Of a stretch of DNA of 64,000 bases, positions 1 to 64,000 are shown one piece after another. The position numbers and the translations under genes were made by a program. Positions within the stretch are counted from its first letter, which is position 1. The number at the start of each line of letters is the position of its first letter. Origin of the DNA: Kordia sp. (GTDB taxonomy: Bacteria > Bacteroidota > Bacteroidia > Flavobacteriales > Flavobacteriaceae); NCBI GenBank assembly GCA_002733415.1, contig NVVR01000013.1:1-64000 (forward strand). Direction: 5' to 3'. Under the pieces are notes generated by a model that saw only the letters and a list, made by a program, of their open reading frames with translations, had not been told where the DNA came from and did no database searches.

Positions 1-123
1 TATAAATTTTGAATCGCCTTTTTTAAGCACCTGTTAATGAGCAGCGTAGTGTTCGCGAATCATTAATATTAGTGATACGAAAAATACCCAATTATAATGA
101 GGTGTATTTCTAGTTTAAAAATG

Positions 124-131
124 TAGTTTTG
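124..131 (+). promoter_or_regulatory. candidate promoter -7 element of the RHS operon
   Basis: TAGTTTTG fits the Bacteroidota -7 consensus TAnnTTTG and lies 30 bases upstream of the start codon at 161. No clear TTG -33 element is visible at the expected distance, so this is a weak call. If real, it would drive the tightly spaced run of genes from 161 to 12763. Confidence 0.35.
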
Positions 132-160
132 CACGACTTAAATTTATTGAAAACCTACTT

Positions 161-694
161 ATGAAAAATTTATCACTTCCCTTGGCAATTATTGCCTTGC
201 TAGTATCGTTCGCCTCTTTTTTTTACTTGAAAACAAGTACAAAACTTGTTTATGTTGACGTAAACAAACTAATGGACGGTTATAAAAGAACAGCACTCGT
301 TAAAAAAGAGTTTGAAGCAAAGGCAACGACCTTAAAAGCTAATGTAGACAGTTTGCTTACCAACTGGCAGAAAGAATTGAAGACTTATGAAAAGGATAGG
401 GCTTCAATGACTGAAAAAGAATTGGAGTTAAAGCAAGAATTGTTAGGGAACAAGCAACAGCAGATAAACAATTACCAGCAATCCATCCAAAAACAAATCC
501 AGCAAGAAGACCAGAAAATTACACAGACCGTGATTAATGATATAAACGATTATATTAAAATTTACGGTAAGAAAAATGGCTACAATATCATTTTTGGCGC
601 AAGTGGTGGTGGAAATATCATGTACGCTGCCGATGCGAGTGATTTAACTGCAGAAATTTTAGAAGGATTAAATAATGAGTTTGAAGGGAATTAA
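161..694 (+). CDS. OmpH/Skp-like periplasmic chaperone
   Basis: A 177-residue protein with an N-terminal hydrophobic segment (residues 8-23) acting as signal or membrane anchor, then the family's typical start (KLVYVDVNKLM), a long Gln/Lys/Glu-rich helical region (about 45-130) and a C-terminal segment ending in the GYNIIFGASGGGNIMYA-type strand seen in OmpH/Skp proteins. The family holds outer-membrane or secreted proteins unfolded in the periplasm. It is the first gene of a run whose next members overlap or lie 6-7 bases apart and encode a lipoprotein and two giant RHS proteins. I infer, but cannot show, that it is a dedicated chaperone for those proteins. Length is normal for the family. 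Confidence 0.8.
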   Translation: MKNLSLPLAIIALLVSFASFFYLKTSTKLVYVDVNKLMDGYKRTALVKKEFEAKATTLKANVDSLLTNWQKELKTYEKDRASMTEKELELKQELLGNKQQQINNYQQSIQKQIQQEDQKITQTVINDINDYIKIYGKKNGYNIIFGASGGGNIMYAADASDLTAEILEGLNNEFEGN

Positions 695-1295
695 TCTTAC
701 TTATATACTCATTTGTGCACTAATCTTGTCTTGTTCAAATAATGAAACGTTTGAATCGGAGCAAGAATTATGGGGTTTTATAAAAGACCCAGCTAATGAA
801 TACACCCAAAACAAATCTATTAACAATGTAGACTTTCAATTGCTATATAAACCAACAGATTTATTAGTGCAACAAGAGTTAGGAGATAAGGTTTCTGACT
901 CGTTAATAGGCAAACTTCGAAATAAATACAATAAACAATTGTATTTTTCTTTATCGATGTCTAGTAATAATAAAGAGCTATTGAGTAGTCTACCTAAAAA
1001 TAGAGCCGAATTTGGAATCATGGTAAATGACTTGGCTTTTGGGATGAAAGAAAAAGTATATTTAATAAATCAACAAAAAGATACCATCATGATGTTGGAT
1101 TATGTATACCCCAGAATGTATGGGATGAGTAAGTCTACCAATATACTTTTTGTCTTTAATAAGAATGAAGATAAAATAAAGAGTGAATATTTAAATTTTA
1201 CCCTTTCCAATATGAATATAGAAACAGGAGATGTAAAGTTTAAGATCCCAACAAAAATAATAGAAAACCAACCTAAATTATCATTTAAAAACTAA
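675..1295 (+). CDS. lipoprotein of the RHS operon, function unknown
   Basis: A 206-residue protein. The N-terminus (hydrophobic stretch ending in ALILSCSNN) is a lipoprotein signal with the lipobox Cys at residue 20. The rest has no motif I recognise. It has alternating beta-like segments and a DTIMMLDYVYPRMYG stretch near residue 140. The start overlaps the 3' end of the chaperone gene by 20 bases, and the stop is 6 bases before the first RHS gene, so it is almost certainly cotranscribed and translationally coupled. It may be an outer-membrane anchor or accessory factor for the RHS proteins; that is inference from position only. Confidence 0.7.
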   Translation: MSLKGINLTYILICALILSCSNNETFESEQELWGFIKDPANEYTQNKSINNVDFQLLYKPTDLLVQQELGDKVSDSLIGKLRNKYNKQLYFSLSMSSNNKELLSSLPKNRAEFGIMVNDLAFGMKEKVYLINQQKDTIMMLDYVYPRMYGMSKSTNILFVFNKNEDKIKSEYLNFTLSNMNIETGDVKFKIPTKIIENQPKLSFKN

Positions 1296-1301
1296 ACTTA
1301 A

Positions 1302-4300
1302 ATGAAGAAGACATCATTTTTTCATCGAACAATAGCGATATTTTTAACGCTTAATTTTTTAACAACCATTATTCCTGTCAATCAGCTATACGCTAATAAC
1401 AATGGGCCTAATTCACCTGAGGCAGCAAGTTTTGAGCCAGTTGACGCAACAGATATGGTTAATTTGTTAACAGGAGATTTTAGTTATGTTCTACCTATGT
1501 TAAGTGTTCCCAGCCCTGAAGGGGGGTATCCAATTTCGTTATCTTACCATGGGGGAATTCCGTTAAACCTTGATGCTACATGGGTTGGTTTGGGATGGAA
1601 TTTAAATCCAGGAGCTATAAATAGGACTGTAAGTGGATTTCCGGATGATTGGGGGGAAACAAAAGTTCATGAATTCTTTTATGATGAAGGTTGGACAGAG
1701 GAATATTATAATGTAGGTGTAGGGGGCAATATATATGGAGTAGATGTAGGTATTGGTGCGTCATGGGGGAGTAATAGATCCCTTGGAGGATCTGTTTCAC
1801 TTGGTTTTGCTGGATATAATATTACTGCAGGTAGAGGCAATAGCGTTTCCATTGGTTATGGTAATGGTATTATGTCTGCTAATATCGGAACTAATGGAGT
1901 AGGAGTGGGATTAGGTGTTGGAAAAGGCGCTGGAAAGATAGGTGTAGGTTTAAATTATTCGTGGAATGGCAATTTGTCAGGAAGTATTAGTGGTTCTTTA
2001 TCTGGAACTATTGGAGGAAAAGGTGTTTTTAGTGGGACAAAAGTTTCAAGTAGCATAGGTGTTAGCTTTAATACAAAAGGGTTGTCTGGAGTAACTATTG
2101 CAGGTACTAATGTTAATTTAGGAGGAGGAAATGGCACAGGTGGAAATTATGACGTTCATGAAAGTGGTTTCCATTTTAACGCTTATTTTGGAGTGGTTTG
2201 GGCTTCATTTGGATATACAAAATATAAGTACTCTATACATAAGTATGATAATTTAAACGTAACTGGAGGAGTATACCCGTATCATTCTAGTTACACTAAA
2301 AAAAGAAATACGAGTCACTTATTGGAGGAGAAAAATTTAATGGATGTTAAATCTATAGTCGCTCATAGTTCTTTAGATTTAACTTATAATTTAATTGATG
2401 CAGATTACAGCCTTGACAAAAATAATATTGTACTGCCTAATTATGATAATTATATAGTTAATGCACAAGGATTATCAGGGATAATTAAACCATCAACATA
2501 TGAAGAATTGTTGTTGTCTGATAGAGGGAGAGGAGAACAAAATGAAGATAATTTATATTCAGCTTTTGTAAATAAACCTTTAAGCTATTCAGATTATAGT
2601 TCTGATCTGGGAGGAGATACTCATTTTTATTTTGAGAATTCACATAATTCTTTTTTAAGAGTTAATAAAGGGAATATTGCTCCGCCATTATGGACAAATG
2701 TTACAAGCGCTTCTGATTATTCAGCTTTTTTATTTGGAACAGGTGATACTAATATTGATTATAGTTTAACCCATACTCCTTTGGGGGAAAAATTAATGAA
2801 GGGAAATAAAAAGCGTGAAGGAAATTATATAGAAACGTATACCAATAAGCAAATTAGAGAAGATAATATTTTGGGCTTTATTGAGGCAAGTGGTATAGAT
2901 AGGCAAGAAACGGAAACTTTTTTAGACAGAGGTATTGGAGCATACAAGATTACTACTATAGACGGTAAAACCTATCATTATTCTTTGCCAGTTTATAATT
3001 ATGAATTATTTTTTAAAAGTTTCGGAAATAAAAATAATGAAAATGAAAGTTTTTTTGAAGTTCAAAAAGAAAAACCCTATGCAACCCACTGGTTATTAAC
3101 AGCCGTTACTGGGCCAGATTATATAGATAGTAATGCTGATGGGAAATTAGATGAAGGTGACTATGGGTATTGGGTAGAATTAGATTACGGAAAATGGTCT
3201 GATGGGTATGGTTGGAGAGGACCTAAAGAAGGTTTTGATACTTTTAAGAATAAAGATGGTAAGGAAACTTATTCGTATTATTGGGGAAGAAAGCAGATTT
3301 ATTATTTAGATGCTATAAAAACAAGAACTCATACAGCATTATTTGTAAAAAACCTTAGAGATGATGATTTGTCATCCGGTCTAAACATCTACAATCAAAA
3401 ATGGAATTCGGGTAATTTTAATGAAAACTATTATAGTAAAAGAACTTCAAATTCGATTCCAAAAATAATAGGGCATCCTAATGATAAATTTTATACTAGT
3501 TCTGGAGATGAGCATACAATTATTGAGGTTGATAATTCACAAAACACTCCCCATTATGTGGATTATGTTGGAGCTACAAGCTATATTAAATCTTTATATT
3601 TAGATTCTCCTATAAATAAAAGTTTAAAGCTTGAAAAGATTATTTTATTAAAAAATAAAGATGCAGGTGATTTTAAATCTAATGGTGAATTAATTAATAC
3701 ATTAAAAGGGTATTACTCCTCAAACTTCTGTTATTATAACTTAGGTCATGTAGGACCTAAAAATTTAAATGAACCAAATAATTTGTCAGTAGATGGTTAT
3801 CCTATTCAGCCTCTTTATGAAAATGTTCCATCTTCAATTAAATCATTTGATATAAATCAACATAAAAATGTTTTGGATATAAAAGATATTGAAAATTTAA
3901 ATCTGGAACAAAAAGCCCAGCAATTAATATCTTTTACATATGATTATTCGTTGGCAAAAAATTCATCGAACTCTGAAGCAAATGGAAAAGGACGTTTAAC
4001 ATTAAAAGAAGTTAACTATAAAGGTAAACAAGGACATGATATTGTGCCTCCTTATAAGTTTTCTTACAATGCCGCATCTACTTCCTATAATAAAGAAGAT
4101 AAAGGTGTTTGGGGGTATCATAAAACAATTCCAGAAGTTTGGAGTTTAAATGAAATAACAACCCCAACTGGTGGTAAGATTAAAATTAATTACGAATCTG
4201 ATTCTTATTTTGCAGAAGCGGCTTATAATGACCCAAAAATAGGTTTTTCTAGAAAATATGATGGGCCAATTGAATCAATACCACCTAGTCCTCAGTATTT

Positions 4301-6620
4301 TATAAAGGATGATATTGAAAATTTAAAAGAAATCGGGAATTTATTAGAGGTAACAATAAAAAATCATTCTAACGAAGAAATTAATGAATCGTTTAGAATA
4401 GATAGTAAAGTTAAACTAACATTTAATTATTGGTTGTCTCACAAGCCTGGAAGTGCAATACATGGTCATTATCATAAAAAGTATGATGGAGAATTTAAGG
4501 TAAAATATATTGAAGGGACAAAAATAATTTTAGAGAAATTAATAAATACTCCTAATTATTTCCCTGAATCTGAAATTGATGGTATATCTCAAGAAATTGT
4601 GGATCAACCATTGTATGATTATTATCACGATAATTGGCCTCCAATAGACGGGTTAATGTCATATCAAGAGTATACAAGCTATTTGTCTGCTCCCGGAGAA
4701 ATGAAAAGGTGGATTAAAAACATTACTCTTTTTAAAAATGAAATTATTTATACTAGAAATGATTCTAATGGAAAAAAGGGGGGTGGTTTAAGAGTAAAAT
4801 CATTGCAAGTAGAGGATAATAATAATACTGTAACAACAGAATATTTTTACACTAACCCCAATACTAATAATATTTCAGGAATAACATCTTATGCTCCATC
4901 TGGAGAGCCAAAAGGAGTTCCGTATATTTCAGAAATACCTTCACCTTCGGTTATGTATGGATATGTTGGTATGAAAACCAAAGACGATTCGAATGCGTAT
5001 ATGGGCAAAACCGTTTATCATTTTGAAGTTTTAGAGCCATTTAAAAATAGTTCAGAATATTTATTTAGTATGGGGGATATTTTTAAGGTAAAAGAAATGC
5101 AAAATGAAGGGTTTTTAAACAATGAAATTAAAGCTAATAAATATACGATATATAGTAAACTGTCTAATATTGGAAGATTAAATTGGGTAAAAACATTTAA
5201 TGTGGAAAATCATTTATTAAGCCAAAAGACTAGTAATTACAAAGAATATTTGGATGGTCAAGGAGAAATAGGTGTTACTCAAGAATCTTATAAAAGTATT
5301 AAAAGAGTTAGAAAAAACGGAAACCAAACTTATTACATTAATTCATCTAGTAAAGTGATGTACCCAAGTGTATTAAAAAGCACTTTAATGAGTGCTGGTG
5401 GACAAACATCTAAGACTAGTTATGATAAGTATGATTTTTTAACAGGTCAAGTTTTAGAGACCAGTACAATTAGTAGTGATGGGACTAAATTTAAAACTAA
5501 AGTAGTTCCTGCTTATACTATTACTGAATATTCTGGTGTAACTGGCGGCTATGGTATGGGACCAAAAGTAGATAATGTAACCAACAGTAACATGTTAAGT
5601 CAGGCGGCAGCAAGTTATAGTTATTTGTATGACACTGCTTCAAGTTCTTGGAAAGAAACAGGGGTTGGAATAAGTACTTGGAATAATGCCTGGAGTTATA
5701 GGGATAAGCAAAGTGTTATAACGACACCTACTGTTGCTAAGGAAAAAATTTGGAGAAAACATAAATCTTATGTTTGGAAGGGCGAAATTGATTCAAATGG
5801 AGTGCTTCAAGGTTTCACTAACGATTTTAATTGGGGTGTTGGAGCTGCAGGATTAACTCAGTCATCAGGTTGGCAAAATATTTTAGAAACGACACTTTAT
5901 GATCATTATTCTGTGCCTTTAGAAGTAAGGGATATTAATAATAATTACAGTTCAACTAAAATGGATGTTAATGATGAACGTATTATTGCGGTGTCAAATG
6001 CTAAGTATTCAGAAATGTATTATGCTGATGCCGAGCAGGGAATTGAAGGGCAGTCAATTATTCAGAGAGAGGTAAGAGGACATTCTGTTTCAGAAACTAA
6101 GGCACATACCGGAACTAGATCAGTTAAGGCAACGACTGCGATTAAAGGGTTTGAGGTTACGGGTACATGTGATAGTTTTGGAGTTGATTTTAAGTTAAAT
6201 GATACTTATAAAATATCGGTATGGGTTCATAAAGACAATTATACAAATGCTCGTTTGGTATTTAATGGAGTTTCTAAACAATTTAATGGAGAAATTGTTC
6301 CTGCAGGTGATTGGATATTGATGAATCATTATGAAAAATTTGTTGATCCTAGTTATGTTATTTATACAAGTTCTGCAAATGGTGATGTATATTATGATGA
6401 TTTTAGGTTACATCCAATGGAATCTAGTATGTCAAGTTATGTGTATAATAATTGGGGAGAACTATGGTACATATTAGGGGCAAACAATTTGGCAAGCCGT
6501 TTTGAATATGATGATGAAGGAAGATTAATTAAAACGTATACAGAAGTGATAGACAATGCAACTGTTACAGGTGGTTTTAAATTGTTAAGTGAAAATAATT
6601 ATAATTTTAAATTAAACTAA
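1302..6620 (+). CDS. giant secreted RHS-type protein, cage N-terminal half
   Basis: A 1772-residue protein with an N-terminal signal peptide (residues 1-31, ending QLYANN). The segment after it (about 45-110) has the SpvB/TcB-like opening of Bacteroidota RHS proteins: a VNLLTGDFSYVLPM block and GGIPLNLDATWVGLGWNLN. Residues about 140-285 are strikingly Gly-rich with short GVGxG and GSxSG repeats. The middle has large beta-rich segments and an Asp-rich loop DSNADGKLDEGDYG (about 605). The C-terminus ends in YD-type repeats (FEYDDEGRLIKTY) and carries no RHS core or tip. The next gene, 7 bases on, supplies YD repeats, the core and a tip, so the two probably make one split RHS shell, as TcB and TcC do in Tc toxins. 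No T9SS tail is present. Substrate and target are unknown. Confidence 0.8.
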   Translation: MKKTSFFHRTIAIFLTLNFLTTIIPVNQLYANNNGPNSPEAASFEPVDATDMVNLLTGDFSYVLPMLSVPSPEGGYPISLSYHGGIPLNLDATWVGLGWNLNPGAINRTVSGFPDDWGETKVHEFFYDEGWTEEYYNVGVGGNIYGVDVGIGASWGSNRSLGGSVSLGFAGYNITAGRGNSVSIGYGNGIMSANIGTNGVGVGLGVGKGAGKIGVGLNYSWNGNLSGSISGSLSGTIGGKGVFSGTKVSSSIGVSFNTKGLSGVTIAGTNVNLGGGNGTGGNYDVHESGFHFNAYFGVVWASFGYTKYKYSIHKYDNLNVTGGVYPYHSSYTKKRNTSHLLEEKNLMDVKSIVAHSSLDLTYNLIDADYSLDKNNIVLPNYDNYIVNAQGLSGIIKPSTYEELLLSDRGRGEQNEDNLYSAFVNKPLSYSDYSSDLGGDTHFYFENSHNSFLRVNKGNIAPPLWTNVTSASDYSAFLFGTGDTNIDYSLTHTPLGEKLMKGNKKREGNYIETYTNKQIREDNILGFIEASGIDRQETETFLDRGIGAYKITTIDGKTYHYSLPVYNYELFFKSFGNKNNENESFFEVQKEKPYATHWLLTAVTGPDYIDSNADGKLDEGDYGYWVELDYGKWSDGYGWRGPKEGFDTFKNKDGKETYSYYWGRKQIYYLDAIKTRTHTALFVKNLRDDDLSSGLNIYNQKWNSGNFNENYYSKRTSNSIPKIIGHPNDKFYTSSGDEHTIIEVDNSQNTPHYVDYVGATSYIKSLYLDSPINKSLKLEKIILLKNKDAGDFKSNGELINTLKGYYSSNFCYYNLGHVGPKNLNEPNNLSVDGYPIQPLYENVPSSIKSFDINQHKNVLDIKDIENLNLEQKAQQLISFTYDYSLAKNSSNSEANGKGRLTLKEVNYKGKQGHDIVPPYKFSYNAASTSYNKEDKGVWGYHKTIPEVWSLNEITTPTGGKIKINYESDSYFAEAAYNDPKIGFSRKYDGPIESIPPSPQYFIKDDIENLKEIGNLLEVTIKNHSNEEINESFRIDSKVKLTFNYWLSHKPGSAIHGHYHKKYDGEFKVKYIEGTKIILEKLINTPNYFPESEIDGISQEIVDQPLYDYYHDNWPPIDGLMSYQEYTSYLSAPGEMKRWIKNITLFKNEIIYTRNDSNGKKGGGLRVKSLQVEDNNNTVTTEYFYTNPNTNNISGITSYAPSGEPKGVPYISEIPSPSVMYGYVGMKTKDDSNAYMGKTVYHFEVLEPFKNSSEYLFSMGDIFKVKEMQNEGFLNNEIKANKYTIYSKLSNIGRLNWVKTFNVENHLLSQKTSNYKEYLDGQGEIGVTQESYKSIKRVRKNGNQTYYINSSSKVMYPSVLKSTLMSAGGQTSKTSYDKYDFLTGQVLETSTISSDGTKFKTKVVPAYTITEYSGVTGGYGMGPKVDNVTNSNMLSQAAASYSYLYDTASSSWKETGVGISTWNNAWSYRDKQSVITTPTVAKEKIWRKHKSYVWKGEIDSNGVLQGFTNDFNWGVGAAGLTQSSGWQNILETTLYDHYSVPLEVRDINNNYSSTKMDVNDERIIAVSNAKYSEMYYADAEQGIEGQSIIQREVRGHSVSETKAHTGTRSVKATTAIKGFEVTGTCDSFGVDFKLNDTYKISVWVHKDNYTNARLVFNGVSKQFNGEIVPAGDWILMNHYEKFVDPSYVIYTSSANGDVYYDDFRLHPMESSMSSYVYNNWGELWYILGANNLASRFEYDDEGRLIKTYTEVIDNATVTGGFKLLSENNYNFKLN

Positions 6621-6627
6621 TACAGAA

Positions 6628-9600
6628 ATGAAAAGGATTTTTAAAATTATCGTATTAGTACTGGGTTTTACATGTTTAAATAATGTATTGGCTCAAGAGT
6701 TGACTTTAATGAATAATTTAGGGTTTACTGTAAGCGGGAATCAGTTAAAAACTAGTGGAGGAGGTTCACTTTTTTTAAAAAGTAAAACTAGTCGTCGTCC
6801 TTCTATGCCAACAGTTCAAGCACATATGTTGTCATTAGATGTACTCGAGAGTAGTGCTTCAGGCGGTTATATAGAACTTTCCAATTTTGTGAAGTATGAT
6901 ACTAGTGTACTTATTCCTACAGGAGGCGTAGCTCCAGTTATACCTATGTCAGATGCTGTTTTTAATGTTAAGTTAAGTATTACCGAAATTGATACATATA
7001 GTGCAACTGAAGTTATAGTAAACGGGTACAGCTTAGATTTTGGAAAAAGTCAATTTGTATTACCTGGTACTACAGGAACCTATGTAAAAGCAATTAATAG
7101 AGGTGGTACGATATTAAATACGATATTGCCAACAGTATTTTCTGGATCGGATTCTTTTAGGGTTGAACGTATAGGAAATCAAATCAACTTTAAATACAAT
7201 ACTACTGTTGTGGCTACAACAACAATAGATCCTATTAAAAATTATCGTGTTGCTATTAGCACAAATACAGCAGGATTCCAGTTTAATTATACGTATTCAG
7301 ATTTTGAAATTTCATCATCTAGCTATTCATGTTTACCAGTGACAGATGACAAAAATTGGAATTCAAACTGTGTTTATGATATTGAGGGAAATTTAATAGG
7401 TTCAAGTGTAGATTATTATAATGAACTTGGGAAACCAACGCAAAGCCAGAGTTTGGACTTGAAAACTGGAAAAGTTTGGGCGTCTGAAATACAGTATGAT
7501 GTAGCAGGAAGACCTGCATTTCAAACATTTAATGCGCTAACAAACAACAATTTTGACTATCCATACATCAATGGATTAGTAAGAAAGTCAAATGGAGGGT
7601 ATTACACTCAGCAAGAATGGGAGGTTAATGAATACCCAACAACTATCGGGAGTTTAGAAGGAAGTTTAGGTTGGTATTATAGTGACCTAAATTCCAATGA
7701 ACCTTACCAAGATATAACAGAGTATCCTTTTTTAAAAAAAGTGTACGATGAGTTAAATCCGGGTAAAGTATTAAAAGTGTATGGAGGTAAAAAAGTACGT
7801 TTTACTGACCCCGTTACAGGGCAATCAATAATCACATGGAAAAATGGGTATGCGCATAGCATGCCAGCAGCACAGGAATTGTATTATGCATTTGGAAAAG
7901 ACCATTTTCAAGAGTCTGTTTCTAGTGACATGGTAGATGTTCAAGATTATAATAATGAAAGTACTGGAGAGTATATTTCAGCTTATGTAAGAGAAATTGG
8001 TATTAATCCATGCCTTGAAAGTACTACTTCCATACGAGTAAGATTAAAGGCTACTTTTTTGCCATTAATAAACGAAATTTACTTATTTGAGGATGATAGG
8101 TTTTATAAATTTGTCACAAGTCCTGCGTGGGGAGATGACCCTAATGCTGTTGGGTTTCCATCAATTAAAACAGGGAAATTCCTTTCATGTGGTAATATTT
8201 TAGTTTGGCAGCAAGGTAGTAGTAATGGGAAAATAGTAACCCATAAAGCTATTAAATCAGTTAGGATTGATGTTCAGGATAATGAAGTAGTTTCATTTTC
8301 TGATTTAGAGGGAAAACTGTTGGCTACAGCTAGATCTGGAGGAGCAGATCAGTATGAAGTTGTATCCTTAATAGGGAAGCAAGGTTATATTGACATTCAT
8401 ATTCCATTGGGTTGTGAAAACACATTAAGTTTTATTGGTGGTTCAAGTAATTACAAAGTGTTTGACTTGAGAGAAGGTGTTGAAATTATGGACTTTACGA
8501 CAATAAAAGCAGGTTTTTTTAGAGTTGAAGCTATAAATCAGGATTTATTAAATAGTACAAATAATATCACATACATTGACGAGGCTTCTGGGGCTATTAA
8601 CCCCATGTTTTCTAGTAATTGGGGAGTGCGTTACAAAGTAAATTACTACGATTACGCGTTAAACTATTACAATAAATCAGGGAGTTTAACTAAAACGGTA
8701 CAGCCACTAGGTTTTGATAATCATAATTTTGATTTAACGGTTGCAGTACCTAATCACACCATGCAATCTACTTATGAACAGAATTCTCTTGGGCAGGTGT
8801 TAAAAACGATTAGTCCAGACGAGGGTGAAGCTGAATTTAAATATAGAAAAGACGGTCAAATTCGTTTTTCTCAAAATTCAAAGCAAGTAGCGGTAGGAGA
8901 ATTTTCGTATACCAATTATGATAATAAGGCCAGACCAATAGAAAGTGGAGTGTATCATGGGAATGCCTCTTTTAATGAAGTTAGCAGAATAAACTATACC
9001 TTAGTACATGATGAAGGGGTTGTTAGAAATGAAAATAATATTACTAAAAACATAGCTAGTGGATGGGGTAATGCAGGTTTTTCTTCTCAAGAAAGTGTTT
9101 CGGGAGATTGTAAAGTGAGTTTCAAAATGGGTAATGGTTATTTAATGGTAGGACTTTCTGAGGCTTCAGATGCTGTATCGACAACTGATGATAATTATAC
9201 AAATATTAAATATGCTATTTATGCAGATGGAGGAAACTTTGATGTTTATGAATATGGATTTCACTCAGGAAATAATTTAACAACGTACTTAGTAACTGAT
9301 GTATTGAGTATTGAAAGAGTAGGAAGTACTATTTATTATAAAAAAAATGATGAAGTATTTTTCACTAGAACTAATGCTTCAACTGCTCCTTTAGTAATTG
9401 ATGCTTCTATTTACAGTCAAAATGCAGTTATTCAAAATTTAGAATTCTTTTCTATTATTGATATTACTGCAATAGTAAATACAGATACTACTATATTAGA
9501 CCCTCTTTTTTGTAAAGAACAAACATTTACGAAGTATGATGTGCCTGATTCAAACTTAAGTACTTTGTTAGCTGCCAACGGATTATCGAGTTATTATGGA

Positions 9601-12324
9601 GTACAGTCTTTTGTGGCGGGAAATGTTTCTAAAACAGAGACTAAAACGCCTGAAACGACTCAAACATGGTATAGTTATGATATTTATGGTAGGGTTACAT
9701 GGGTAATTCAGTTTATAAATGAATTGGGTTTAAAAACTATTGATTATGAATATGATGATGTTACAGGAGCGGTAACTAATGTATTTTATCAGAAGCACAA
9801 CCCTAGTGATCGATTTACACATAGGTACAGCTATAATCATGTTGGTGAAATGATAAAAGTAGAAACCTCTACCGATAATACAAACTTTACAGAGCAAGCT
9901 GCCTACACCTATTATGAAAAAGGCGCTTTAAAACGTGTGGAATTAGCAGAAGGGATACAAGGGATTGATTATGTATATAATTTAGATGGTTCTTTAAAAA
10001 GTATAAACCATCCAAGTCTAGATCCTGCAAAGGATCCTGGACATGATGCTAATGATGCTTTTGGTATAACCTTAGATTATCATTTGGACGATTATTCTCG
10101 TAGCAATACTAATATAGCTACCTATCCGTTTGGAGAAAATAGATTGGATGGGAATATTAAAGCGAGCAGATGGGCTACTAAAGGATTGACTGCACCTGGA
10201 ACAAGTAATGCTTATGTATATCAGTATGACAAAAATAAATGGTTGCAACAAGCTACTTTTGGAAATGTTAGTTCAGGGACGAACATAGTAACCACAACTG
10301 ACTATGGTGTTAGTGGAATAACCTATGACGCAAATGGGAATATAAAAACACTAAATAGGACAAAAAATACTGTTTCGAATTCGAACGAAATGGACCAGTT
10401 TACATACAATTATAATTCGGAAACAAATCAATTGAATCATGTAGCTGATGCTGTTTCAACACCAAATTTGTCATCAGATTTAGAAGGACAAACAGCAAAT
10501 AATTATGTGTATAATAGCATAGGGCAATTGGTTAGAAATACAGAGGAGGATGTTGATTATGAGTATAACACTGCTGGTTTGGTAACTAAAGTGGCAGTTT
10601 TGGATAATTTAGGTTATGGTCAAATAGTGGAGTTTACCTATAATGACAAAGGACAACGAGTTAAAAAATTAAGTTCAGAAATAGGGGCTAATGGAACAAA
10701 TAAGAACACTACTTTTTATGTAAGGGATGTGGCAGGTAGCACTATGGCGGTGTATACCATGGCTTGTTTAAACTGTAGAGTGGCAAGTACTGCAAGGAGA
10801 ACCAGTAAAGCGGCTGCAGCTGTTGTCCCCACTGTGCAGGAATACCCTATTTACGGAGCTTCAAGGATTGGGGTGTACCATAAACAAGCGGCTAAGGAAT
10901 CCTACCAGTTAACCGATCATTTAGGAAATGTAAGAGCGGTAATAAGTAAAAACTCTGCGGCATTGGTAATTCCTCCAGTATACGAAAATGATTTTACGAA
11001 TAATTATACCCCTTTTGTTGCTATAGGAGCAGATACAAATTTAAGTATTGCAGGAGAACGTTTAAAGGTGGAAATTATAGGTGCTGATAAAGGAACACAA
11101 GCAAGTTTTGCTTTAACCGCAAACAAAACGTATAAATTGCAATATGATTTAGAAAGAAGCAGTGATTTAAATGGCGATTTTGTATGTCAGGTATCAGACG
11201 GATCAACTATTGTGGGGTCGCAACCAGAAGCCTATTCGGGAAGTAAGTCATTTTTTGTTACACCTACAATGACTGGGAATTATACCTTTATGTTTACCTT
11301 AAGCAATACTACAGTTCCTTCACAATATTTTACATTGGATAACGTTAGCATTACTGATGTAACTACGGATAATGCAACAGTAAGTAATTATACGGATTAT
11401 TATCCCTTTGGTATGCCAATGCCTATCCGTAGATTTACTGATGGTACATACCGTTACGAGTTTCAAGGACAAGAAAAAGATGGTGAAACTGGTAAAGAAG
11501 CGTTTCAATTAAGACTTTGGGATGGGCGTATTGGTAGATGGTTGACTACTGACCCATATGGACAATATAGTTCACCGTATGTAGGTATGGGAAATAATCC
11601 TATTAATGGTATTGACCCAGATGGCGGGTTTACTTGGTTTGGTGCACAATGGCATGCACTTTGGAATGGAGGAGATATATACAAGAAGGAACATTCTGAG
11701 ACTGGCAGGAATTACTATACAGTAGGAAGTACAGCTAAAGATGGTACTGTTATGATGGTTGTTGGAAGAAATGGAGCTGACAGAGCAAAATATGGACCTC
11801 GTTATCCAGCTGGTGCTGGTGGTGGCTTATCTCTTTTAAATTTAAGAACTCCTCCTGACCCAAAAGGTATTCCAAATGTTTATTTTGATGCTAATGCTGC
11901 AATCATTCATGGACAAGTTGGTGCCGATGTCAGATTTTTAGGTTGGAAAGCTGGAGCAACATTAGAATATGCAAAATCATCAAATTATCAATTAGGTTTT
12001 GATTTTGATACATCAAGAGGTAGAGGTGATATGTTCAAGAATACTTCTTTTATCGGAACTAGGTTTGGTGATGATTATGGAGGTGGTCTATCTAAACATG
12101 CTGGAGTATCTGCTAAATTCGACATAAGAACCAATAGGTTAAAAGAGGTTACTGTTAGTGCTCTTGTATCAGAAATAACAAACGAATATCATATAAGAGG
12201 CGTTCATGCAGGTAAGCTTTCTAGAACAAAAATTGGGTTTAACATTGGTGCAGGAGCGGCAGCTTTCTTTGGTGCTGAAGCAGGAATAAAATTTGGAGTA
12301 ATACTTCCAGCCCCAACAAAATAA
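6628..12324 (+). CDS. RHS repeat protein with core domain and variable C-terminal tip
   Basis: A 1898-residue protein with signal peptide (residues 1-22, ending NVLAQ). Lectin or laminin-G-like beta segments appear near residues 40-240 and again near 800-930. YD repeats (for example YEYDDVTGAVTN and ITYDANGNIKT) occupy most of residues 950-1400. A LTDHLGNVRAVI motif lies near 1430. The conserved RHS core (YYPFGMPMP, FQGQEKDGETG, LRLWDGRIGRWLTTDPYG) ends in GIDPDGG at residues 1661-1667. After it comes a 231-residue tip unlike the rest, ending in a Gly/Ala-rich segment; such tips are normally the toxin. I do not recognise its fold or catalytic residues. A small RDD gene follows after 7 bases and is the natural immunity candidate. 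Family role: interbacterial toxin delivery. Confidence 0.85.
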   Translation: MKRIFKIIVLVLGFTCLNNVLAQELTLMNNLGFTVSGNQLKTSGGGSLFLKSKTSRRPSMPTVQAHMLSLDVLESSASGGYIELSNFVKYDTSVLIPTGGVAPVIPMSDAVFNVKLSITEIDTYSATEVIVNGYSLDFGKSQFVLPGTTGTYVKAINRGGTILNTILPTVFSGSDSFRVERIGNQINFKYNTTVVATTTIDPIKNYRVAISTNTAGFQFNYTYSDFEISSSSYSCLPVTDDKNWNSNCVYDIEGNLIGSSVDYYNELGKPTQSQSLDLKTGKVWASEIQYDVAGRPAFQTFNALTNNNFDYPYINGLVRKSNGGYYTQQEWEVNEYPTTIGSLEGSLGWYYSDLNSNEPYQDITEYPFLKKVYDELNPGKVLKVYGGKKVRFTDPVTGQSIITWKNGYAHSMPAAQELYYAFGKDHFQESVSSDMVDVQDYNNESTGEYISAYVREIGINPCLESTTSIRVRLKATFLPLINEIYLFEDDRFYKFVTSPAWGDDPNAVGFPSIKTGKFLSCGNILVWQQGSSNGKIVTHKAIKSVRIDVQDNEVVSFSDLEGKLLATARSGGADQYEVVSLIGKQGYIDIHIPLGCENTLSFIGGSSNYKVFDLREGVEIMDFTTIKAGFFRVEAINQDLLNSTNNITYIDEASGAINPMFSSNWGVRYKVNYYDYALNYYNKSGSLTKTVQPLGFDNHNFDLTVAVPNHTMQSTYEQNSLGQVLKTISPDEGEAEFKYRKDGQIRFSQNSKQVAVGEFSYTNYDNKARPIESGVYHGNASFNEVSRINYTLVHDEGVVRNENNITKNIASGWGNAGFSSQESVSGDCKVSFKMGNGYLMVGLSEASDAVSTTDDNYTNIKYAIYADGGNFDVYEYGFHSGNNLTTYLVTDVLSIERVGSTIYYKKNDEVFFTRTNASTAPLVIDASIYSQNAVIQNLEFFSIIDITAIVNTDTTILDPLFCKEQTFTKYDVPDSNLSTLLAANGLSSYYGVQSFVAGNVSKTETKTPETTQTWYSYDIYGRVTWVIQFINELGLKTIDYEYDDVTGAVTNVFYQKHNPSDRFTHRYSYNHVGEMIKVETSTDNTNFTEQAAYTYYEKGALKRVELAEGIQGIDYVYNLDGSLKSINHPSLDPAKDPGHDANDAFGITLDYHLDDYSRSNTNIATYPFGENRLDGNIKASRWATKGLTAPGTSNAYVYQYDKNKWLQQATFGNVSSGTNIVTTTDYGVSGITYDANGNIKTLNRTKNTVSNSNEMDQFTYNYNSETNQLNHVADAVSTPNLSSDLEGQTANNYVYNSIGQLVRNTEEDVDYEYNTAGLVTKVAVLDNLGYGQIVEFTYNDKGQRVKKLSSEIGANGTNKNTTFYVRDVAGSTMAVYTMACLNCRVASTARRTSKAAAAVVPTVQEYPIYGASRIGVYHKQAAKESYQLTDHLGNVRAVISKNSAALVIPPVYENDFTNNYTPFVAIGADTNLSIAGERLKVEIIGADKGTQASFALTANKTYKLQYDLERSSDLNGDFVCQVSDGSTIVGSQPEAYSGSKSFFVTPTMTGNYTFMFTLSNTTVPSQYFTLDNVSITDVTTDNATVSNYTDYYPFGMPMPIRRFTDGTYRYEFQGQEKDGETGKEAFQLRLWDGRIGRWLTTDPYGQYSSPYVGMGNNPINGIDPDGGFTWFGAQWHALWNGGDIYKKEHSETGRNYYTVGSTAKDGTVMMVVGRNGADRAKYGPRYPAGAGGGLSLLNLRTPPDPKGIPNVYFDANAAIIHGQVGADVRFLGWKAGATLEYAKSSNYQLGFDFDTSRGRGDMFKNTSFIGTRFGDDYGGGLSKHAGVSAKFDIRTNRLKEVTVSALVSEITNEYHIRGVHAGKLSRTKIGFNIGAGAAAFFGAEAGIKFGVILPAPTK

Positions 12325-12331
12325 TGATAAT

Positions 12332-12763
12332 ATGATAAATAAAAACATTTTAAAAAACCAATACGCTAGGAGGGCGATAGCTTTTTATTTTGACAGTTTG
12401 ATTATAACTTTTTTAGCTTTAACATACTTATTTCTTTTTGATAGAGAAGGCCCAACAATTGAATGTGATACTTTATTTTGTTGGAATACAAGTAGAATTG
12501 CAATATTTCAGGTCTTATTCTATATTATTTACTTTTTGTTTATGGAATATTTTTTTCAATTTACTATCGGTAAAAGAATTTTAGGTTTTAGTGTTGCTGG
12601 TGAAAAAAATAAAATGTTCTTTTGGAAAATACTGATGAGAACGTTAATAAGATTAATACCATTAAACATATTTTCTTTTCTGGTAGATAATAATCGATTG
12701 TTTTGGCATGAGAAATGGACAAAAATAATTACTCAGAATAAAAAAAAATTGAATGCATCCTGA
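12332..12763 (+). CDS. RDD-family membrane protein, candidate RHS immunity
   Basis: A 143-residue protein with three predicted membrane helices (about 15-37, 55-78 and 95-118) and RDD-family features: YARRAIAFYFDSLI near the N-terminus with the Arg-Arg and Asp that name the family, and the conserved TIGKRILGF loop. RDD proteins are poorly understood integral membrane proteins. Here the gene starts 7 bases after the RHS tip and is followed by a terminator, which is where RHS immunity genes sit. That makes immunity against the tip encoded at 11626-12324 the leading idea, and would imply a membrane- or envelope-acting toxin. The position is seen; the role is inference. Confidence 0.75.
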   Translation: MINKNILKNQYARRAIAFYFDSLIITFLALTYLFLFDREGPTIECDTLFCWNTSRIAIFQVLFYIIYFLFMEYFFQFTIGKRILGFSVAGEKNKMFFWKILMRTLIRLIPLNIFSFLVDNNRLFWHEKWTKIITQNKKKLNAS

Positions 12764-12842
12764 AACTAATCTGATATAAGTATAATATTAGTTTTCTACG
12801 ATAAGTAGATTACAGTATAATGACAGCTAAAACATAACACAA

Positions 12843-12870
12843 AAGCAGTCTTTAATCGGGCTGCTTGTAT
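12843..12870 (+). terminator. terminator after the RHS operon
   Basis: An 8-bp stem (AAGCAGTC paired with GGCTGCTT, one G-T pair) around the loop TTTAATCG, followed by TGTATATTTTT. A near-identical hairpin follows the TonB-domain gene at 15309, so the two modules share a duplicated 3' end. Confidence 0.7.
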
Positions 12871-12907
12871 ATTTTTAGAATAAATAATAACCTACTTAAT
12901 TAAAAAA

Positions 12908-13513
12908 ATGAAATTATTAAAAATAATAGTGGTATTAGTAGCAATCGTACTTTTAAACAGTTGCGCATCAAGTTACAAAAGTATTAGCCCTGAGCAGTTG
13001 GATTATAACTCAACAGAAATAAATGAGGGAGTTGCATTGGAATACAAATACAATTTGTTAAACAAAAAGTATTCAAGAAAAGAAACCAAAAAAGGTGTAA
13101 AATTGGTTGCTGTAAAACTTACCAATAGTACGGAGAAAGAATTAATTTTTGGTCAGAATTTAAAGTTGGTAGACAGTAAAGGAAATGAATTGTCAATACT
13201 GAGTGAGGAGGTTGTTTTTAAAGCTTTAAAACAACACCCTGCTACTCATTTGTTCTATTTGCTTTTAAGTCCACTTCAGCTATATAGTGGATCTTCTAGC
13301 GGTCAGGGAAGTGGAACTCCTATTGGTTTAGTTGTAGCTCCTGTCATAACAGGAACTAATGTAATAGTTTCAAGTAAAGCCAATAAAAAATTTAAAAAGG
13401 ATCTATTATCTTACAACATAATAGGGAATACTATTAAAAAAGGGGAAACAGTATACGGTCTTATTGGTATTAAGGCGGATGATTATGATGCTATAAAAAT
13501 GATAATAGAATAG
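12908..13513 (+). CDS. lipoprotein of unknown function
   Basis: A 201-residue protein with a clear lipoprotein signal (hydrophobic residues 4-17, lipobox LLNSC with Cys19). The mature part starts with a beta-rich domain (about 30-95, VALEYKYNLL then VKLVAVKLTNSTEKELIF). A hydrophobic Gly/Ser-rich section follows (about 115-160, with GSSSGQGSGTPIG and two possible membrane-inserting stretches), then a C-terminal segment ending in TVYGLIGIKADDYDAIKMII. I do not recognise the family. It sits alone between two terminators, so it is probably a single transcription unit. Confidence 0.7.
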   Translation: MKLLKIIVVLVAIVLLNSCASSYKSISPEQLDYNSTEINEGVALEYKYNLLNKKYSRKETKKGVKLVAVKLTNSTEKELIFGQNLKLVDSKGNELSILSEEVVFKALKQHPATHLFYLLLSPLQLYSGSSSGQGSGTPIGLVVAPVITGTNVIVSSKANKKFKKDLLSYNIIGNTIKKGETVYGLIGIKADDYDAIKMIIE

Positions 13514-13593
13514 TAATATTTAACAATGCATAATGGCCTTAAATGTATTAAAAAATATAATGCACGTTTAGGTAGTATTATAAAATAAAAAAG

Positions 13594-13631
13594 AAAGTTT
13601 TTACAGAGATGTAAGAGCTTTTTTTGTTTTT
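13594..13631. terminator. likely bidirectional terminator
   Basis: An 11-bp stem with G-T pairs (AAAGTTTTTAC with GTAAGAGCTTT) and loop AGAGAT, followed on the plus strand by a run of T and preceded by a run of A. It sits between the convergent lipoprotein and XRE regulator genes and could end both. Confidence 0.65.
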
Positions 13632-13959
13632 AGGAGTATGCTTTTTTGGCATTAAAATCACGAATAAGGGCATCTATAGTAATATATATATGCTCTTTTT
13701 CTTTTGGTGTAAGTTTAGAAACGTGCTCAATACGTTTTAAAAGCTCGCTATCGAGTTCTAAATCGGTATTCCCTACCAAATAATCTAAAGAGATATTTAA
13801 TGCGTTAGCAATTTTAGTAGCCATTTCAATAGTTGGCTTAACTTCGTTACGCTCGTATCTACCATAAGCATCCCCATTAATACTAATGAGTTTACCAACA
13901 TCAGCTTGAGAAAGCTTCTTTCTTTTACGAACTAATCCTAAACGTTCTCCAAAGGTCAT
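13630..13959 (-). CDS. XRE-family helix-turn-helix regulator
   Basis: A 109-residue protein. Residues 4-60 form a Cro/CI-type HTH: RLGLVRKRKKLSQADVGKLI, then the recognition-helix region NGDAYGRYERNEVKPTIE and LNISLDYLVGNTD, which ends the domain. The C-terminal 45 residues are helical and charged and may dimerise it. It is divergent from the orphan toxin-like fragment at 14065-14331. The 140-base gap holds candidate promoters in both directions and a 14-bp palindrome, so autoregulation and repression of the downstream module are plausible. Confidence 0.88.
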   Translation of the reverse strand: MTFGERLGLVRKRKKLSQADVGKLISINGDAYGRYERNEVKPTIEMATKIANALNISLDYLVGNTDLELDSELLKRIEHVSKLTPKEKEHIYITIDALIRDFNAKKAYS

Positions 13960-13996
13960 AAGTGTATGTTTTAATGCAAGTTTATGCGCTATCTGA

Positions 13997-14083
13997 CAAA
14001 TATATAAACAAAATATGTAGTATAAAATTAAGTTGTGTTTGGTTGTTTGCTTAAGATATTATAGTTTTGCTACATATATGTAG
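13997..14083. promoter_or_regulatory. divergent promoter and operator region
   Basis: Plus strand: TTG at 14039-14041 and TAGTTTTG at 14062-14069 are 20 bases apart, matching the Bacteroidota -33/-7 pair. Immediately after, CTACATATATGTAG (14070-14083) is a perfect 14-bp palindrome positioned over the likely transcription start. A half-site-like ATATGTAGT lies at 14013-14021. Minus strand: CAAATATA at 13997-14004 reads TATATTTG, a -7 element for the XRE gene. The layout suggests repression of the plus-strand promoter by the XRE protein. Confidence 0.5.
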
Positions 14084-14331
14084 GTAAAAAATATTTTTAT
14101 GAAACTTCAAACAGAAAACGCAGACCAACTAAAACATATACTACTGGTTTTGAAATAAGTAATGTATTAGGGAGGTATAGATTTCAACTCCATAAACACT
14201 CATTGAGTACAGTAAAAGGTATCAGCTCCAAAACTAAGATACCTCACTTTAATTTTGGTTTGAATGGAGAAGGACATCTTTTATTAAATAAAGAGGCAAT
14301 AAAAAATATGCGCTCATTGTTTTTAAATTAA
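14065..14331 (+). pseudogene. orphan toxin-tip-like fragment without usable start
   Basis: An open frame of about 88 codons from a stop at 14062-14064 to TAA at 14329-14331. It has no ATG until near its end. The only well-placed ATG (14099) is in another frame and gives a 19-residue peptide, so a frameshift near the 5' end is likely. The translation includes GRYRFQLHKHSLS and KIPHFNFGLNGEGHLLLN, then stops 5 bases before the next ATG. The short basic C-terminal module followed at once by a small acidic gene resembles a displaced RHS or CDI tip with its immunity gene. The toxin family is not recognised. Confidence 0.45.
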
Positions 14332-14336
14332 AAAAT

Positions 14337-14804
14337 ATGATTAGAAATAAAGAGGGATTAGAGGCGTTTTTAAAACAATTCATTGTAGATAACTTTTTAA
14401 TTAGTTCAAAATTTGAGTTAATTAAAAAAATATTAGTTAAAATTGATTTTGATAAAACATCAATTTTTATAGAGGATATTATTGACGAAGTATGTGTTAT
14501 CTTTTCTTTAAAAGAGCCAGATTTCCAAAATTCAGGAGAATTTAGTTTTTTTTTAAGGGATACAAACACAAAAATTTATCTTTATGGAAAAAAAATTAGA
14601 ATAGATGAAGATTCTGGTGCTTGTTTTAATAAAACGTTTGAGTTAATCACAATGATTTTAAATGGTGAATATAAATTAAATAGAAAGTATAAAGAAAATG
14701 AAGTTATATCTTATGAGGTATTAATAAATGAAAAAAGCCATACAGACTTTAATAGTAATAATGGAATTAATCTGTTTGTTAACTCTAATAAGGATAACGT
14801 GTAA
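14337..14804 (+). CDS. immunity-like hypothetical protein
   Basis: A 155-residue soluble protein, acidic and Lys-rich, with no signal peptide or membrane segment. The N-terminal half is helical (EGLEAFLKQFIVDNF then FELIKKILVKID); the C-terminal half has beta-like segments (DTNTKIYLYGKKIRI). I do not recognise a family. The ATG comes 5 bases after the stop of the toxin-tip-like fragment, and the size and composition fit an immunity protein retained after loss of its toxin. That role is inference from position. Confidence 0.6.
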   Translation: MIRNKEGLEAFLKQFIVDNFLISSKFELIKKILVKIDFDKTSIFIEDIIDEVCVIFSLKEPDFQNSGEFSFFLRDTNTKIYLYGKKIRIDEDSGACFNKTFELITMILNGEYKLNRKYKENEVISYEVLINEKSHTDFNSNNGINLFVNSNKDNV

Positions 14805-14828
14805 GAGTTTTTTATAAGAAAATCACAT

Positions 14829-15284
14829 ATGAAAAAATCACTGATATTATTAATACTTGTTTTAACTAAAATAGTTTATAGTCAAGATGAAAATAAGTAT
14901 CTTTCTATAGATTTAACAGAAGAAAGAGTATACTCAATAAAAGAAGTTGAGCAATACCCTCTTACTAGAAATTGTAAGCTTAAAAAGGATAAAGAAAAGA
15001 ACAAAAAATGTTTTAGTATAAGTGTTTCTAAATACATTAATAAAAAATTCAATACTAATTTAGCTGCTGAACTTGATGGTAAAATAAAAATATTAGTAAG
15101 TTTTGTAATTACTAAAACTGGTGAGATAGCAAACGTAGAAGCTATTTCTGAATATGAAATTTTATCTAAAGAAGCAATAAGGGTTGTTTCATCGATACCA
15201 AAAATGAAACCAGCTTATATAAATAACAAAGCAGTAAACGTTCAAGTGAAAGATTATCCAATAGTTTTTTATATTCACGAATAA
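14829..15284 (+). CDS. TonB C-terminal domain protein
   Basis: A 151-residue protein with signal peptide (residues 1-18, ending VYSQD). The C-terminal 90 residues carry the TonB C-terminal fold: KIKILVSFVITKTGEIANVEAI, then KEAIRVVSSIPKMKPAYINNKAVNVQ and a final strand, matching the small TonB-domain proteins common in Bacteroidota. It lacks the Pro-rich linker and N-terminal membrane anchor of an energy-transducing TonB, so a periplasmic binding role is more likely than energy transduction. It lies 24 bases after the immunity-like gene and ends at a terminator. Confidence 0.75.
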   Translation: MKKSLILLILVLTKIVYSQDENKYLSIDLTEERVYSIKEVEQYPLTRNCKLKKDKEKNKKCFSISVSKYINKKFNTNLAAELDGKIKILVSFVITKTGEIANVEAISEYEILSKEAIRVVSSIPKMKPAYINNKAVNVQVKDYPIVFYIHE

Positions 15285-15308
15285 TATTATTCTTAATAAC
15301 CAGAACAC

Positions 15309-15337
15309 AAAGGCAGTCTTTAATCGGGTTGCTTTTT
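15309..15337 (+). terminator. terminator, copy of the one at 12843
   Basis: Hairpin AGGCAGTC with GGTTGCTT (several G-T pairs), loop TTTAATCG, followed by TTTTTT. The flanks AACACAAA and the loop are identical to those at 12836-12870, which points to duplication. Confidence 0.65.
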
Positions 15338-15462
15338 TATGTGTTCAAAATAATAACTATTAATACACAATAGTCTCTGATATGTATAAAAAATAATATA
15401 CACTAGGCAGTTTTAATTAGGAAACAATACCTATTTTTGATATTAGAATCAGTAAGAAAAAA

Positions 15463-18400
15463 ATGAAGTTACATCTATTGTTAAAATATGTTTCGAACAG
15501 TAGTGTTCTAGTGCTGTTATTAATATTGTTTACCAATCAAATACATGCTCAAGCAGAGGCTAATAATTGGTATTTTGGCTCTTTTGCAGGCTTGAATTTT
15601 AGTACAGGAGCCCCGGTTGCTCTCACGGATGGTGCTTTAAACACTGATGAGGGCTGCGCTACTATATCTGACAGTAATGGAGAATTGTTGTTTTATACCA
15701 GTGGAGAAAAAGCGTGGGATAAGAGCCATAATGTAATGCCTAATGGTATGGGGCTTATGGGAGATCTATCCAGTAGTCAATCAGCTATAATTGTTCCTTT
15801 TCCTAATGATGCCAATAAATATTATTTGTTTACAGTAAGATTTGTGAATTATGGGTTGTATTACAGCGTTGTAGACATGTCTTTAAACGGTGGTTTAGGA
15901 GATATTGTAGCTACACAGAAAAATATTAATTTACTAACGAAGTGCACTGAAAAGATTGCAGCTGTTTTACATGCTGATGAGGATAGTTATTGGGTGTTAA
16001 CTTATGCGCCAAATGATTATACAACATCCTATAGTAATGATACTTTTTACGCATATAAAATTACAGGAACTGGTATAGAGTCACCTATTAAATCAGTAAC
16101 AACATATAGTGCCATTGAGCCAAAAGGTTACCTTAAAATTTCACCTCAAGGAGATAAAATAGCTATATGTCATCAATATTTGACACAAGCATATGTGTAT
16201 GATTTTGATAATGCTACAGGAGTTGTAGCTAACGAGCTTATTTTGCCTGTAGGAGGAATACCATATTCGGCAGAGTTTTCTCCTTCGGGTAAAAAATTAT
16301 ATGTGAGTACTGGCTCCTATTATACTAGTAGTGTAAATAACCTCTATCAGTTTGATATGGAAAACGCTGATATTGCTAGTTCTAGAGTAACAATAGAGGA
16401 ATACCTTGCTATACGTTCTTCATTACAATTAGCTATAGATGGTAAAATATATAGGTCCCAGGACAATGCTGAGTATTTAGGGGTTATTAATGATCCAGAA
16501 GCTGGTGGTGCTGCTTGTAATTATGTAAGAAATGCAATTTATTTAAACGGGGCAATTTGTAGAGAAGGCTTACCTCCGTTTATACAATCGTACTTTTTAA
16601 CTAAAATTAAGGTTAGTAATGTCTGTATGGGAGATGTTACTCAATTTGAATTTACGTCTAATCAAGCCATAGATACTGCTTTGTGGGATTTTGGTGATGG
16701 TACTAGCTCCACACTAGAAAATCCAAGTCATGTATATGCATCAGAAGGTGATTACAATGTAATACTTACGGTAACAGTTGGAGGGGAAACATCAACGGAC
16801 ACAAAAACGGTAACTATTTATGCGCAACCAACAGCGCAACAAGCTCAAAATATGTCAGTTTGTGATGATGATAATGATGGTTTCTATTCATTTGATTTAA
16901 CAACGCAAAACACAGTAATATTAAACGGGCAATCCCCTAATAATTTTGAAGTGGTTTATTATGCTTCATTACTAGATTATACTAACAATGTACCAATTAA
17001 TAACCCTACAACTTATGTAAATACCACTGCATATACTCCTCAAAATATTGTTGCTAGCGTAAGAAATATAAGTAACCGAGTTTGTGAGGCTAACACCTCT
17101 TTTGTAATTGAGGTATTTGAAACACCTAATCCAAGCCAAAACATACCCTCTTTATCCTTTTGTGATAATGTGAGTGTTGGTACTGATAGCGATGGGATTA
17201 CTGCTTTTGATTTAACAGTACATGAAGCTACTATTTTAAATGGTCAATCGGCAACTGATTACACTATTACTTATTATACAGATTCAGGACTAACTAATCA
17301 AATCGCTACTCCTAATAGCTATCAAAATACGAATCCAACTGAAACAATATATGTTCAGGTAAGCAACAATTCTAATACAAATTGTAAAGCAAATACCTCA
17401 TTTGCAATTGAAGTACATGAATTGCCCGTAGTTGCTACAACAGTTATATTAAAGCAATGTGATGATAATTTAGATGGGTATAGTGTATTTAATCTTATTG
17501 AGGTAATTAATGAAATTTCAGTTAATGCTAATAATGAAACCATAACTTTTCATGAGTCGTTATCAGATGCTGAAAATAATGTGAATCAGATAACTAATGT
17601 AATCGCTTATAGTAATCAAACAGTTAATACGGATATATTATGGTCGCGAGTTGAAAATGCTAATGGCTGTTATAGAATTACACAAATAAATTTAGTGGTA
17701 TCTACCACACAAATACCAAATACATTTACGAGAAACTTTTTTGAGTGTGATGATGCAATTGACGGAGATACTACTAATGGGATTTCATCATTTGATTTTA
17801 GTACAGTTACTGCAGAAATACAAGGCTTGTTTCCAGTAGGGCAACAACTAATTATAAGGTATTATAGGAATCAAGCGGATGCATTATCAGAAAGTAACTC
17901 GATTACAGATATTACTGATTACAGAAATGTTGGCTCTCCAATTACACAAGAAATTTTTATACGTGTTGATAGTGCATTAGATAATGATTGTTTAGGCTTA
18001 GGAAGTCATGTTACATTGCATGTAGAAACCGTTCCTGTTGCAAATCCAGTAACTATAAATGAACAATGTGATACTGATGGAGATGGAATGTTTGCATTTG
18101 ATACAAATGCCATCGAAGCTACAATATTAAACGGGCAAACTAATACTAATATTACGTATTTAGATGAAAATGGGAACATATTACCTAATCCGCTACCTAA
18201 TCCATTTACAACGGCTACACAAGCTATAACAGTACGTGTTGAAAATACTACATCGCAAGATATCGATGGTGTATGTTTTGATGAAACTACCATTAATTTT
18301 GTTGTACAGGCTGCTGCTGTAGCAAATTCGGTACCCGATTTTAATGTTTGCGATGATAATGGAGATGGATTATTTGCATTTGATACTTCAAGTATAGAAG

Positions 18401-19854
18401 CAACGGTGCTAAATGGACAAACAGGGATGGTTGTTGCCTATTATGATGCTAATGGAGCGGTATTAGCGAGTCCTTTACCTAATCCGTTTACAACGGCAAC
18501 CCAAACAGTTACTGTTAAAGTTGAAAATGTGTTGAGTGCTATTTGTTTTGACGAAACTACAATTGATTTTGCTGTTCATGAACAACCTGAGGCATACACA
18601 ATAGCAAATGATTTTGTGTGTGATGATGTTACAAATGATGGTGAACATGAGTTTATATTATCTGATTTTAATACTCAAATTTTAAACGGACAACCATCAC
18701 AAATTTTTGAAGTAGTTTATTTTAATAGTATGACCAATGCTACTTCTAATGTAAATCCACTTTCAAACAATTATAGTTGTACAACAACTTCTGAAACTAT
18801 TTATGCTAGAATTCAAAATAGTAATAACACTGATTGTTTTGATATTACTTCTTTTGAAATAGGAGTTTCCTATTTGCCAATAGCAACACAACCAACTGAC
18901 TTGAGTGTTTGTGATGATGAAAGTAATGATGGTTTTGAGATGTTTAATCTAACAAATCAAAATATTGAGATTTTAAACGGTTTGTCAAATACAGATTACA
19001 CGCTTAGTTATTTTGAGTCGATAACAGATGCTCAGCAGAATGTTAGTGCTATAAATACTACTTATGAGAATGTGAGTAATCCGCAAACTATTTATGTTAG
19101 ATTAGAAAACAATACCAATACGGATTGCTATACAACAACATCCTTTCAGCTGATAGTAAATGAGCAACCAAATTTGTCAATGCAAGAGCAATGGTCAATT
19201 TGTGAAAATGGTACTGTAGAAATTATTGCTGATAGCGGTTATAATGAGTATTTATGGTCAACAGGAGAAGTTACCTCATCTATAACAGTTGATTTAGCAG
19301 GAACATATCAAGTAACCGCTGCTAATATATATGGTAATTTACGATGTGAAACCTCAAAAACAATAACAGTAGTAGAATCCAATGTAGCCACAATAACGGA
19401 TATTGATATAGTGGATTGGACTATGAATAATAATGTGATTACCGTTTTTGTTGATGGCTTAGGTGATTATGAGTATTCTATTGACGGTGTTGAGTTTCAA
19501 GATGAAAATCAGTTTTCAAATGTAAGTATAGGTGATTATATAGTTTATGTAAGAGATAAAAATGGTTGCGGGGTGGAGACAGAAGATGTACTATTATTGT
19601 ATTACCCTCAATTCTTCACACCTAATGGTGACGGCATAAATGATACTTGGCAATTGATAAATGCTTTTTATGAGCCATTAAACAAATTGCAAATTTTTGA
19701 TCGATATGGTAAGTTTATCCGTGAAATTAAACCCAATGAACTTGGTTGGGATGGTACTTATCGAGGAAATCAATTACCATCATCGGATTATTGGTTTGTA
19801 CTGTACAGGCAAAACGGAAAACAATACAGAGGGCATTTTAGTCTGAAAAGATAA
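15463..19854 (+). CDS. large T9SS type B surface protein with PKD domain
   Basis: A 1463-residue protein with a signal peptide (ending QIHAQ, residue 30). Residues 30-385 look like the beta-propeller head of this family (NNWYFGSFAGLNFSTGAP). A PKD domain follows near 405-455 (ALWDFGDGTSSTLENPSHVY). Then about eight modules of 90-105 residues begin with a CDDxxDG motif followed by FDLxxxxxxILNGQ, starting near residues 466, 565, 664, 760, 866, 961, 1051 and 1148. The Asp-rich motifs may bind calcium. The C-terminal 85 residues are the type B (gliding-motility) sorting domain: FFTPNGDGINDTW, LQIFDRYGK and SSDYWFVL. It should be exported by T9SS and attached to the cell surface or released. A likely adhesin; ligand unknown. 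Confidence 0.9.
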   Translation: MKLHLLLKYVSNSSVLVLLLILFTNQIHAQAEANNWYFGSFAGLNFSTGAPVALTDGALNTDEGCATISDSNGELLFYTSGEKAWDKSHNVMPNGMGLMGDLSSSQSAIIVPFPNDANKYYLFTVRFVNYGLYYSVVDMSLNGGLGDIVATQKNINLLTKCTEKIAAVLHADEDSYWVLTYAPNDYTTSYSNDTFYAYKITGTGIESPIKSVTTYSAIEPKGYLKISPQGDKIAICHQYLTQAYVYDFDNATGVVANELILPVGGIPYSAEFSPSGKKLYVSTGSYYTSSVNNLYQFDMENADIASSRVTIEEYLAIRSSLQLAIDGKIYRSQDNAEYLGVINDPEAGGAACNYVRNAIYLNGAICREGLPPFIQSYFLTKIKVSNVCMGDVTQFEFTSNQAIDTALWDFGDGTSSTLENPSHVYASEGDYNVILTVTVGGETSTDTKTVTIYAQPTAQQAQNMSVCDDDNDGFYSFDLTTQNTVILNGQSPNNFEVVYYASLLDYTNNVPINNPTTYVNTTAYTPQNIVASVRNISNRVCEANTSFVIEVFETPNPSQNIPSLSFCDNVSVGTDSDGITAFDLTVHEATILNGQSATDYTITYYTDSGLTNQIATPNSYQNTNPTETIYVQVSNNSNTNCKANTSFAIEVHELPVVATTVILKQCDDNLDGYSVFNLIEVINEISVNANNETITFHESLSDAENNVNQITNVIAYSNQTVNTDILWSRVENANGCYRITQINLVVSTTQIPNTFTRNFFECDDAIDGDTTNGISSFDFSTVTAEIQGLFPVGQQLIIRYYRNQADALSESNSITDITDYRNVGSPITQEIFIRVDSALDNDCLGLGSHVTLHVETVPVANPVTINEQCDTDGDGMFAFDTNAIEATILNGQTNTNITYLDENGNILPNPLPNPFTTATQAITVRVENTTSQDIDGVCFDETTINFVVQAAAVANSVPDFNVCDDNGDGLFAFDTSSIEATVLNGQTGMVVAYYDANGAVLASPLPNPFTTATQTVTVKVENVLSAICFDETTIDFAVHEQPEAYTIANDFVCDDVTNDGEHEFILSDFNTQILNGQPSQIFEVVYFNSMTNATSNVNPLSNNYSCTTTSETIYARIQNSNNTDCFDITSFEIGVSYLPIATQPTDLSVCDDESNDGFEMFNLTNQNIEILNGLSNTDYTLSYFESITDAQQNVSAINTTYENVSNPQTIYVRLENNTNTDCYTTTSFQLIVNEQPNLSMQEQWSICENGTVEIIADSGYNEYLWSTGEVTSSITVDLAGTYQVTAANIYGNLRCETSKTITVVESNVATITDIDIVDWTMNNNVITVFVDGLGDYEYSIDGVEFQDENQFSNVSIGDYIVYVRDKNGCGVETEDVLLLYYPQFFTPNGDGINDTWQLINAFYEPLNKLQIFDRYGKFIREIKPNELGWDGTYRGNQLPSSDYWFVLYRQNGKQYRGHFSLKR

Positions 19855-19949
19855 CTATTTAGGTTGATTAATTATTGGTTTATAATTTTGTAAATCAGAG
19901 ATTTAATTAAATAGATTATAAAAGTAGAAATTATTAGTTTTTTGTAAAA

Positions 19950-20160
19950 GCGTCTAATGCAAATTGGTTGTAAGAAAATTTAAGTTAGAAACTTATAACT
20001 TACAGAAAAATTTATTTTTGATGTACATAAACGTATGCTTGGTGATGTTTGGAGTTGGACTGGAACCATCAGAAAATAAAATAAAAATATAGGAGTGGAT
20101 AGTTCTAACTTTATTTTATCAACTAATAGGTAATTGTAAGCATTGGATTGAGAATAAAAC
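19950..20160 (+). pseudogene. Fic-domain protein remnant
   Basis: Broken frames read LTEKFIFDVHKRMLGDVWSW, then TGTIRK and a stop, then KNIGVDSSN after a short shift, then GNCKHWIENKTF in a further frame. This order is that of the Fic family upstream of its catalytic loop, closest to the mobile mystery protein B type (LHKRMFGDVWxWAG, RKxxKNIGVD, WIENKTF). The catalytic HPFxxGNGR loop is missing. There are at least one stop and two frameshifts in 200 bases. The right end runs without a stop into an unrelated fragment, so a deletion joined them. Confidence 0.6.
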
Positions 20161-20677
20161 ATTTTCTGCTGAGTTGATTAATAAGCTATCCAATTTGGTG
20201 ATTCGTAAAAAAGCGCAAAACCCTTTAATTTCTAACGAGTTGGTTACTATGGTGGGTAAAGCAGGAGCAGATGCTAACAACGCTGTGGCTTACCTTAGTG
20301 GCATTAAAATCCGTGTACACTTCTTTAAGTACAAGTATTGAATCTAGAGTATCTACTGCATTACAGTACAATCAAGTAAAAGACTTATATACGGCATTTT
20401 CTGGAATTTCAGTAACAGACTCTATGATAAGTGCTACTAAAACTATAAAAGCTAACAATAGTGATACCGATAAAAAATCAAATAAATGCATTAAGGAATT
20501 GTTGTATGAGGCCTATGATAACGCTCAGGTGGAATATAATATATTACTTCAGGCGAGTATTGATACAACCAAACAACTGAACTCAGCAAAATCGAAGTTG
20601 GATAAAGAGCAAGTCAAGTACAACTATCCTCATATGAAGCTGGTATGGCTGCAGCTAAAGCAGCAGCATTGGCTTAA
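20161..20677 (+). pseudogene. frameshifted remnant of an unknown gene
   Basis: The frame passing out of the Fic remnant continues as AELINKLSNLV, LVTMVGKAGADANNAVAYLSGIKI and stops at 20341. The same protein appears to go on in another frame from about 20311 (VYTSLSTSIESRVSTALQYN and AYDNAQVEYNILLQASIDTT). A third frame supplies a natural-looking end (EAGMAAAKAAALA) at 20677. It looks like an Ala/Ser-rich helical protein broken twice. I cannot name it. It lies next to a contractile-injection-system ATPase fragment and might come from the same lost cluster. Confidence 0.5.
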
Positions 20678-20682
20678 TTGTT

Positions 20683-20788
20683 GTCAGTTCGAGTGATTTT
20701 CAGAGAAAATTGTATCGAGAACTTATAGGTACCCCTTTAAAAGCACTGTTCTCGATACAAAAACCTACAGATTTTTACTCGAACTGAC
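20683..20788. repeat. 106-bp inverted repeat, REP/MITE-like
   Basis: Outer arms GTCAGTTCGAGT and ACTCGAACTGAC are perfect complements at the ends of the element. Inner arms TTGTATCGAGAAC and GTTCTCGATACAA are also perfect complements around a central AT-rich loop. There is no coding capacity. The doublet of short palindromic arms is typical of REP-type elements. It sits directly after the pseudogene at 20677. Confidence 0.75.
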
Positions 20789-20932
20789 GTTTTTAAAGTG
20801 TAAGGGTAATGTATAGTTTAATGAAAATCAATGCTTGTGGCTTTCGACAAGCTCAATCTGACAATAAATTAAGTTTTAGTAGAACTTACGGATACCAGTG
20901 AAAATAGATTAAAATATTTTATAACAACTACA

Positions 20933-21230
20933 ATGGCAATAACAACGCTACAAAACGAAATAGACTGGTTAACCGCAGTTATTAATCAAGTGATTACTTC
21001 TTATTTAAAACAGGAAGGGTATGAGAACAATTGGCAGGATATAACTCCTCCTGATGTATCTGGTGTGAATTCTTTTTATGCCAACAAAGTAAATGAGTGG
21101 AGTTTGAACGTATATGAGCGACTGGCCTTGGCCTTAGCAATTACCCCTCATATCCGACCAGATGCTTTGGATATTTTCTTTGGTAAAAACCAAATGTATG
21201 ACCGTGGTTTTACGGAGTTTGGAGGTGTTG
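20933..21230 (+). pseudogene. 5' fragment of contractile-injection-system AAA ATPase (Afp15-like)
   Basis: The first 99 codons read like the N-terminal, pre-ATPase region of the AAA proteins encoded in extracellular contractile injection systems: INQVITSYLKQEG, LNVYERLALALAITPHIRPD, LDIFFGKNQMYDRGFTEFGG. The match then ends abruptly; the frame runs 20 meaningless codons through the antisense of a lipoprotein gene and stops at 21295. No Walker A or B motif is present, so the ATPase cannot be functional. The family match is from memory of the conserved IFFGKN and RGFTEFGG segments. No other eCIS structural gene is in the window. Confidence 0.65.
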
Positions 21231-21340
21231 TTAACGATAGCCTCCTTGGTTTCTTCTGCTTTTTTGTTACAACTGGTAATAGAAAAAACTACTAATAGTG
21301 CAACAGCTATTAGTGTCAAATAATTTATTGAATTTTTCAT
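21225..21340 (-). pseudogene. 5' fragment of a small lipoprotein gene
   Basis: On the minus strand the first 38 or so codons encode a lipoprotein signal (INYLTLIAVALLVVFSITSC, Cys24) and a short charged segment NKKAEETKEAIVNN. They then run into the antisense of the ATPase fragment. The head-to-head joint with that fragment is near 21225-21232. The promoter end looks intact, so a short chimeric lipopeptide could still be made. Confidence 0.5.
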
Positions 21341-21593
21341 TTTATCATATTTTAGGTATGCCTACTCTAATCAGTTTTCGGCTTCTCCGTTAATACAACA
21401 TTTTCAAGTTCAAATGGAGTTCATTGGTTAGTTTTTGTATAATGTACCGTTAAGTGTATGAGTAATGGTGGAATTCGTAGCATTTTCATGTCAACCCAAA
21501 ATGAGGTTGACGCGAGATACAAACATTGATGTTTACAACTTACTCTACCATTACTTATAACACATTGTTGTACTCAGTTTTTCCAGCAAACAA

Positions 21594-21698
21594 TTAATCT
21601 TTTTTAGCTTTCTTTAGTCTCTTTTCTTCTTTTTTTTCTTTTGGAGTTTTAGCAGCTTCTTTTTTAACGTTTTTCTTTGAATCTTTACTTTTTGCCAT
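21594..21698 (-). CDS. 34-residue Lys-rich small protein
   Basis: An ATG at 21698 opens 34 codons ending in TAA at 21594. The product begins MAKSKDSKKNV, is about 40 percent Lys with many Glu and Ala, and has no hydrophobic segment. The strong charge bias and lack of stops suggest a real gene, possibly a nucleic-acid- or ribosome-associated basic peptide. It is too short for certainty, and AT-rich DNA on this strand also favours Lys codons. Confidence 0.45.
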   Translation of the reverse strand: MAKSKDSKKNVKKEAAKTPKEKKEEKRLKKAKKD

Positions 21699-22447
21699 AA
21701 TTATTTACTTTAATTTGAATTAACATTATTAATAATTTTCTTTTAGATTAATCCCAACAAGTAAATATACACAATTGTATTTAGTTATTAAATACATGAC
21801 ATAAACACTATTGTCTATATAATTACTATGATCGAAAAGTGTTTTTTTTGGAGAGATATAAAGATACCGCATTTTTTTTGGATGATTGAAAAGTGAGTTT
21901 AGGGAATATTGCATTAGAAAATAAGCACATAAATAACCTTGTTAGGGTGTCAAACTGTCCCGATAGCTCGGGATATGAAGTTAAAATTTATAGAGGTAAA
22001 ATGTCCTCTATAAAACAAGCCATAAAATCCACCGCAAGTAGCGTTAAAAATTAAAAGCTGTTTGAGTTCGATAGAACGAGTTCTTTTAATTTAGCTATGA
22101 GGATGATATTTTATGAGTGCAGGATTATGAAGACTAGATTTTTTTGTTTCTTTTTTTATCAATGAAAAAAAGAAAAATAAAGTGATGAAATCTAGTTTTT
22201 CACCTATACCAAAGTAAGGGGAAATATAAATCCGTCAATGGTAGTAATTGTTATATAGTGAAACGGAATAAAAATTAGCTTGCCCTCAACTTGATTGGTG
22301 TATTGAGAAATAGTACTTCTCGATACAAAATGTTTTTCCATTGCATTCCAAAAATTTCACTCGAAGTGACGTTGTCGTTTTTATACAGTGCCTCCATATG
22401 ACAAAATAATTTACTTTTTAGACAACTTCTTTTATGTAAAATGTAAT
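21699..22447. other. gene-free region with degenerate repeats
   Basis: I see no convincing gene here. It holds a small palindrome CCCGATAGCTCGGG (21959-21972), a degraded copy of the family of intergenic repeats seen at 53.1 and 54.5 kb (TTTTTTTATCAATGAAAAAAAG near 22151), and a REP-like pair TTCTCGATACAAAATG (22316) and TCACTCGAAGTGACG (22358), related to the arms of the inverted repeat at 20683. Confidence 0.5.
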
Positions 22448-23572
22448 TTATCGATTATGGTCAAGTGCATAAATAGCAAAAGAGGCCAACCAATGTCCAC
22501 CTTCATAACTATCACCAACCAAATGGGGAAGGGAATAATTTACATGTGTATTGGCAAGGACTTTTAAATGACTATATTCTTCATATTGATTCGCTAAGCC
22601 ATATAATACCCAAGCTCTGCTAAAATTAAGCCCATCCAAATGCACTAAATGACCATCTGTACGGTCTAAAACAAGACCCGTTTCTATGTTAAAATCAGGT
22701 GATTTTAACTGTGGAGCAAAGTCGTTAATCCAGGTATGAAATTCGGATTTGTTTAATACTCTTCGCATCAGGTCAATTTCTTCAAAACAGGGCGATAAAA
22801 AATCATATCCGCTGGGTTCCCAAACTAAGGGGCAGCCTTTATCATTCATGTAAAAGCTCTTTGCTTTGGCTTCAATAGCTTCTTTTAATGTAAGATTTTG
22901 CAGGGTGTTCGCATAATCCCAGGCAAAAGAAAAACCAAAAGCCGTATTGGTATGGGTACCTACTCTAATGGGATAGGCTAATTTTGGTAAAAACGCAATA
23001 TATTTTTGAATAATAAGCTCCGTTAAAGGCTGTAAGTTACTTTCCAATTTTCTAGCTAAGGGATCATCCCAGGTATGTAATTCTTCGGCTAGTTTTAATA
23101 ACCAAGCCCAACCGTAAGTACGCTCATAAGTTTTATTGTATTTCCCTTCAAAATAGGCGATTTCCGCTTCAATATTCTCTTTGGAGATATTTTGTTCCAG
23201 TTTTGATTTAATGGTTTCGGCATCCTTTAGATTCGGATAACTTTTTAGAAGTTTAACCAAAGACCAGTGCCCGTGTACGGCTGAGTGCCAATCAAAACAA
23301 CCATAAAAAGCTGGATGTAACACATGTGGCTCCTTTAAATCTTCGCCAGCACCAATGGTTTGTCCTAATTTGTTAGGGTATTCTGTTTGTAGGCAGGTGA
23401 GGGGTAGGATTGCTAAATTAGTAGCTTCTGTTAAAGTAAGTGCTACATTTTTAACTTCCTTTACAAGTACAGTATTAGCTTCTTTTTTTATTACTATTTC
23501 GGGTTCTTTTGCTTCTTTGTTGCAACTAAAAATGACTGTTAAAAGAAAAAGAAAAGGGATCAATTTAATCAT
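22448..23572 (-). CDS. DUF2891 family lipoprotein
   Basis: About 374 residues from the ATG at 23572. A TTG five codons upstream is in frame but the ATG gives a normal lipoprotein signal (MIKLIPFLFLLTVIFSC, Cys17). The mature protein matches DUF2891: HPAFYGCFDWHSAVHGHW near residue 85, a Trp-rich RTYGWAWLLKLAEELHTW segment, the GTHTNTAFGF block and the late SYEGGHWLASFA motif. The family looks like an alpha/alpha toroid and its activity is unproven. Its start is 27 bases after the glycosyltransferase stop, so the two are probably one operon. Length is normal. Confidence 0.88.
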   Translation of the reverse strand: MIKLIPFLFLLTVIFSCNKEAKEPEIVIKKEANTVLVKEVKNVALTLTEATNLAILPLTCLQTEYPNKLGQTIGAGEDLKEPHVLHPAFYGCFDWHSAVHGHWSLVKLLKSYPNLKDAETIKSKLEQNISKENIEAEIAYFEGKYNKTYERTYGWAWLLKLAEELHTWDDPLARKLESNLQPLTELIIQKYIAFLPKLAYPIRVGTHTNTAFGFSFAWDYANTLQNLTLKEAIEAKAKSFYMNDKGCPLVWEPSGYDFLSPCFEEIDLMRRVLNKSEFHTWINDFAPQLKSPDFNIETGLVLDRTDGHLVHLDGLNFSRAWVLYGLANQYEEYSHLKVLANTHVNYSLPHLVGDSYEGGHWLASFAIYALDHNR

Positions 23573-23599
23573 AGTGATGTATTTCAAGCATATTAGGTT

Positions 23600-24358
23600 T
23601 TACCTGCTATCCGTATACCAGTATCCCAACATTTTTTTACTGATTAAATGTATTACTTTTTTTGGTAAAGTTTTACGAAACAAATAAAGAAAAGGAGCTA
23701 CTGTATTTGAAAGGAGTAAGGTTATCATGGAAGGAAAGGTATAGTCGCCTTTTCTTCCTGAGGTAATGATGGGGTTTTTGTGTAAAACCGTAAATTTTTT
23801 ATGTACTTTTTCACCATATTTTTTTAGCCGTTTAATTAAATCAATTTCTTCATAAGCGTATAATGTTAAACTAAATCCGTCTATAGCTCGGAAAGCATCT
23901 GCCTTGCATAAAAGAAAGGCTCCTCCACAAATTTTTAATAACCTTAGTAGTGGGTTTAGACGTTCCATACGAGCTCTATTAAAAAAAGTCCCTCCGGCTA
24001 CTTTTACGGTTGCGCCGCATCCTATATAGCTATCATCATTAATAATAGCGAAAATTTCTTGTATTAAACCGGCATTGGGATATGTATCCGCATCAATGAA
24101 AAGTAACCAATCACCTTTGGCAATACTCGCCCCAGTGTTTCTTGCCCTTGATATTTGATTAATGGGTTCGTGAATAACGATGGCTCCAAACTCCTTAGAA
24201 ATTTGTGCGGTTTTATCTACTGAGTTATTATCGCATACTATAAGCTCCCAATCCTGTGGATCAATATGGTTTTCATGAATGGCTTGCTTAATTTTATGTA
24301 GTGTAGTAGCAATATATTTTTCTTCATTATAAGCTGGTATGATAACAGATAATTTCAT
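23600..24358 (-). CDS. family 2 glycosyltransferase
   Basis: A 252-residue protein with a GT-A fold signature: MKLSVIIPAYNEE at the N-terminus, VCDNNSVDKT near 42, RARNTGASIAKGDWLLFIDADTY with the DxD-type Asp89/Asp91, and a YEEIDLIKRLKKYG acceptor-side motif near 168. A hydrophobic C-terminal stretch may associate with the membrane. It should transfer a sugar from a nucleotide-sugar donor; acceptor unknown. It is the first gene of a two-gene minus-strand operon with the DUF2891 lipoprotein. Confidence 0.9.
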   Translation of the reverse strand: MKLSVIIPAYNEEKYIATTLHKIKQAIHENHIDPQDWELIVCDNNSVDKTAQISKEFGAIVIHEPINQISRARNTGASIAKGDWLLFIDADTYPNAGLIQEIFAIINDDSYIGCGATVKVAGGTFFNRARMERLNPLLRLLKICGGAFLLCKADAFRAIDGFSLTLYAYEEIDLIKRLKKYGEKVHKKFTVLHKNPIITSGRKGDYTFPSMITLLLSNTVAPFLYLFRKTLPKKVIHLISKKMLGYWYTDSR

Positions 24359-24780
24359 GATACATTTTGTTTTCCCATAGGGTTATAGAATAATGATTAA
24401 AATAATGATTTTATAGGATATATACAGTTTTTTAAACCTTTGTTTTTACCTGCATAACATCATTACTTTTTTTATAATAGACTCACCAACTATTGAAGAG
24501 TATACTATTTTTTAGTGAAACCAAACTAAGGATTTTCCTTACTTATTTCAATATAAATCCTTAGTGGAGAGTTGTTGTGATTTTGTAGTTTACAGGGGTC
24601 CCAAAAAGGAGTGAAATTTAATAGAAATATAACATGTAATAGCGTGTTTTTTATAGTGAGTTTGCTAAATTTAGCATCCCAAAGAAGATTTACTTTATGA
24701 TTAGCTAGTATGTTTTATAATATACTGTGTGGCTATGTGTGCAATATAATTTGTAAAAATAGAAGAAAGTAATTGTTATT
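24359..24780. other. intergenic region before the defence-like operon
   Basis: This is a divergent spacer between the glycosyltransferase operon and the patatin gene. It contains no supported gene. It must hold the promoter of the long plus-strand run. ATAATTTGTA near 24745 resembles a -7 element but misses the consensus spacing by one base. A short inverted repeat GCTAAATTTAGC lies at 24663-24674 and could be an operator. Confidence 0.4.
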
Positions 24781-25206
24781 ATGAAAGGAAATAATAAAAT
24801 TGGGTTAGCTTTATCTGGAGGAGGATATCGTGCTACAATATATCATTTAGGTACATTTAGGAAGTTAAAGGAATTGGGGCTCTTGAATAAAATTAATGTT
24901 ATCTCATCTAACTCTGGAGGTTCTATTACAGCTGGTTGTTACTCCCTTTATCATAAAGATTTTGATAATTTTGAAAGTATAATTAAAAACGGTGTAAAAA
25001 AAGAAATTGTTTGGCGCATATTGATTTCACCAATTTTCCTTTTTTCAGTCGTTATACTAATTGCTCTTTTCACTGCAGGAAACTGGGTGCCTTTTGAATG
25101 GCATTCTTCAGTGTTTACTATAATCAATACAATAACAATACTTGGATTATTTTTTTTTCAATTCCGCATATTTCCAATAAGTAAAATCATTGAAAAAAAA
25201 ATATGA
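24781..25206 (+). CDS. patatin-like phospholipase, N-terminal part (frameshifted)
   Basis: 141 codons with the patatin oxyanion-hole motif LALSGGGYRA (residues 9-18) and the nucleophile elbow SSNSGGS with Ser45. Two hydrophobic segments (about 76-96 and 109-130) are inserted after it, so the enzyme is probably membrane-bound. The frame ends at TGA 25204 just after a run of nine A (25193-25201). Removing one A joins it to the next frame, which carries the rest of the enzyme and its catalytic Asp. It is either a pseudogene, a sequencing error, or a gene expressed by slippage on the A run. Patatin lipases serve as membrane-damaging effectors in several antiphage systems. It is the first gene of the run to 37765. 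Confidence 0.75.
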   Translation: MKGNNKIGLALSGGGYRATIYHLGTFRKLKELGLLNKINVISSNSGGSITAGCYSLYHKDFDNFESIIKNGVKKEIVWRILISPIFLFSVVILIALFTAGNWVPFEWHSSVFTIINTITILGLFFFQFRIFPISKIIEKKI

Positions 25207-26074
25207 CAAAATATTCTTTAAAAAGAAGACGTTAAAGGATTTGTCCAATTCATTTAAAACTACGATTAATTCCACAAATGTTGCAACTGGAAGGATTTTT
25301 TATTTTTCGAAAGAATCCATGGGAGATTCTACCTATTCTTATCCGAATTCTGGAAGCCCAATTACATTTAAACATGGTGATTTCCCAGTTTCTAGAGCAG
25401 TTATGGCATCCTCATGTGTTCCTGGAGCTTTCACACCAATTAGAATTAAGAAGGCCTTTTTCTCGAATAGGAAAGATGCCAAAAAAGTAAGTCCAAAATT
25501 GATTGATGGTGGAGTTTATGATAATCAAGGAATCCATAAATTGACATTTCCTTCAAGTTCTAGTTATTGCGGTAATGTGATAGTAAGTGATGCAGGTAAT
25601 TTTCTTCCAACAGAAAATTGGTCATTTAATTCTTTATTTCTTTTGATGAGAACAGGAAGTATTTTCATGAGTAGAATTAAAAATATTCAAATGATGACTA
25701 ACCTTTATCATTCAAACACGAATTCAATTGTAGCTTTTCAATCACTAGGTTTTGATGTTGATAATTCACTAGGGGAGTTTATAAAAATGATTAAACATGG
25801 GCATATCAAGGAGGAAGTTATAAAGGCTCATGAGATAGATGAACAACTAATTGTGATTAAAGATTGGAAATCAGTGGAAAAACATATTAAAGTTAGAATT
25901 GAATATGATAAAATAATTGCTAAAGGTTGTAATAAAGAGGAGTTAGAAACCGCTAGAAATGTCAAAACAGGATTATCGAAATTAAGTGATGAAAAAATTA
26001 ATGCTTTAGTAAAACACGCTGAAGCAATAACAGAAATGCAAGTAAAATTGTTTCTGCCACATTTGTTAAAATAG
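25190..26074 (+). CDS. patatin-like phospholipase, C-terminal part (frameshifted)
   Basis: Continues the lipase in the +1 frame. It has no ATG near its beginning; only a TTG at 25190 inside the A-run overlap. Visible features: a patatin core segment (SRAVMASSCVPGAFTPI), the catalytic dyad Asp in LIDGGVYDNQG (Asp106 of this part), and a helical charged C-terminus ending LFLPHLLK. Together with the upstream part the protein would be about 430 residues, with Ser45 and the DGG Asp both intact. There are no other stops or shifts, so the lesion is recent or the slip is functional. A PD-(D/E)XK gene follows after 43 bases. Confidence 0.75.
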   Translation: MKKKYDKIFFKKKTLKDLSNSFKTTINSTNVATGRIFYFSKESMGDSTYSYPNSGSPITFKHGDFPVSRAVMASSCVPGAFTPIRIKKAFFSNRKDAKKVSPKLIDGGVYDNQGIHKLTFPSSSSYCGNVIVSDAGNFLPTENWSFNSLFLLMRTGSIFMSRIKNIQMMTNLYHSNTNSIVAFQSLGFDVDNSLGEFIKMIKHGHIKEEVIKAHEIDEQLIVIKDWKSVEKHIKVRIEYDKIIAKGCNKEELETARNVKTGLSKLSDEKINALVKHAEAITEMQVKLFLPHLLK

Positions 26075-26117
26075 TGTTGGAATAATATATAAAAACAGAG
26101 GAGGAGTTAGTTAAATA

Positions 26118-26618
26118 ATGAAGTTTTCACAAAAAGAAGTAAAATGTATTATAGAAGAATCCTTAGATAAATTATTTAAACATGATGCTGTGCTATTAAA
26201 ACGTGATTATGATATTAATGAAAGAGCTATTTCTCATAGACTAGCTATTCATATTGAATCAATAGTTAAGTCTGAAGAGTTAGATGTTGATGTAGAGTAT
26301 AATAGAATGCGTGAAAATAATTGTGAAGGGACAGATGTAGGCAATTTAATAGCTAAAAGATTTAATTGGGAAAAGGCTGGTGAAGGGTCTAGTTTTGTTT
26401 ACCCAGATATTATTGTTCATAAACGAGATACAAGCTTAAATGTAATTGAAATAGAAATTAAAATGGCTTGGAAAAACAGTAAAAAACAATATGATTATGA
26501 AAAAATTAATGAATATATAGATCAATTAAATTACCAACATGGTATTTATATTGAAATTTCGGATAAAAGAGAAAACTGTTTAATTGAGTTTGGACCTTTT
26601 GATTTAAATGAAAGTTAA
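26118..26618 (+). CDS. PD-(D/E)XK nuclease-like protein
   Basis: A 166-residue soluble protein. Residues 95-115 carry the pattern of a restriction-endonuclease fold: YPDIIVHKR with Asp97, then about 13 residues on, VIEIEIKMAWK with Glu113 and Lys115. A helix YDYEKINEYIDQLNYQ follows and a final beta strand (HGIYIEISD). Upstream helices include an invertible-looking SHRLAIHIESIV. This is the fold of many small defence-linked nucleases, but nothing here shows DNA cleavage. It lies 28 bases before the MBL gene in the same run. Confidence 0.65.
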   Translation: MKFSQKEVKCIIEESLDKLFKHDAVLLKRDYDINERAISHRLAIHIESIVKSEELDVDVEYNRMRENNCEGTDVGNLIAKRFNWEKAGEGSSFVYPDIIVHKRDTSLNVIEIEIKMAWKNSKKQYDYEKINEYIDQLNYQHGIYIEISDKRENCLIEFGPFDLNES

Positions 26619-26646
26619 TAATGAAAAAGTGTAATATTTAACTCCT

Positions 26647-27891
26647 ATGATAAAGATACATATGTTTCTAGCTGGTTATGGTGATAGCCTTTTAGTCCAA
26701 GTTGAAAAAAAAGAAAATACGACTGTTAACTTAATGATAGATTGTGGTTTGTTTTATAAAAATAATATTTTGCCTAACTTAAAAAGGTTACTTAAAGACC
26801 AAACTGTTAATAGATTTATAATTACCCATTATGATAAAGATCATATTCAAAGTGCTTCTAAATTTTTAGAGGATAATGGTAAGTATAAAGATGGAAGTAT
26901 CGCAAAAATTGAGCAAGTATGGTTAAATACGTTTAGACATTTACAATTTTCAAAAAGAAATACAGAAGAATTAAGTTCAGAAGAAGTAACCAAAGTTAAA
27001 AGTTACATTTCTGAAACATCTTTTGAATCTAATACAGAAATTATTGAAGGTGACATTGGAGCGAAACAAGCAACAACTTTAGGTGCTAAAATTTTAGAAA
27101 AAAAATATCCTTGGAATATAGATTCTAAAGGAGAAGCAATTTGCATAGAGAATTTGCAAGAAGTTAATATTACTGAAGATGTAAGATTATATTTATTATC
27201 TCCCAATAAAAAAAGTTTGCAGAATCTTGAAAGTGAGTTTCTATCAAAACTTTCAGAAATGGGTTTAAATCCAAATACAGAAGCAATTTTTGATGATGCT
27301 TTTGAATTATTTAACCTTAACATGAAGGAGAAGGAGAAGGAGAAGGTGAAGGAGAAAGTTAATGATGGTAATATATCTTCTTCTTGTATTCCTGAAATAA
27401 ACTCTAAATCTATTAAGATTCTTTCAAAAGGTAAAGGTTATGAAAAAGACACTTCTTTCGGAAATGGTAGCTCTATTTCCTTTATTCTAGAAACTGAAGA
27501 TAAAAAGATATTATTTTTAGCAGATGCTTTTGCTGAAGATGTTATTGATGAGTTGAAAAAGAGATACCCTGATTCATCAGAATACCCAATTTTCTTTGAT
27601 GCGATTAAAACCTCTCATCATGGTAGTTTCAAAAATAATAGCCCTGAATTATTTAAGATTATTGATTCTGATTTTTTCTTGTTTTCAACCAACGGAAATC
27701 ACCCATGTGGTCATAAACATCCTGATGTAGAAACAATTTCTTGTATAATAAATAGACTTTTGCCTAAAAAAATATTAAAAAGAAATTTAATTTTTAATTA
27801 TGAATTAGACCATTTAAAAAATTTTAATAATGAAGAATTGAAGAAAGAGTTTAAATATGAAATTAAGGCACAAATAGAAACTAAAATATGA
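26647..27891 (+). CDS. MBL-fold hydrolase, ComEC/Rec2-like domain
   Basis: A 414-residue protein. The metallo-beta-lactamase signature is complete: GDSLLVQ and LMIDCG near the start, THYDKDH (His61, Asp63, Asp65, His66) as the HxHxDH-type metal site with Asp replacing the second His, SFILETEDKKILFLADAF near 280-295, and TSHHGS (His324, His325). This layout is that of ComEC-type stand-alone MBL domains, which hydrolyse phosphoester or nucleotide substrates. A Lys/Glu repeat (KEKEKEKVKEKV, about 226-237) is inserted in the middle. Its stop overlaps the next start as ATGA, so it is translationally coupled to the protease gene. Confidence 0.85.
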   Translation: MIKIHMFLAGYGDSLLVQVEKKENTTVNLMIDCGLFYKNNILPNLKRLLKDQTVNRFIITHYDKDHIQSASKFLEDNGKYKDGSIAKIEQVWLNTFRHLQFSKRNTEELSSEEVTKVKSYISETSFESNTEIIEGDIGAKQATTLGAKILEKKYPWNIDSKGEAICIENLQEVNITEDVRLYLLSPNKKSLQNLESEFLSKLSEMGLNPNTEAIFDDAFELFNLNMKEKEKEKVKEKVNDGNISSSCIPEINSKSIKILSKGKGYEKDTSFGNGSSISFILETEDKKILFLADAFAEDVIDELKKRYPDSSEYPIFFDAIKTSHHGSFKNNSPELFKIIDSDFFLFSTNGNHPCGHKHPDVETISCIINRLLPKKILKRNLIFNYELDHLKNFNNEELKKEFKYEIKAQIETKI

Positions 27892-29165
27892 TTGAATTAC
27901 GTAAAGCTATTTGTAAAGTTAAAATTTACACTGATGAAGATTCTATCCATCCAGAAAAAGGTACTGGTTTCTTTATTAGCGAAAATCTTATTTTAACAAG
28001 TAATCATGTTATTGAAAAATCTAAAGGACAGATTGAAATATCTAAATGTTATAATAATGAGAATGTATTAACTGCAAACATAGTTGACAACTGTACTGAA
28101 TGTGATTATGCATTATTAGAATTAAATGAGGAATATAAAAGTGAGTTTATTTTGGAGTTATGCGATTCTGAAATAATAGAAGAAGAAAATATTCGAATTT
28201 TTGGATACCCGAATGATGCTCAAGGACAAGATGTAGGTGAAAACTTAGTAGGAACGATAACAATGAAGACAGAAGATGATGCAGAATCTGTTCAAGATAT
28301 CATTTTAAACATTAATAACTTTGCATCAAACACAAAATATTCTGCATTTTCAGGTTCTCCTGTTATTAATGAATATGACCAAGTAACTTCAATACTTAAA
28401 TACCAAGGAGTTCGCAATTTAAGCTCAGTAAGTGTTAAAAAAGCTATAGCTTTTTTAACAAAAAATGATATTGAAGTAAAACCAGATCAACTTCAAACAT
28501 TAGATGTTTACAATGAAAAAGTTTTTGTTGGTTTTGGAAATAAGCAAGGTGAATGTGAAGTCGAATCTAAAACTCCGTTAAAAGAAATTAATCCTCAAAC
28601 TATTATTGAGAAAAATCGAGGAAAATTATTTTATCCAGAAAAAACTCATAAAATAGAAGAATTAATAAAATTTCTGAGAATATCTAAAAATTTAAATTCT
28701 CAATTATGGAAAGGCTGGATTCAACTACTGACTTATGTTGAAATACTTAAAGGCAATTATAAAAATCCAAATAATATAAGTATTCATATTTCATCAAATG
28801 AAATGTATAAAAAATTCGGATTAATTAAAACTTCAAGAAGTGTTAATATGGAAATATATCTTAATTTTTATTTTACTGAAGAAGAGAGTTATTTAGAAAT
28901 AGCTAGAAAATTAATTCACGAGAATAAAAAGGGAGGGCTTTCTAAAAATATGTGTAATATTTTTAACTCTAATGTGGACGATTTTGGGAATATAAACAAT
29001 ATTAAAGAAGATATAAGTAACCCCACAGGCTCTGGTCCAAGTATTCAAAATTATAAAATTGGAAGATTAAGTTTAAGTCAATTGAATAGAGCTGTAAAAA
29101 GTAGTACCCAGTTAGAAAAAGTAAGCGATAATTTAAAAAAAATATTTGAAGATGCAATTAAGTAA
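27888..29165 (+). CDS. trypsin-like serine protease with C-terminal ABC-3C-type extension
   Basis: A 425-residue protein. Residues 1-200 are a trypsin-fold domain with all three catalytic residues visible: His40 in LTSNHVIEK, Asp73 in CDYALLEL, and Ser155 in AFSGSPVIN. There is no signal peptide, so it acts in the cytoplasm. Residues 240-425 form a second domain with no known catalytic motif (KLFYPEKTHKIEELIKFLR, then RSVNMEIYLNFYF and a conserved-looking IGRLSLSQLNRAV tail), as in effector proteins of three-component ABC systems, where such a C-terminal domain docks the effector. It overlaps the MBL gene by 4 bases and the next gene by 14. It would be activated proteolysis as the outcome of sensing; target unknown. 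Confidence 0.8.
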   Translation: MIELRKAICKVKIYTDEDSIHPEKGTGFFISENLILTSNHVIEKSKGQIEISKCYNNENVLTANIVDNCTECDYALLELNEEYKSEFILELCDSEIIEEENIRIFGYPNDAQGQDVGENLVGTITMKTEDDAESVQDIILNINNFASNTKYSAFSGSPVINEYDQVTSILKYQGVRNLSSVSVKKAIAFLTKNDIEVKPDQLQTLDVYNEKVFVGFGNKQGECEVESKTPLKEINPQTIIEKNRGKLFYPEKTHKIEELIKFLRISKNLNSQLWKGWIQLLTYVEILKGNYKNPNNISIHISSNEMYKKFGLIKTSRSVNMEIYLNFYFTEEESYLEIARKLIHENKKGGLSKNMCNIFNSNVDDFGNINNIKEDISNPTGSGPSIQNYKIGRLSLSQLNRAVKSSTQLEKVSDNLKKIFEDAIK

Positions 29166-29697
29166 AGCTGATCATATCATACAATCTCTGAAACAAAAAG
29201 ATGAAACAATTACTTTTGAAAACTTGACTTGTTGGGAATGCAAAGAAGATAATTATAGCCTCTATATGTTTTCCATTCAGTTAAAAAATCAGGACGAACT
29301 ACTTAAAATACATGAGGAACTAAGAGATTACATTGCTATATATTTTCAAAGTCAAATTTTAGAAAAAGATATTGAGCGTTGGAATATATATCAATTTTTT
29401 TTTATTGAAGAAAAAATAGATCATACTTCAAAACAAAAAGTTGAACAGGATAAATTTTCTACAAGAAAGATAATTCATGATAATAGACAAAAAATACTTT
29501 CTGATGATGAAATTAAGATCTTAATTAATCAAGAATTATTTGATTTTGAAATAGCTAAAAGAGAAATAAATAATGAATCTATAGAATCTTATTTAAGTAA
29601 AGATCATGCAACTATACTGTCCTTAATTGATGAAATAGGAAATGAAAAAATAAACAATTCTCTTGAACAAATTTTAACATCTTTAAGTAATGAATAA
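29152..29697 (+). CDS. ABC-3C system middle component
   Basis: A 181-residue protein starting at ATG 29152. A TTG two codons upstream is in frame, but the ATG fits better. The central block LTCWECKEDNYSLYMFSIQL, then ELLKIHEELRDYIAIYFQS and DIERWNIYQFFF with VEQDKFSTRKIIHD, is what I recall of the middle-component family that links effector and ABC ATPase in three-component ABC conflict systems. No catalytic motif is visible. It overlaps the protease gene by 14 bases and the ATPase gene by 8, as expected for subunits of one complex. Confidence 0.75.
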   Translation: MQLSKADHIIQSLKQKDETITFENLTCWECKEDNYSLYMFSIQLKNQDELLKIHEELRDYIAIYFQSQILEKDIERWNIYQFFFIEEKIDHTSKQKVEQDKFSTRKIIHDNRQKILSDDEIKILINQELFDFEIAKREINNESIESYLSKDHATILSLIDEIGNEKINNSLEQILTSLSNE

Positions 29698-32600
29698 AAT
29701 AAAAAAAATAGAAATATCTGATTTTAGAATTTATGAAGGTAAAGAAGAATTTAATTTTGAAACAGATAATGGTTTAGCCAACTTAGTTGCATTATACGCT
29801 CCCAACGGCTTTGGTAAAACTTCTTTTTTTGATGCTATAGAATGGACTTTTAGCGATAAAATTAAACGTTTCCAAGACAAGTTAATGCTTAAAGTAATTA
29901 AAGAGGAAAAAGAAGACACAATTCTATTAACTAATGCTATAAGTTATAAAAAAGGTTTAAGAGGTAGAGTTAGAATAGTAACAGATGAAGATTTTTTTCT
30001 TGAAAAAACAGTTGAAACTCTTAAAAAAAGGAACTTACCATACTATAATGATTATCGCCAAGGTGCATTGTCAGAAGGTGCAATGTCATCTGAGGGTTTA
30101 AGTAAAATACCTGAAACAAACATATTAACACAGGATCAAATTGATGCTTTTTTAAGATTTAAAACACCTGAACAAAAATTTGAGGCATTAAAAGAATTCT
30201 GGCCAGAAAGTGAAGATGCTACAGAAAAGTTAAAAAAACTCTCTGAATTATATAACGTAGTTTCAAATAATATAAACATTACAAAAGCTAATTTAATAGA
30301 ACATGAAGATAATTTAGAAAAGTTAACTAAGGATAATAAAAACATAACTCAAGTAAACCTTTGGTTGCAAAAGGTAAAAGAACAAGAAATTTATGATATT
30401 AATATGTCAATTGAAAAAATTGACGAAACTATTACTCAGGAGAATTACGATCTTATTTATGAGGATAATTTAAAGAATATTAAAAATATTGCTTTAGAAA
30501 TTGATAAAGTAGAGTTGATAAAAAGTAAGCTTGATATACTAAAAGGTAATTTAGCTCTTTATATTTCGGATAATGAAAAAATTATAGAGTTAAAAGAAAG
30601 ACTTGTTCAATATCAGAATAGAAAATCAAATTTTTTAAATTTAAAAAAGTCTAAAGAAATTGAAAAATCGATATCAGATGAAATATTAAGAGTCAAGCTA
30701 CAAATAAAACAATATAAATATCTTGATTTACATATTATAGATTATAAATCGGATATAAAAAAAATTGAAGAATTTAAAAATGAAAATCAATCTTCAATAA
30801 AAGAAAATACTAAAATATTAGATGATATTGAAGTAATAAAAAAATCTAATTCTAAATTTAAAGATGGTAAAAGACAATGTAATTCAACTCTTTTAGAGAA
30901 AGAAAAACAACAGTCAAATGTCGACAAGCAATATGCAGAATTTATAAGAATTGATAAAGGATTAATAGAACAAAAAAAAGACCTCAATCAATTAAAATTA
31001 AAAGTTAATGAAAAGGAAGTAGAAATAGAAAAGCTTCAAAAAAGCAATCAACTTTTTACTGAAATTATTAAGCAAGAAAACTATTCAAGTAATATTTTTT
31101 CAGATAATAATCAATACATATTATTATGCAAAAAATTAAAAGAAAATGTTGAAGCTATAAATAAATTAAAAGTAGATATAACATTAAAAAAAGAGAAGTT
31201 AGATAAAGCTGGGAGTTTAAACGAAAATTTAGATAAAATTATTCTTTTTGGAGAAGATTATATTACCGCAACAAATTCTTCAGATTGCCCTTTATGTAAG
31301 TCATCTTTTAAAACATTTGAAGATTTATTAGAAAAGGTCAAATTAGATAAAAAAGATACTTTAAAGCTTACGGAACAACAAAATGAAATTATTAATTTAG
31401 AAAATGAAAGAGTTGAATTACTCAAAAACAAAACTGAATTAATAAAAAGCATCAATGATATTATCATCTTTGAAAGCGGAAAAATATCTAAAAACATACT
31501 AAATATTCAAGGTGTTAAAAACAAACTTTCTAATGAGATGAATGATATTAATAATAATATCATAAATTTAGAATTTGAATTAAAAGTATGTAAAGATTTT
31601 TTTAGTAAACTTATAGAAATTACTAATTTAATAGATATAGAAACAATAACTACTTTAAAAGAAGAGTTAAATGCTGTAATTAAAAAACTTAAAAAAGAAG
31701 AAGATAAATTAAAAGTTGCAATAAGTAAGAATGAAGCGGATATTTTAAATAAAGAAACCGAGTATTCTACAAATCAATCTAAGTTAAGTAAAAACAAAAA
31801 TAGTATTGAATCTATTGAAGGTAAGGAGGTTTATCAAAAGATAGAAAAAATAATAAAAGAACTCAATTTAGATAATTCAAAATTAGAAAAAACTGTAAAT
31901 GAAAATTCTATAATAACCATTGATAATGAGTTATTAATTAAATCCGACTCATTAAATAAAATATTAAAGGAATTAATCGCCATAAAAAAGAATATTTCTG
32001 ATGATATAATTCAAATAGATGAAGCTAATTTAGAAGGTAGCATTTCTGAGATAGAAGCCCTTTTAAAATCTGAAAATGAATCTACTGCAAACTATAAAGT
32101 TAATTTCAATAAACTTATTTCAAGTGAAGAAATAAATGATGATGTAATTAAAAATCATCAATCAAATCATCAAAAAAAATTAGAGAACTTATTAAGCCTT
32201 TCTAAAGATCTAAATTCCTTAAGTGTAGATTTAGAATTGATAAAAGAAAACATTACGCGTAATAATTTAGAAAAAGAGATTAAAAATTTAGAAAGTATTC
32301 TTCCTAAATTAATAAACTCATTTAAAAAAATTGATGCTGCAAAAAATGATTGTATGAGTTATGTTGAAACAGGAATTAATAACTATTTCAATAAAGATGT
32401 GATTAATGAAATTTATAAACGAATAGAGCCACATCCAAAATTAACCGAAATTCATTTTAGTACAGATTTTAATGATAAAGGAGAACCTAGACTTTTAATA
32501 AGAACAGGAAATGAAAATGAAGAAGAAGAAAAGGTTAATCCTATTTTGTTTTTAAGTGCTGGTCAAGTTAATGTTTTATCCTTGAGTATTTTTCTTGCAA

Positions 32601-32866
32601 AAGCTTTTGAATATGGAAATGAAACAATAGAGACTATTTTTATGGATGATCCAATCCAAAACCTAAGCGATATTAATGTTTTATCATTCATTGATCTACT
32701 CAGAACTCTTATTTCGACTCATGATAAGCAAATAGTTATTTCTACTCATGATGAAAAGTTCTTTAGATTATTACAGAATAAATTGCCTGAAGAATATTGT
32801 AGTACAAAATATTTCGAATTTGAATCTGAGGGAAAATTGAAAAAGATTAAAACCGAGGCTAACTAA
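29690..32866 (+). CDS. SMC/Rad50-like ABC ATPase of the ABC-3C system
   Basis: A 1058-residue protein. Walker A is APNGFGKTSFFDA (Lys43, Thr44). A Q-loop-like LTQDQIDAFL lies near 145. Long coiled coils run from about 170 to 880 with a zinc-hook-like CPLC (Cys533, Cys536) at the turn. The ABC signature is LSAGQ (955-959) and Walker B is IFMDDP (Asp986, Asp987), followed by a D-loop and an IVISTHDEKF switch His. All parts of a working Rad50-like ATPase are present. It starts inside the last codons of the middle-component gene. In such systems the ATPase is thought to sense nucleic-acid or phage structures and license the effector. SbcD begins 30 bases after its stop. Confidence 0.88.
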   Translation: MNKIKKIEISDFRIYEGKEEFNFETDNGLANLVALYAPNGFGKTSFFDAIEWTFSDKIKRFQDKLMLKVIKEEKEDTILLTNAISYKKGLRGRVRIVTDEDFFLEKTVETLKKRNLPYYNDYRQGALSEGAMSSEGLSKIPETNILTQDQIDAFLRFKTPEQKFEALKEFWPESEDATEKLKKLSELYNVVSNNINITKANLIEHEDNLEKLTKDNKNITQVNLWLQKVKEQEIYDINMSIEKIDETITQENYDLIYEDNLKNIKNIALEIDKVELIKSKLDILKGNLALYISDNEKIIELKERLVQYQNRKSNFLNLKKSKEIEKSISDEILRVKLQIKQYKYLDLHIIDYKSDIKKIEEFKNENQSSIKENTKILDDIEVIKKSNSKFKDGKRQCNSTLLEKEKQQSNVDKQYAEFIRIDKGLIEQKKDLNQLKLKVNEKEVEIEKLQKSNQLFTEIIKQENYSSNIFSDNNQYILLCKKLKENVEAINKLKVDITLKKEKLDKAGSLNENLDKIILFGEDYITATNSSDCPLCKSSFKTFEDLLEKVKLDKKDTLKLTEQQNEIINLENERVELLKNKTELIKSINDIIIFESGKISKNILNIQGVKNKLSNEMNDINNNIINLEFELKVCKDFFSKLIEITNLIDIETITTLKEELNAVIKKLKKEEDKLKVAISKNEADILNKETEYSTNQSKLSKNKNSIESIEGKEVYQKIEKIIKELNLDNSKLEKTVNENSIITIDNELLIKSDSLNKILKELIAIKKNISDDIIQIDEANLEGSISEIEALLKSENESTANYKVNFNKLISSEEINDDVIKNHQSNHQKKLENLLSLSKDLNSLSVDLELIKENITRNNLEKEIKNLESILPKLINSFKKIDAAKNDCMSYVETGINNYFNKDVINEIYKRIEPHPKLTEIHFSTDFNDKGEPRLLIRTGNENEEEEKVNPILFLSAGQVNVLSLSIFLAKAFEYGNETIETIFMDDPIQNLSDINVLSFIDLLRTLISTHDKQIVISTHDEKFFRLLQNKLPEEYCSTKYFEFESEGKLKKIKTEAN

Positions 32867-32896
32867 TTTTTTAATAAATACCTATTCAATAATCTA

Positions 32897-34099
32897 ATGA
32901 AAATACTTCACACTGCCGATTGGCATTTAGGGCATAGACTGCATGAACAATCTCAAATTGAGGAACAAACCTTGTTTTTAAGTTGGATTGAAAATTATAT
33001 CATTGATAATAATATTGATGTACTATTAATTTCGGGAGATATATTTGATACTGGTTCGCCATCAAATCAAAGTTTAGAAATGTACTACAGCTTTTTAGTG
33101 AGGTTAAAAGGAACAACGTGTAAGTCTATTATCATTACTGGTGGAAATCACGATTCAGCAGGAACTTTAAATGCGCCAAAATATTTATTAGATGCGTTGT
33201 CGATAAAAGTAGTTGGAAAAGCAACAGAAAACATTGAAGATGAGGTTTTTGAAATAGAGATAAATGAAGAAAAAGTAATTATTGCTGCTGTTCCTTATTT
33301 ACGTGATGGAGATATTAGACGAGCTGTTGCAGGTGAATCCTTTGATGAATTAACAGACAAATATAAAAAAGCATTAATCAATCATTATAAAGCGTCTGCG
33401 GAGCAATGTAAGCTCATAAATACAACCAATGCACCTGTTATCGCAATGGGACATTTATTTGCTATAGGTGGTTCCGTGTCTGATAGCGAACAAAATATTT
33501 ATGTAGGTACATTAGGTCATATTGGTGCGGAAGACTTCCCTACTTATTTCGATTATATCGCTTTGGGGCATTTGCACAGGCCTCAAATAATTGGAGGAAA
33601 CGATAAAATAAGATATTCTGGTTCGCCACATATTTTAAGTTTTAGTGAAATTAATTACGATAAAAAAGTAATTGTTTTAACAATAGAGGATAATAAAATC
33701 AGTAAAATTGATAGTGATGTAATTCCACGGTTTAGAGAGTTTTATAGGTTAATAGGAACTATGCCTGAATGTATTGATGAGTTTCCTAATATTATTTCTA
33801 ATACCTATAAATTAACACCTTGGGTAGAAATTGTATTAAAGGAAGATAGTACAATAAATACAAATGATTTAAATACAGCTGCTGAACAATATTCGTTTGA
33901 GATATTAAAAATGACTTTAAATAACCAACGAAAAATTAAAGGAATTGAAGAATTGTTGGAAAACACAAAAACTATTAAAGAATTATTACCTACTGAAGTT
34001 TTTAATCTAAAGTGTGAGGAAATGGGATTTGATTTAGAAAAAAGGCCAGAAGTATTGGATGCTTTCAATGAAATTTTACAATCAGTTAAAAAGCAATAG
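32897..34099 (+). CDS. sbcD: SbcD exonuclease subunit
   Basis: A 400-residue Mre11-family nuclease. The five phosphodiesterase motifs are present: HTADWHLG (Asp8, His10), SGDIFDTG (46-53), GGNHDS (82-87, with His85), AMGHLF near 187, and LGHLHRP (His225, His227). A C-terminal capping domain follows. With SbcC it forms an ATP-dependent nuclease that opens hairpins and degrades blocked DNA ends. Length matches E. coli SbcD. It is 30 bases after the ABC-3C ATPase and 12 bases before sbcC. The close spacing suggests cotranscription with the upstream genes, though sbcDC pairs are also common alone. Confidence 0.93.
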   Translation: MKILHTADWHLGHRLHEQSQIEEQTLFLSWIENYIIDNNIDVLLISGDIFDTGSPSNQSLEMYYSFLVRLKGTTCKSIIITGGNHDSAGTLNAPKYLLDALSIKVVGKATENIEDEVFEIEINEEKVIIAAVPYLRDGDIRRAVAGESFDELTDKYKKALINHYKASAEQCKLINTTNAPVIAMGHLFAIGGSVSDSEQNIYVGTLGHIGAEDFPTYFDYIALGHLHRPQIIGGNDKIRYSGSPHILSFSEINYDKKVIVLTIEDNKISKIDSDVIPRFREFYRLIGTMPECIDEFPNIISNTYKLTPWVEIVLKEDSTINTNDLNTAAEQYSFEILKMTLNNQRKIKGIEELLENTKTIKELLPTEVFNLKCEEMGFDLEKRPEVLDAFNEILQSVKKQ

Positions 34100-34111
34100 C
34101 GGCAATTCGAT

Positions 34112-37100
34112 ATGAAAATATTAAAAATAGAATTACAAAATATAAATTCATTAAAATCTGATTCAACTATTGTAATAGATTTTGAAAATGAAATATTTAA
34201 AGATGTTGGTTTATACGCGATTACAGGTGCTACTGGTGCAGGGAAAACTACTATTTTAGATGCCATAACAATTGCATTGTATCATAATGTACCACGTTTT
34301 AATGGCTCAAAAGGTTCATTGGTTGACGTTGTTAGTCACGGTGCAAATGACGCATTTTGCTGTGTAACATTTGAAAACAATGATACCATTTATGAAGGGT
34401 ATTGGGGAATACGATTAGCTAATAAAACTGGTGTTACCTTAAAAAACCCTATTGAAAAAGTTAGTTTAAAAAATTTATCTACAGGTAAAACTTTAGCTGA
34501 TCAAAAAAGAAAATATATTGAAGAAGTTGAAAAGGTAACGCAATTAGATTACACTCAGTTTTTAAGATCGGTAATGTTAGCTCAAGGAGATTTCGCATCG
34601 TTTTTAACAGCGAAAGGGCCTGAAAAAGGAAAGTTGTTAGAACAAATTACGGGGGTACAGATTTATAAGAAAATTGGGCAAGGGATCTTGGATAGAAAGT
34701 CTAGTGAGGAAAACAAGTTAAGAGAAATTCAGTCTAAAATTAATTCTGATGATGTCTTGATAGAAGAAATAAAAATTGAATTAACGCAGAAAGATAAAGA
34801 ACTCGATGTTCAAATTGTAGCATCAGATAAAGTAATAGAATCAATTCAAGGTATTGTTAATTGGTATCTCAAATCCCAAGAGTTAACTAACCAAACCGAA
34901 AAGTTAGCACTAGATTCGAAAGAAGTAAATGCTGATATTGAAACCCATAAAACTGAATTTCAATTATTGGACCTAAACGAAAAGGCAGAGCCGTTTGCAC
35001 CCCTTATTCAGAATTTCAATAGCAATGAGAAAAGTACCATTGAAAAATCAAACCAATTAAAAACATTAGAAGAGCAATTAACGCTGCTTAAACCTGAAAT
35101 TGAGCGCTTGTCTCAATTTTCTAAGCAACAAGTTACTGAACTTCAAACTTCAAATAAGGAGTTTGCTGATTGGTTACCTAAATTTGATTTAATTACAAAG
35201 TTAGACGGTCAATTAAAGAGTGAAACAGAGAATAAACAAAAATCAAAAGAAAAACTTGATGAGTTAATCTTAGAAATTAAGTCATTTCGAGTTAAAAAGA
35301 ATGATTTATCTAAGAAGCTAATTGATAATCAATTAAAGATTACAAATGGTGAAGTGTTTTTAGACCAAAATAAATTCTTAGAAGCAGTAGATTTAGAGCG
35401 TTCTAAATGGACTTCAGGTTTAATTACTTTAAAATCCAATAAAGAAACACTAAACGAAAGTTCCGCTTTTATTACTCACAAAACTACAGCGTTAGAAAAA
35501 ACTACTGTTGAATTAAAAGTGAATAATGAACTTCTCAATAAAAGAGTAACGGAAATAGGTGAGATTGATAAAGAAATTACTGCGCTTAATGCAGAATTGG
35601 CCAACAATAATTTATCAGACTTACTAAGTGAGAAAGACAAGCTTTCCAAAACTGAATTCAATTGGAAACAATTTAAAAGCTTTTCCGAACAAATTGACAA
35701 AGAAGAAAAAGAGTTAGCAAGTACTCTTTCTCAAAAGAAAACATTCTCTACAGAATTTGAAGGAGTAAAAATACAAATTGAAGCGAAAGTTAAAGAAATA
35801 ATTAACCAAGAAATACTTGTGAACGATGCACAAAAGATTTACGATTTAGAGAAGAGTATCTCTAAATATGAATCTGATCGTCAAAACTTAATAGAAGGAA
35901 TACCATGTGGTTTGTGTGGATCAAAAGAACATCCATATACAGAAATTTTAGAATCAATTGGTGTTTCTGAATCCCAATTAGCGCTCAAAAAAAGGATTGA
36001 AAAATTAGAAGCTTTAAAAGCGAGTAAAGCAGAATTAGATCGAAGCGAAGTTAAGTTATCCACTAATATCGATGGGTTAACAAGCCAAATCAATTCAATT
36101 AAGAAGGAATTAAAGACCATCCAGCCAAAATCAAAAGAATTAGATGTTGATTGTGACTTAAGGGATTTAGCCAAAATCAACATTCAGATTAGCTTAACAT
36201 CTGAGAAACTAATGTCTTTGGGTAAAAAAATAGTTGAAGCACAAGAATTGCAAATCAAGAAAGATGAATTATCAAAAAACTATAAAGAACAAAGTCAATC
36301 TGTAAATTTTCTAAAAACTAAGGACGCTACACTTTCTGAGAAAATTAAAAATGCTAAATCTGAAATTGATACTAAACAAAAAGTTATTGTTAGTTTAATT
36401 AAGTCATGCACTGATTTAGAAAATGAACTTAAAACGAAGTTGTCTAAATTCAATTATGAATTACCATCAATCGACGAAACCAATTCATTTATAAAAGAGA
36501 TAGAAGAAGATATTACTGCTTACTATAAAGCTCAAAAGAGTTTGGAAGCACTAAAGTCAGAAGTGAAGGTGTTCAAAAATAATTTAGAGAACATTGGAAA
36601 TCATATAGATACGTATGCTAAAGCTCAAAACGAGTACACAGAAGTCATAAAGAAGAGTAATAATCGTTCTGAAAAGTTAAAAGGAGAACGTATTGCCATT
36701 TTACCTCAAGAGATAACTGTTGAAAGTAAAAGAGTAAGTTTACAAGCTGCAATCAGTCAGTTGTTTGAAAAAACGGAGTCCAGTAAAAAGGACTTACAGA
36801 AGCTATTAGATGTTAAAATAGAGAAAGAAGCTTTAAAAGTAGGAAATCAAAAGGAGCAAGATGTTTTAAATAAAGAGTTCAACACTTTGAAATCACAGCT
36901 CGAAGCTGAAATTAAAAACAGTGACTTTGGGGCTAAGCAAGATATTGAAAAAGCTTTGTTGGGAAAAGAAGATAAACAAAAGTACATTCAAAATAAAGAC
37001 CGAATAAAAGAGAAACAACTCAGACTGCAAACTTTAAAAGAGACAAATTTAAACGCAATTGAAGTTTTGAATAAAACTAAAAATTTGGAGACTTCAGAAG

Positions 37101-37765
37101 CGGAAAGTAAATTGAACTTAGATAAATTGAAAATTAAAAGAGATGGTTTATCAGCTGAAAAAGGTGAAATAAAAGAAGCTTTTAGAAAGGATCAAGAAAT
37201 TAGAGATAGAAATCAAGAAGTCTATAAAAAGATTGATGCTCAAGAAGTAATTTGTAATGTTTGGAGAGAACTATTTAAAATCATCGGTAATTCAAAAGAT
37301 GCTTTTAATGTGTATGTCCAACGCTTAACTCTAAAGCATTTATTAGATCTCGCTAATGTGCATTTATACAAATTAAATAAGCGCTATTCATTAAAAATGG
37401 AAGAGACGTATAAACCAAAAGAAGAACTTAATTTTAATTTAATCGATCACTATCAAACTGACCAAGCGAGATTGGTTGATACATCAAGTGGTGGGGAAAA
37501 ATTTATTATTAGCTTAGCTTTAGCATTAGGACTATCAGATTTAGCAAGTAATAATGTAAAAATTGACTCTTTATTTATTGATGAAGGATTTGGAACCTTA
37601 GATAATAATACTTTAGAAACCGTTATATCTACTTTAGAAACCTTGCAGTCACAAGGTAAGATGATAGGAATAATATCACACGTAGAAAACTTAAAAGAGC
37701 GTATTCCTACTCAAATTCAGATTACTAAGAAAAGTAACGGGGTTAGTGTTGTTGATATATTATAA
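34112..37765 (+). CDS. sbcC: SbcC exonuclease ATPase subunit
   Basis: A 1217-residue Rad50-type protein. Walker A is GATGAGKTT (Lys45), a Q-loop region LRSVMLAQGDFASFL follows near 150, and two long coiled-coil arms surround the zinc hook CGLC (Cys599, Cys602). The ABC signature is SSGGEK (1125-1130) and Walker B is LFIDEGFGTLD (Asp1157, Glu1158), followed by a SHV switch. It partners SbcD, using ATP to clamp DNA and feed the nuclease. It is slightly longer than E. coli SbcC but has all elements. It is the last gene of the run that starts with the patatin. Confidence 0.93.
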   Translation: MKILKIELQNINSLKSDSTIVIDFENEIFKDVGLYAITGATGAGKTTILDAITIALYHNVPRFNGSKGSLVDVVSHGANDAFCCVTFENNDTIYEGYWGIRLANKTGVTLKNPIEKVSLKNLSTGKTLADQKRKYIEEVEKVTQLDYTQFLRSVMLAQGDFASFLTAKGPEKGKLLEQITGVQIYKKIGQGILDRKSSEENKLREIQSKINSDDVLIEEIKIELTQKDKELDVQIVASDKVIESIQGIVNWYLKSQELTNQTEKLALDSKEVNADIETHKTEFQLLDLNEKAEPFAPLIQNFNSNEKSTIEKSNQLKTLEEQLTLLKPEIERLSQFSKQQVTELQTSNKEFADWLPKFDLITKLDGQLKSETENKQKSKEKLDELILEIKSFRVKKNDLSKKLIDNQLKITNGEVFLDQNKFLEAVDLERSKWTSGLITLKSNKETLNESSAFITHKTTALEKTTVELKVNNELLNKRVTEIGEIDKEITALNAELANNNLSDLLSEKDKLSKTEFNWKQFKSFSEQIDKEEKELASTLSQKKTFSTEFEGVKIQIEAKVKEIINQEILVNDAQKIYDLEKSISKYESDRQNLIEGIPCGLCGSKEHPYTEILESIGVSESQLALKKRIEKLEALKASKAELDRSEVKLSTNIDGLTSQINSIKKELKTIQPKSKELDVDCDLRDLAKINIQISLTSEKLMSLGKKIVEAQELQIKKDELSKNYKEQSQSVNFLKTKDATLSEKIKNAKSEIDTKQKVIVSLIKSCTDLENELKTKLSKFNYELPSIDETNSFIKEIEEDITAYYKAQKSLEALKSEVKVFKNNLENIGNHIDTYAKAQNEYTEVIKKSNNRSEKLKGERIAILPQEITVESKRVSLQAAISQLFEKTESSKKDLQKLLDVKIEKEALKVGNQKEQDVLNKEFNTLKSQLEAEIKNSDFGAKQDIEKALLGKEDKQKYIQNKDRIKEKQLRLQTLKETNLNAIEVLNKTKNLETSEAESKLNLDKLKIKRDGLSAEKGEIKEAFRKDQEIRDRNQEVYKKIDAQEVICNVWRELFKIIGNSKDAFNVYVQRLTLKHLLDLANVHLYKLNKRYSLKMEETYKPKEELNFNLIDHYQTDQARLVDTSSGGEKFIISLALALGLSDLASNNVKIDSLFIDEGFGTLDNNTLETVISTLETLQSQGKMIGIISHVENLKERIPTQIQITKKSNGVSVVDIL

Positions 37766-37804
37766 AGCATATCATAATGATGTATTGAAAAACACTGTGA
37801 TTTA

Positions 37805-37870
37805 GTGAAAGTGTTTTTTAAATATGCTAATAAATGGACAAGTAGTAAAGAGTTAAACGAAACAAAGTAA
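37805..37870 (+). pseudogene. fragment of a small membrane-protein gene
   Basis: A 21-codon frame (VKVFFKYANKWTSSKELN) ends in a TAA that directly abuts the ATG of the next gene. The FKYANKWT block matches FLLKFANRWTK in the membrane region of the protein at 46405 and YKYARKWTKKK in a fragment at 58688, so this looks like a leftover of that gene family. It might instead be a short coding leader for the phosphatase. Confidence 0.35.
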
Positions 37871-38200
37871 ATGAAAAACATCCTATTCGTATGTTCAGCA
37901 AATAAGCAGCGTTCCAAAACTGCAGAGGATTATTTTGCTTCAAAATACACCAACTATAATTTTGATTCTGTGGGAACGAATCAGAAGATATGTAATAAAG
38001 ATGGAACTAATTTTATTACAGAGGCCCATTTAATTTGGGCAGACGAAGTTTATGTAATGGAACAGCGACATAAAAAACAAATTAACGAACATACAGAACG
38101 TAAATACCGCCATAAGATAATAGTATTGAGTATTCCAGATCGTTTTAAGTATTATCAAAAAGAATTGATATCTATTTTGGAGGAGAAGATACAATTGTAA
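37871..38200 (+). CDS. LMW protein-tyrosine-phosphatase-like protein
   Basis: A 109-residue protein with the low-molecular-weight phosphatase P-loop near the N-terminus: ILFVCSANKQRSKTAE, giving CX5R with Cys8, Arg14 and Ser15. An Asp/Ala-rich WADEVYVMEQRHKKQI helix follows (about 57-72) and a KIIVLSIPDRFKYY segment whose Asp may be the general acid. It is shorter than classic LMW-PTPs (about 150 residues) and belongs to the compact version found in many bacteria. It is 105 bases after sbcC; whether it shares that transcript is unclear. A role in dephosphorylation of protein tyrosines or of small phosphoesters is possible. Confidence 0.8.
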   Translation: MKNILFVCSANKQRSKTAEDYFASKYTNYNFDSVGTNQKICNKDGTNFITEAHLIWADEVYVMEQRHKKQINEHTERKYRHKIIVLSIPDRFKYYQKELISILEEKIQL

Positions 38201-38236
38201 TACCTATTTTTATAAAACTAACTAACACAAATTTTA

Positions 38237-40345
38237 ATGAACACTAATTACTATCCTAAGAGTCCTAACTCTTTACCTAAAAACTTAACCAATTTACCAG
38301 CTTCATACATGTTTCGAGCTACACTTGCAGTGTTAGCTATTCTGCTGTTTTTTGCATTATATACTGCTTTAGTGATTGGCTTGGGGTATTTGGTATATTA
38401 TGCTTGCATATATGATATGGGGCACATCAATAAATTAACCATAATATTAAAAGTAGGTGCGGTTGCAGGAGCAGCAATGTTATTTGTATTTACCTTGAAA
38501 TTTATTTTTAAATTAAAAAACCATAAAAGAACAAATCGCATTAAATTAAAAAAAGAGGAACATGCTGATTTATGGGGCTTTATTCATGCTATTTGCAAGG
38601 AGACCGGAGCACCTAAGCCTAAAAACATTTATGTAGATCCTGATGTAAATGCGTATGTTGCTTATACCAACATGTGGTTAAGTCTGTTTTTACCAGTTAA
38701 AAAAGAACTGACTATTGGTATGGGGCTAGTATCCTGTTTGAACTTATCAGAATTTAAAGCAGTTATGAGTCATGAATTTGGTCATTTCTCACAACGTAGT
38801 ATGAAAATAGGGAGTTATATTATTTCTGCAAATACCATAATTCACGGGATGATTTATGATAGAGATAAATGGGATGAATTACTAGACCAATGGCGTGCTT
38901 CTGATATTAGATTATCTGCCACTGCATGGGTAATTACTCCAGTAATTTGGGTGATTAGGCAAGTGTTAGGTTTGTTTTATATGTTCTTAAATTTAATGTA
39001 TTCTTCTTTGTCAAGAGAAATGGAGTTTAACGCCGATAAGGTTGCTATAAGTACATCTGGTAGTGATGCTATTTTATCTGGGCTTTGGCGTTTAGATAGT
39101 GGTTTTGAGAAGTGGAACGCCACAATGAATAATGCGTATTTAGCAAGTAAGAAGAAACTGTTTGTGAAAAACTTATATACCCATAATACTCAGGCTTTAG
39201 CTGATATAGCTGAGGAACAGCATAGTCTATTAAGCAATTTACCTAAAGATTCAAGAGGAGGGCAAACGTATTTTACAAGTTCATTAGTATCTAAAGCAGA
39301 TATGTATGCAAGTCACCCAAATAACGATAAAAGACAAGATAATGCTAAAGTACCCTATATAGTTTGTGAACAAGATAATCGCTCTCCATGGTTGCTTTTT
39401 AGTAAGCCAACTATTCTTCAGGAAGAAATGACAAGCTTAATATATAAGCAATACATAAATAGTGAGCCAAAAGAATTTGCTCATGATGTAGCTTTTAAAG
39501 AGTTTATAGTACAAGAGTCGCAAGGGAAAGAACTGCTAGCGGAATACTATCATACTTTTGAAAACAGATTTTTACATATTGATACTCCTGAAAATTTGAG
39601 GCATGAGGCTATTAGAAATCAAAGTGTTTCTGTAACGGTAGTAAATTCGCATAAAAAAGAATTATTAGCGTTAATGAAACCGGTACAGGAATTAGAAGCT
39701 TTAATGTTAAAAGCGAGTCAAATTGCAGAAGGATTAGTGCCAGAAAATTCTTTTACATTTAAAAATAAAGAATATAAAAAGAAAGACCTAAATGAAGGGT
39801 ATCAGCTAATAATGAATGAAAGAGAGGAGTTGTTTAATAGCAGCTTTAAAGATTGGGATACTTCTTTTTGTGGATTTCATTTAGCCTTAGCTAAACAGAA
39901 GGCTAAAGCAGAGGCCTTATTACAAATTTATGCGCAGCACAATACAATAACCAAAGTTTACAAGGATTTTGTGGCATGTAAAAATGCTATATTTACTCAA
40001 GTAAATGACTTTCAGGCTAAAGAAGAGGTAACTGACGGACAAGTGACTGTTTTAAAAAGTACGATCAATAGAAAATTTGAGGAATTAAATGATTCATTAA
40101 GTTTATTTGATAGTATGGTATTTGTTCCGATGCCAAATATTGATACTGTTATAGAGTTAAAAGAGGCTATTGTAACAGATGGAAAATTTATGCGTGAATC
40201 AGGTGATATATTTAATAACGGAGGTTTTGACAAAATTATAGCAAACATTGAGAATGCAATTATACAGTGTCAACGTATTGATCAAAAAAGTATAGGTGTA
40301 ATTTTAGCTTTTCATAAAAAGTTACATAATGGGTTGTTAAACTAG
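38237..40345 (+). CDS. M48-family membrane metallopeptidase
   Basis: A 702-residue protein. Two N-terminal membrane segments (about 28-57 and 70-96) precede the peptidase domain, with the zinc motif HEFGH at 179-183 and downstream SREMEFNADKVA near 258, whose Glu is the third zinc ligand. Two more hydrophobic stretches lie near 227-254. The C-terminal 400 residues are helical and charged with no known domain. Family: HtpX/Ste24-like integral membrane proteases that clear damaged membrane proteins; this one is of the long Bacteroidota type. It stands 36 bases after the phosphatase gene and may share its promoter. Confidence 0.85.
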   Translation: MNTNYYPKSPNSLPKNLTNLPASYMFRATLAVLAILLFFALYTALVIGLGYLVYYACIYDMGHINKLTIILKVGAVAGAAMLFVFTLKFIFKLKNHKRTNRIKLKKEEHADLWGFIHAICKETGAPKPKNIYVDPDVNAYVAYTNMWLSLFLPVKKELTIGMGLVSCLNLSEFKAVMSHEFGHFSQRSMKIGSYIISANTIIHGMIYDRDKWDELLDQWRASDIRLSATAWVITPVIWVIRQVLGLFYMFLNLMYSSLSREMEFNADKVAISTSGSDAILSGLWRLDSGFEKWNATMNNAYLASKKKLFVKNLYTHNTQALADIAEEQHSLLSNLPKDSRGGQTYFTSSLVSKADMYASHPNNDKRQDNAKVPYIVCEQDNRSPWLLFSKPTILQEEMTSLIYKQYINSEPKEFAHDVAFKEFIVQESQGKELLAEYYHTFENRFLHIDTPENLRHEAIRNQSVSVTVVNSHKKELLALMKPVQELEALMLKASQIAEGLVPENSFTFKNKEYKKKDLNEGYQLIMNEREELFNSSFKDWDTSFCGFHLALAKQKAKAEALLQIYAQHNTITKVYKDFVACKNAIFTQVNDFQAKEEVTDGQVTVLKSTINRKFEELNDSLSLFDSMVFVPMPNIDTVIELKEAIVTDGKFMRESGDIFNNGGFDKIIANIENAIIQCQRIDQKSIGVILAFHKKLHNGLLN

Positions 40346-40432
40346 TTTAGCGCTATTGAGTAGCAAAACTATACTACTTAATGTATTTAGGAGTTGTAAT
40401 GCAATTAATAAGAGATATAGAGTAAATTATAT

Positions 40433-41158
40433 ATGAGCAGAAAACTAATTATAATAGCAGCTTTTTTTATAAGTATTATGGGGTATTCTCAAAACCATGA
40501 ACAAATAAGATTACTAACAGAAAAAGGGGATAAGTATTACCAACAAAATAACATAGAGAAAGCTGAAAAAACATTTAAGAAAATAATAAAATTAGACTCA
40601 TTACATAAAGACACTTATTTTAATCTTGGTGCAATTGCCCTACAAAAAAATAATGCAAATGAAGCAATTGGCTATTTCAAAAAATGTGTAGAATTAGGAG
40701 ATTTAGGGGCTATCGATATATTAGAGACAAATCTAAATTATGATTTTTCAAAATTAAATATTGATAAAGTTGAACATAGTGAGGTTCTTTATAAAATTGG
40801 TTTAAAATTATTAAGTAAAAACGACAAGGAAAAAGCAGAATTATATTTTTTAAAAAGTAATAAATATAATAAAATCAATTCTTCTGATAAGCAGTTTACT
40901 CTTGAAGGACGTTTACCATTAAATAGACCTCTTCCTAAATTCATTTGTTCTAAACAAGGAAAGGTAGTTGTTTCTATTATAGTAGATAGAAAGGGGAAAG
41001 TAACTGAAGCTACTGCTGGGGTTAAAGGAAGTACTACAACTGCTAATTGTTTATTAAAAGAAGCTAAAAATGCAGCATTGCAAACAAAGTGGCAACCCAA
41101 ACCTAACGCTCCAGAAAATCAAAGAGGTCAAATTACATACAATTTTAAATTGCGTTAA
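40433..41158 (+). CDS. TPR protein with TonB C-terminal domain
   Basis: A 241-residue protein with signal peptide (residues 1-19, ending MGYSQN). Three TPR units occupy about 25-135 (GDKYYQQNNIEKAEKTFKKI, FNLGAIALQKNNANEAIGYF). The C-terminal 80 residues are a TonB C-terminal domain (KVVVSIIVDRKGKVTEATAG then AALQTKWQPKPNAPENQ). The combination is common in Bacteroidota periplasmic proteins of unknown role. It is paralogous to the protein at 41769 and lies 2 bases upstream of the MORN-like gene, so these form an operon. Confidence 0.78.
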   Translation: MSRKLIIIAAFFISIMGYSQNHEQIRLLTEKGDKYYQQNNIEKAEKTFKKIIKLDSLHKDTYFNLGAIALQKNNANEAIGYFKKCVELGDLGAIDILETNLNYDFSKLNIDKVEHSEVLYKIGLKLLSKNDKEKAELYFLKSNKYNKINSSDKQFTLEGRLPLNRPLPKFICSKQGKVVVSIIVDRKGKVTEATAGVKGSTTTANCLLKEAKNAALQTKWQPKPNAPENQRGQITYNFKLR

Positions 41159-41160
41159 AA

Positions 41161-41709
41161 ATGAAACTACTTATAAGTATAACGTTCTCAATATTTTTAT
41201 TTAATTTATCAAGTGCTCAACAAACTAATGAATACAATGATTTTGTAAATCAATTCAAGAAAATTGACTCAAAGCCTTTAATTAATTATTGGAAAAATGG
41301 AAATTTACAATTTAAGACTACTGAAAACACTTATGAATACAACAATGAAACTTTTAATACCTATAGCGGTGAACTAAATTGGTATCACGAAAATGGGCAA
41401 ATTTCATTTGAAGGATTAGTAGACCAATATGGGAAGTTAATGTATTTAAAAACATATGATGAAGACGGTAATATAACTGGTGAATCAATCGTTACCAAAA
41501 TAGATTCAAGAGCAAGAAGTGTAACCGAATTTATTAACCCAGACAAAGGGATTATTAGTAAAGTTGTTAAAGTTAAGCATTATAAATTTTCAAAAAAACT
41601 TGGGGTTAATTATTTACATCAAGAAGGAGTAACCATTAATGGAGAAAAAAGTGGTGTTTGGAAAATATACAAAGATAATGGCAGTTTAAAAAAAGAAAAA
41701 AAACACTAA
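41161..41709 (+). CDS. secreted protein with MORN-like repeats
   Basis: A 182-residue protein with signal peptide (residues 1-19, ending SSAQQ). Three MORN-like units are visible: YWKNGNLQFK, YSGELNWYHENGQISFEG and SGVWKIYKDNGSLKKEK. Such repeats form beta-hairpin scaffolds in toxin-antitoxin-like and surface proteins, with no catalysis. The start is 2 bases after the TPR/TonB gene stop. Specific function unknown. Confidence 0.7.
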   Translation: MKLLISITFSIFLFNLSSAQQTNEYNDFVNQFKKIDSKPLINYWKNGNLQFKTTENTYEYNNETFNTYSGELNWYHENGQISFEGLVDQYGKLMYLKTYDEDGNITGESIVTKIDSRARSVTEFINPDKGIISKVVKVKHYKFSKKLGVNYLHQEGVTINGEKSGVWKIYKDNGSLKKEKKH

Positions 41710-41768
41710 TTAATGTGCTTTCACGCTAGCCGAACAAAGGAAAAAACTCAATTAGAGATATAGAATAA

Positions 41769-42599
41769 ATGAAAAAAATAATACTACTATTTGTATGTAA
41801 TCTATTTCTAACAAATGGATATAGTCAGTTCAAGACTAAAGCTGAATTGTTTAAAGAAGGGACTAAATATTATCAAGAAAAAAAATTAATAAAAGCTGAA
41901 GTTATCTTCAAAGAAATGATTCGATTGGATTCAATAGATAAAAATTCATATTTCAATTTAGGTGCTATATATTTAGAAAAAAGTGAAAGAGAAAACGCAA
42001 TATTTAACTTTGTTAAATGTGTTGAATTAGGTGATGAAGAAGCTTTTAAAACTTTAAGAGAAAAATTAAATTATAATTATGAATATTTTAATCTTAATAA
42101 GATAGCTAGTTATAAAATCCTACATGAAATAGGAATAAAACTCCTTGAAAAAAATATGATTCAAAATGCTGAAAAATATTTTTTAAGAGCAGCTAAATTT
42201 GGGGATAAGAAATCTAGTGAATTATTAGTAACAAAATATAAATATAAAACTAATGACGTGACGTTTTATAATTTAGAAGAATTAGACTCCTATCCATTTT
42301 ATATTCATAAAGGGAAACATTATAAAGCTTACAAAAGAAGAGGGGAAATTAAGCTTTTTAAAAAAATAAACAAGCTTATTCTTAAAGATGAAAAACTAAA
42401 AAACTTAAACTTAAAAAGTAATTCTAATATTTATTTAAATATAAATTCAAAAGGTAAAATTGTTCCTATATTTCAAAATATACCTAAAGAGATACGCGAT
42501 AGATATGAAGAAATGCTAATAAATAATTTCAAATTTATTCCAGCGAAAATTAATGAAGTAAATGTTGGTGTTGTCGGGTATTGGGATAGATTAAATTAA
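41769..42599 (+). CDS. TPR protein, paralogue of the one at 40433
   Basis: A 276-residue protein with signal peptide (ending NGYSQF, residue 20). Its TPR region aligns with the 40433 protein (GTKYYQEKKLIKAEVIFKEM, YFNLGAIYLEKSERENAIFN and FVKCVELGD). The C-terminal part is diverged but ends with a TonB-like core (NIYLNINSKGKIVPIFQN, then a FKFIPAKINEVNVGV strand). The upstream leader CAATTAGAGATATAGAATAA nearly repeats before the genes at 42659 and, more loosely, at 40433. This suggests tandem gene duplication with its leader. Confidence 0.72.
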   Translation: MKKIILLFVCNLFLTNGYSQFKTKAELFKEGTKYYQEKKLIKAEVIFKEMIRLDSIDKNSYFNLGAIYLEKSERENAIFNFVKCVELGDEEAFKTLREKLNYNYEYFNLNKIASYKILHEIGIKLLEKNMIQNAEKYFLRAAKFGDKKSSELLVTKYKYKTNDVTFYNLEELDSYPFYIHKGKHYKAYKRRGEIKLFKKINKLILKDEKLKNLNLKSNSNIYLNINSKGKIVPIFQNIPKEIRDRYEEMLINNFKFIPAKINEVNVGVVGYWDRLN

Positions 42600-42658
42600 T
42601 GAGTTTTTTATGTTAGAAAAACAAAGAAAACAATTCAATTAGAGAAATAGAATAACTT

Positions 42659-43147
42659 ATGAAAACATTATTTACAGCAATAGATTTTGAAACAGCCACC
42701 AGACATCATATTTGTTCGGTGGGTATCGTAACTTTTGAAAATGGAGAAATTATTGACGAATACCACGCCTTAATTAAGCCTCCAAATAATGAGTATAATT
42801 GGCACAATATTCAAGTACACGGAATTACACAAAGGCACACTCAAAATGTCCCTAGTTTTAATGAAATATATCCTGAAATAAAGAAGCGTATTCACGGTAA
42901 AATTCTTGTTGCTCATAATGAAAGTTTTGACAGAAATGTGTTAACGAAAACAATGAAAGATTACAACATTGAGTATTCAGAGTTGAATATTTCAGAAAAA
43001 TGGCAATGCACCTTAAAAATATATAAAGCCAAAGGGTATAAACCAGCAAATTTAAATGCGTGCTGCCTAAAGAATAACATCCAGCTGGAACACCACCAAG
43101 CATTGTCCGATGCTCGTGCGTGTGGTAAACTATTTTTAATCGCTTAA
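42659..43147 (+). CDS. DEDDh 3'-5' exonuclease (DnaQ/epsilon-like)
   Basis: A 162-residue protein with all four DEDDh motifs: AIDFETA (Asp9, Glu11), VHGITQ in the substrate-binding loop, AHNESFDRNVL (second Asp), and HHQALSDARA (His and last Asp). The length is that of a bare exonuclease domain, like the proofreading epsilon fold or an RNase T-like enzyme, with nothing attached. It should remove 3' nucleotides from DNA or RNA. The last 17 codons recur as a gene-end fragment at 46093-46146. Confidence 0.88.
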   Translation: MKTLFTAIDFETATRHHICSVGIVTFENGEIIDEYHALIKPPNNEYNWHNIQVHGITQRHTQNVPSFNEIYPEIKKRIHGKILVAHNESFDRNVLTKTMKDYNIEYSELNISEKWQCTLKIYKAKGYKPANLNACCLKNNIQLEHHQALSDARACGKLFLIA

Positions 43148-43148
43148 T
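43097..43148 (+). repeat. direct repeat 1, left copy (exonuclease gene 3' end)
   Basis: The segment from CAAGCATTG to AATCGCTTAAT, the last codons and stop of the exonuclease, recurs at 46093-46146 with a few changes (TGTCCGATGCTCGTGCG against TGCCAGATGCTCGTGTG). The two copies flank the SDR and OmpA-like genes. Confidence 0.75.
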
Positions 43149-43441
43149 AAAATAAGTTAGCCGTAAGTAGATGAGGTCATACTTTTTTAATTTGTATTGT
43201 CATATCGAGCGCAGTCGAGATATTTTTAAGTTTAACTAGTTCTCGAATTTAGCCTGTCTTGAGCGATAGTCGAAAGGCTCTAACAGACAAATTTTAATAC
43301 TGGATTTCCTTAGCGTCTATTTTTAAAGGATTTTCAGATATGTAAACAAATACTGACTTCTAAAATAAATTTAGGAAGTTATATATCAAGCGAATATGTA
43401 GCAATAGTAAAGAACATAAAAAAAGGCATAATAATATTATA
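43148..43441. other. intergenic region with REP-like sequence and direct repeat 2
   Basis: No gene seen. Contains TATCGAGCGCAGTCGAGATA (43203-43222) and GTCTTGAGCGATAGTCGAAAGG (43256-43277), members of the dispersed flavobacterial intergenic repeats. At 43373-43415 lies AGGAAGTTATATATCAAGCG and the following bases to AGTAAAG, which recur at 46157-46199. Confidence 0.6.
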
Positions 43442-44146
43442 ATGAACATAAAAAATTCAAGAGTACTTATTACCGGAGGTAGTTCAGGTATAGGTAAAGC
43501 AACAGCGAAAATGTTTATAGACAATGGAGCTACAGTAGTTATTACAGGAAGAGATGCTCAAAAACTAGCACGAGTAGCTACCGAAATAGGCGCTATTCCA
43601 TTGCAATTTGATGTGAGTGATTTAAAATCCATTCCTTCAAAAATGAAAGAAGCACTAGCGCTGTTAGATGGGAAATTAGATACATTGGTGAATAATGCTG
43701 GTATTGGTGTATTTCCGTTATTGGGAGTTATTACCGAGGAAGATTTAACACAGGTGTATACCACTAATGTTTTTGGCTTGGCGTTATTAACTCAAGAAAT
43801 TATTCCGTTGTTTAAAGCTAATAGCTACGGAAATATTATAAATATTGGCTCTACTGCAAGTCAGAAAGGTTTTGCAAGAGGATCAGTATATGCTGCATCT
43901 AAGTTTGCAGTTAGGGGAATGACACAATCATGGCAAGCGGAATTGCGTAAAGATAATATTCGTGTGTGCTTAGTTAACCCTAGCGAAGTAACTACCGCTT
44001 TTGCTGATATGTCAAGAACTGAGCGTGAAGAAGAGTCTAATAAATTAGGTTCAGAAGATATTGCTCAAGCAATTATTTCAGTAGTTGAAATGAGAGACAA
44101 AGCCTTTGTTCCTGAAGTTACGGTATGGGCAACTAATCCGTTTTAG
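43442..44146 (+). CDS. short-chain dehydrogenase/reductase
   Basis: A 234-residue SDR. The cofactor motif is TGGSSGIG (residues 11-18), NNAG lies near 82, the catalytic Ser is in NIGSTAS near 137, and YAASK gives Tyr150 and Lys154. TGRD after strand 2 suggests NADP preference. It catalyses NAD(P)-dependent oxidation or reduction of an unknown alcohol or ketone. All catalytic residues are present and length is normal. It is the first gene inside the direct-repeat-flanked segment. Confidence 0.92.
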   Translation: MNIKNSRVLITGGSSGIGKATAKMFIDNGATVVITGRDAQKLARVATEIGAIPLQFDVSDLKSIPSKMKEALALLDGKLDTLVNNAGIGVFPLLGVITEEDLTQVYTTNVFGLALLTQEIIPLFKANSYGNIINIGSTASQKGFARGSVYAASKFAVRGMTQSWQAELRKDNIRVCLVNPSEVTTAFADMSRTEREEESNKLGSEDIAQAIISVVEMRDKAFVPEVTVWATNPF

Positions 44147-44184
44147 GATACGTATATTTTTCATCAAATTTTTAAGTACCAAAT

Positions 44185-46083
44185 ATGAATATCAAATACC
44201 GTTTACTTCTTATCCTGCTAATCATTAATGTAAATGCATTAGTTAGTCAAAATAATTTTGATATAATTTTCCCACAAAATAACAGAGAGCAACTATGCCA
44301 ACGTTGTACTCAAACCTTTACTAAAAAATCTAAAGAAGTAAAATTTTCAATTGTAAAAGATAAATCAAATAACCTGTTTTTTGAAGTTAATGATAAAAAA
44401 TGGTTTACTCAATTGTTTAAAAATTCAGGTGACGGTATTGCTATTGATATCGTTTCTAAAAAAAGATATGATTGTACTATTGTAGAACTAGAAGATAAAC
44501 AACTTAAAGGACACTTGTTAAAACCTGTTTACGCAAGTGCCTTAAAAAGAGGGCTTCGTCCATCTGGCACAAATAAATTTAAGGTTAGGGTAGGTGTTTT
44601 ACCTAAATCTTTTGCAAATGACAATGAGTTAGAATACAATATTTTGTTTTTAAATGATAAGAACTTATGTAGGTATCAAACGCTATTTAATTTAGATTCT
44701 TATGCTTGGGATTTATTGGATATGGGAATGTATCTTGAATCACTTACTTATAAAACAAAATTAGGAGCTTCAAAAGGAGGAGAGGGATATACTTTAAAGC
44801 ATAAAACATTAAAATTTATAATTCCTTTTGAAAAGAATAAATCGGAATATTCCCAAGAAGATATTAAACCGCTGTATGACTCTTTACAATTAACGGATTT
44901 TACAATTAAAAAAATAAATATTAAAGCATATGCCTCCGTTGAAGGGAATTTAAAAAGAAATATTGAATTGCAAGAGCAAAGAGCCAATAGTATAGCAAAA
45001 GCGCTTCAGAGCTTTCAAAAATCGACAATTATTAATGAGGTTTCATCATCGGAAAATTGGGTGGAATTTTTAAATGATGTGTCTGATACTAAGTATGCAA
45101 GCTTCAAGAAGCTTAGTAAATCAGAAATTAAAAGGAAACTAGTTGGTGAAGTATCAAAGGAATTAGAAATCTATTTAAAAAAACATAGAAAAGCTGTTGT
45201 TTCACTTGAGTTAGAGAAGAAGGATAAATTTAAAGATAAATCAGCTAATGAGTTATTAAGTTTATTTAAAGTTTCTATTGCTAATGATAATGTTGATGAA
45301 GTAACTGAAATTCAAAATTCTCTTTTTGAGAAATTAAAGAATCAAGAAATTTCACCTGATTTTCTTGATAAAATGAATTTACCACAACAAGTAAAATACG
45401 CTAGGAACTTAAATAACAATTCGGTGTATAAGTACTTTATGGAAGAGCGAAACTTATTAATTTCCATGAATGAATTAGAAAGGCTAGAAAAATTAACTCC
45501 TAAGGATGGTAAAGTAAAGTATAATTTATCGGTATTGAAATTTACGCTTTGGAGGGCTAATTATCAGCCAGTAGATGCTATTGCTTTTAAGAAACAAATA
45601 CTGGGGTTAAAACAGTTTGGTATTTCTCAAACCTTAATTCAGCGAATGCTTATAAATTATCACATCGTTAAAAGTGAAAAATATATGAGAAAAAGAGATT
45701 ATACAAATAAAGATAAGGCTGTTGCATATATTTTAAAAAACTATAAAAAAATTACACTATCTGATTTCGATTATTTAAGTCTATCACAGTATTTAACGTA
45801 TTATTCTAATTATAAGAATGCTATTGAATTATTAGAAAAAAAAGTGCGAAGTATTTCTGTTGATGAAGATTTATTGTTCTACTATTTGAATATGACCTTA
45901 ATAGATAATGAGCTTACTAAAAAGGCAGACTATAGAACTATAATGTTAAATGCTATTAACATGAATAAAGAGCGGTATTGCAAGCTATTTAATTCAAAAG
46001 ACGATGGGGGAGTTACGTTTCAATTATTAGATAATGAATACTTAAGGAAAACCTATTGCGAAAATTGTAATGCGGAAGAATAA
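44185..46083 (+). CDS. secreted protein with OmpA-like domain
   Basis: A 632-residue protein with signal peptide (residues 1-20, ending ALVSQ). Residues 20-200 have a Cys pair (CQRC) and beta-rich segments. Residues about 215-300 resemble an OmpA-like peptidoglycan-binding domain: FIIPFEKNKSEYSQEDIKPL, INIKAYASVEG and QEQRANSIAKAL, the order of the family. The C-terminal half is helical and may hold TPR-like repeats (NYKNAIELLEKKV). It ends in a Cys pair (CENC). Likely periplasmic, cell-wall associated. It is 38 bases after the SDR gene. Function unknown. Confidence 0.65.
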   Translation: MNIKYRLLLILLIINVNALVSQNNFDIIFPQNNREQLCQRCTQTFTKKSKEVKFSIVKDKSNNLFFEVNDKKWFTQLFKNSGDGIAIDIVSKKRYDCTIVELEDKQLKGHLLKPVYASALKRGLRPSGTNKFKVRVGVLPKSFANDNELEYNILFLNDKNLCRYQTLFNLDSYAWDLLDMGMYLESLTYKTKLGASKGGEGYTLKHKTLKFIIPFEKNKSEYSQEDIKPLYDSLQLTDFTIKKINIKAYASVEGNLKRNIELQEQRANSIAKALQSFQKSTIINEVSSSENWVEFLNDVSDTKYASFKKLSKSEIKRKLVGEVSKELEIYLKKHRKAVVSLELEKKDKFKDKSANELLSLFKVSIANDNVDEVTEIQNSLFEKLKNQEISPDFLDKMNLPQQVKYARNLNNNSVYKYFMEERNLLISMNELERLEKLTPKDGKVKYNLSVLKFTLWRANYQPVDAIAFKKQILGLKQFGISQTLIQRMLINYHIVKSEKYMRKRDYTNKDKAVAYILKNYKKITLSDFDYLSLSQYLTYYSNYKNAIELLEKKVRSISVDEDLLFYYLNMTLIDNELTKKADYRTIMLNAINMNKERYCKLFNSKDDGGVTFQLLDNEYLRKTYCENCNAEE

Positions 46084-46404
46084 TAGTAATATCAAGCATT
46101 GCCAGATGCTCGTGTGTGTGTGGGGAACTTTTTTTAATCGCTTAATTATTTTTTAAAAGGAAAGTTATATATCAAGCGAATATGTAAAAAAAAGTAAAGT
46201 GAAATTGGAGTATGATAATAGGTTACCTATTTATGTAACGTCAAAAAACAACTAAACGTCATTACGAGACTTTTGATAAAAAGGCGTGGTAATCTCATCT
46301 CAAATAGATACTTTTAGAACTGATAAAATATACTGAATAGAATATAGTATAAATTGCACTTCGTTATAACATGCTACGAGTTAAAATAATTGATTATAAG
46401 ATTT
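46084..46404. other. intergenic region with right copies of the direct repeats
   Basis: Right copy of direct repeat 1 at 46093-46146 (exonuclease gene end) and of direct repeat 2 at 46157-46199, here only about 10 bases apart, against 225 on the left side. No gene is seen in the rest (46200-46404). Confidence 0.7.
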
Positions 46405-49242
46405 ATGAAAAAAGTTTTGGGGTATTTGTTTTATATAATAGGGTTTTACTTTTTATATGTTATAGTTTTTTCGGGTTTTCCTTTAGTATCAGATAGTGCT
46501 AAATTTGAAGGATTAGCGACCACTGTAGGTGTCGTTATTGCCTTAATATTATTTGCAATCCCAGTTTTTTTTCTATTAAAGTTTGCAAATAGATGGACCA
46601 AATTAAAGCGTAGTTATTTCTGGGGAATATTAGCTTTAGTAAGCCTTTTTGGTTTTATATCGGAAGAAGAGGTACTGCCATTTAATCACGATAATGAATA
46701 TGTTATTTGGTCAGAAAAAAATGTTGATTGGTCAAACTTTACGGAGGTAGTCACTAAATCTGATGGCTTCTCAGCATCTATTTATTCAGAGATATTTTGC
46801 CCAAGAGAAATCACAAAAAAGAGTTCTGCTATATATGCGTATATGAGTCCTGAAATATCGGATAAATTAAATGATTCGCTATTAGATCCTCAGCTATTAA
46901 TACATGAACAATATCACTTTAATATTACAGAATATTATGCGCGTTTACTAAGGAAGGCAATTATTGAAATTGGTAGCGATGAAGTAACAATTGACGATGT
47001 ACAAAGTCTGTATGATAAGTATGAATCAAAGCGTGATAGTGTACAAATTGTATACGACAGTATTTCAGAGCATAATGTTAAAAATCACGAACAACGATAT
47101 TGGGAGTTGAAAATTGATGAATTATTAAGAGAAACAGCATACTATACATCACCCGATTTAAACCATTATTATGATTTTAATAAAAGTGATACTGATTTTT
47201 ATAGACAGATATTACAAACTTTTAACAGCAATATATTAACTTCTTATCCTATATATAAGGAAGAAATTAAATATGGTGAATCTTACGAAGTTATTAAATC
47301 ATGGAATACCACAATGATTAAATTTTATAAAGATGGAAAACTTAATAATGGTGGGATATTTAAAACAGCAATAACTAAAATAACTAAAAATTGGTTCGAT
47401 GATATTGAGATACATTATTATAATGCAAATGAAACTTATAATACAAAGCGAACTCATTGTGTTTATAAACGCTCGGTTGATGATGATATTCGGGTAAATA
47501 AATATTTTAATGAACAAGGAGAACGAGTAGCATATGAAAATGGAATTTATGAAACTCATTGGAGATTTATAAATGATACAATTGCTTACAGTAGTTATTA
47601 TAATAAGGAAGGATTAAATATAAAAAACAAGGATAAAGTATTTCATGTAAAAAAGTATTTTGACCAAAAAGAGAGAGTATTTAAATACGAATCCTACGAT
47701 AACCATAACAAACTAATGAATGATATAGATAATTTATCTATATACGAATTCAGGTACACAAATAATCATATGTATAAATCATATAAGAAGTTTGATAAGC
47801 ATGGTAAATATCCTATTAATTCAGATTCTTATAATTTAAAATATGTTTATGACGAAAGAGGATTGATGAAAAAAAGAATAAATTTAGATGAGCATAATTT
47901 TAAAATTAATGATAATGAAGGAGTTTGTATTCATGACTACTGTTATGATATATATGGTAATACGACACAATCCAAACGCTATAATAAAATGAATTCCCCC
48001 GTTTTAGGAGATGATGATTATTTTCAATGGGTAACTAAATATGATAGTATTGGGAGAGTAACATTTGATGCAAAGTATTATATGGAACATACATTGAGGT
48101 TTTATGATGATAATTGGGGGGCTTCGAAATTAGAATACCCTAATGATTCATTAATAATAAAATACAATGTAGATGCCTATAATAACCTGTTTAACGACGA
48201 CACTGATGTTGCTATAGTTAAAAAGTATAAAAATTCAAAAAAAGAAACGATTAAGGATGTATATTTTGATAAAAATGAATCTTATGCTAAAACAAAGAAT
48301 GGAGTTGTGCAATATCTTTATAAATATGATGATAATGGTAATCAGATTGAAGAAGTAGGTCTTGATTCTTTAGAGAATTTAAAAGCTTTTCAAGCAGATG
48401 TTGCTAAGATATGTTGGGAGTATGATGTAAATAATAATAAAATTAAAACATCCTATTATAATGAAGAGGATAAGTTAGCAAATGCAAACAAAAATGCTGC
48501 ATTCAATTTCTATTCCTATAATGGTAATAACGAGATAATAGAGCGAAGCTATTATAATAAAAAAATGGAGCCTTTAATGTATGAAGGAGCTTTTAAAACT
48601 AGGTATTTACTTAATAAAAAGGGGAATGATTCCTTGATGAAAAAATATGATATAAATAATGATTTGATAAAGGAAGTATGTGTTACTAAATACAAATATA
48701 ATGTATATGATAATGTTATTGTAGAATCATATTATAATGATGAAAATAGCAGAATTAATAATTCGGATGGTATAAGTGCTATTAAATACAATTATGATAA
48801 TAGGCAAAGAATTATTGGTCATGATTATTTTGATAGACATGATTCGATAGTAAATAATAAGCAAGGGTATTCTGCGTATAAGAATGTTTTTAATAAAAAC
48901 GGGGATGTTGTTTCTGAGTCATTTTTTAATAAAATTGGAACACCTGTTCTTGGGCCAAATGGTTATCATAAAAAAGAAGTGGAATGGAATGAGATGGATT
49001 TAGACGTTAAAACAACTTTATTTAATATAGATGATACATTAATAGAAGATGATGAAGGTATTGCTATATATGAATATTTTAGAGGCGCCTCAGGACTTAT
49101 TAAAACAGAACGATTTTATAATAAAAATCATGAGCTCACAGAGGGTAATTCCGGGGCAGCAGAAATATACTACCAACCCAATTTAAATGGTTTGTATTAC
49201 CTTGATAAAAGGCTAAATGCAAAAGGGGAAGTAATCAAATAA
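46405..49242 (+). CDS. membrane HExxH protein with long repeat domain
   Basis: About 945 residues from ATG 46405 (a TTG five codons earlier is in frame). Three N-terminal membrane segments (about 5-24, 38-62 and 74-88) come first. A domain with DPQLLIHEQYHFNITEYYAR follows near 165-185; HEQYH is an HExxH zinc motif like that of DUF922-type peptidases. From about 290 to the end there are some 15 repeats of 30-40 residues with YN/YD-type cores (for example YYNEEDKLANANKNAA, YKYDDNGNQIEEVG), each resembling the YD or WG-type repeats of surface proteins. The combination of a zinc-protease motif and a repeat superstructure is unusual. Function unknown. The FANRWTK segment recurs in fragments at 37805 and 58688. 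Confidence 0.75.
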   Translation: MKKVLGYLFYIIGFYFLYVIVFSGFPLVSDSAKFEGLATTVGVVIALILFAIPVFFLLKFANRWTKLKRSYFWGILALVSLFGFISEEEVLPFNHDNEYVIWSEKNVDWSNFTEVVTKSDGFSASIYSEIFCPREITKKSSAIYAYMSPEISDKLNDSLLDPQLLIHEQYHFNITEYYARLLRKAIIEIGSDEVTIDDVQSLYDKYESKRDSVQIVYDSISEHNVKNHEQRYWELKIDELLRETAYYTSPDLNHYYDFNKSDTDFYRQILQTFNSNILTSYPIYKEEIKYGESYEVIKSWNTTMIKFYKDGKLNNGGIFKTAITKITKNWFDDIEIHYYNANETYNTKRTHCVYKRSVDDDIRVNKYFNEQGERVAYENGIYETHWRFINDTIAYSSYYNKEGLNIKNKDKVFHVKKYFDQKERVFKYESYDNHNKLMNDIDNLSIYEFRYTNNHMYKSYKKFDKHGKYPINSDSYNLKYVYDERGLMKKRINLDEHNFKINDNEGVCIHDYCYDIYGNTTQSKRYNKMNSPVLGDDDYFQWVTKYDSIGRVTFDAKYYMEHTLRFYDDNWGASKLEYPNDSLIIKYNVDAYNNLFNDDTDVAIVKKYKNSKKETIKDVYFDKNESYAKTKNGVVQYLYKYDDNGNQIEEVGLDSLENLKAFQADVAKICWEYDVNNNKIKTSYYNEEDKLANANKNAAFNFYSYNGNNEIIERSYYNKKMEPLMYEGAFKTRYLLNKKGNDSLMKKYDINNDLIKEVCVTKYKYNVYDNVIVESYYNDENSRINNSDGISAIKYNYDNRQRIIGHDYFDRHDSIVNNKQGYSAYKNVFNKNGDVVSESFFNKIGTPVLGPNGYHKKEVEWNEMDLDVKTTLFNIDDTLIEDDEGIAIYEYFRGASGLIKTERFYNKNHELTEGNSGAAEIYYQPNLNGLYYLDKRLNAKGEVIK

Positions 49243-49361
49243 GAACTTACCTAATTGAAAGTATGGTTTTACCTATGAAAAATACTACTTCACTCAGTAT
49301 AGGTTTTAATTGTTATTGAATAGTTAGATGTTTACATTAAATAACAAATAAACTAACTCAC

Positions 49362-52300
49362 ATGAAAAATATTGTATTTCTCTTTTTGCTAACCTTAAGC
49401 TTGAATTCTATTGCTCAAGAAACACCTAAAGTAATCCTGAAAGATTCCAGTCAATTAAAACTATCAAGTTTAAAAGTAGATGTAAAAATCATAGGGAATT
49501 TTGCCACTACGACATACGACATGAAGTTTTATAATGAACTGGATAGCACTTTAGAAGGGGAGTTGGCTTTTCCTTTAGGGGAAGGACAGTCCGTTTCAAA
49601 TTTTGCGATGGATGTAAATGGAAAACTACGTGAAGCAGTAATTGTAGAAAAAGAATTAGCTCGTGTAGCTTTTGAAAATACAATTCGTCAAAAGATTGAC
49701 CCAGGTCTATTAGAAAAGACAGAGGGGAATAATTATAAAGCTAGAGTGTATCCTATCCTTCCTAAAAAGCATAAGCAAATAGTAATCACTTATGAGCAAG
49801 AATTACGAACCGTAAATGGTTTTATGATCTATGAATTGCCATTAAATATCTCTGAAAAACTAGCTGAATTTTCAATTAGCTTAAATGTTGAGGTAGGAGA
49901 TGTTATTCCTACGTTTAAAAATAATCCGTATAAAGAACTTTATTTTAATGAGAAGAAAGGTGGGTTTCATGCTGAAATAACCAAAAGTAATCATACCCCT
50001 CAAAAGGCTATTGTTTTAAAAATACCTAACAATTCTTTAAAAGAAAAAGTACTAAGCTATAATGATTATTTCTATGCGTATAAAGCACTAAAGCCAAATG
50101 ATCGACTAAAGTCAAAACCTAATAAAATAACATTATTTTGGGATGCGTCTTATTCTTTGAAAAATAGAAATGTTGCAGAAGAATTAAATTTATTAGATGC
50201 CTATTTCAAGTATTTACAGCATGTTGAAGTTGAATTCATTTCATTTAGCAACACTATTATAGCACATAAAAAAATTGAAATTGAAAATGGAAGTTGGGAT
50301 GAGTTAAAACAACTGATTAAAAATACCGTTTATGACGGGGGGACGAACTTTAATGCACTTTCAAAATTAAAATTAAAAACGGATGAAACACTTTTGTTTA
50401 CGGATGGCTTAGATAACTTAGGGAGTTTTTTGCCTAATAATAAAAAGGCGGTGTATGCAATAAACTCATTGGTTTCTGCCAATCATGAAGAACTGAATAA
50501 TATGACCACTAAATCTGGAGGGGCATATATAAACTTGGTAAGACTTGATAGTAAAGAAGCACTAAAGCAATTAAAAAATGAAACCTTTCAATTTTTAGGA
50601 ATATCAGATAACAATAGCGTTACTAATGTATATCCAAATAGAAATACTAATGTAACTACTGATTTTTCAATTGCAGGTAGGTTTTCTGAAAACACAACTA
50701 TCAAATTGCTTTTTGGGTATAGTGGTAAAGTCACTCAAAAGTTAACTGTTCCTATTCAAAGCGGAGTACAAAATAGTTTAGTCAAACGTTTATGGGCAAA
50801 ACAAAAACTAAGTGCTTTAAATTTCAATAAAGAAGAAAATAAAAAGGAAATTATTGACCTCGCAACTCAAAATCATTTGATAACTGATTATACTTCGATG
50901 CTAATTTTAGATAGGTTAGAAGATTATGTGCGTTACAGAATTGAACCACCGAAAGAATTAAAAAGTGAATATAAAGAACGTATTAAAAATCTAAAGGAAG
51001 ACGAAGCTAATAAGCAATTAGAAATTAAAGAAAGGAAAGAAGATCTAGTAGAAGATTATAAAGACATTATTAATTGGTATAATATGAAGTTTCCTAAAAA
51101 GGAGAAGAAAGTCGTAAAAAAAGAGGCGCCTGAAATTATCGATCCAGTTGTAAACACTCCAGTCCTTGACACTACTTCAATAGTAACACCTACTATTACA
51201 AATAATCAAGTAACCACACCCGAAGAAGAAACTGTTATAACAAATATAGATCCTAACAGTAAAACAATATCAGGGACACTTGTAGATGAAACAAATATGC
51301 CATTACCTGGAGGAACAGTAGTAATCAAAGGAACCACATCTGGCGCTAGTACAGATTTTGATGGGAAATATTCAATTAGTGCAAATTTAGGAGATGTGTT
51401 AACGTTTTCTTATGTGGGATACGCTAATCAAGAAATTGTTATTGGAATTGGAAACACAATTGATATTGCTTTGGAGCTGGATGATAGTCTTGAAGAAGTT
51501 GTAGTTACAGCATTTGGAATTAAAAGAGTGAATAAAGCATTAGGATATACTGTAACAACTGTTAGCTCAGATCAACTTGATGTAGTTAGATCCTTAGTAG
51601 GGAGAGCTGCAGGTGTACAGGTGACAAGTAGCTCAGGAGCAGTAGGAGCATCTTCATCCGTTACAATTCGTGGTGCTGCCTCAACTTCAAATAATAAACC
51701 ACTATATATTATTGATGGGATTATTTCTGAAAGCAACCCTTATGAAATATTATCAACAGATGCTATTGATTCGATGCATGTACTCAGCCCAGAAAATGGA
51801 ACTGCATTATATGGGAGTAGCGGAAGTAGTGGTGTGGTAATAGTTGTAACCAAAGAAGGGAAAGTAAAAAATGAGGAAGCAATTGAAGAGTTAAATCAAC
51901 AAATTACTGATAAAATTGAATTAAAAGCATGGAATCCTGATACACCTTATTTGAAGGTTTTAGAAAAAGAAAAATCAGTTGAAGCTGCTTATATAAAATA
52001 CCTAGAAATCAGAAGTGACTACGCAAATGTGCCTGCGTTCTATTTGGATGTAGCGGACTTTTTTGATAAAAGGAAATCTAGTAAGATTGCAATTAGAGTA
52101 TTGACAAACCTTATTGAAGTAGATTTAAATAATCATGAGTTAACGAAAGCATTAGGATATAAGTTGGAGTATTTTAAACAATATGAACTTGCTGTTATAG
52201 TATATGAAAAAGTGTTAGAATTACGTCCAGAAGAACCTCAGTCTTATAGAGATCTAGCATTAGCCTATGAAGCAGTAGGAGCGTACCAAAAAAGCTTTGA

Positions 52301-52829
52301 TTTATTATTTAAAATTTATAATGGAGAGTTACTTGAAAAAGATGTAAACGAATTGTTTTATGGTATTGAAGCGATTGCATTTGTGGAGTTATCAAGGCTT
52401 GTAAATAATCATGGTAAAAGACTAAAGTTAAATAAAAAGCAAAAGAACTTTTTTAAACCATTACCAGTAGATGTAAGAGTTGTTATTGATTGGAATCATA
52501 AAGAAACAGATATCGATTTATGGGTTATTGATCCTAGTGGAGAAAAATGTTTATACTCAAATTCAGAAACTAAAATTGGCGGAAGAATCTCTGAAGACTT
52601 TACAGATGGATATGGACCAGAAGAGTTTATGCTTAAAAAAGCTATAAAAGGAAAATATAAAGTATTAGCTGATTATTATGCAGACAGTGTTCAGAAAATA
52701 TCTGGACCAACAATTTTAAAAGTTTCCATGTATACTAATTATGGGAAAGCGAATGAAGTAAAGAAAACCATAACCGTAAGATTAGACAAAGAAGAAGATG
52801 ATATAGAAATTGGGAGTTTAATTTTTTAG
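49362..52829 (+). CDS. VIT/VWA protein fused to SusC-type plug, TPR and DUF2135
   Basis: An 1155-residue protein with signal peptide (ending NSIAQ, residue 18). Residues about 20-150 are a VIT domain (TTYDMKFYNELDSTLEGELAF split over two strands, then RVYPILPKKHKQIVITYEQE). A VWA-like region follows near 250-400 (ITLFWDASYSL, ETLLFTDGLDNLG). Residues 631-710 are a CarboxypepD_reg domain (SGTLVDETNMPLPGGTVVIK) and 712-835 a TonB-receptor plug as in SusC (VVVTAFGIKR, VTIRGAAS, PLYIIDGI, VVIVVTKEG), with no beta barrel after it. TPRs lie near 865-1010 and DUF2135 near 1036-1150 (VVIDWNHKETDIDLWVIDPSG). A plug without a barrel inside a VIT protein is odd and may act as a binding module. Confidence 0.82.
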   Translation: MKNIVFLFLLTLSLNSIAQETPKVILKDSSQLKLSSLKVDVKIIGNFATTTYDMKFYNELDSTLEGELAFPLGEGQSVSNFAMDVNGKLREAVIVEKELARVAFENTIRQKIDPGLLEKTEGNNYKARVYPILPKKHKQIVITYEQELRTVNGFMIYELPLNISEKLAEFSISLNVEVGDVIPTFKNNPYKELYFNEKKGGFHAEITKSNHTPQKAIVLKIPNNSLKEKVLSYNDYFYAYKALKPNDRLKSKPNKITLFWDASYSLKNRNVAEELNLLDAYFKYLQHVEVEFISFSNTIIAHKKIEIENGSWDELKQLIKNTVYDGGTNFNALSKLKLKTDETLLFTDGLDNLGSFLPNNKKAVYAINSLVSANHEELNNMTTKSGGAYINLVRLDSKEALKQLKNETFQFLGISDNNSVTNVYPNRNTNVTTDFSIAGRFSENTTIKLLFGYSGKVTQKLTVPIQSGVQNSLVKRLWAKQKLSALNFNKEENKKEIIDLATQNHLITDYTSMLILDRLEDYVRYRIEPPKELKSEYKERIKNLKEDEANKQLEIKERKEDLVEDYKDIINWYNMKFPKKEKKVVKKEAPEIIDPVVNTPVLDTTSIVTPTITNNQVTTPEEETVITNIDPNSKTISGTLVDETNMPLPGGTVVIKGTTSGASTDFDGKYSISANLGDVLTFSYVGYANQEIVIGIGNTIDIALELDDSLEEVVVTAFGIKRVNKALGYTVTTVSSDQLDVVRSLVGRAAGVQVTSSSGAVGASSSVTIRGAASTSNNKPLYIIDGIISESNPYEILSTDAIDSMHVLSPENGTALYGSSGSSGVVIVVTKEGKVKNEEAIEELNQQITDKIELKAWNPDTPYLKVLEKEKSVEAAYIKYLEIRSDYANVPAFYLDVADFFDKRKSSKIAIRVLTNLIEVDLNNHELTKALGYKLEYFKQYELAVIVYEKVLELRPEEPQSYRDLALAYEAVGAYQKSFDLLFKIYNGELLEKDVNELFYGIEAIAFVELSRLVNNHGKRLKLNKKQKNFFKPLPVDVRVVIDWNHKETDIDLWVIDPSGEKCLYSNSETKIGGRISEDFTDGYGPEEFMLKKAIKGKYKVLADYYADSVQKISGPTILKVSMYTNYGKANEVKKTITVRLDKEEDDIEIGSLIF

Positions 52830-52851
52830 AATAAAATAAAGTAATATAAGT

Positions 52852-52888
52852 AACAAGAGCCCTCTAAGAAAGGGCTCTTGTTTAATTT
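52852..52888 (+). terminator. strong terminator after the VIT/VWA gene
   Basis: A perfect 12-bp stem AACAAGAGCCCT with AGGGCTCTTGTT and loop CTAAGAA, followed by TAATTT. It lies 23 bases after the stop codon. Confidence 0.88.
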
Positions 52889-52959
52889 AAATTCTCAACC
52901 CTGTCCTAAATAATTTAAAATGCATAAAAAGGAAAGTTATGGCTTAGTTAATTTGGGCT

Positions 52960-53185
52960 TGTCAGACTTCAGAAATAATGAGCAGTAACATAGAAATTGC
53001 AATGCGAAGCATTAAGCATGTAGATTTGAGAGTGAATGATGCTTAAACAAATGTGCAACATTCACGAATACCTTATTGATAATTAAAAAACAATGAGTAA
53101 TTTCCTATTGTCTGTCTTGTCCCGATAGCTATCGGAGTTTTGGTTCGTTTTTTATCAAGAAAAAATGAAAAGAAAGTAAAACAAT
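52960..53185. repeat. dispersed noncoding repeat, copy 1
   Basis: Starts CTTGTCAGACTTCAGAAATAA and ends with TTTTGGTTCGTTTTTTATCA and AAGAAAAAATGAA. A shorter related copy is at 54362-54524 and a more degraded one near 22140. It also holds the palindrome CCCGATAGCTATCGG. No coding frame. Confidence 0.6.
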
Positions 53186-53219
53186 CCCTAGAGCCTAAAA
53201 GTTGTTTTTATACCAGTGA

Positions 53220-53642
<423 letters not shown>

Positions 53643-53662
53643 AAATTAGATATAGTAAATAA

Positions 53663-54170
53663 CACTTCGACAAGCTCAGTGTGACAAGTAGATAATTTAA
53701 GGGGTTTGAATGTCAGTCTGAGCTTGTCGAAGACCAATAAAGTATTGATTACTAATCGCACTTCGACAAGCTCAGTGTGACAAGTAGATAATTTAAGGAG
53801 TTTGAGAGTCAGTCAGAGCTTATCGAAGATTAATAAAGTATTGATTACTAATCGCACTTCGACAAGCTAAGTGTGACAAGTAGATAATTTAAGGGGTTTG
53901 AATGTCAGTTTGAGCTTGTCGAATACCAATAAAGTATTGATTACCAATAGTATTTCGACAAGCTCAGTGTGACAAGTAGATAATTTAAGGAGTTTGAGAG
54001 TCAGTCTGAGCTTGTCTAAGACCAATAAAGTATTGATTACTAATCGCACTTCGACAAGCTCAGTGTGACAAGTAGATAATTTAAGGGGTTTGAATGTCAG
54101 TCTGAGCTTGTCGAAGACCTATAAAGTATTGATTACCAATTACACTTCGACAATATCTGTGTGACATGTA
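53663..54170. repeat. tandem array of a 96-bp unit
   Basis: Five full copies and one partial, starting at 53663, 53759, 53855, 53951, 54047 and 54143, exactly 96 bases apart. Each unit holds CTTCGACAAGCTCAGTGTGAC and, about 35 bases on, the near-inverted GTCAGTCTGAGCTTGTCGAA, so each can fold into a long hairpin. Between them is AAGTAGATAATTTAAGG and after them AATAAAGTATTGATTAC. Copies differ by a few substitutions. This is an amplified REP-like element. No coding frame crosses it. Confidence 0.9.
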
Positions 54171-54361
54171 AACTTTGGATAAGCTTAATTAAATGATATT
54201 AAAACCTTTGTTGAGGTTCTATTTTTGATATCTAAAAGAAATGAACTCGCCCAGGCTCAAACAGGATTTCTTTTTACGGTATCTTCAAATGATTGACGCT
54301 CGCCTGCCACATCTTATGACGGTAAATTGCAATACTTTAATTTAGTTGTTTTGATTAATTT

Positions 54362-54524
54362 TCTTGTCAGGCTTTAGAAATAATGAACGAAAAAGCGGAA
54401 ATGCGTTTCATTTTTCATGAAAAAGAGCATGGAGCTTTGGGAGGGAATGTTGCGGAGCAATTTCCTTGAGCATGAATTGATTTTTTGGTTCGTTTTTTTA
54501 TCAAGAAAAAATGAACGGAACATA
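54362..54524. repeat. dispersed noncoding repeat, copy 2
   Basis: CTTGTCAGGCTTTAGAAATAA at the left and TTTTGGTTCGTTTTTTTATC with AAGAAAAAATGAA at the right match copy 1 at 52960-53185. The centres differ. Confidence 0.6.
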
Positions 54525-54650
54525 AATAAATACTAAAAATATTTTAATATTTGAATGAATTATATTTTAAAGAAATTTAATCTATCCATACAGTTATTGG
54601 TAGATTGGTAGAACTGATTAAAGATTAAATATATCTATTTATAAACAGCG

Positions 54651-54742
54651 AAAAATAGAACTAAAAAAATAAGAAACCTTGGCCAACAAAAGATGCCTTG
54701 GAGCAGATTTATGGGGAGAAGAAGAAGTTAAAAATAATATAA
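54651..54742 (+). pseudogene. truncated copy of the 5' end of the methyltransferase gene at 55119
   Basis: AAATAGAACTAAAA, then codons reading KKPWPTKDALEQIYGEKKK and a stop, align with the start of the methyltransferase gene (KKNPWPTKDAMEQVYE). One base is missing early on relative to the intact gene. The copy ends after about 25 codons, followed by a perfect hairpin. Confidence 0.7.
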
Positions 54743-54766
54743 AAAGGGTTTGTTGCGTATAAAGCA

Positions 54767-54797
54767 AATTTTAAGCGAGACGAGCTCGCTTAAAATT
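54767..54797. terminator. 13-bp perfect hairpin
   Basis: AATTTTAAGCGAG and CTCGCTTAAAATT around the loop ACGAG. It could be a terminator for the truncated gene copy just upstream, although only a short T run follows, or the end of a mobile repeat. Confidence 0.5.
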
Positions 54798-55118
54798 CTA
54801 AATTATGATACTAAAATTATCTAAATCTTCTTTTCAAATTCCAAGCAACAGAATTTGCAGTGCTAAAATTTCTTGTTTTAACTCCGAGTTTACTTTCTGC
54901 TACGATTCTTTTGTTACTAGCGCCTATTGTGCTGATGTTCATTGTGTTATGGTTATTTTTGTTCCTATGAGGCGGCAAAAGTACTCTAACGAATCATAAT
55001 GGGAATACTATTTAACATATTATTTAACATATAAATAAATTTAGCATACATACAGGTAATGATAACACCGATTAAAGGTTAGATATTACTACAAAAATTT
55101 AAATACAATATACTTTTG
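54798..55118. other. spacer before the methyltransferase gene
   Basis: A 64-codon frame at 54805 is not convincing. Another frame with no start encodes a Leu-rich hydrophobic stretch (FLVLTPSLLSATILLLLAPI) ending near 54981, which may be the relic of a membrane protein. No other features seen. Confidence 0.4.
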
Positions 55119-55793
55119 ATGAATAATGAAAATAGAACTAAAACAAAGAAGAACCCTTGGCCAACGAAAGACGCTATGGAGCAAGTTTATGAAATGAAAC
55201 TTTGGGGTGGTAAAGAATTTGATTTTTACTCCGGTAATGGATCGCACGATGCTGAGGTAGTGAATCCGTATATAGCTGTTGTAACATCATTTTTGAAGTC
55301 GTTTAAAGAAGAGCTTGTTGTCTGTGATTTAGGGTGTGGAGATTTTAATGTAGGAAAAGGATTAGTAGAATACACGAAGAAATATGTAGGAGTAGATATC
55401 GTAGAAAATCTTATTAAACATAATAAAGACAACTATACCGAAGAAAATTTAGAATTTCGTTGCTTGGATATCGCAGTAGATAATTTGCCTTCTGGGGATT
55501 GTGCTTTAGTAAGACAAGTGTTGCAACATTTATCGAATACTGAGGTACAGCAAGTGCTACATAAATTAGCTGATTTTAAATATGTTATTTTAACGGAGCA
55601 TGTACCCAATGGAGATTTTATTCCCAATAAGGATATTATTTCAGGACAAGGAATTCGAATAAAAAAACAAAGTGGCTTAAACGTATTAGTTCCTCCATTT
55701 AATCTTCAAGTAAAAGCAGCAAAGGAGCTACTATCGCTTACTTTAAATGATAATAAAGGGGTTATTATAACTACGTTGTACACACTTTTTTAA
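55119..55793 (+). CDS. class I SAM-dependent methyltransferase
   Basis: A 224-residue protein starting at ATG 55119 (a TTG one codon earlier is in frame). SAM motif I is VVCDLGCGDFNVG (Asp70-Gly75 region), motif II YVGVDIVENLI, then LEFRCLDIAVDNLP, a VRQVLQHLSN motif IV-like segment and ILTEHVPNGD. It resembles small-molecule methyltransferases; the substrate cannot be read from the sequence. It stands alone, without operon partners. A truncated copy of its 5' end lies 450 bases upstream, so the gene has been duplicated or replaced locally. Confidence 0.85.
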   Translation: MNNENRTKTKKNPWPTKDAMEQVYEMKLWGGKEFDFYSGNGSHDAEVVNPYIAVVTSFLKSFKEELVVCDLGCGDFNVGKGLVEYTKKYVGVDIVENLIKHNKDNYTEENLEFRCLDIAVDNLPSGDCALVRQVLQHLSNTEVQQVLHKLADFKYVILTEHVPNGDFIPNKDIISGQGIRIKKQSGLNVLVPPFNLQVKAAKELLSLTLNDNKGVIITTLYTLF

Positions 55794-56396
55794 AAGGAAA
55801 TGGATTAGGTTACTACCATCCGATACTTGTAAGTACAACTTAATTTATTGCCAGATTGAGCTTTTGGAAATCCATAAAGCACTAACTTTCATTAAGACTT
55901 CGACAAGCTCAGTCTGACAAATATATGTATTCTGATAAATTATTTTTTTATACCAGTTAATTTCTAAGCGAACAATACATCAAGAGAGCTTGTACTCAAC
56001 TTGATTGGTAAACGGTTTAATAGTGTGTTTTTGAATTTTTATTGGTATTAGGTCAATTTTCAATACATATAGCGTATCTATCAATTAGTTTTTAGGACCA
56101 TGTAATCTACAAGGATCTTTTATATTTTTTTGGGTAACAAAAAGTGATTTTTGGTAACTATTAAAAAGGATGCTCTTTAAGAGAGCGTATTGGTGAATAT
56201 ATTTAGGTTAAGTTATATTCCTGAAGTGAAAATGAATTAAATTATAGTAGTGTAGTTATGTGATATGATGATTAAAAATGAATACATTTAACAGTAATAC
56301 CAATTAAATTTCAAGATGCACATAAGTAAATTATCCTTAAATTTAATCTTTTACAAACTTAGGTTGAATTGTGTTTAAAAAAACAGCTGAATTAAT
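55794..56396. other. intergenic region with a REP copy
   Basis: No gene recognised. TTCGACAAGCTCAGTCTGACA at 55899-55919 is another copy of the element amplified at 53663-54170, with a degenerate inverted partner CCAGATTGAGCTTTTGG near 55851. The rest is AT-rich with no open frame of note. Confidence 0.6.
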
Positions 56397-57065
56397 ATGA
56401 ATACACATACTGTTAATAGTTTTAATGAATTACTAGAAACCTTTGAAAATACAATAACAGGACAAAATTTAATTTACAGAGGTGTATCAAACAGCTCCTA
56501 TGAATTAGTAACTTCCTTAGGGAGGTGTGAGCCTTTATTAGGAAAAACTATTTTTCAATTAGAACGAAGAATAACTAAATTATTTAAGGAATCGTCCCGT
56601 CCGTATTTAGAGCACGAACCCAAAAATGAGTTGGAATGGTTGGCTATGGCGCAACATTTTGGCTTGCCAACACGTTTATTGGATTGGTCGTACAACCCGT
56701 TAATTGCTACGTATTTTGCAGTAGAGACTAATGAGGATAAAGAAGCTGCTATTTATGTTTTTTCTGGAGCGAGTACCATTCAGTCCCCAGAAAAATGGAA
56801 GCCTACAACTTTAAAAAAAGTACAAAGATATAGACCGCCATATATTACCTCTAGAATACAAAACCAAGCAGGTTTATTTACAGTACATCACAATCCGGAA
56901 GAACCTTTTATGCATGAGAAACTCCATAAAATAATAATTCCGAAAACTATAAAAAGAAAGATTAAAAAGAGTTTGTATAAATACGGAATCAATCAAAAAT
57001 TAATATATCCAGGGTTGGAAGGCATCTCTAAAGATTTGAAATGGTTGGAAACAAAAATATATTAA
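56397..57065 (+). CDS. FRG domain protein
   Basis: A 222-residue protein matching the FRG domain throughout: LIYRGVSNSSYELVTSLGR at 22-40 (the name-giving F/Y-R-G), a helix RRITKLFKESSRPY, then WLAMAQHFGLPTRLLDWSYN and PLIATYFAVE, the most conserved block. The C-terminal part has LFTVHHNP. The domain is found in phage-related and antiphage loci and its biochemical role is unsettled. The gene has no close partner upstream; a methyltransferase follows after 87 bases. All domain motifs are present. Confidence 0.88.
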   Translation: MNTHTVNSFNELLETFENTITGQNLIYRGVSNSSYELVTSLGRCEPLLGKTIFQLERRITKLFKESSRPYLEHEPKNELEWLAMAQHFGLPTRLLDWSYNPLIATYFAVETNEDKEAAIYVFSGASTIQSPEKWKPTTLKKVQRYRPPYITSRIQNQAGLFTVHHNPEEPFMHEKLHKIIIPKTIKRKIKKSLYKYGINQKLIYPGLEGISKDLKWLETKIY

Positions 57066-57152
57066 GTATTCTTTAGATAAAATTATTTATGATATGTACT
57101 AGTGCATGTTGAATAAACAGTTAACCAGACAAAACTATAAACCTCGCCAATA

Positions 57153-58154
57153 ATGGATATTAAAAAAGATTTAATTAGAATAACATCAGAATATTTGGAA
57201 GATACTCTTGATTACGAAAAATTGTTAAAGACATCAAAAGAATACAAAAATGTATTGAATACGTTATCCAATGAAAACTTAGATAATGAAAAAGGACGGA
57301 ATGATATTCATTTCAATAACGGTAAGGCTTTAGGTTCCGTTTGGGCTGCCCTTTGTATTGACGACCTAGTAAGGACGAGACAGTTTATAAGGGGGATACA
57401 TAAAGCTATAGAAGGAAAAAAAGCTAAAAAGGAAATAATCCATATACTCTACGCAGGAACAGGTCCCTTTGCAACACTTATCCTCCCTTTTATACTTAGG
57501 TACTCAAAGTCAGAAATAAAATATACCTTATTAGAAATAAACCCGCTTAGTTTTAATGTATTACAAAATGTAATATCAAAATTAGGTTTAGAGGAACACG
57601 ATATTAAGTTTGTAAACGATGATGCAACAAAATATAAATTTGATAATGGTACTCCTGATATTATAGTGAGTGAGACAATGCAAAATGCATTGGACAAGGA
57701 GCAACAGGTTTCTATTTTTTATAATTTGATGTCTCAAGGAAATACGGATACCATATTTATTCCTGAAAACATAACAGTTTCTATTGATCTAAAAGAAAAA
57801 GGAATTGCAGTAGAGAAGCTGCAGAGGAAAGATTACCACAAACAAAATATAATATTTGAGCTTAGCAAAGAAACGATGTTTACTTCAGAAGAAATAGAAT
57901 TTCAGCCTGGAAAGGAGCCAAAATACCCTAAAAAAACAACCATAATAGAAAGGGAAAAGTTAGTAGGATTTAATGAGCTTGTTTTAATTACGGAGATACA
58001 AGTGTTTAAGGATATTAAAATTATACTAAATGAAAGTGGATTGACTACTCCAAAAAGTATCAAGGATATTTCAGAAAATCATCAAGGCACTATTAATATC
58101 AATTCACAGTATGTAATTGGTACTAGCCCTAAATTTGATTTAGAGATATTGTAA
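57153..58154 (+). CDS. SAM-dependent methyltransferase, PRMT-like
   Basis: A 333-residue protein. Helical N-terminus (about 1-80), then a Rossmann methyltransferase core: HILYAGTGPFATLILPFI (motif I, unusual YAGTGP), YTLLEINPLSFNVLQNVI, IKFVNDDATKYKF, and DIIVSETMQNALDKE, whose Ser-Glu resembles the double-E loop area of arginine methyltransferases. The C-terminal 130 residues are beta-rich like the PRMT barrel. It may methylate a protein or a peptide natural product; substrate unknown. No partner enzymes are nearby other than the FRG gene. Confidence 0.7.
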   Translation: MDIKKDLIRITSEYLEDTLDYEKLLKTSKEYKNVLNTLSNENLDNEKGRNDIHFNNGKALGSVWAALCIDDLVRTRQFIRGIHKAIEGKKAKKEIIHILYAGTGPFATLILPFILRYSKSEIKYTLLEINPLSFNVLQNVISKLGLEEHDIKFVNDDATKYKFDNGTPDIIVSETMQNALDKEQQVSIFYNLMSQGNTDTIFIPENITVSIDLKEKGIAVEKLQRKDYHKQNIIFELSKETMFTSEEIEFQPGKEPKYPKKTTIIEREKLVGFNELVLITEIQVFKDIKIILNESGLTTPKSIKDISENHQGTININSQYVIGTSPKFDLEIL

Positions 58155-58233
58155 TACAAATAGCATAAGGTGAAAATTAGAAGGGCTAAAAAAGTAAAAT
58201 AGTTTTATATTTATCAATACAATACAATAATTC

Positions 58234-58647
58234 ATGGTACATACATTAATACTTAGTTTGTTGTTTAGCTTTTACACTACTGTTAGCCCAGAAGTGTATA
58301 TAGGAAAGTGGGAAATAAGTAGTGGGTCTGTCATATCAATTTACCAAAAGGATAATATGTTTTTTGGTAAAGTATTGAAACGTTCAGATTTCCCCTTGTT
58401 CAATAAAAATGGCTTGGATAATAAAAACCCAAATCCTGAATTGCGAACCCGTACAATTATAGGTTCACTGATTATGAATAACATGAACTATACTGATGGG
58501 ATATTAACGGGAGGAACCATATACAATGCTGATAGCGGAAAATCCTATCCAGTAACATTGAGCATTTATAACGAAAATACAAACCTCTGCCATATAAAAA
58601 TTAAATACAGTTTGTTTACCAGAAAATTTAAGGCCAAACGTATATAG
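58234..58647 (+). CDS. DUF2147 family secreted protein
   Basis: A 137-residue protein with a short signal peptide (residues 1-15). DUF2147 motifs are in order: YIGKWEISSGSVISIYQK (usually GxWxTxD...), MFFGKVLKR, NPNPELRTRTIIGSLIM and LTGGTIYNADSGKSYPV. This is an 8- to 10-stranded lipocalin-like fold in the periplasm. Its role in Bacteroidota is unknown. Length matches the family. Confidence 0.85.
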   Translation: MVHTLILSLLFSFYTTVSPEVYIGKWEISSGSVISIYQKDNMFFGKVLKRSDFPLFNKNGLDNKNPNPELRTRTIIGSLIMNNMNYTDGILTGGTIYNADSGKSYPVTLSIYNENTNLCHIKIKYSLFTRKFKAKRI

Positions 58648-58687
58648 TAGTATAAAAATAGAGTATTAAAAACACAAATTGATAATA

Positions 58688-58777
58688 GAAAAAATATTGG
58701 GGTATTTGTTTTATAAATACGCTAGGAAATGGACTAAGAAAAAAACAAATAGTGAAATAAAATATATAGGTAATTAG
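58688..58777 (+). pseudogene. internally deleted fragment of the 46405 gene family
   Basis: Codons read KILGYLFYKYARKWTKKK and run to TAG at 58775. KILGYLFY matches the first residues of the protein at 46405 (KKVLGYLFY), and KYARKWTKKK matches its FANRWTKLKR segment 55 residues later. The sequence between is missing. There is no start codon. It lies in a 265-base gap after the DUF2147 gene. Confidence 0.5.
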
Positions 58778-58912
58778 TAGTGTCGGAAAAAAATAGATGT
58801 CATTTTTTGTAGGTAGTTTAGTTCGGGTATTCGGTAATAAAGTACAAGCCAACACTAAGGGAATAAGCTAAATTTAAGGATTGTTACCATTAAACTAACT
58901 AAGCAAAATATT

Positions 58913-59803
58913 ATGAAAAAAACAATTCTATTTTTATTTTTAATTACATTTTCTTTTGGAATAAAAGCACAATGTAATATTTCAGGACCATTGACAGTTA
59001 TGTTAGGGACTTCTGCTACTTTTTCAATTCCCAATTTGGCACAATGCACAGAATGTTATGACTGGGATACATTATCAAGTAACATATCAATTACTTCATC
59101 AGATATGAATAATACTGTTATTATTTCAGCTAATTCACTTGGGCAAGCTCATCTTCAAGTTACTTATTTTGATGAGGAGGGGTGTCATACTTGTGATATT
59201 CTTTTTGATGTAATTAATGGAGATCCTGCAGGTTGTTGTGAGCCTGAACTAAACAGTTATTTTATTTGTGGGGGATGGAAAAGTTATGGAGGACATGGTG
59301 CTATTTATATAGCATTTCCTGAGTGTGATAGAACTACTGTAAGTAGTATTGATTGGGTTGTAAATGGGGCGAATTTTATAAGTGGTCCTTTAACAGGTTC
59401 AAGTTCAGGAACAACATATGGCCCTGGGTCACCAGGAAATATCGACAATTTAAATTGTAGTGTTATTCAAGTGCAAGCAACTGTGCATTATAATAATGGA
59501 TGCTTAAGCGAAACTTTAAATGAAACAATAATACCATCAAGTAGAGTTTCAGAAAATATTATTTATCCCAATCCTACTTCCTCAGAGATTAAGATTAATT
59601 TGGATTCAATTAAAAATAAAGAAAATATAACTATTAAAGTAATTGACATAGATAGTAATCAAGAGGTATATAACAAAAGAGTTTCTAGGTTAAAAGATAG
59701 TAATGAAATTACTATTGGAGGGTTAAGTAAATACCGAATTGTTCAAGTAATAATTTTGAATAATGGGAAAATAGTTAATCAATCAAAAATTATGATTAAA
59801 TAA
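58913..59803 (+). CDS. T9SS type A sorting-domain protein
   Basis: A 296-residue protein with signal peptide (ending GIKAQ, residue 19). Residues 20-105 and 115-205 look like two PKD/Ig-like beta domains rich in Cys and Gly (CTECYDWDTLSSN, CHTCDILFDVINGD). The last 80 residues are a type A sorting domain: IIYPNPTSSEIKINL near 218, a VKVIDI-type strand, and a final KIMIK. It should be exported by T9SS and cleaved or anchored. Ligand unknown. A terminator follows 30 bases after the stop. Confidence 0.85.
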   Translation: MKKTILFLFLITFSFGIKAQCNISGPLTVMLGTSATFSIPNLAQCTECYDWDTLSSNISITSSDMNNTVIISANSLGQAHLQVTYFDEEGCHTCDILFDVINGDPAGCCEPELNSYFICGGWKSYGGHGAIYIAFPECDRTTVSSIDWVVNGANFISGPLTGSSSGTTYGPGSPGNIDNLNCSVIQVQATVHYNNGCLSETLNETIIPSSRVSENIIYPNPTSSEIKINLDSIKNKENITIKVIDIDSNQEVYNKRVSRLKDSNEITIGGLSKYRIVQVIILNNGKIVNQSKIMIK

Positions 59804-59833
59804 TCAAATAAATAAGTGGTAACATAAGAGTTG

Positions 59834-59876
59834 AAAGATAGCTGCTTAAGTCTAAATTTTAAGCGGCTATCTTTTT
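59834..59876 (+). terminator. terminator after the T9SS protein gene
   Basis: Stem AAAGATAGCTGCTTAA with TTAAGCGGCTATCTTT (one mismatch) and loop GTCTAAATT, followed by TTTT. Confidence 0.85.
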
Positions 59877-59896
59877 ATTATAAACAAAAAAGTACC

Positions 59897-60648
59897 TTAT
59901 AAACTGTTCAATTCGTAAAGTTGCTCTATAAAGTCTTTTTTTCCTTCTTCCCATTGATCTGTGTTAACTAAATAATTTACTAGATAGTCAGATTTAGCAC
60001 CATATAGAAAAACATTGTCAATTCCTTTTTCAGGGAATTTCCAAATGATATAATTTTTCTTCTTGTCTTTCTTTAGTTCTGATGTTTTAAAACCATTTTT
60101 AACTCTGTAATCATACTCCCATTTATAATAATCAGAAACAGTTTCTAAATCAGTTTTTGATGATGAATAAAAAGAATATTTTTTCTTTAGCTAATTGAAC
60201 CAAAACTTTATCATCATCATCTTCAAAGCCTAAATAATAAGTTACATTATACCAAAAACGATGAGCTACATAAAAGGCAGTTCCAAAAGGAACTTGATTA
60301 ATACCTATTAGGACATCGGTATTTTTTGTTTATATGATACCCAAAATAAGCGTGATAAATACAATAGAAATTTTCAGACCATCGTTGTTCTTCCGACAAG
60401 AGAATATCATTGTAACCTAAGTCTGCATCTAGTCAGAATAACTCAAACCCAAAATCACCAATGCTATCTTTTCTTTCATCATTATAGTCCCTCCAAGCAT
60501 AGTTTAAACGGATGGCTCCCCCTATGTTAATGCTATCTTGTGCGATAAGTGGTGTTTTTTATCAATGTCTGCTGAGGAAAACGTTGTCGTTTAGAATCAA
60601 TAGCAATACTATAATCCCCCACAATTTATATTTATTGCAATATATCAT
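59897..60648 (-). pseudogene. decayed outer-membrane porin gene
   Basis: Minus-strand frames read, in order: a signal-peptide start (MIYCNKYKLWGIIVLLLIL), GGAIRLNYAWRDYNDERKDS, GDFGFELF, a stop, LDADLGYNDI, YHAYFGYHIN, GINQVPFGTAFYVAHRFWYN, VTYYLGFEDDDD, then in another frame TDLETVSDYYKWEYDYRVKN and IWKFPEKGIDNVFLYG to TAA at 59897. The Tyr- and Asp-rich middle is typical of Bacteroidota phosphate-selective-porin-like proteins. There are several frameshifts and at least one in-frame stop. The last 95 codons form a clean frame and look like the end of another gene, so this may be a fusion of two relics. Confidence 0.7.
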
Positions 60649-60906
60649 ATGCCAATTTTAACACAAAAATCAGGGGTAATTAGATGTTTGTTCGTTCGGT
60701 TTAAGAAAAAAACACCCTTATGAATTTAGGTGATTTATGCTGAAAATACAAATCACTTTTTTAACAATAACTTTTTTAAATTTGATTATCAAATGACTTT
60801 ATATAGTTATAATAAATATTGATGTATAAATGAGAAGTATTTCTCATATAAAGTTTTATTTTTGTGACCGTTAACCCCCCCAATTATAATAAAAGAATAA
60901 ATAGAT

Positions 60907-61854
60907 ATGTCTGAAGCAATAGAAAAAGTAAAATGCCTAATCATAGGTTCTGGTCCTGCAGGATATACTGCAGCAATTTATGCAGCAAGAGCAAATATGA
61001 AACCTATAATGTATGAAGGGTCACAACCTGGAGGACAATTAACAACGACAAACGAAGTAGAAAATTTCCCTGGGTACCCTGAGGGAGTTACTGGTCCGGC
61101 AATGATGATTGAATTACGTAACCAAGCGGAACGTTTTGAAACTGATGTAAGATCAGGTTGGATTACAAAAGTTGATTTTTCTGGGCCTATTCATAAAGTA
61201 TGGATTAATGATGAAAAAGAAATTCACTGTGAAACGATAATTATTTCTACTGGAGCTGCAGCTAAATATTTAGGATTGCCATCTGAACAAAAGTATTTAA
61301 AAATGGGTGGAGGGGTATCTGCTTGTGCTGTTTGTGATGGATTCTTTTATAAAAACCAAGAAGTAATTATTGTTGGAGCTGGGGATTCAGCTTGTGAAGA
61401 AGCGCATTACTTATCTAAGATATGTAAAAAAGTAACCATGCTTGTGCGTAATGAATTTAGAGCTTCTAAAATTATGGCAGCTAGAGTTAGGAATACTGAA
61501 AATATTGAAATTTTACTTAGAACAGAAACTGTTGAGGTTTTAGGAGATGAATATGGTGTTACTGGTGCTAAAGTAAAGAATAGAGATACTGGTGAAGAGC
61601 ATGATGTTGCTGCATCAGGTTTCTTTGTAGCTATAGGACACAAACCAAATACGGGTATTTTTAAGGACTATATTACCTTAGATGAAACTGGGTATATTGT
61701 AAATGAAAAAGGAAGTACAAGAACAAATATTCCTGGAGTATTTGTTTCTGGAGATGCTGCTGATCATGTATATAGACAGGCAATCACTGCTGCAGGTACA
61801 GGTTGTATGGCTGCCTTAGATGCAGAGCGTTATTTAGCTGCGAAAGAAGGATGA
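60907..61854 (+). CDS. trxB: thioredoxin-disulfide reductase
   Basis: A 315-residue flavoprotein. The FAD motif is IGSGPAGYTAAIYAARA near residue 13; GGQLTTTNEVENFPGY is diagnostic for TrxB. The redox-active CAVC (Cys140, Cys143) precedes DG, the NADPH motif is GAGDSACEEA, and the second FAD motif near the end is VFVSGDAADHVYRQAITAAG. It transfers electrons from NADPH to thioredoxin in the cytoplasm. Single gene with its own terminator. TATTTTTG at 60857-60864 is a candidate -7 element, but no -33 partner is clear. Confidence 0.97.
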   Translation: MSEAIEKVKCLIIGSGPAGYTAAIYAARANMKPIMYEGSQPGGQLTTTNEVENFPGYPEGVTGPAMMIELRNQAERFETDVRSGWITKVDFSGPIHKVWINDEKEIHCETIIISTGAAAKYLGLPSEQKYLKMGGGVSACAVCDGFFYKNQEVIIVGAGDSACEEAHYLSKICKKVTMLVRNEFRASKIMAARVRNTENIEILLRTETVEVLGDEYGVTGAKVKNRDTGEEHDVAASGFFVAIGHKPNTGIFKDYITLDETGYIVNEKGSTRTNIPGVFVSGDAADHVYRQAITAAGTGCMAALDAERYLAAKEG

Positions 61855-61930
61855 TTAAAGTGATAATAGGTTGTAACTTATAGATTTTAATACTTGTTTA
61901 TAGTGATTTAAATCAATTCACTATTTTAAA

Positions 61931-61970
61931 AACAACAAAGGTGTGTTCATAGGCACACCTTTGTTGTTTT
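61931..61970 (+). terminator. terminator after trxB
   Basis: A perfect 15-bp stem AACAACAAAGGTGTG with CACACCTTTGTTGTT, loop TTCATAGG, then TT. Confidence 0.92.
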
Positions 61971-62052
61971 TAATATTTTTTGGGCTTAGTAAATTTAGGT
62001 TTATTAAAATTAAATATTAGTTATGAGTAATATCTGCAAAGGTTTCCTTAAA

Positions 62053-62117
62053 TATCAAAAAAAACCTTACGAATCATACGATAGTAAGGTTTTCGCGGAG
62101 AAAGAGGATTCCCGAGG
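62053..62117 (-). pseudogene. tRNA-Ser-like 3' remnant with terminator
   Basis: Minus strand: CCTCGGGAATCCTCTTTCTC then CGC (62117-62095) resembles the T-arm and acceptor end of a bacterial tRNA-Ser (CCTCGGGTTCGAATCCCTCT..), with about five T-loop bases missing. It is followed at once by a perfect 10-bp stem AAAACCTTAC/GTAAGGTTTT (62061-62093) and eight T in the minus direction, as after a true tRNA gene. The anticodon half is absent, so it is not functional. Such remnants often mark integration or deletion points. Confidence 0.5.
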
Positions 62118-62241
62118 ATATTAAGTATCCCTTTGTATACAAAGGATTCAAAGTACATCTTGAAATTTAATAGGTGTAATTCACAGGTATAAACTAATGT
62201 TACTTTGTTTTCTTCTCTGTAGGAGTCAATAACTCAGTTGT

Positions 62242-62634
62242 TTAATTCTTATTTCCTAATATTTTTAAGATATTAGGTTTGAAATAATTTGGTCCTTTTA
62301 GCACTTTTCCATCTTCACGATAAATTGGTTGACCATCAGCTCCTAACTTACTCATATTACTTTCTTGAATTTCATCGAATACAGATGCTATTTTATCTTG
62401 TAGACCATGTTCTATCATTGTGCCACATAATATATATAACATATCCCCCAAAGCATCTGCTACTTCAACTAGATCATTATTTTGAGCTGCTTCTAAATAC
62501 TCCTCATTTTCTTCTTTCATCAAGTTAAAACGGAGGGTGTTTTTAGCTTCTCCTAAATCGGCTTTTGGAGTTTCTCTGTGACCAATTTTAAAAGCAGTGT
62601 GAAATTTCGTAACGGCGTCAGTATATTTTTTCAT
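62242..62634 (-). CDS. MazG/HisE-like nucleotide pyrophosphohydrolase
   Basis: A 130-residue protein of the all-alpha NTP pyrophosphohydrolase type: MKEENEEYLEAAQNNDLVEV with the ExxE metal ligands (about 41-48) and ADALGDMLYILCGT with the DxxD pair (about 59-63). A C-terminal extension reads GADGQPIYREDGKVLKGPNY, typical of the phosphoribosyl-ATP pyrophosphohydrolase-like house-cleaning enzymes. It should hydrolyse nucleoside triphosphates to monophosphates. Divergent from the small membrane-protein gene at 62692. Confidence 0.88.
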   Translation of the reverse strand: MKKYTDAVTKFHTAFKIGHRETPKADLGEAKNTLRFNLMKEENEEYLEAAQNNDLVEVADALGDMLYILCGTMIEHGLQDKIASVFDEIQESNMSKLGADGQPIYREDGKVLKGPNYFKPNILKILGNKN

Positions 62635-62691
62635 TGTATGTGTATTTAAATGATTTACTTTAATTAATTTTGCCTAAAAATAATAAAAAAA

Positions 62692-62880
62692 ATGTTTACT
62701 ACCGGCCAACTTATATTTGCAGCTTTATTTTCCCTGGTTTTTGTAGGAGTAATGATTTGGTCCTACAGAAAAGACTTCAAATTACATCAAAAACACTACA
62801 AAGGGAGTTATTGGGTACTTGTTGCTATACTAGTTTTTTTTAGTTTGATCTACGCACTGAAATCTTTTATCTACAACTAG
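62692..62880 (+). CDS. small two-helix membrane protein
   Basis: A 62-residue protein with two membrane helices (about 5-23 and 41-60) joined by a basic loop YRKDFKLHQKHYKGSYW. A family of such short proteins is conserved in Flavobacteriaceae, but its role is not known to me. TAATTTTG at 62665-62672 is a candidate -7 promoter element 20 bases before the start, and a strong terminator follows 19 bases after the stop, so it is a single-gene unit. Confidence 0.75.
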   Translation: MFTTGQLIFAALFSLVFVGVMIWSYRKDFKLHQKHYKGSYWVLVAILVFFSLIYALKSFIYN

Positions 62881-62898
62881 TCAGTAGCCAAATTAAAA

Positions 62899-62934
62899 AA
62901 TCCCTTCAACTTTCGCTAAAGGGATTGTTTTTTT
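62899..62934. terminator. terminator after the small membrane protein
   Basis: Stem AATCCCTT with AAGGGATT, loop CAACTTTCGCTA, followed by GTTTTTTTT on the plus strand and preceded by a run of A, so it could also end the convergent desaturase transcript. Confidence 0.85.
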
Positions 62935-62978
62935 ATAAATTCAAAAAAAAACGAGTTAATCAAAACTCCATCGGTAGG

Positions 62979-63959
62979 TTATATCTTATTCATCCATTTG
63001 AATTTGTATGCTGTATCTGGCAACACCGCTCTTTCAGCTAGACGATACATCCTATCTGGTAAACGCATTAAATAATCTCTAGCTTTTTCTGCCTCTGCTG
63101 TTAAACCAGTTATTTTATCTATCTCCCATGCAACATTAAGTTTTCTCATAATGTCAACATAATCAAAACCAGTATATACTCCCGTGCGCTGTGCTACCAC
63201 AGAAAACTGATTAAATAGTGATGCTTTTTCTGCATGTGATTCTCTCAAATACATTGCTGGCATAATAATTTGGTTTTTCATCATATAATAATAAGCCAAC
63301 ATCATTTCACTAGGGTCTATTTTGAAGATTTGTTTCACAAAATCAGTGTATGCAATATGATGACGCATTTCATCTCCTGCAATAATTTTAGACATTTTAG
63401 CTAATGCTTTATGTCCTTTTTTACGCGCTATTTTAGCCACATTATTATGTGAGATATAGGTAGCTAACTCCTGAAAACTTGTATATATAAAGTTTTTATA
63501 CGGATCAGTTGCTGTACCAATATCAAAACCATCAGCAATTAAATGCTGTGTTGACATTTCAACCTCACGCATATTAACTCTACCTGATAAATACAAGTAC
63601 TTGTTTAATACATCACCATGACGATTTTCTTCTGAGGTCCATGCTCTTATCCATTTTGCCCATCCGTTATCAGGATCTTGATGTACACCATCTAAATCTA
63701 ATAACCATGATTCGTATGTTGGTAACGCTTCTTCAGTAATCGTATCTCCTACCATTACTACCCAGAAATCATCATCTAAATCTTTAGAAATTTCTTGAAT
63801 TTCTTTTATTTCATCAATAAAGGTATCTTTTTGTGAGTTAGGCAAAAAATCCGTTGGTTGCCAAATCTCTTCTACAGGTATCAAGAATTTATCTACAAAC
63901 GAATCGATGTTTTTCTCTAGTGTTTGCATTACTTCTATTCTTATGTTTTTTATAGACAT
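62979..63959 (-). CDS. acyl-ACP desaturase
   Basis: A 326-residue soluble di-iron enzyme. The two metal-ligand motifs are SEENRHGDVL (Glu110, Glu111, His114) and GDEMRHHIAYTDF (Glu197, His200), about 86 residues apart, as in stearoyl-ACP desaturases. Asp/Glu-rich helices near 45-80 and an FWVVMVGDTITEEALPTY segment also match. It introduces a double bond into ACP-bound acyl chains, using O2 and ferredoxin. Length matches the family (about 320-360). It starts 42 bases from the window end, so the upstream neighbour is not visible. Confidence 0.93.
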   Translation of the reverse strand: MSIKNIRIEVMQTLEKNIDSFVDKFLIPVEEIWQPTDFLPNSQKDTFIDEIKEIQEISKDLDDDFWVVMVGDTITEEALPTYESWLLDLDGVHQDPDNGWAKWIRAWTSEENRHGDVLNKYLYLSGRVNMREVEMSTQHLIADGFDIGTATDPYKNFIYTSFQELATYISHNNVAKIARKKGHKALAKMSKIIAGDEMRHHIAYTDFVKQIFKIDPSEMMLAYYYMMKNQIIMPAMYLRESHAEKASLFNQFSVVAQRTGVYTGFDYVDIMRKLNVAWEIDKITGLTAEAEKARDYLMRLPDRMYRLAERAVLPDTAYKFKWMNKI

Positions 63960-64000
63960 AATTTAATTTATAGCTGTTATTATTGTAAATTCTACTTTTT

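Follow-up and report, generated by a model that had tools for sequence, protein, structure and literature searches.

Known Rhs toxins, membrane toxins and RDD proteins

The best-described systems resembling the locus analyzed here are the Rhs/YD-repeat polymorphic toxins catalogued by Zhang et al., 2012 (PMC3482391). These proteins have a signal peptide, YD repeats, an Rhs-associated core and a DPxG motif, and they end in a variable tip which is followed directly by a small downstream gene. For Rhs proteins an aspartyl-protease motif, DPXGX18DPXG, has been described (PMC10684867). One member studied in detail is Tse5 with its partner Tsi5 (PMC10684867, PMC9637101), a system of a proteobacterium delivered by a T6SS, in which an Rhs shell with an autoproteolytic DPXG motif carries a C-terminal toxin that acts on membranes as a pore-former.

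Other toxins are of interest because of their antidotes. TelE and EsxX, which are glycine-zipper LXG toxins, and the CDI ionophores are helical toxins with a Gly-rich C-terminus and are countered by membrane proteins which are not RDD proteins (PMC10434224, PMC12744356, PMC11630599). Effectors that depolarise membranes are usually countered by polytopic membrane proteins (PMC12744356, PMC11630599).

The RDD proteins (PF06271) are common bacterial membrane proteins of which little is known as to function; in the literature we found no more than a study of one antiporter and a remark about a site within the membrane. The first concerns a Na+(Li+,K+)/H+ antiporter of Halobacillus andaensis, in which the Asp D154 is indispensable whereas the first Arg and Asp are dispensable (PMC5996927). 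The second reports a conserved site of RDD domains that lies within the membrane and faces the cytoplasm, as well as frequent fusions of these domains to the lipid-acting VanZ (PMC12419801). Full-text searches of open-licence papers gave no report of an RDD protein as immunity protein of a polymorphic toxin, and the part of the text of the Zhang et al. catalogue that was available to us does not mention RDD.

The window, by which we mean the whole stretch of 64,000 nucleotides of Kordia sp. DNA that was analyzed, contains an Rhs gene followed by an RDD gene (Table 1). We consider it rather likely that the two genes form a polymorphic toxin-immunity cassette in which the RDD protein is the antidote and the tip acts at the cytoplasmic membrane. 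The original prediction had proposed such a pair, and the layout of the genes, together with RDD genes linked independently to Rhs genes in three other genomes, speaks for it.

Table 1. Features of the Rhs-RDD locus (positions are those of the window).
Feature	Position	Strand	Remarks
Large signal-peptide ORF, 1772 aa, companion protein	1302..6620	+	7 bp upstream of the Rhs gene; from gene order
Rhs/YD-repeat delivery body with Sec signal peptide, ending with Rhs-associated core and DPYG-X17-DPDG	6628..11625	+	TIGR03696, 9on3_A
Variable C-terminal tip, candidate toxin, 232 aa plus stop	11626..12324	+	without detectable relative
Gly/Ala-rich C-terminal stretch of the tip, residues 204-227	12235..12306	+	Gly/Ala at every fourth position, also strand-like alternation
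RDD-family membrane protein P0002, 143 aa, candidate immunity protein	12332..12763	+	PF06271
XRE-type HTH regulator, convergent with the Rhs-RDD cassette	13630..13959	-	C-terminal half resembles the L200 remnant

The Rhs protein

The reading frame 6628-12324 encodes a product of 1898 aa with a Sec-type signal peptide. A profile search places the TIGR03696 Rhs-associated core at residues 1591-1666 (E 5e-13), and the core also matches PDB entry 9on3_A (E 5.5e-13). The core is terminated by DPYG-X17-DPDG, which is close to the aspartyl-protease motif of Rhs proteins (PMC10684867), and beyond GIDPDG the frame runs on into the tip. The coding span of the tip is 11626-12321, which gives 232 residues, or the 231 of the original prediction when the first G is assigned to the motif. 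The large companion ORF in front of the Rhs gene has no match in Pfam; a protein of the same type also precedes an Rhs gene in another genome (L227 in G146), so that the two-gene order is identical there.

The window protein thus shares with the catalogued Rhs toxins (PMC3482391) the signal peptide, the YD repeats, the core, the DPxG motif, the variable tip and the small gene directly downstream. It differs in that its tip has no Pfam or NCBIfam toxin domain and that its small gene belongs to a family unmentioned in the available part of that text. The length of the tip is typical when compared with 101 tips sampled in the family, most of which have about 200-270 aa. With Tse5 it shares the shell, the motif and the C-terminal position of the tip; the comparison was made by sequence only and gives no link between the two toxins.

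The same genome has another Rhs gene (L038, on contig G000:C82) with a tip of 431 aa that reads as a HINT domain plus a toxin, the HINT domain being assigned by eye and not by a profile. A gene of 122 aa lies 15 bp downstream of that tip, which is the classic layout of a polymorphic toxin. The Rhs proteins of this genome therefore look like polymorphic toxins.

The tip

The tip had been described as matching no recognised toxin fold, and indeed searches of Pfam, NCBIfam, PHROG, PADLOC and PDB sequences with a limit of E = 1 gave no match. Relatives were found neither in 59 mixed relatives or 399 genomes of the same family nor in a collection of 85,000 species, in IMG/VR viral contigs or in plasmids. 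Against 5,858 ORFs of the fetched loci the best E-value was not below 1.4 (phmmer with filters off). The search for the tip on other delivery proteins, suggested with the original prediction, came out empty: neither such a fusion nor an orphan cassette was found in any of the collections searched. Fusions to other delivery proteins and orphan cassettes are common for many polymorphic toxin domains, and they are not obligatory for each of them.

The Gly/Ala-rich end that had been pointed out is real. Glycine and alanine make up 26.3% of the tip, a content which only one of 98 other family tips reaches (mean 17.3%). Gly or Ala occupies every fourth position at G204, G208, A212, G216, G220 and G224, and a spacing of this kind over six positions arises in 1% of the shuffles of the whole tip and in 0.04% of the shuffles of the tail. 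Such a spacing would be expected of a helical glycine-zipper ionophore of the TelE, EsxX or CDI type, and membrane proteins do counter the known glycine-zipper toxins (PMC11630599, PMC12744356). We nevertheless hold this to be an improbable explanation of the tip. A plain GxxxGxxxG appears in half of the tip shuffles and carries little weight, the stretch also has the alternation of a beta-strand, and the hydropathy of the tip peaks at 1.43, no segment reaching the helix threshold. In beta-type periodicity, compared with 98 other tips, the window tip takes 5th place, and the tip of the other intact Rhs-RDD pair (L202, see below) takes 2nd place. Both RDD-paired tips look beta-rich, which argues against a helical zipper, and a beta-rich tip is weakly favoured. 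The likeness to TelE, EsxX and the CDI ionophores would then be limited to the Gly-rich C-terminus and to the membrane protein which is the candidate antidote. AlphaFold2 modelling of the tip, made from a single sequence, gave a mean pLDDT of 34, too low for a fold search.

The RDD protein

The start codon of the small gene lies 7 bp past the stop codon of the tip on the same strand, and its assignment to the RDD family, made in the original prediction, is borne out by a PF06271 match of 39.4 bits (cut-off 24.1, E 9e-10) for the product of 12332-12763. P0002 is the sole RDD match in the window genome, which is roughly 90% complete. Close relatives were absent from the 85,000-species collection and from plasmids. 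RDD proteins as such occur in 214 of 300 genomes of the family, the strongest among the matches listed being mostly longer than P0002.

An AlphaFold2 model from 63 sequences (mean pLDDT 88, pTM 0.80) has membrane helices at 4-36 and 52-74, linked by an acidic loop, a further helix at 97-108 and a C-terminus that carries positive charge. The model has no significant counterpart in the PDB (best E 0.49). The positive-inside rule would put both ends of the protein in the cytoplasm. P0002 resembles the family, including the H. andaensis antiporter (PMC5996927), in its match above the cut-off, in the Arg and first Asp of the signature, which are Arg14 and Asp21, and in the arrangement of its membrane segments. 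It is different in being shorter, in standing behind an Rhs tip and in having Glu127 (WHE) in place of the signature's second Asp, which is its third residue. At this position, in the HD motif, 97% of the 90 sequences that cover it have Asp. Glu is found in only three of the 90, namely in the window and at L172 and L173, and all three are linked to Rhs genes.

The altered residue bears on the possibility that the RDD protein is a cation/proton antiporter which offsets an ion leak caused by the tip. The antiporter of H. andaensis (PMC5996927) gives this idea its basis, but the Asp indispensable for antiport (D154, beside His) is the residue that is Glu in the Rhs-linked clade. A specific 1:1 antidote is moreover the norm for toxin-immunity cassettes of this kind. 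We regard antiport as very improbable.

The tip could also be an enzyme or a binding domain directed at a lipid-linked or envelope substrate, in which case the RDD protein would occupy or handle that substrate through its intramembrane site and not bind a pore. This would agree with the reported cytoplasm-facing site and the frequent fusions to VanZ (PMC12419801), with the retention of Arg14, Asp21, Lys81 and Arg103, which are conserved residues, in P0002, and with the composition of the tip, which is that of a globular protein without a clear membrane helix. The tip has, however, no recognisable catalytic motif and belongs to no recognisable enzyme family, and the changed third residue of the signature points to something other than plain retention of the ancestral function. 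We judge such a substrate-directed tip to be unlikely.

Genes downstream of other Rhs tips

In 95 of the 101 sampled family Rhs tips an ORF of at least 60 aa follows within 300 bp, and the operon-like layout of tip and RDD gene is therefore not a matter of chance. Nine of these 95 genes encode polytopic proteins, for which at least three membrane segments are predicted. None of the nine is an RDD gene, unlike P0002, and an RDD neighbour was found at none of the 101 tips; about 130 Rhs regions picked from the Rhs side (L038-L171) likewise contained no RDD gene. Membrane antidotes would thus be an ordinary minority and RDD unusual among them, in keeping with the earlier statement that RDD proteins are not a usual immunity class.

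RDD genes at other Rhs loci

The reverse check, looking for Rhs genes next to relatives of the RDD protein, supports the pairing. Relatives were gathered by a search with P0002 of 399 genomes of the family and 395 of the class, and the flanks were checked at 98 RDD loci from other genomes. Two of the 98 lie directly at Rhs tip ends, one of them intact (L202) and one decayed (L200/L173). The number of adjacencies expected is about 0.05 (P about 0.001, approximate); this expectation was computed for genomes of an assumed 3,300 genes with about 1.6 Rhs cores each, and ignores the uneven numbers of Rhs genes (16 in G098).

At L202 a complete Rhs tip of 228 aa after DPDG is followed 36 bp on by an RDD gene of 133 aa (PF06271 E 9e-13), and after this comes another small membrane gene. 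The L202 tip has no homolog in 60 relatives. It gives no alignment with the window tip, which, like the separate clade of its RDD protein (see below), counts against the cassette. At L200/L173 the end of an Rhs core, MGNNPASNVDPSSG, runs in frame into a fragment of an RDD protein (PF06271 E 4e-6) which has no first helix. Transposases adjoin, the Rhs frame is broken, and by its sequence this is a decayed Rhs-RDD locus.

The closest relative of P0002, with 39-40% identity (E 1e-23), is the L172 protein of G146. Its gene is the last of an array of co-directional small genes, among them membrane and lipoprotein genes, which starts about 15 kb upstream with an Rhs pair (L199+L227; G146:C3, about 82-102 kb). 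The array includes an orphan tip cassette with a DPDG junction, its cassettes are spaced by 6-7 degenerate repeats of 66-108 nt, and it looks like a repeat-spaced array of orphan tips and immunity genes.

In the RDD tree the window protein and that of L172 form a supported clade (99/93); the L173 protein, being a fragment, was not placed. The proteins of L202 and L215 form a separate clade, distinguished by its C-terminus; Rhs loci thus seem to have taken up RDD proteins on at least two occasions. The gene at L215, whose product is closest to the L202 protein, is surrounded by housekeeping genes with no Rhs gene within reach.

These data also bear on the view of the RDD gene as a bystander, with immunity conferred by the lipoprotein P0004 or by 14337-14804, or with a tip that is not a toxin at all. 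RDD proteins are found in 71% of the family genomes and nearly all of them are located away from Rhs genes, and no tip homolog that might show tip and RDD gene inherited together was found among the collections searched. Against a bystander stand the position of the RDD gene immediately downstream of the tip, with a gap of 144 bp before P0004, the independent Rhs-RDD links in three further genomes, which are above chance, and the confinement of the Glu subclass to Rhs loci. We find the bystander view unlikely; the RDD protein is probably the antidote to the Rhs tip.

A model for the proposed cassette

The model that we prefer postulates that the Rhs shell carries the tip of 232 residues, which would be cut off at the DPxG-X17-DPxG motif and passed to an adjacent cell. 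The product of the next gene, the RDD protein, would reside in the cytoplasmic membrane of the producer and block the tip there. In this model the gene order, the RDD assignment, the recurrence of RDD genes at Rhs loci and the Glu subclass are observations, and toxicity, immunity and a membrane target are inferred from them. Because the candidate antidote is embedded in the membrane, the likeliest place of action of the tip would be in or at the cytoplasmic membrane; a membrane action, already proposed in the original prediction, is plausible. The tip might insert amphipathic beta-hairpins, or it might hit a membrane substrate guarded by the RDD protein. An RDD domain type with two membrane helices, an amphipathic helix at the membrane surface and Glu for the signature Asp would have been recruited to Rhs loci repeatedly.

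A more far-reaching idea, which we put forward tentatively as possible but short of probable, is that the RDD proteins include a recurrent, unrecognised class of Rhs immunity proteins, one clade of which has the Asp-to-Glu change in the HD motif, and that these are paired with a new type of beta-rich toxin that acts on the cytoplasmic membrane. If this is true the RDD family gains a function that can be tested, the toxins become probes of RDD binding, and the Asp-to-Glu change is a simple marker for finding further Rhs-RDD pairs.

Further RDD loci and neighbouring genes

Short RDD proteins of about 120-130 aa with an IHD or LHD motif make up a distinct clade, which was seen in many genera of the family (L207, L208, L210, L212-L214 and L218); the flanks fetched for it are free of Rhs hallmarks. 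At L203 (G029:C10, 1-4656) an RDD gene lies amid orphan-like small genes. Its companions include a DUF2199 protein with marginal similarity to Imm33 and a DUF7000 protein with marginal similarity to Imm26, both similarities being below the cut-off, and this may possibly be an immunity island.

In the window the C-terminal half of the convergent XRE regulator resembles a remnant, likewise convergent, which is fused behind a DDE transposase at L200 (E 7e-12); this is an association only. The Rhs locus is adjoined at 15463-19854, on the + strand, by a gene for a large PKD protein with a CHU_C type IX secretion signal.

Follow-up and report, generated by a model that had tools for sequence, protein, structure and literature searches.

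A SusC-like head without a barrel lies in a variable slot of VIT/VWA-TPR-DUF2135 proteins, and TonB-related parts recur in that slot across Bacteroidota

The TonB box is the docking tag of outer-membrane transporters. In the SusC protein Bt1763 it reads DEVVVTG, and according to the passages of that report available to us its deletion or mutation causes defects in growth on levan like those seen on loss of SusD, while the NTE that precedes it has no known role (PMC7782687). For the secretion receptor Oar, the text available states that the TonB box matters for protein secretion (PMC6434023). Parts of a further report propose that vWA folds are driven by Ton/Tol-type motors in a different, membrane-anchored family, and describe an NTE-like domain without a transporter in PorE (PMC12204202).

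We analysed a window of 64,000 nucleotides from a Kordia genome (contig NVVR01000013.1), in which one open reading frame, with an ATG start and no internal stops, encodes a protein with an unusual domain order: signal peptide, VIT, VWA, linker, SusC NTE, TonB box, plug, TPR and DUF2135, with no barrel. Coordinates are given in Table 1.

Table 1. Features of the window gene (nucleotide positions in the window; residues of the encoded protein).
Feature	Position	Strand	Length or basis
Whole gene: VIT/VWA - [SusC head] - TPR - DUF2135 protein	49362..52829	+	1155 aa
Signal peptide, residues 1-19, SPI-like, without lipobox Cys	49362..49418	+	sequence; cut site judged by eye
VIT domain, residues 34-144	49461..49793	+	Pfam PF08487, E 1.9e-25
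VWA domain, about residues 250-415	50109..50606	+	MIDAS pieces and 6fpy fold match; limits approximate
Low-confidence linker, about residues 577-631; variable slot begins here	51090..51254	+	AlphaFold pLDDT <50
CarbopepD_reg_2/NTE, first part (632-688), tract common to resident SusC genes	51255..51425	+	identity comparisons
CarbopepD_reg_2/NTE, remainder (689-709)	51426..51488	+	Pfam 636-715, E 2.6e-16; fold match 9hfj
TonB box LEEVVVTA, residues 710-717	51489..51512	+	sequence; compare Bt1763 DEVVVTG (PMC7782687, seen in part)
Plug domain, residues 734-836	51561..51869	+	Pfam PF07715 734-825, E 8.8e-9; TIGR04056 to 836
TPR repeats, about residues 890-985	52029..52316	+	weak Pfam TPR matches; helix pairs in AlphaFold model
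DUF2135, residues 1094-1141	52641..52784	+	Pfam PF09906, E 1.2e-12

The NCBIfam model OMP_RagA_SusC (TIGR04056) scored 192 bits (cut-off 368) over the first 209 of its 981 positions, a stretch that by its place in the profile is the head of a SusC; TIGR04057 matched at residues 802-831, below that model's cut-off. No barrel family was found in the protein by Pfam. Among PDB sequences the insert aligned with the SusC homologue 5t3r over residues 635-835 and with RagA (6sli) over 633-837. DUF2135 scored 48.1 bits against a cut-off of 22, and the TPR matches at about 940-978 were all below cut-off. The VWA domain had no Pfam VWA match; we nevertheless assign it because a motif search found the MIDAS pieces D261-x-S-x-S265 (DASYS), GGT326-328 and TDG347-349, and because the best PDB match of the AlphaFold model was inter-alpha-inhibitor heavy chain 1 (6fpy, E 6.1e-18). 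That model, built on a 13-row alignment, had a mean pLDDT of 62, with very low confidence at residues 577-631 and at 709-778, the latter covering the front half of the plug and, ahead of it, the TonB box. The modelled NTE fits the solved SusC NTE 9hfj (rmsd 0.9, TM 0.92 on target). With a signal peptide and no lipobox, both judged by eye, the protein is probably periplasmic. A sequence-only reading of the gene had described a SusC-like plug without a barrel in a VIT/VWA protein, with CarboxypepD_reg and plug domains flanked by a VIT/VWA half and a TPR-DUF2135 half, and with junctions at about residues 630 and 840. The Pfam and NCBIfam matches, in their order along the protein, bear out this description, and both junctions were placed correctly.

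The same reading had named an assembly error, or the lack of any other genome with the fusion, as grounds for abandoning it. Neither applies. Searches returned 17 loci from named genomes, 16 of which match nearly the full protein and one (L057) the insert only. The alignment showed NTE, box and plug in 14 of the 16 near-full-length loci, counting L050, whose open reading frame ends within the plug; L047 and L051 keep NTE and box and have no plug. Since the same insert is present in 14 of the 17 loci, an assembly error is ruled out, and the architecture is common to many genera: plug-bearing members come from Maribacter, Aquimarina, Kordia, Aureibaculum, Aequorivita and other Flavobacteriaceae, and the insert is also present in five further genomes (G018, G021, G006, G049 and G012). 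Two Aquimarina orthologues (L045 and L050) are each split into two open reading frames. Three other genomes of the window's genus, two of them 80-82% complete, yielded nothing beyond SusC heads; no relative was found on viral contigs, and three weak ones were found on plasmids. In the window's own genome we counted 23 Plug matches and examined 22 open reading frames, the 23rd match (L269) lying at a contig edge and being left out of the count. Twenty-one run on into a barrel (17 by Pfam, 3 by NCBIfam and one, L263, by full-length similarity to L258), and the window protein alone does not.

When relatives were aligned, the VIT/VWA and TPR-DUF2135 halves proved conserved and the stretch that separates them variable. 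To sample this slot the C-terminal half was sought in overlapping sets of genomes at the level of the order (196 genomes, 18 with a match at 1e-20), the phylum (296, 27 with a match), the family (396, 95 at 1e-40, many in shorter open reading frames of non-VIT size) and the class (395, 23 with a match), and from the family and class searches the best-scoring loci alone entered the slot set. After removal of repeats there were 97 candidates, and 16 were dropped because the VWA half had no recognisable end: eight of non-VIT architecture, three fragments (part of L050, L226 and L244), L194, L217, L225, L236 and L245. Among these L217 holds an NTE but lacks a Pfam Plug, no Pfam family was reported in the slots of L225 and L236, and L194 has no TonB part by eye. 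The 81 remaining slots across Bacteroidota, classified with models from SusC heads and a box pattern (L188, L205 and L214 being given a box by eye), comprise a plug or full SusC head in 36, NTE and box in 6, NTE only in 3, box only in 9, a plug fragment in 2, TonB_C in 3 and nothing recognised in 22. This sample is not random: 25 slots came from whole-protein queries that included the plug (19 with plug, 1 empty), and the 56 later ones, all but L193 found by the C-terminal half alone, hold plug in 17, TonB_C in 3, box in 7, NTE in 7, a fragment in 1 and nothing in 21.

TonB-related content recurs in the slot. At a threshold of 0.01 Pfam reported CarbopepD_reg_2 in 43 of the 81 slots, CarboxypepD_reg in 41, Plug in 34 and TonB_C in 3; 11 other families had 1-13 members each (best E 1.6e-5 to 0.008); most of these are beta-sandwich models, which we take for NTE look-alikes. 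No transposase, integrase or phage family was among the 15. TonB_C occurs in three genera, above the cut-off in L164 (2.7e-5) and below it in L218 (2.6e-4) and L220 (0.0058); the three stretches are plainly alike, and their genes fall in a starred five-row set of the core tree, alongside a relative that bears a plug and another that has a box only. The TonB-box pattern was observed in 48 of the 81 slots, where shuffling gave an expectation of 0.17; for the 45 slots without a full plug the figures were 14 observed and 0.06 expected (the box class, not the 81 slots, had been drawn with a pattern similar to the one tested). Where a member has a box and no plug, the box may be a relic. Even in the class with nothing recognised, L191 has CarboxypepD_reg by Pfam and L165 and L186 have sub-threshold Plug matches (0.0018 and 0.095). 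Partial or scrambled plug pieces lie in L062, L063, L065, L166-L169 and L214. Slot type changed at least 20 times on the core tree, and in the four pairs of g61 congeners compared the C-terminal halves were 83-87% identical and the slots 30-56% alike; by these comparisons the slot turns over fast.

The TPR-DUF2135 half is also found without VIT. All eight such proteins examined match the NTE and plug models, although L066, L068 and one L067 protein came from a query that contained the plug; a VWA motif is present in two of the eight and a clear LDEVV box in three only. At L209 and L212, in G652 and G815, the VIT gene is immediately followed downstream by a gene for a non-VIT protein. No conserved operon or genomic partner was found across the family. 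A few lineages carry the gene in a men-type gene row. At six loci of the Maribacter kind the upstream gene encodes what we take to be a WYL-type regulator. At eight loci outside Flavobacteriaceae the directly upstream gene belongs to one cluster, of which the single member scanned (at L186) has a T9SS sorting tail. A link to alpha-2-macroglobulin was considered; an MG2 neighbour was seen at one locus (L176). Neither of the two neighbours of the window gene that were scanned is a SusD.

Signs of selection on the plug came from four Maribacter-type genes, compared in three combinations with shared sequences. Here dN/dS was 0.14, 0.18 and 0.19 for box and plug, 0.09, 0.18 and 0.34 for the NTE and 0.07-0.10 for VIT/VWA, against 0.71, 0.56 and 0.42 for the linker before the insert. 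In the closest pair (L042/L055) NTE and plug had 7 non-synonymous and 1 synonymous changes and VIT/VWA 0 and 4. In a distant pair (L041/L058), with synonymous sites near saturation, the linker was no looser than the plug (0.13 and 0.15). The 36 plug-bearing members, among them the window protein, mostly keep the SusC signature residues (E712 of the box 97%, V713 97%, R770 94%, G818 100%), while Y670 (31% vs. 86% in SusC), G833 (67% vs. 95%) and K809 (81% vs. 100%) are loosened, the window protein having S at position 809. Where a plug is present, plug and NTE look constrained on these thin data, in most comparisons and not in all.

There are also signs that stretches of the slot were recopied from resident SusC genes. 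Residues 632-688 share 88% identity with the own-genome SusC L002 and 77-88% with five SusCs of the genus; among 102 other SusCs the highest value is 72%, and among 21 VIT relatives 61%. No comparable excess is seen in the window's plug part (45% to the own SusC vs. 49% and 48%). SusC genes of the genus are 74-95% alike in the NTE tract and 27-62% alike in their plugs, and because they have the tract in common while their plugs differ, the window VIT gene appears to participate in a homogenisation of SusC starts, residues 632-688 seemingly having been recopied from resident genes. Strong genus-specific constraint on this tract is the alternative reading. In L064 the plug itself looks recopied: it is 75% identical to the own-genome SusC L087 and 47% to the best VIT row compared, a comparison outside which its congener L221 stood; the slots of L064 and L221 are 79% alike.

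A single clean swap of the window plug for a resident SusC plug had first been suggested by whole-insert identity (60% to the own SusC L002, 36-48% to plug-bearing VIT relatives), and a quick tree had likewise pointed to replacement. We rejected this candidate. Common descent with the orthologues was not rejected when the window plug (p = 0.82) or the Kordia plug (p = 0.78) was held with the 15-row main VIT group, and the core tree places the window gene within the main plug-bearing clade (100/99). A single clade of the 20 VIT plugs tested, against 107 SusC plugs, was rejected (p-AU = 0.0044), a value to be taken with caution as both held trees scored above the free trees and the quick searches had missed better ones. 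The tree tests on plugs and one segment comparison were run without L035, an outlier row.

The sequence-only reading had offered two origins for the insert, a plug exapted as a binding or regulatory module or the start of a SusC gene fused into a VIT gene, and this interpretation is partly right and too narrow. Each of the two accounts holds in part. The head is SusC-derived. It did not arise by one simple fusion, since relatives fill the slot differently, also with bare boxes or TonB_C, and stretches of it look recopied. We favour exaptation over a recent accident because the head is common to many genera and appears constrained in three of the comparisons between close relatives, the closest pair being an exception; the plug may serve a regulatory or binding role.

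We tentatively propose, with confidence a little short of even, that the window gene encodes a soluble periplasmic VIT/VWA-TPR protein docked through its slot to the TonB/TonB-box interface. This docking slot would join a VIT/VWA half of the inter-alpha-trypsin type to the TPR-DUF2135 half, and in the window protein it would be a borrowed SusC head with its NTE domain, exposed TonB box and plug. ExbBD-driven TonB would bind the box as in a transporter, and the VIT/VWA-TPR protein would thereby be pulled, recruited or regulated by TonB activity with no barrel involved. Relatives could dock likewise by a bare TonB box, and those with a TonB C-terminal domain from the opposite side, possibly binding the TonB boxes of transporters. 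We infer the periplasmic location, the TonB binding, whatever the VWA and TPR halves would hold and the purpose of the assembly. It would be economical to read the slot as a TonB-interface dock throughout, with box or plug binding TonB and TonB_C binding boxes. The chief doubt is the fast turnover, which a tolerant linker would show too.

Such a linker, collecting SusC heads by ectopic recombination and letting the pieces decay so that the plug has no function there, is the main rival explanation, and to our minds a rather unlikely one. SusC genes are numerous in these genomes, so repeated capture would be expected, and the rapid slot turnover between congeners, the partial and scrambled plugs, the tracts in common with resident SusC genes, the slot-type changes on the core tree and the non-synonymous excess in L042/L055 all fit it. 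It accords poorly with the low dN/dS of plug and NTE in the other three comparisons, and the 22 plug frames examined in the window's genome hold no second barrel-less plug; TonB_C in three genera cannot derive from SusC heads, and no unrelated gene family is among the frequent slot contents. If the plug, rather than binding TonB, docked in or near barrels of the outer membrane or BAM, and so tied the VIT/VWA protein to transporters or acted as a decoy, retention of most SusC-plug residues, including the arginine R770, would be accounted for, but nine slots with a box and no plug fold, and three occupied by TonB_C, make this improbable. A working role for the NTE as spacer or adhesin module, with box and plug as passengers, seems more improbable still: L047, L051 and L212 have NTE and box without plug, and the PorE example, as far as the text available goes, agrees with it (PMC12204202), whereas box or plug occurs without NTE in L173, L210, L227, L166-L169, L183, L184 and L242.

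A wider claim built on the docking proposal, that these proteins form a widespread barrel-less, TonB-coupled Bacteroidota family whose slot is reloaded time and again with the genome's own TonB-interface parts, be it a SusC head, a bare TonB box or a TonB C-terminal domain, and which passes proton-motive force to a non-transporter VIT/VWA-TPR machine, is one we regard as doubtful for now. If true, TonB would energise or sense something besides transporters in the Bacteroidota periplasm. The family would also supply a naturally occurring set of small TonB-docking modules, and an example of recombination by which transporter genes reseed a gene unrelated to them.

Among openly licensed PMC papers, none joined any two of DUF2135, VIT domain and TonB, none held TonB box and von Willebrand together, and no title or abstract start among the matches listed pointed to this architecture. 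With SusC/RagA transporters (TIGR04056; Bt1763, RagA) the window protein has NTE, TonB box and plug in common, its LEEVVVTA occupying the position of the Bt1763 Ton box; unlike them it lacks the 22-strand outer-membrane barrel (192 bits, under the 368 of NCBIfam), and its SusC head sits midway in a VIT/VWA-TPR protein. The inter-alpha-trypsin inhibitor heavy chains and bacterial VIT/VWA proteins likewise have VIT followed by VWA with MIDAS pieces, but the window protein continues with a SusC head, TPR and DUF2135. Both of its halves align with 'VIT domain-containing proteins' of Aureibacter tunicatorum and Deinococcus sp. QL22, in whose slots no TonB part was seen. The vWA force transducers and PorE offer, as a proposal in the parts of that report available, a vWA fold or NTE-like domain coupled to a Ton/Tol-type motor (PMC12204202). 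As described there, the force transducers possess a helix in the inner membrane that often carries an SHLS motif, whereas the window protein has a signal peptide and no His in residues 1-30, as found in a test for an SHLS-type N-terminal helix, and its link would be the TonB box. Each part of the window protein is already known, and the novelty lies in their combination and in the slot pattern.

In the slots of two congeners (L063 and L210), that is, in the variable stretch between the VIT/VWA half and the TPR-DUF2135 half, the box-like motif ELDEIVV was placed after the plug instead of before it, and within this pair the motif was retained also in the congener with an eroded plug. In one genus (g61), four species (L171, L172, L173, and L175) displayed four different slot contents; their C-terminal halves were 83-87% identical in the four pairs compared. 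One locus (L176) carried an NTE-plug-TPR-DUF2135 protein that lacks VIT.

In eight loci from lineages outside Flavobacteriaceae (L186, L178, L179, L182, L185, L187, L190, and L192), the VIT gene was preceded at 13-76 bases by a gene of one cluster. A T9SS sorting tail was found in the L186 gene, the sole cluster member scanned (1/8). The listing of the 14 largest clusters of shared neighbours contained neither of the two uncharacterised ORFs upstream of the window gene. Two neighbouring very large ORFs (1772 and 1898 aa) lie at 1302-12324 of the window.

Features and their coordinates
Feature	Location	Strand	Remark
NTE-plug-TPR-DUF2135 protein without VIT	L176 3763-8317	-	adjoins 904-aa MG2-domain protein
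Upstream one-cluster gene	L186 3678-5021	+	T9SS sorting tail
L004 protein, 224 aa	G000:C40:104474-107641, ORF 1489-2163	-	C-terminal NTE tract
Uncharacterised ORF, 632 aa	window 44185-46083	+ (as window gene)	upstream; OmpA match 0.00054, below cut-off
Uncharacterised ORF, 950 aa	window 46390-49242	+ (as window gene)	upstream; weak DUF922 match 0.032

In the window's own genome, the L004 protein has an N-terminal part that is unrelated and is closed by the NTE tract NETNMPLPGATVLIKGTTNGTSTDFDG. This tract resembles the one present in SusC genes of the genus and in the window gene; the tract is common to three gene kinds.
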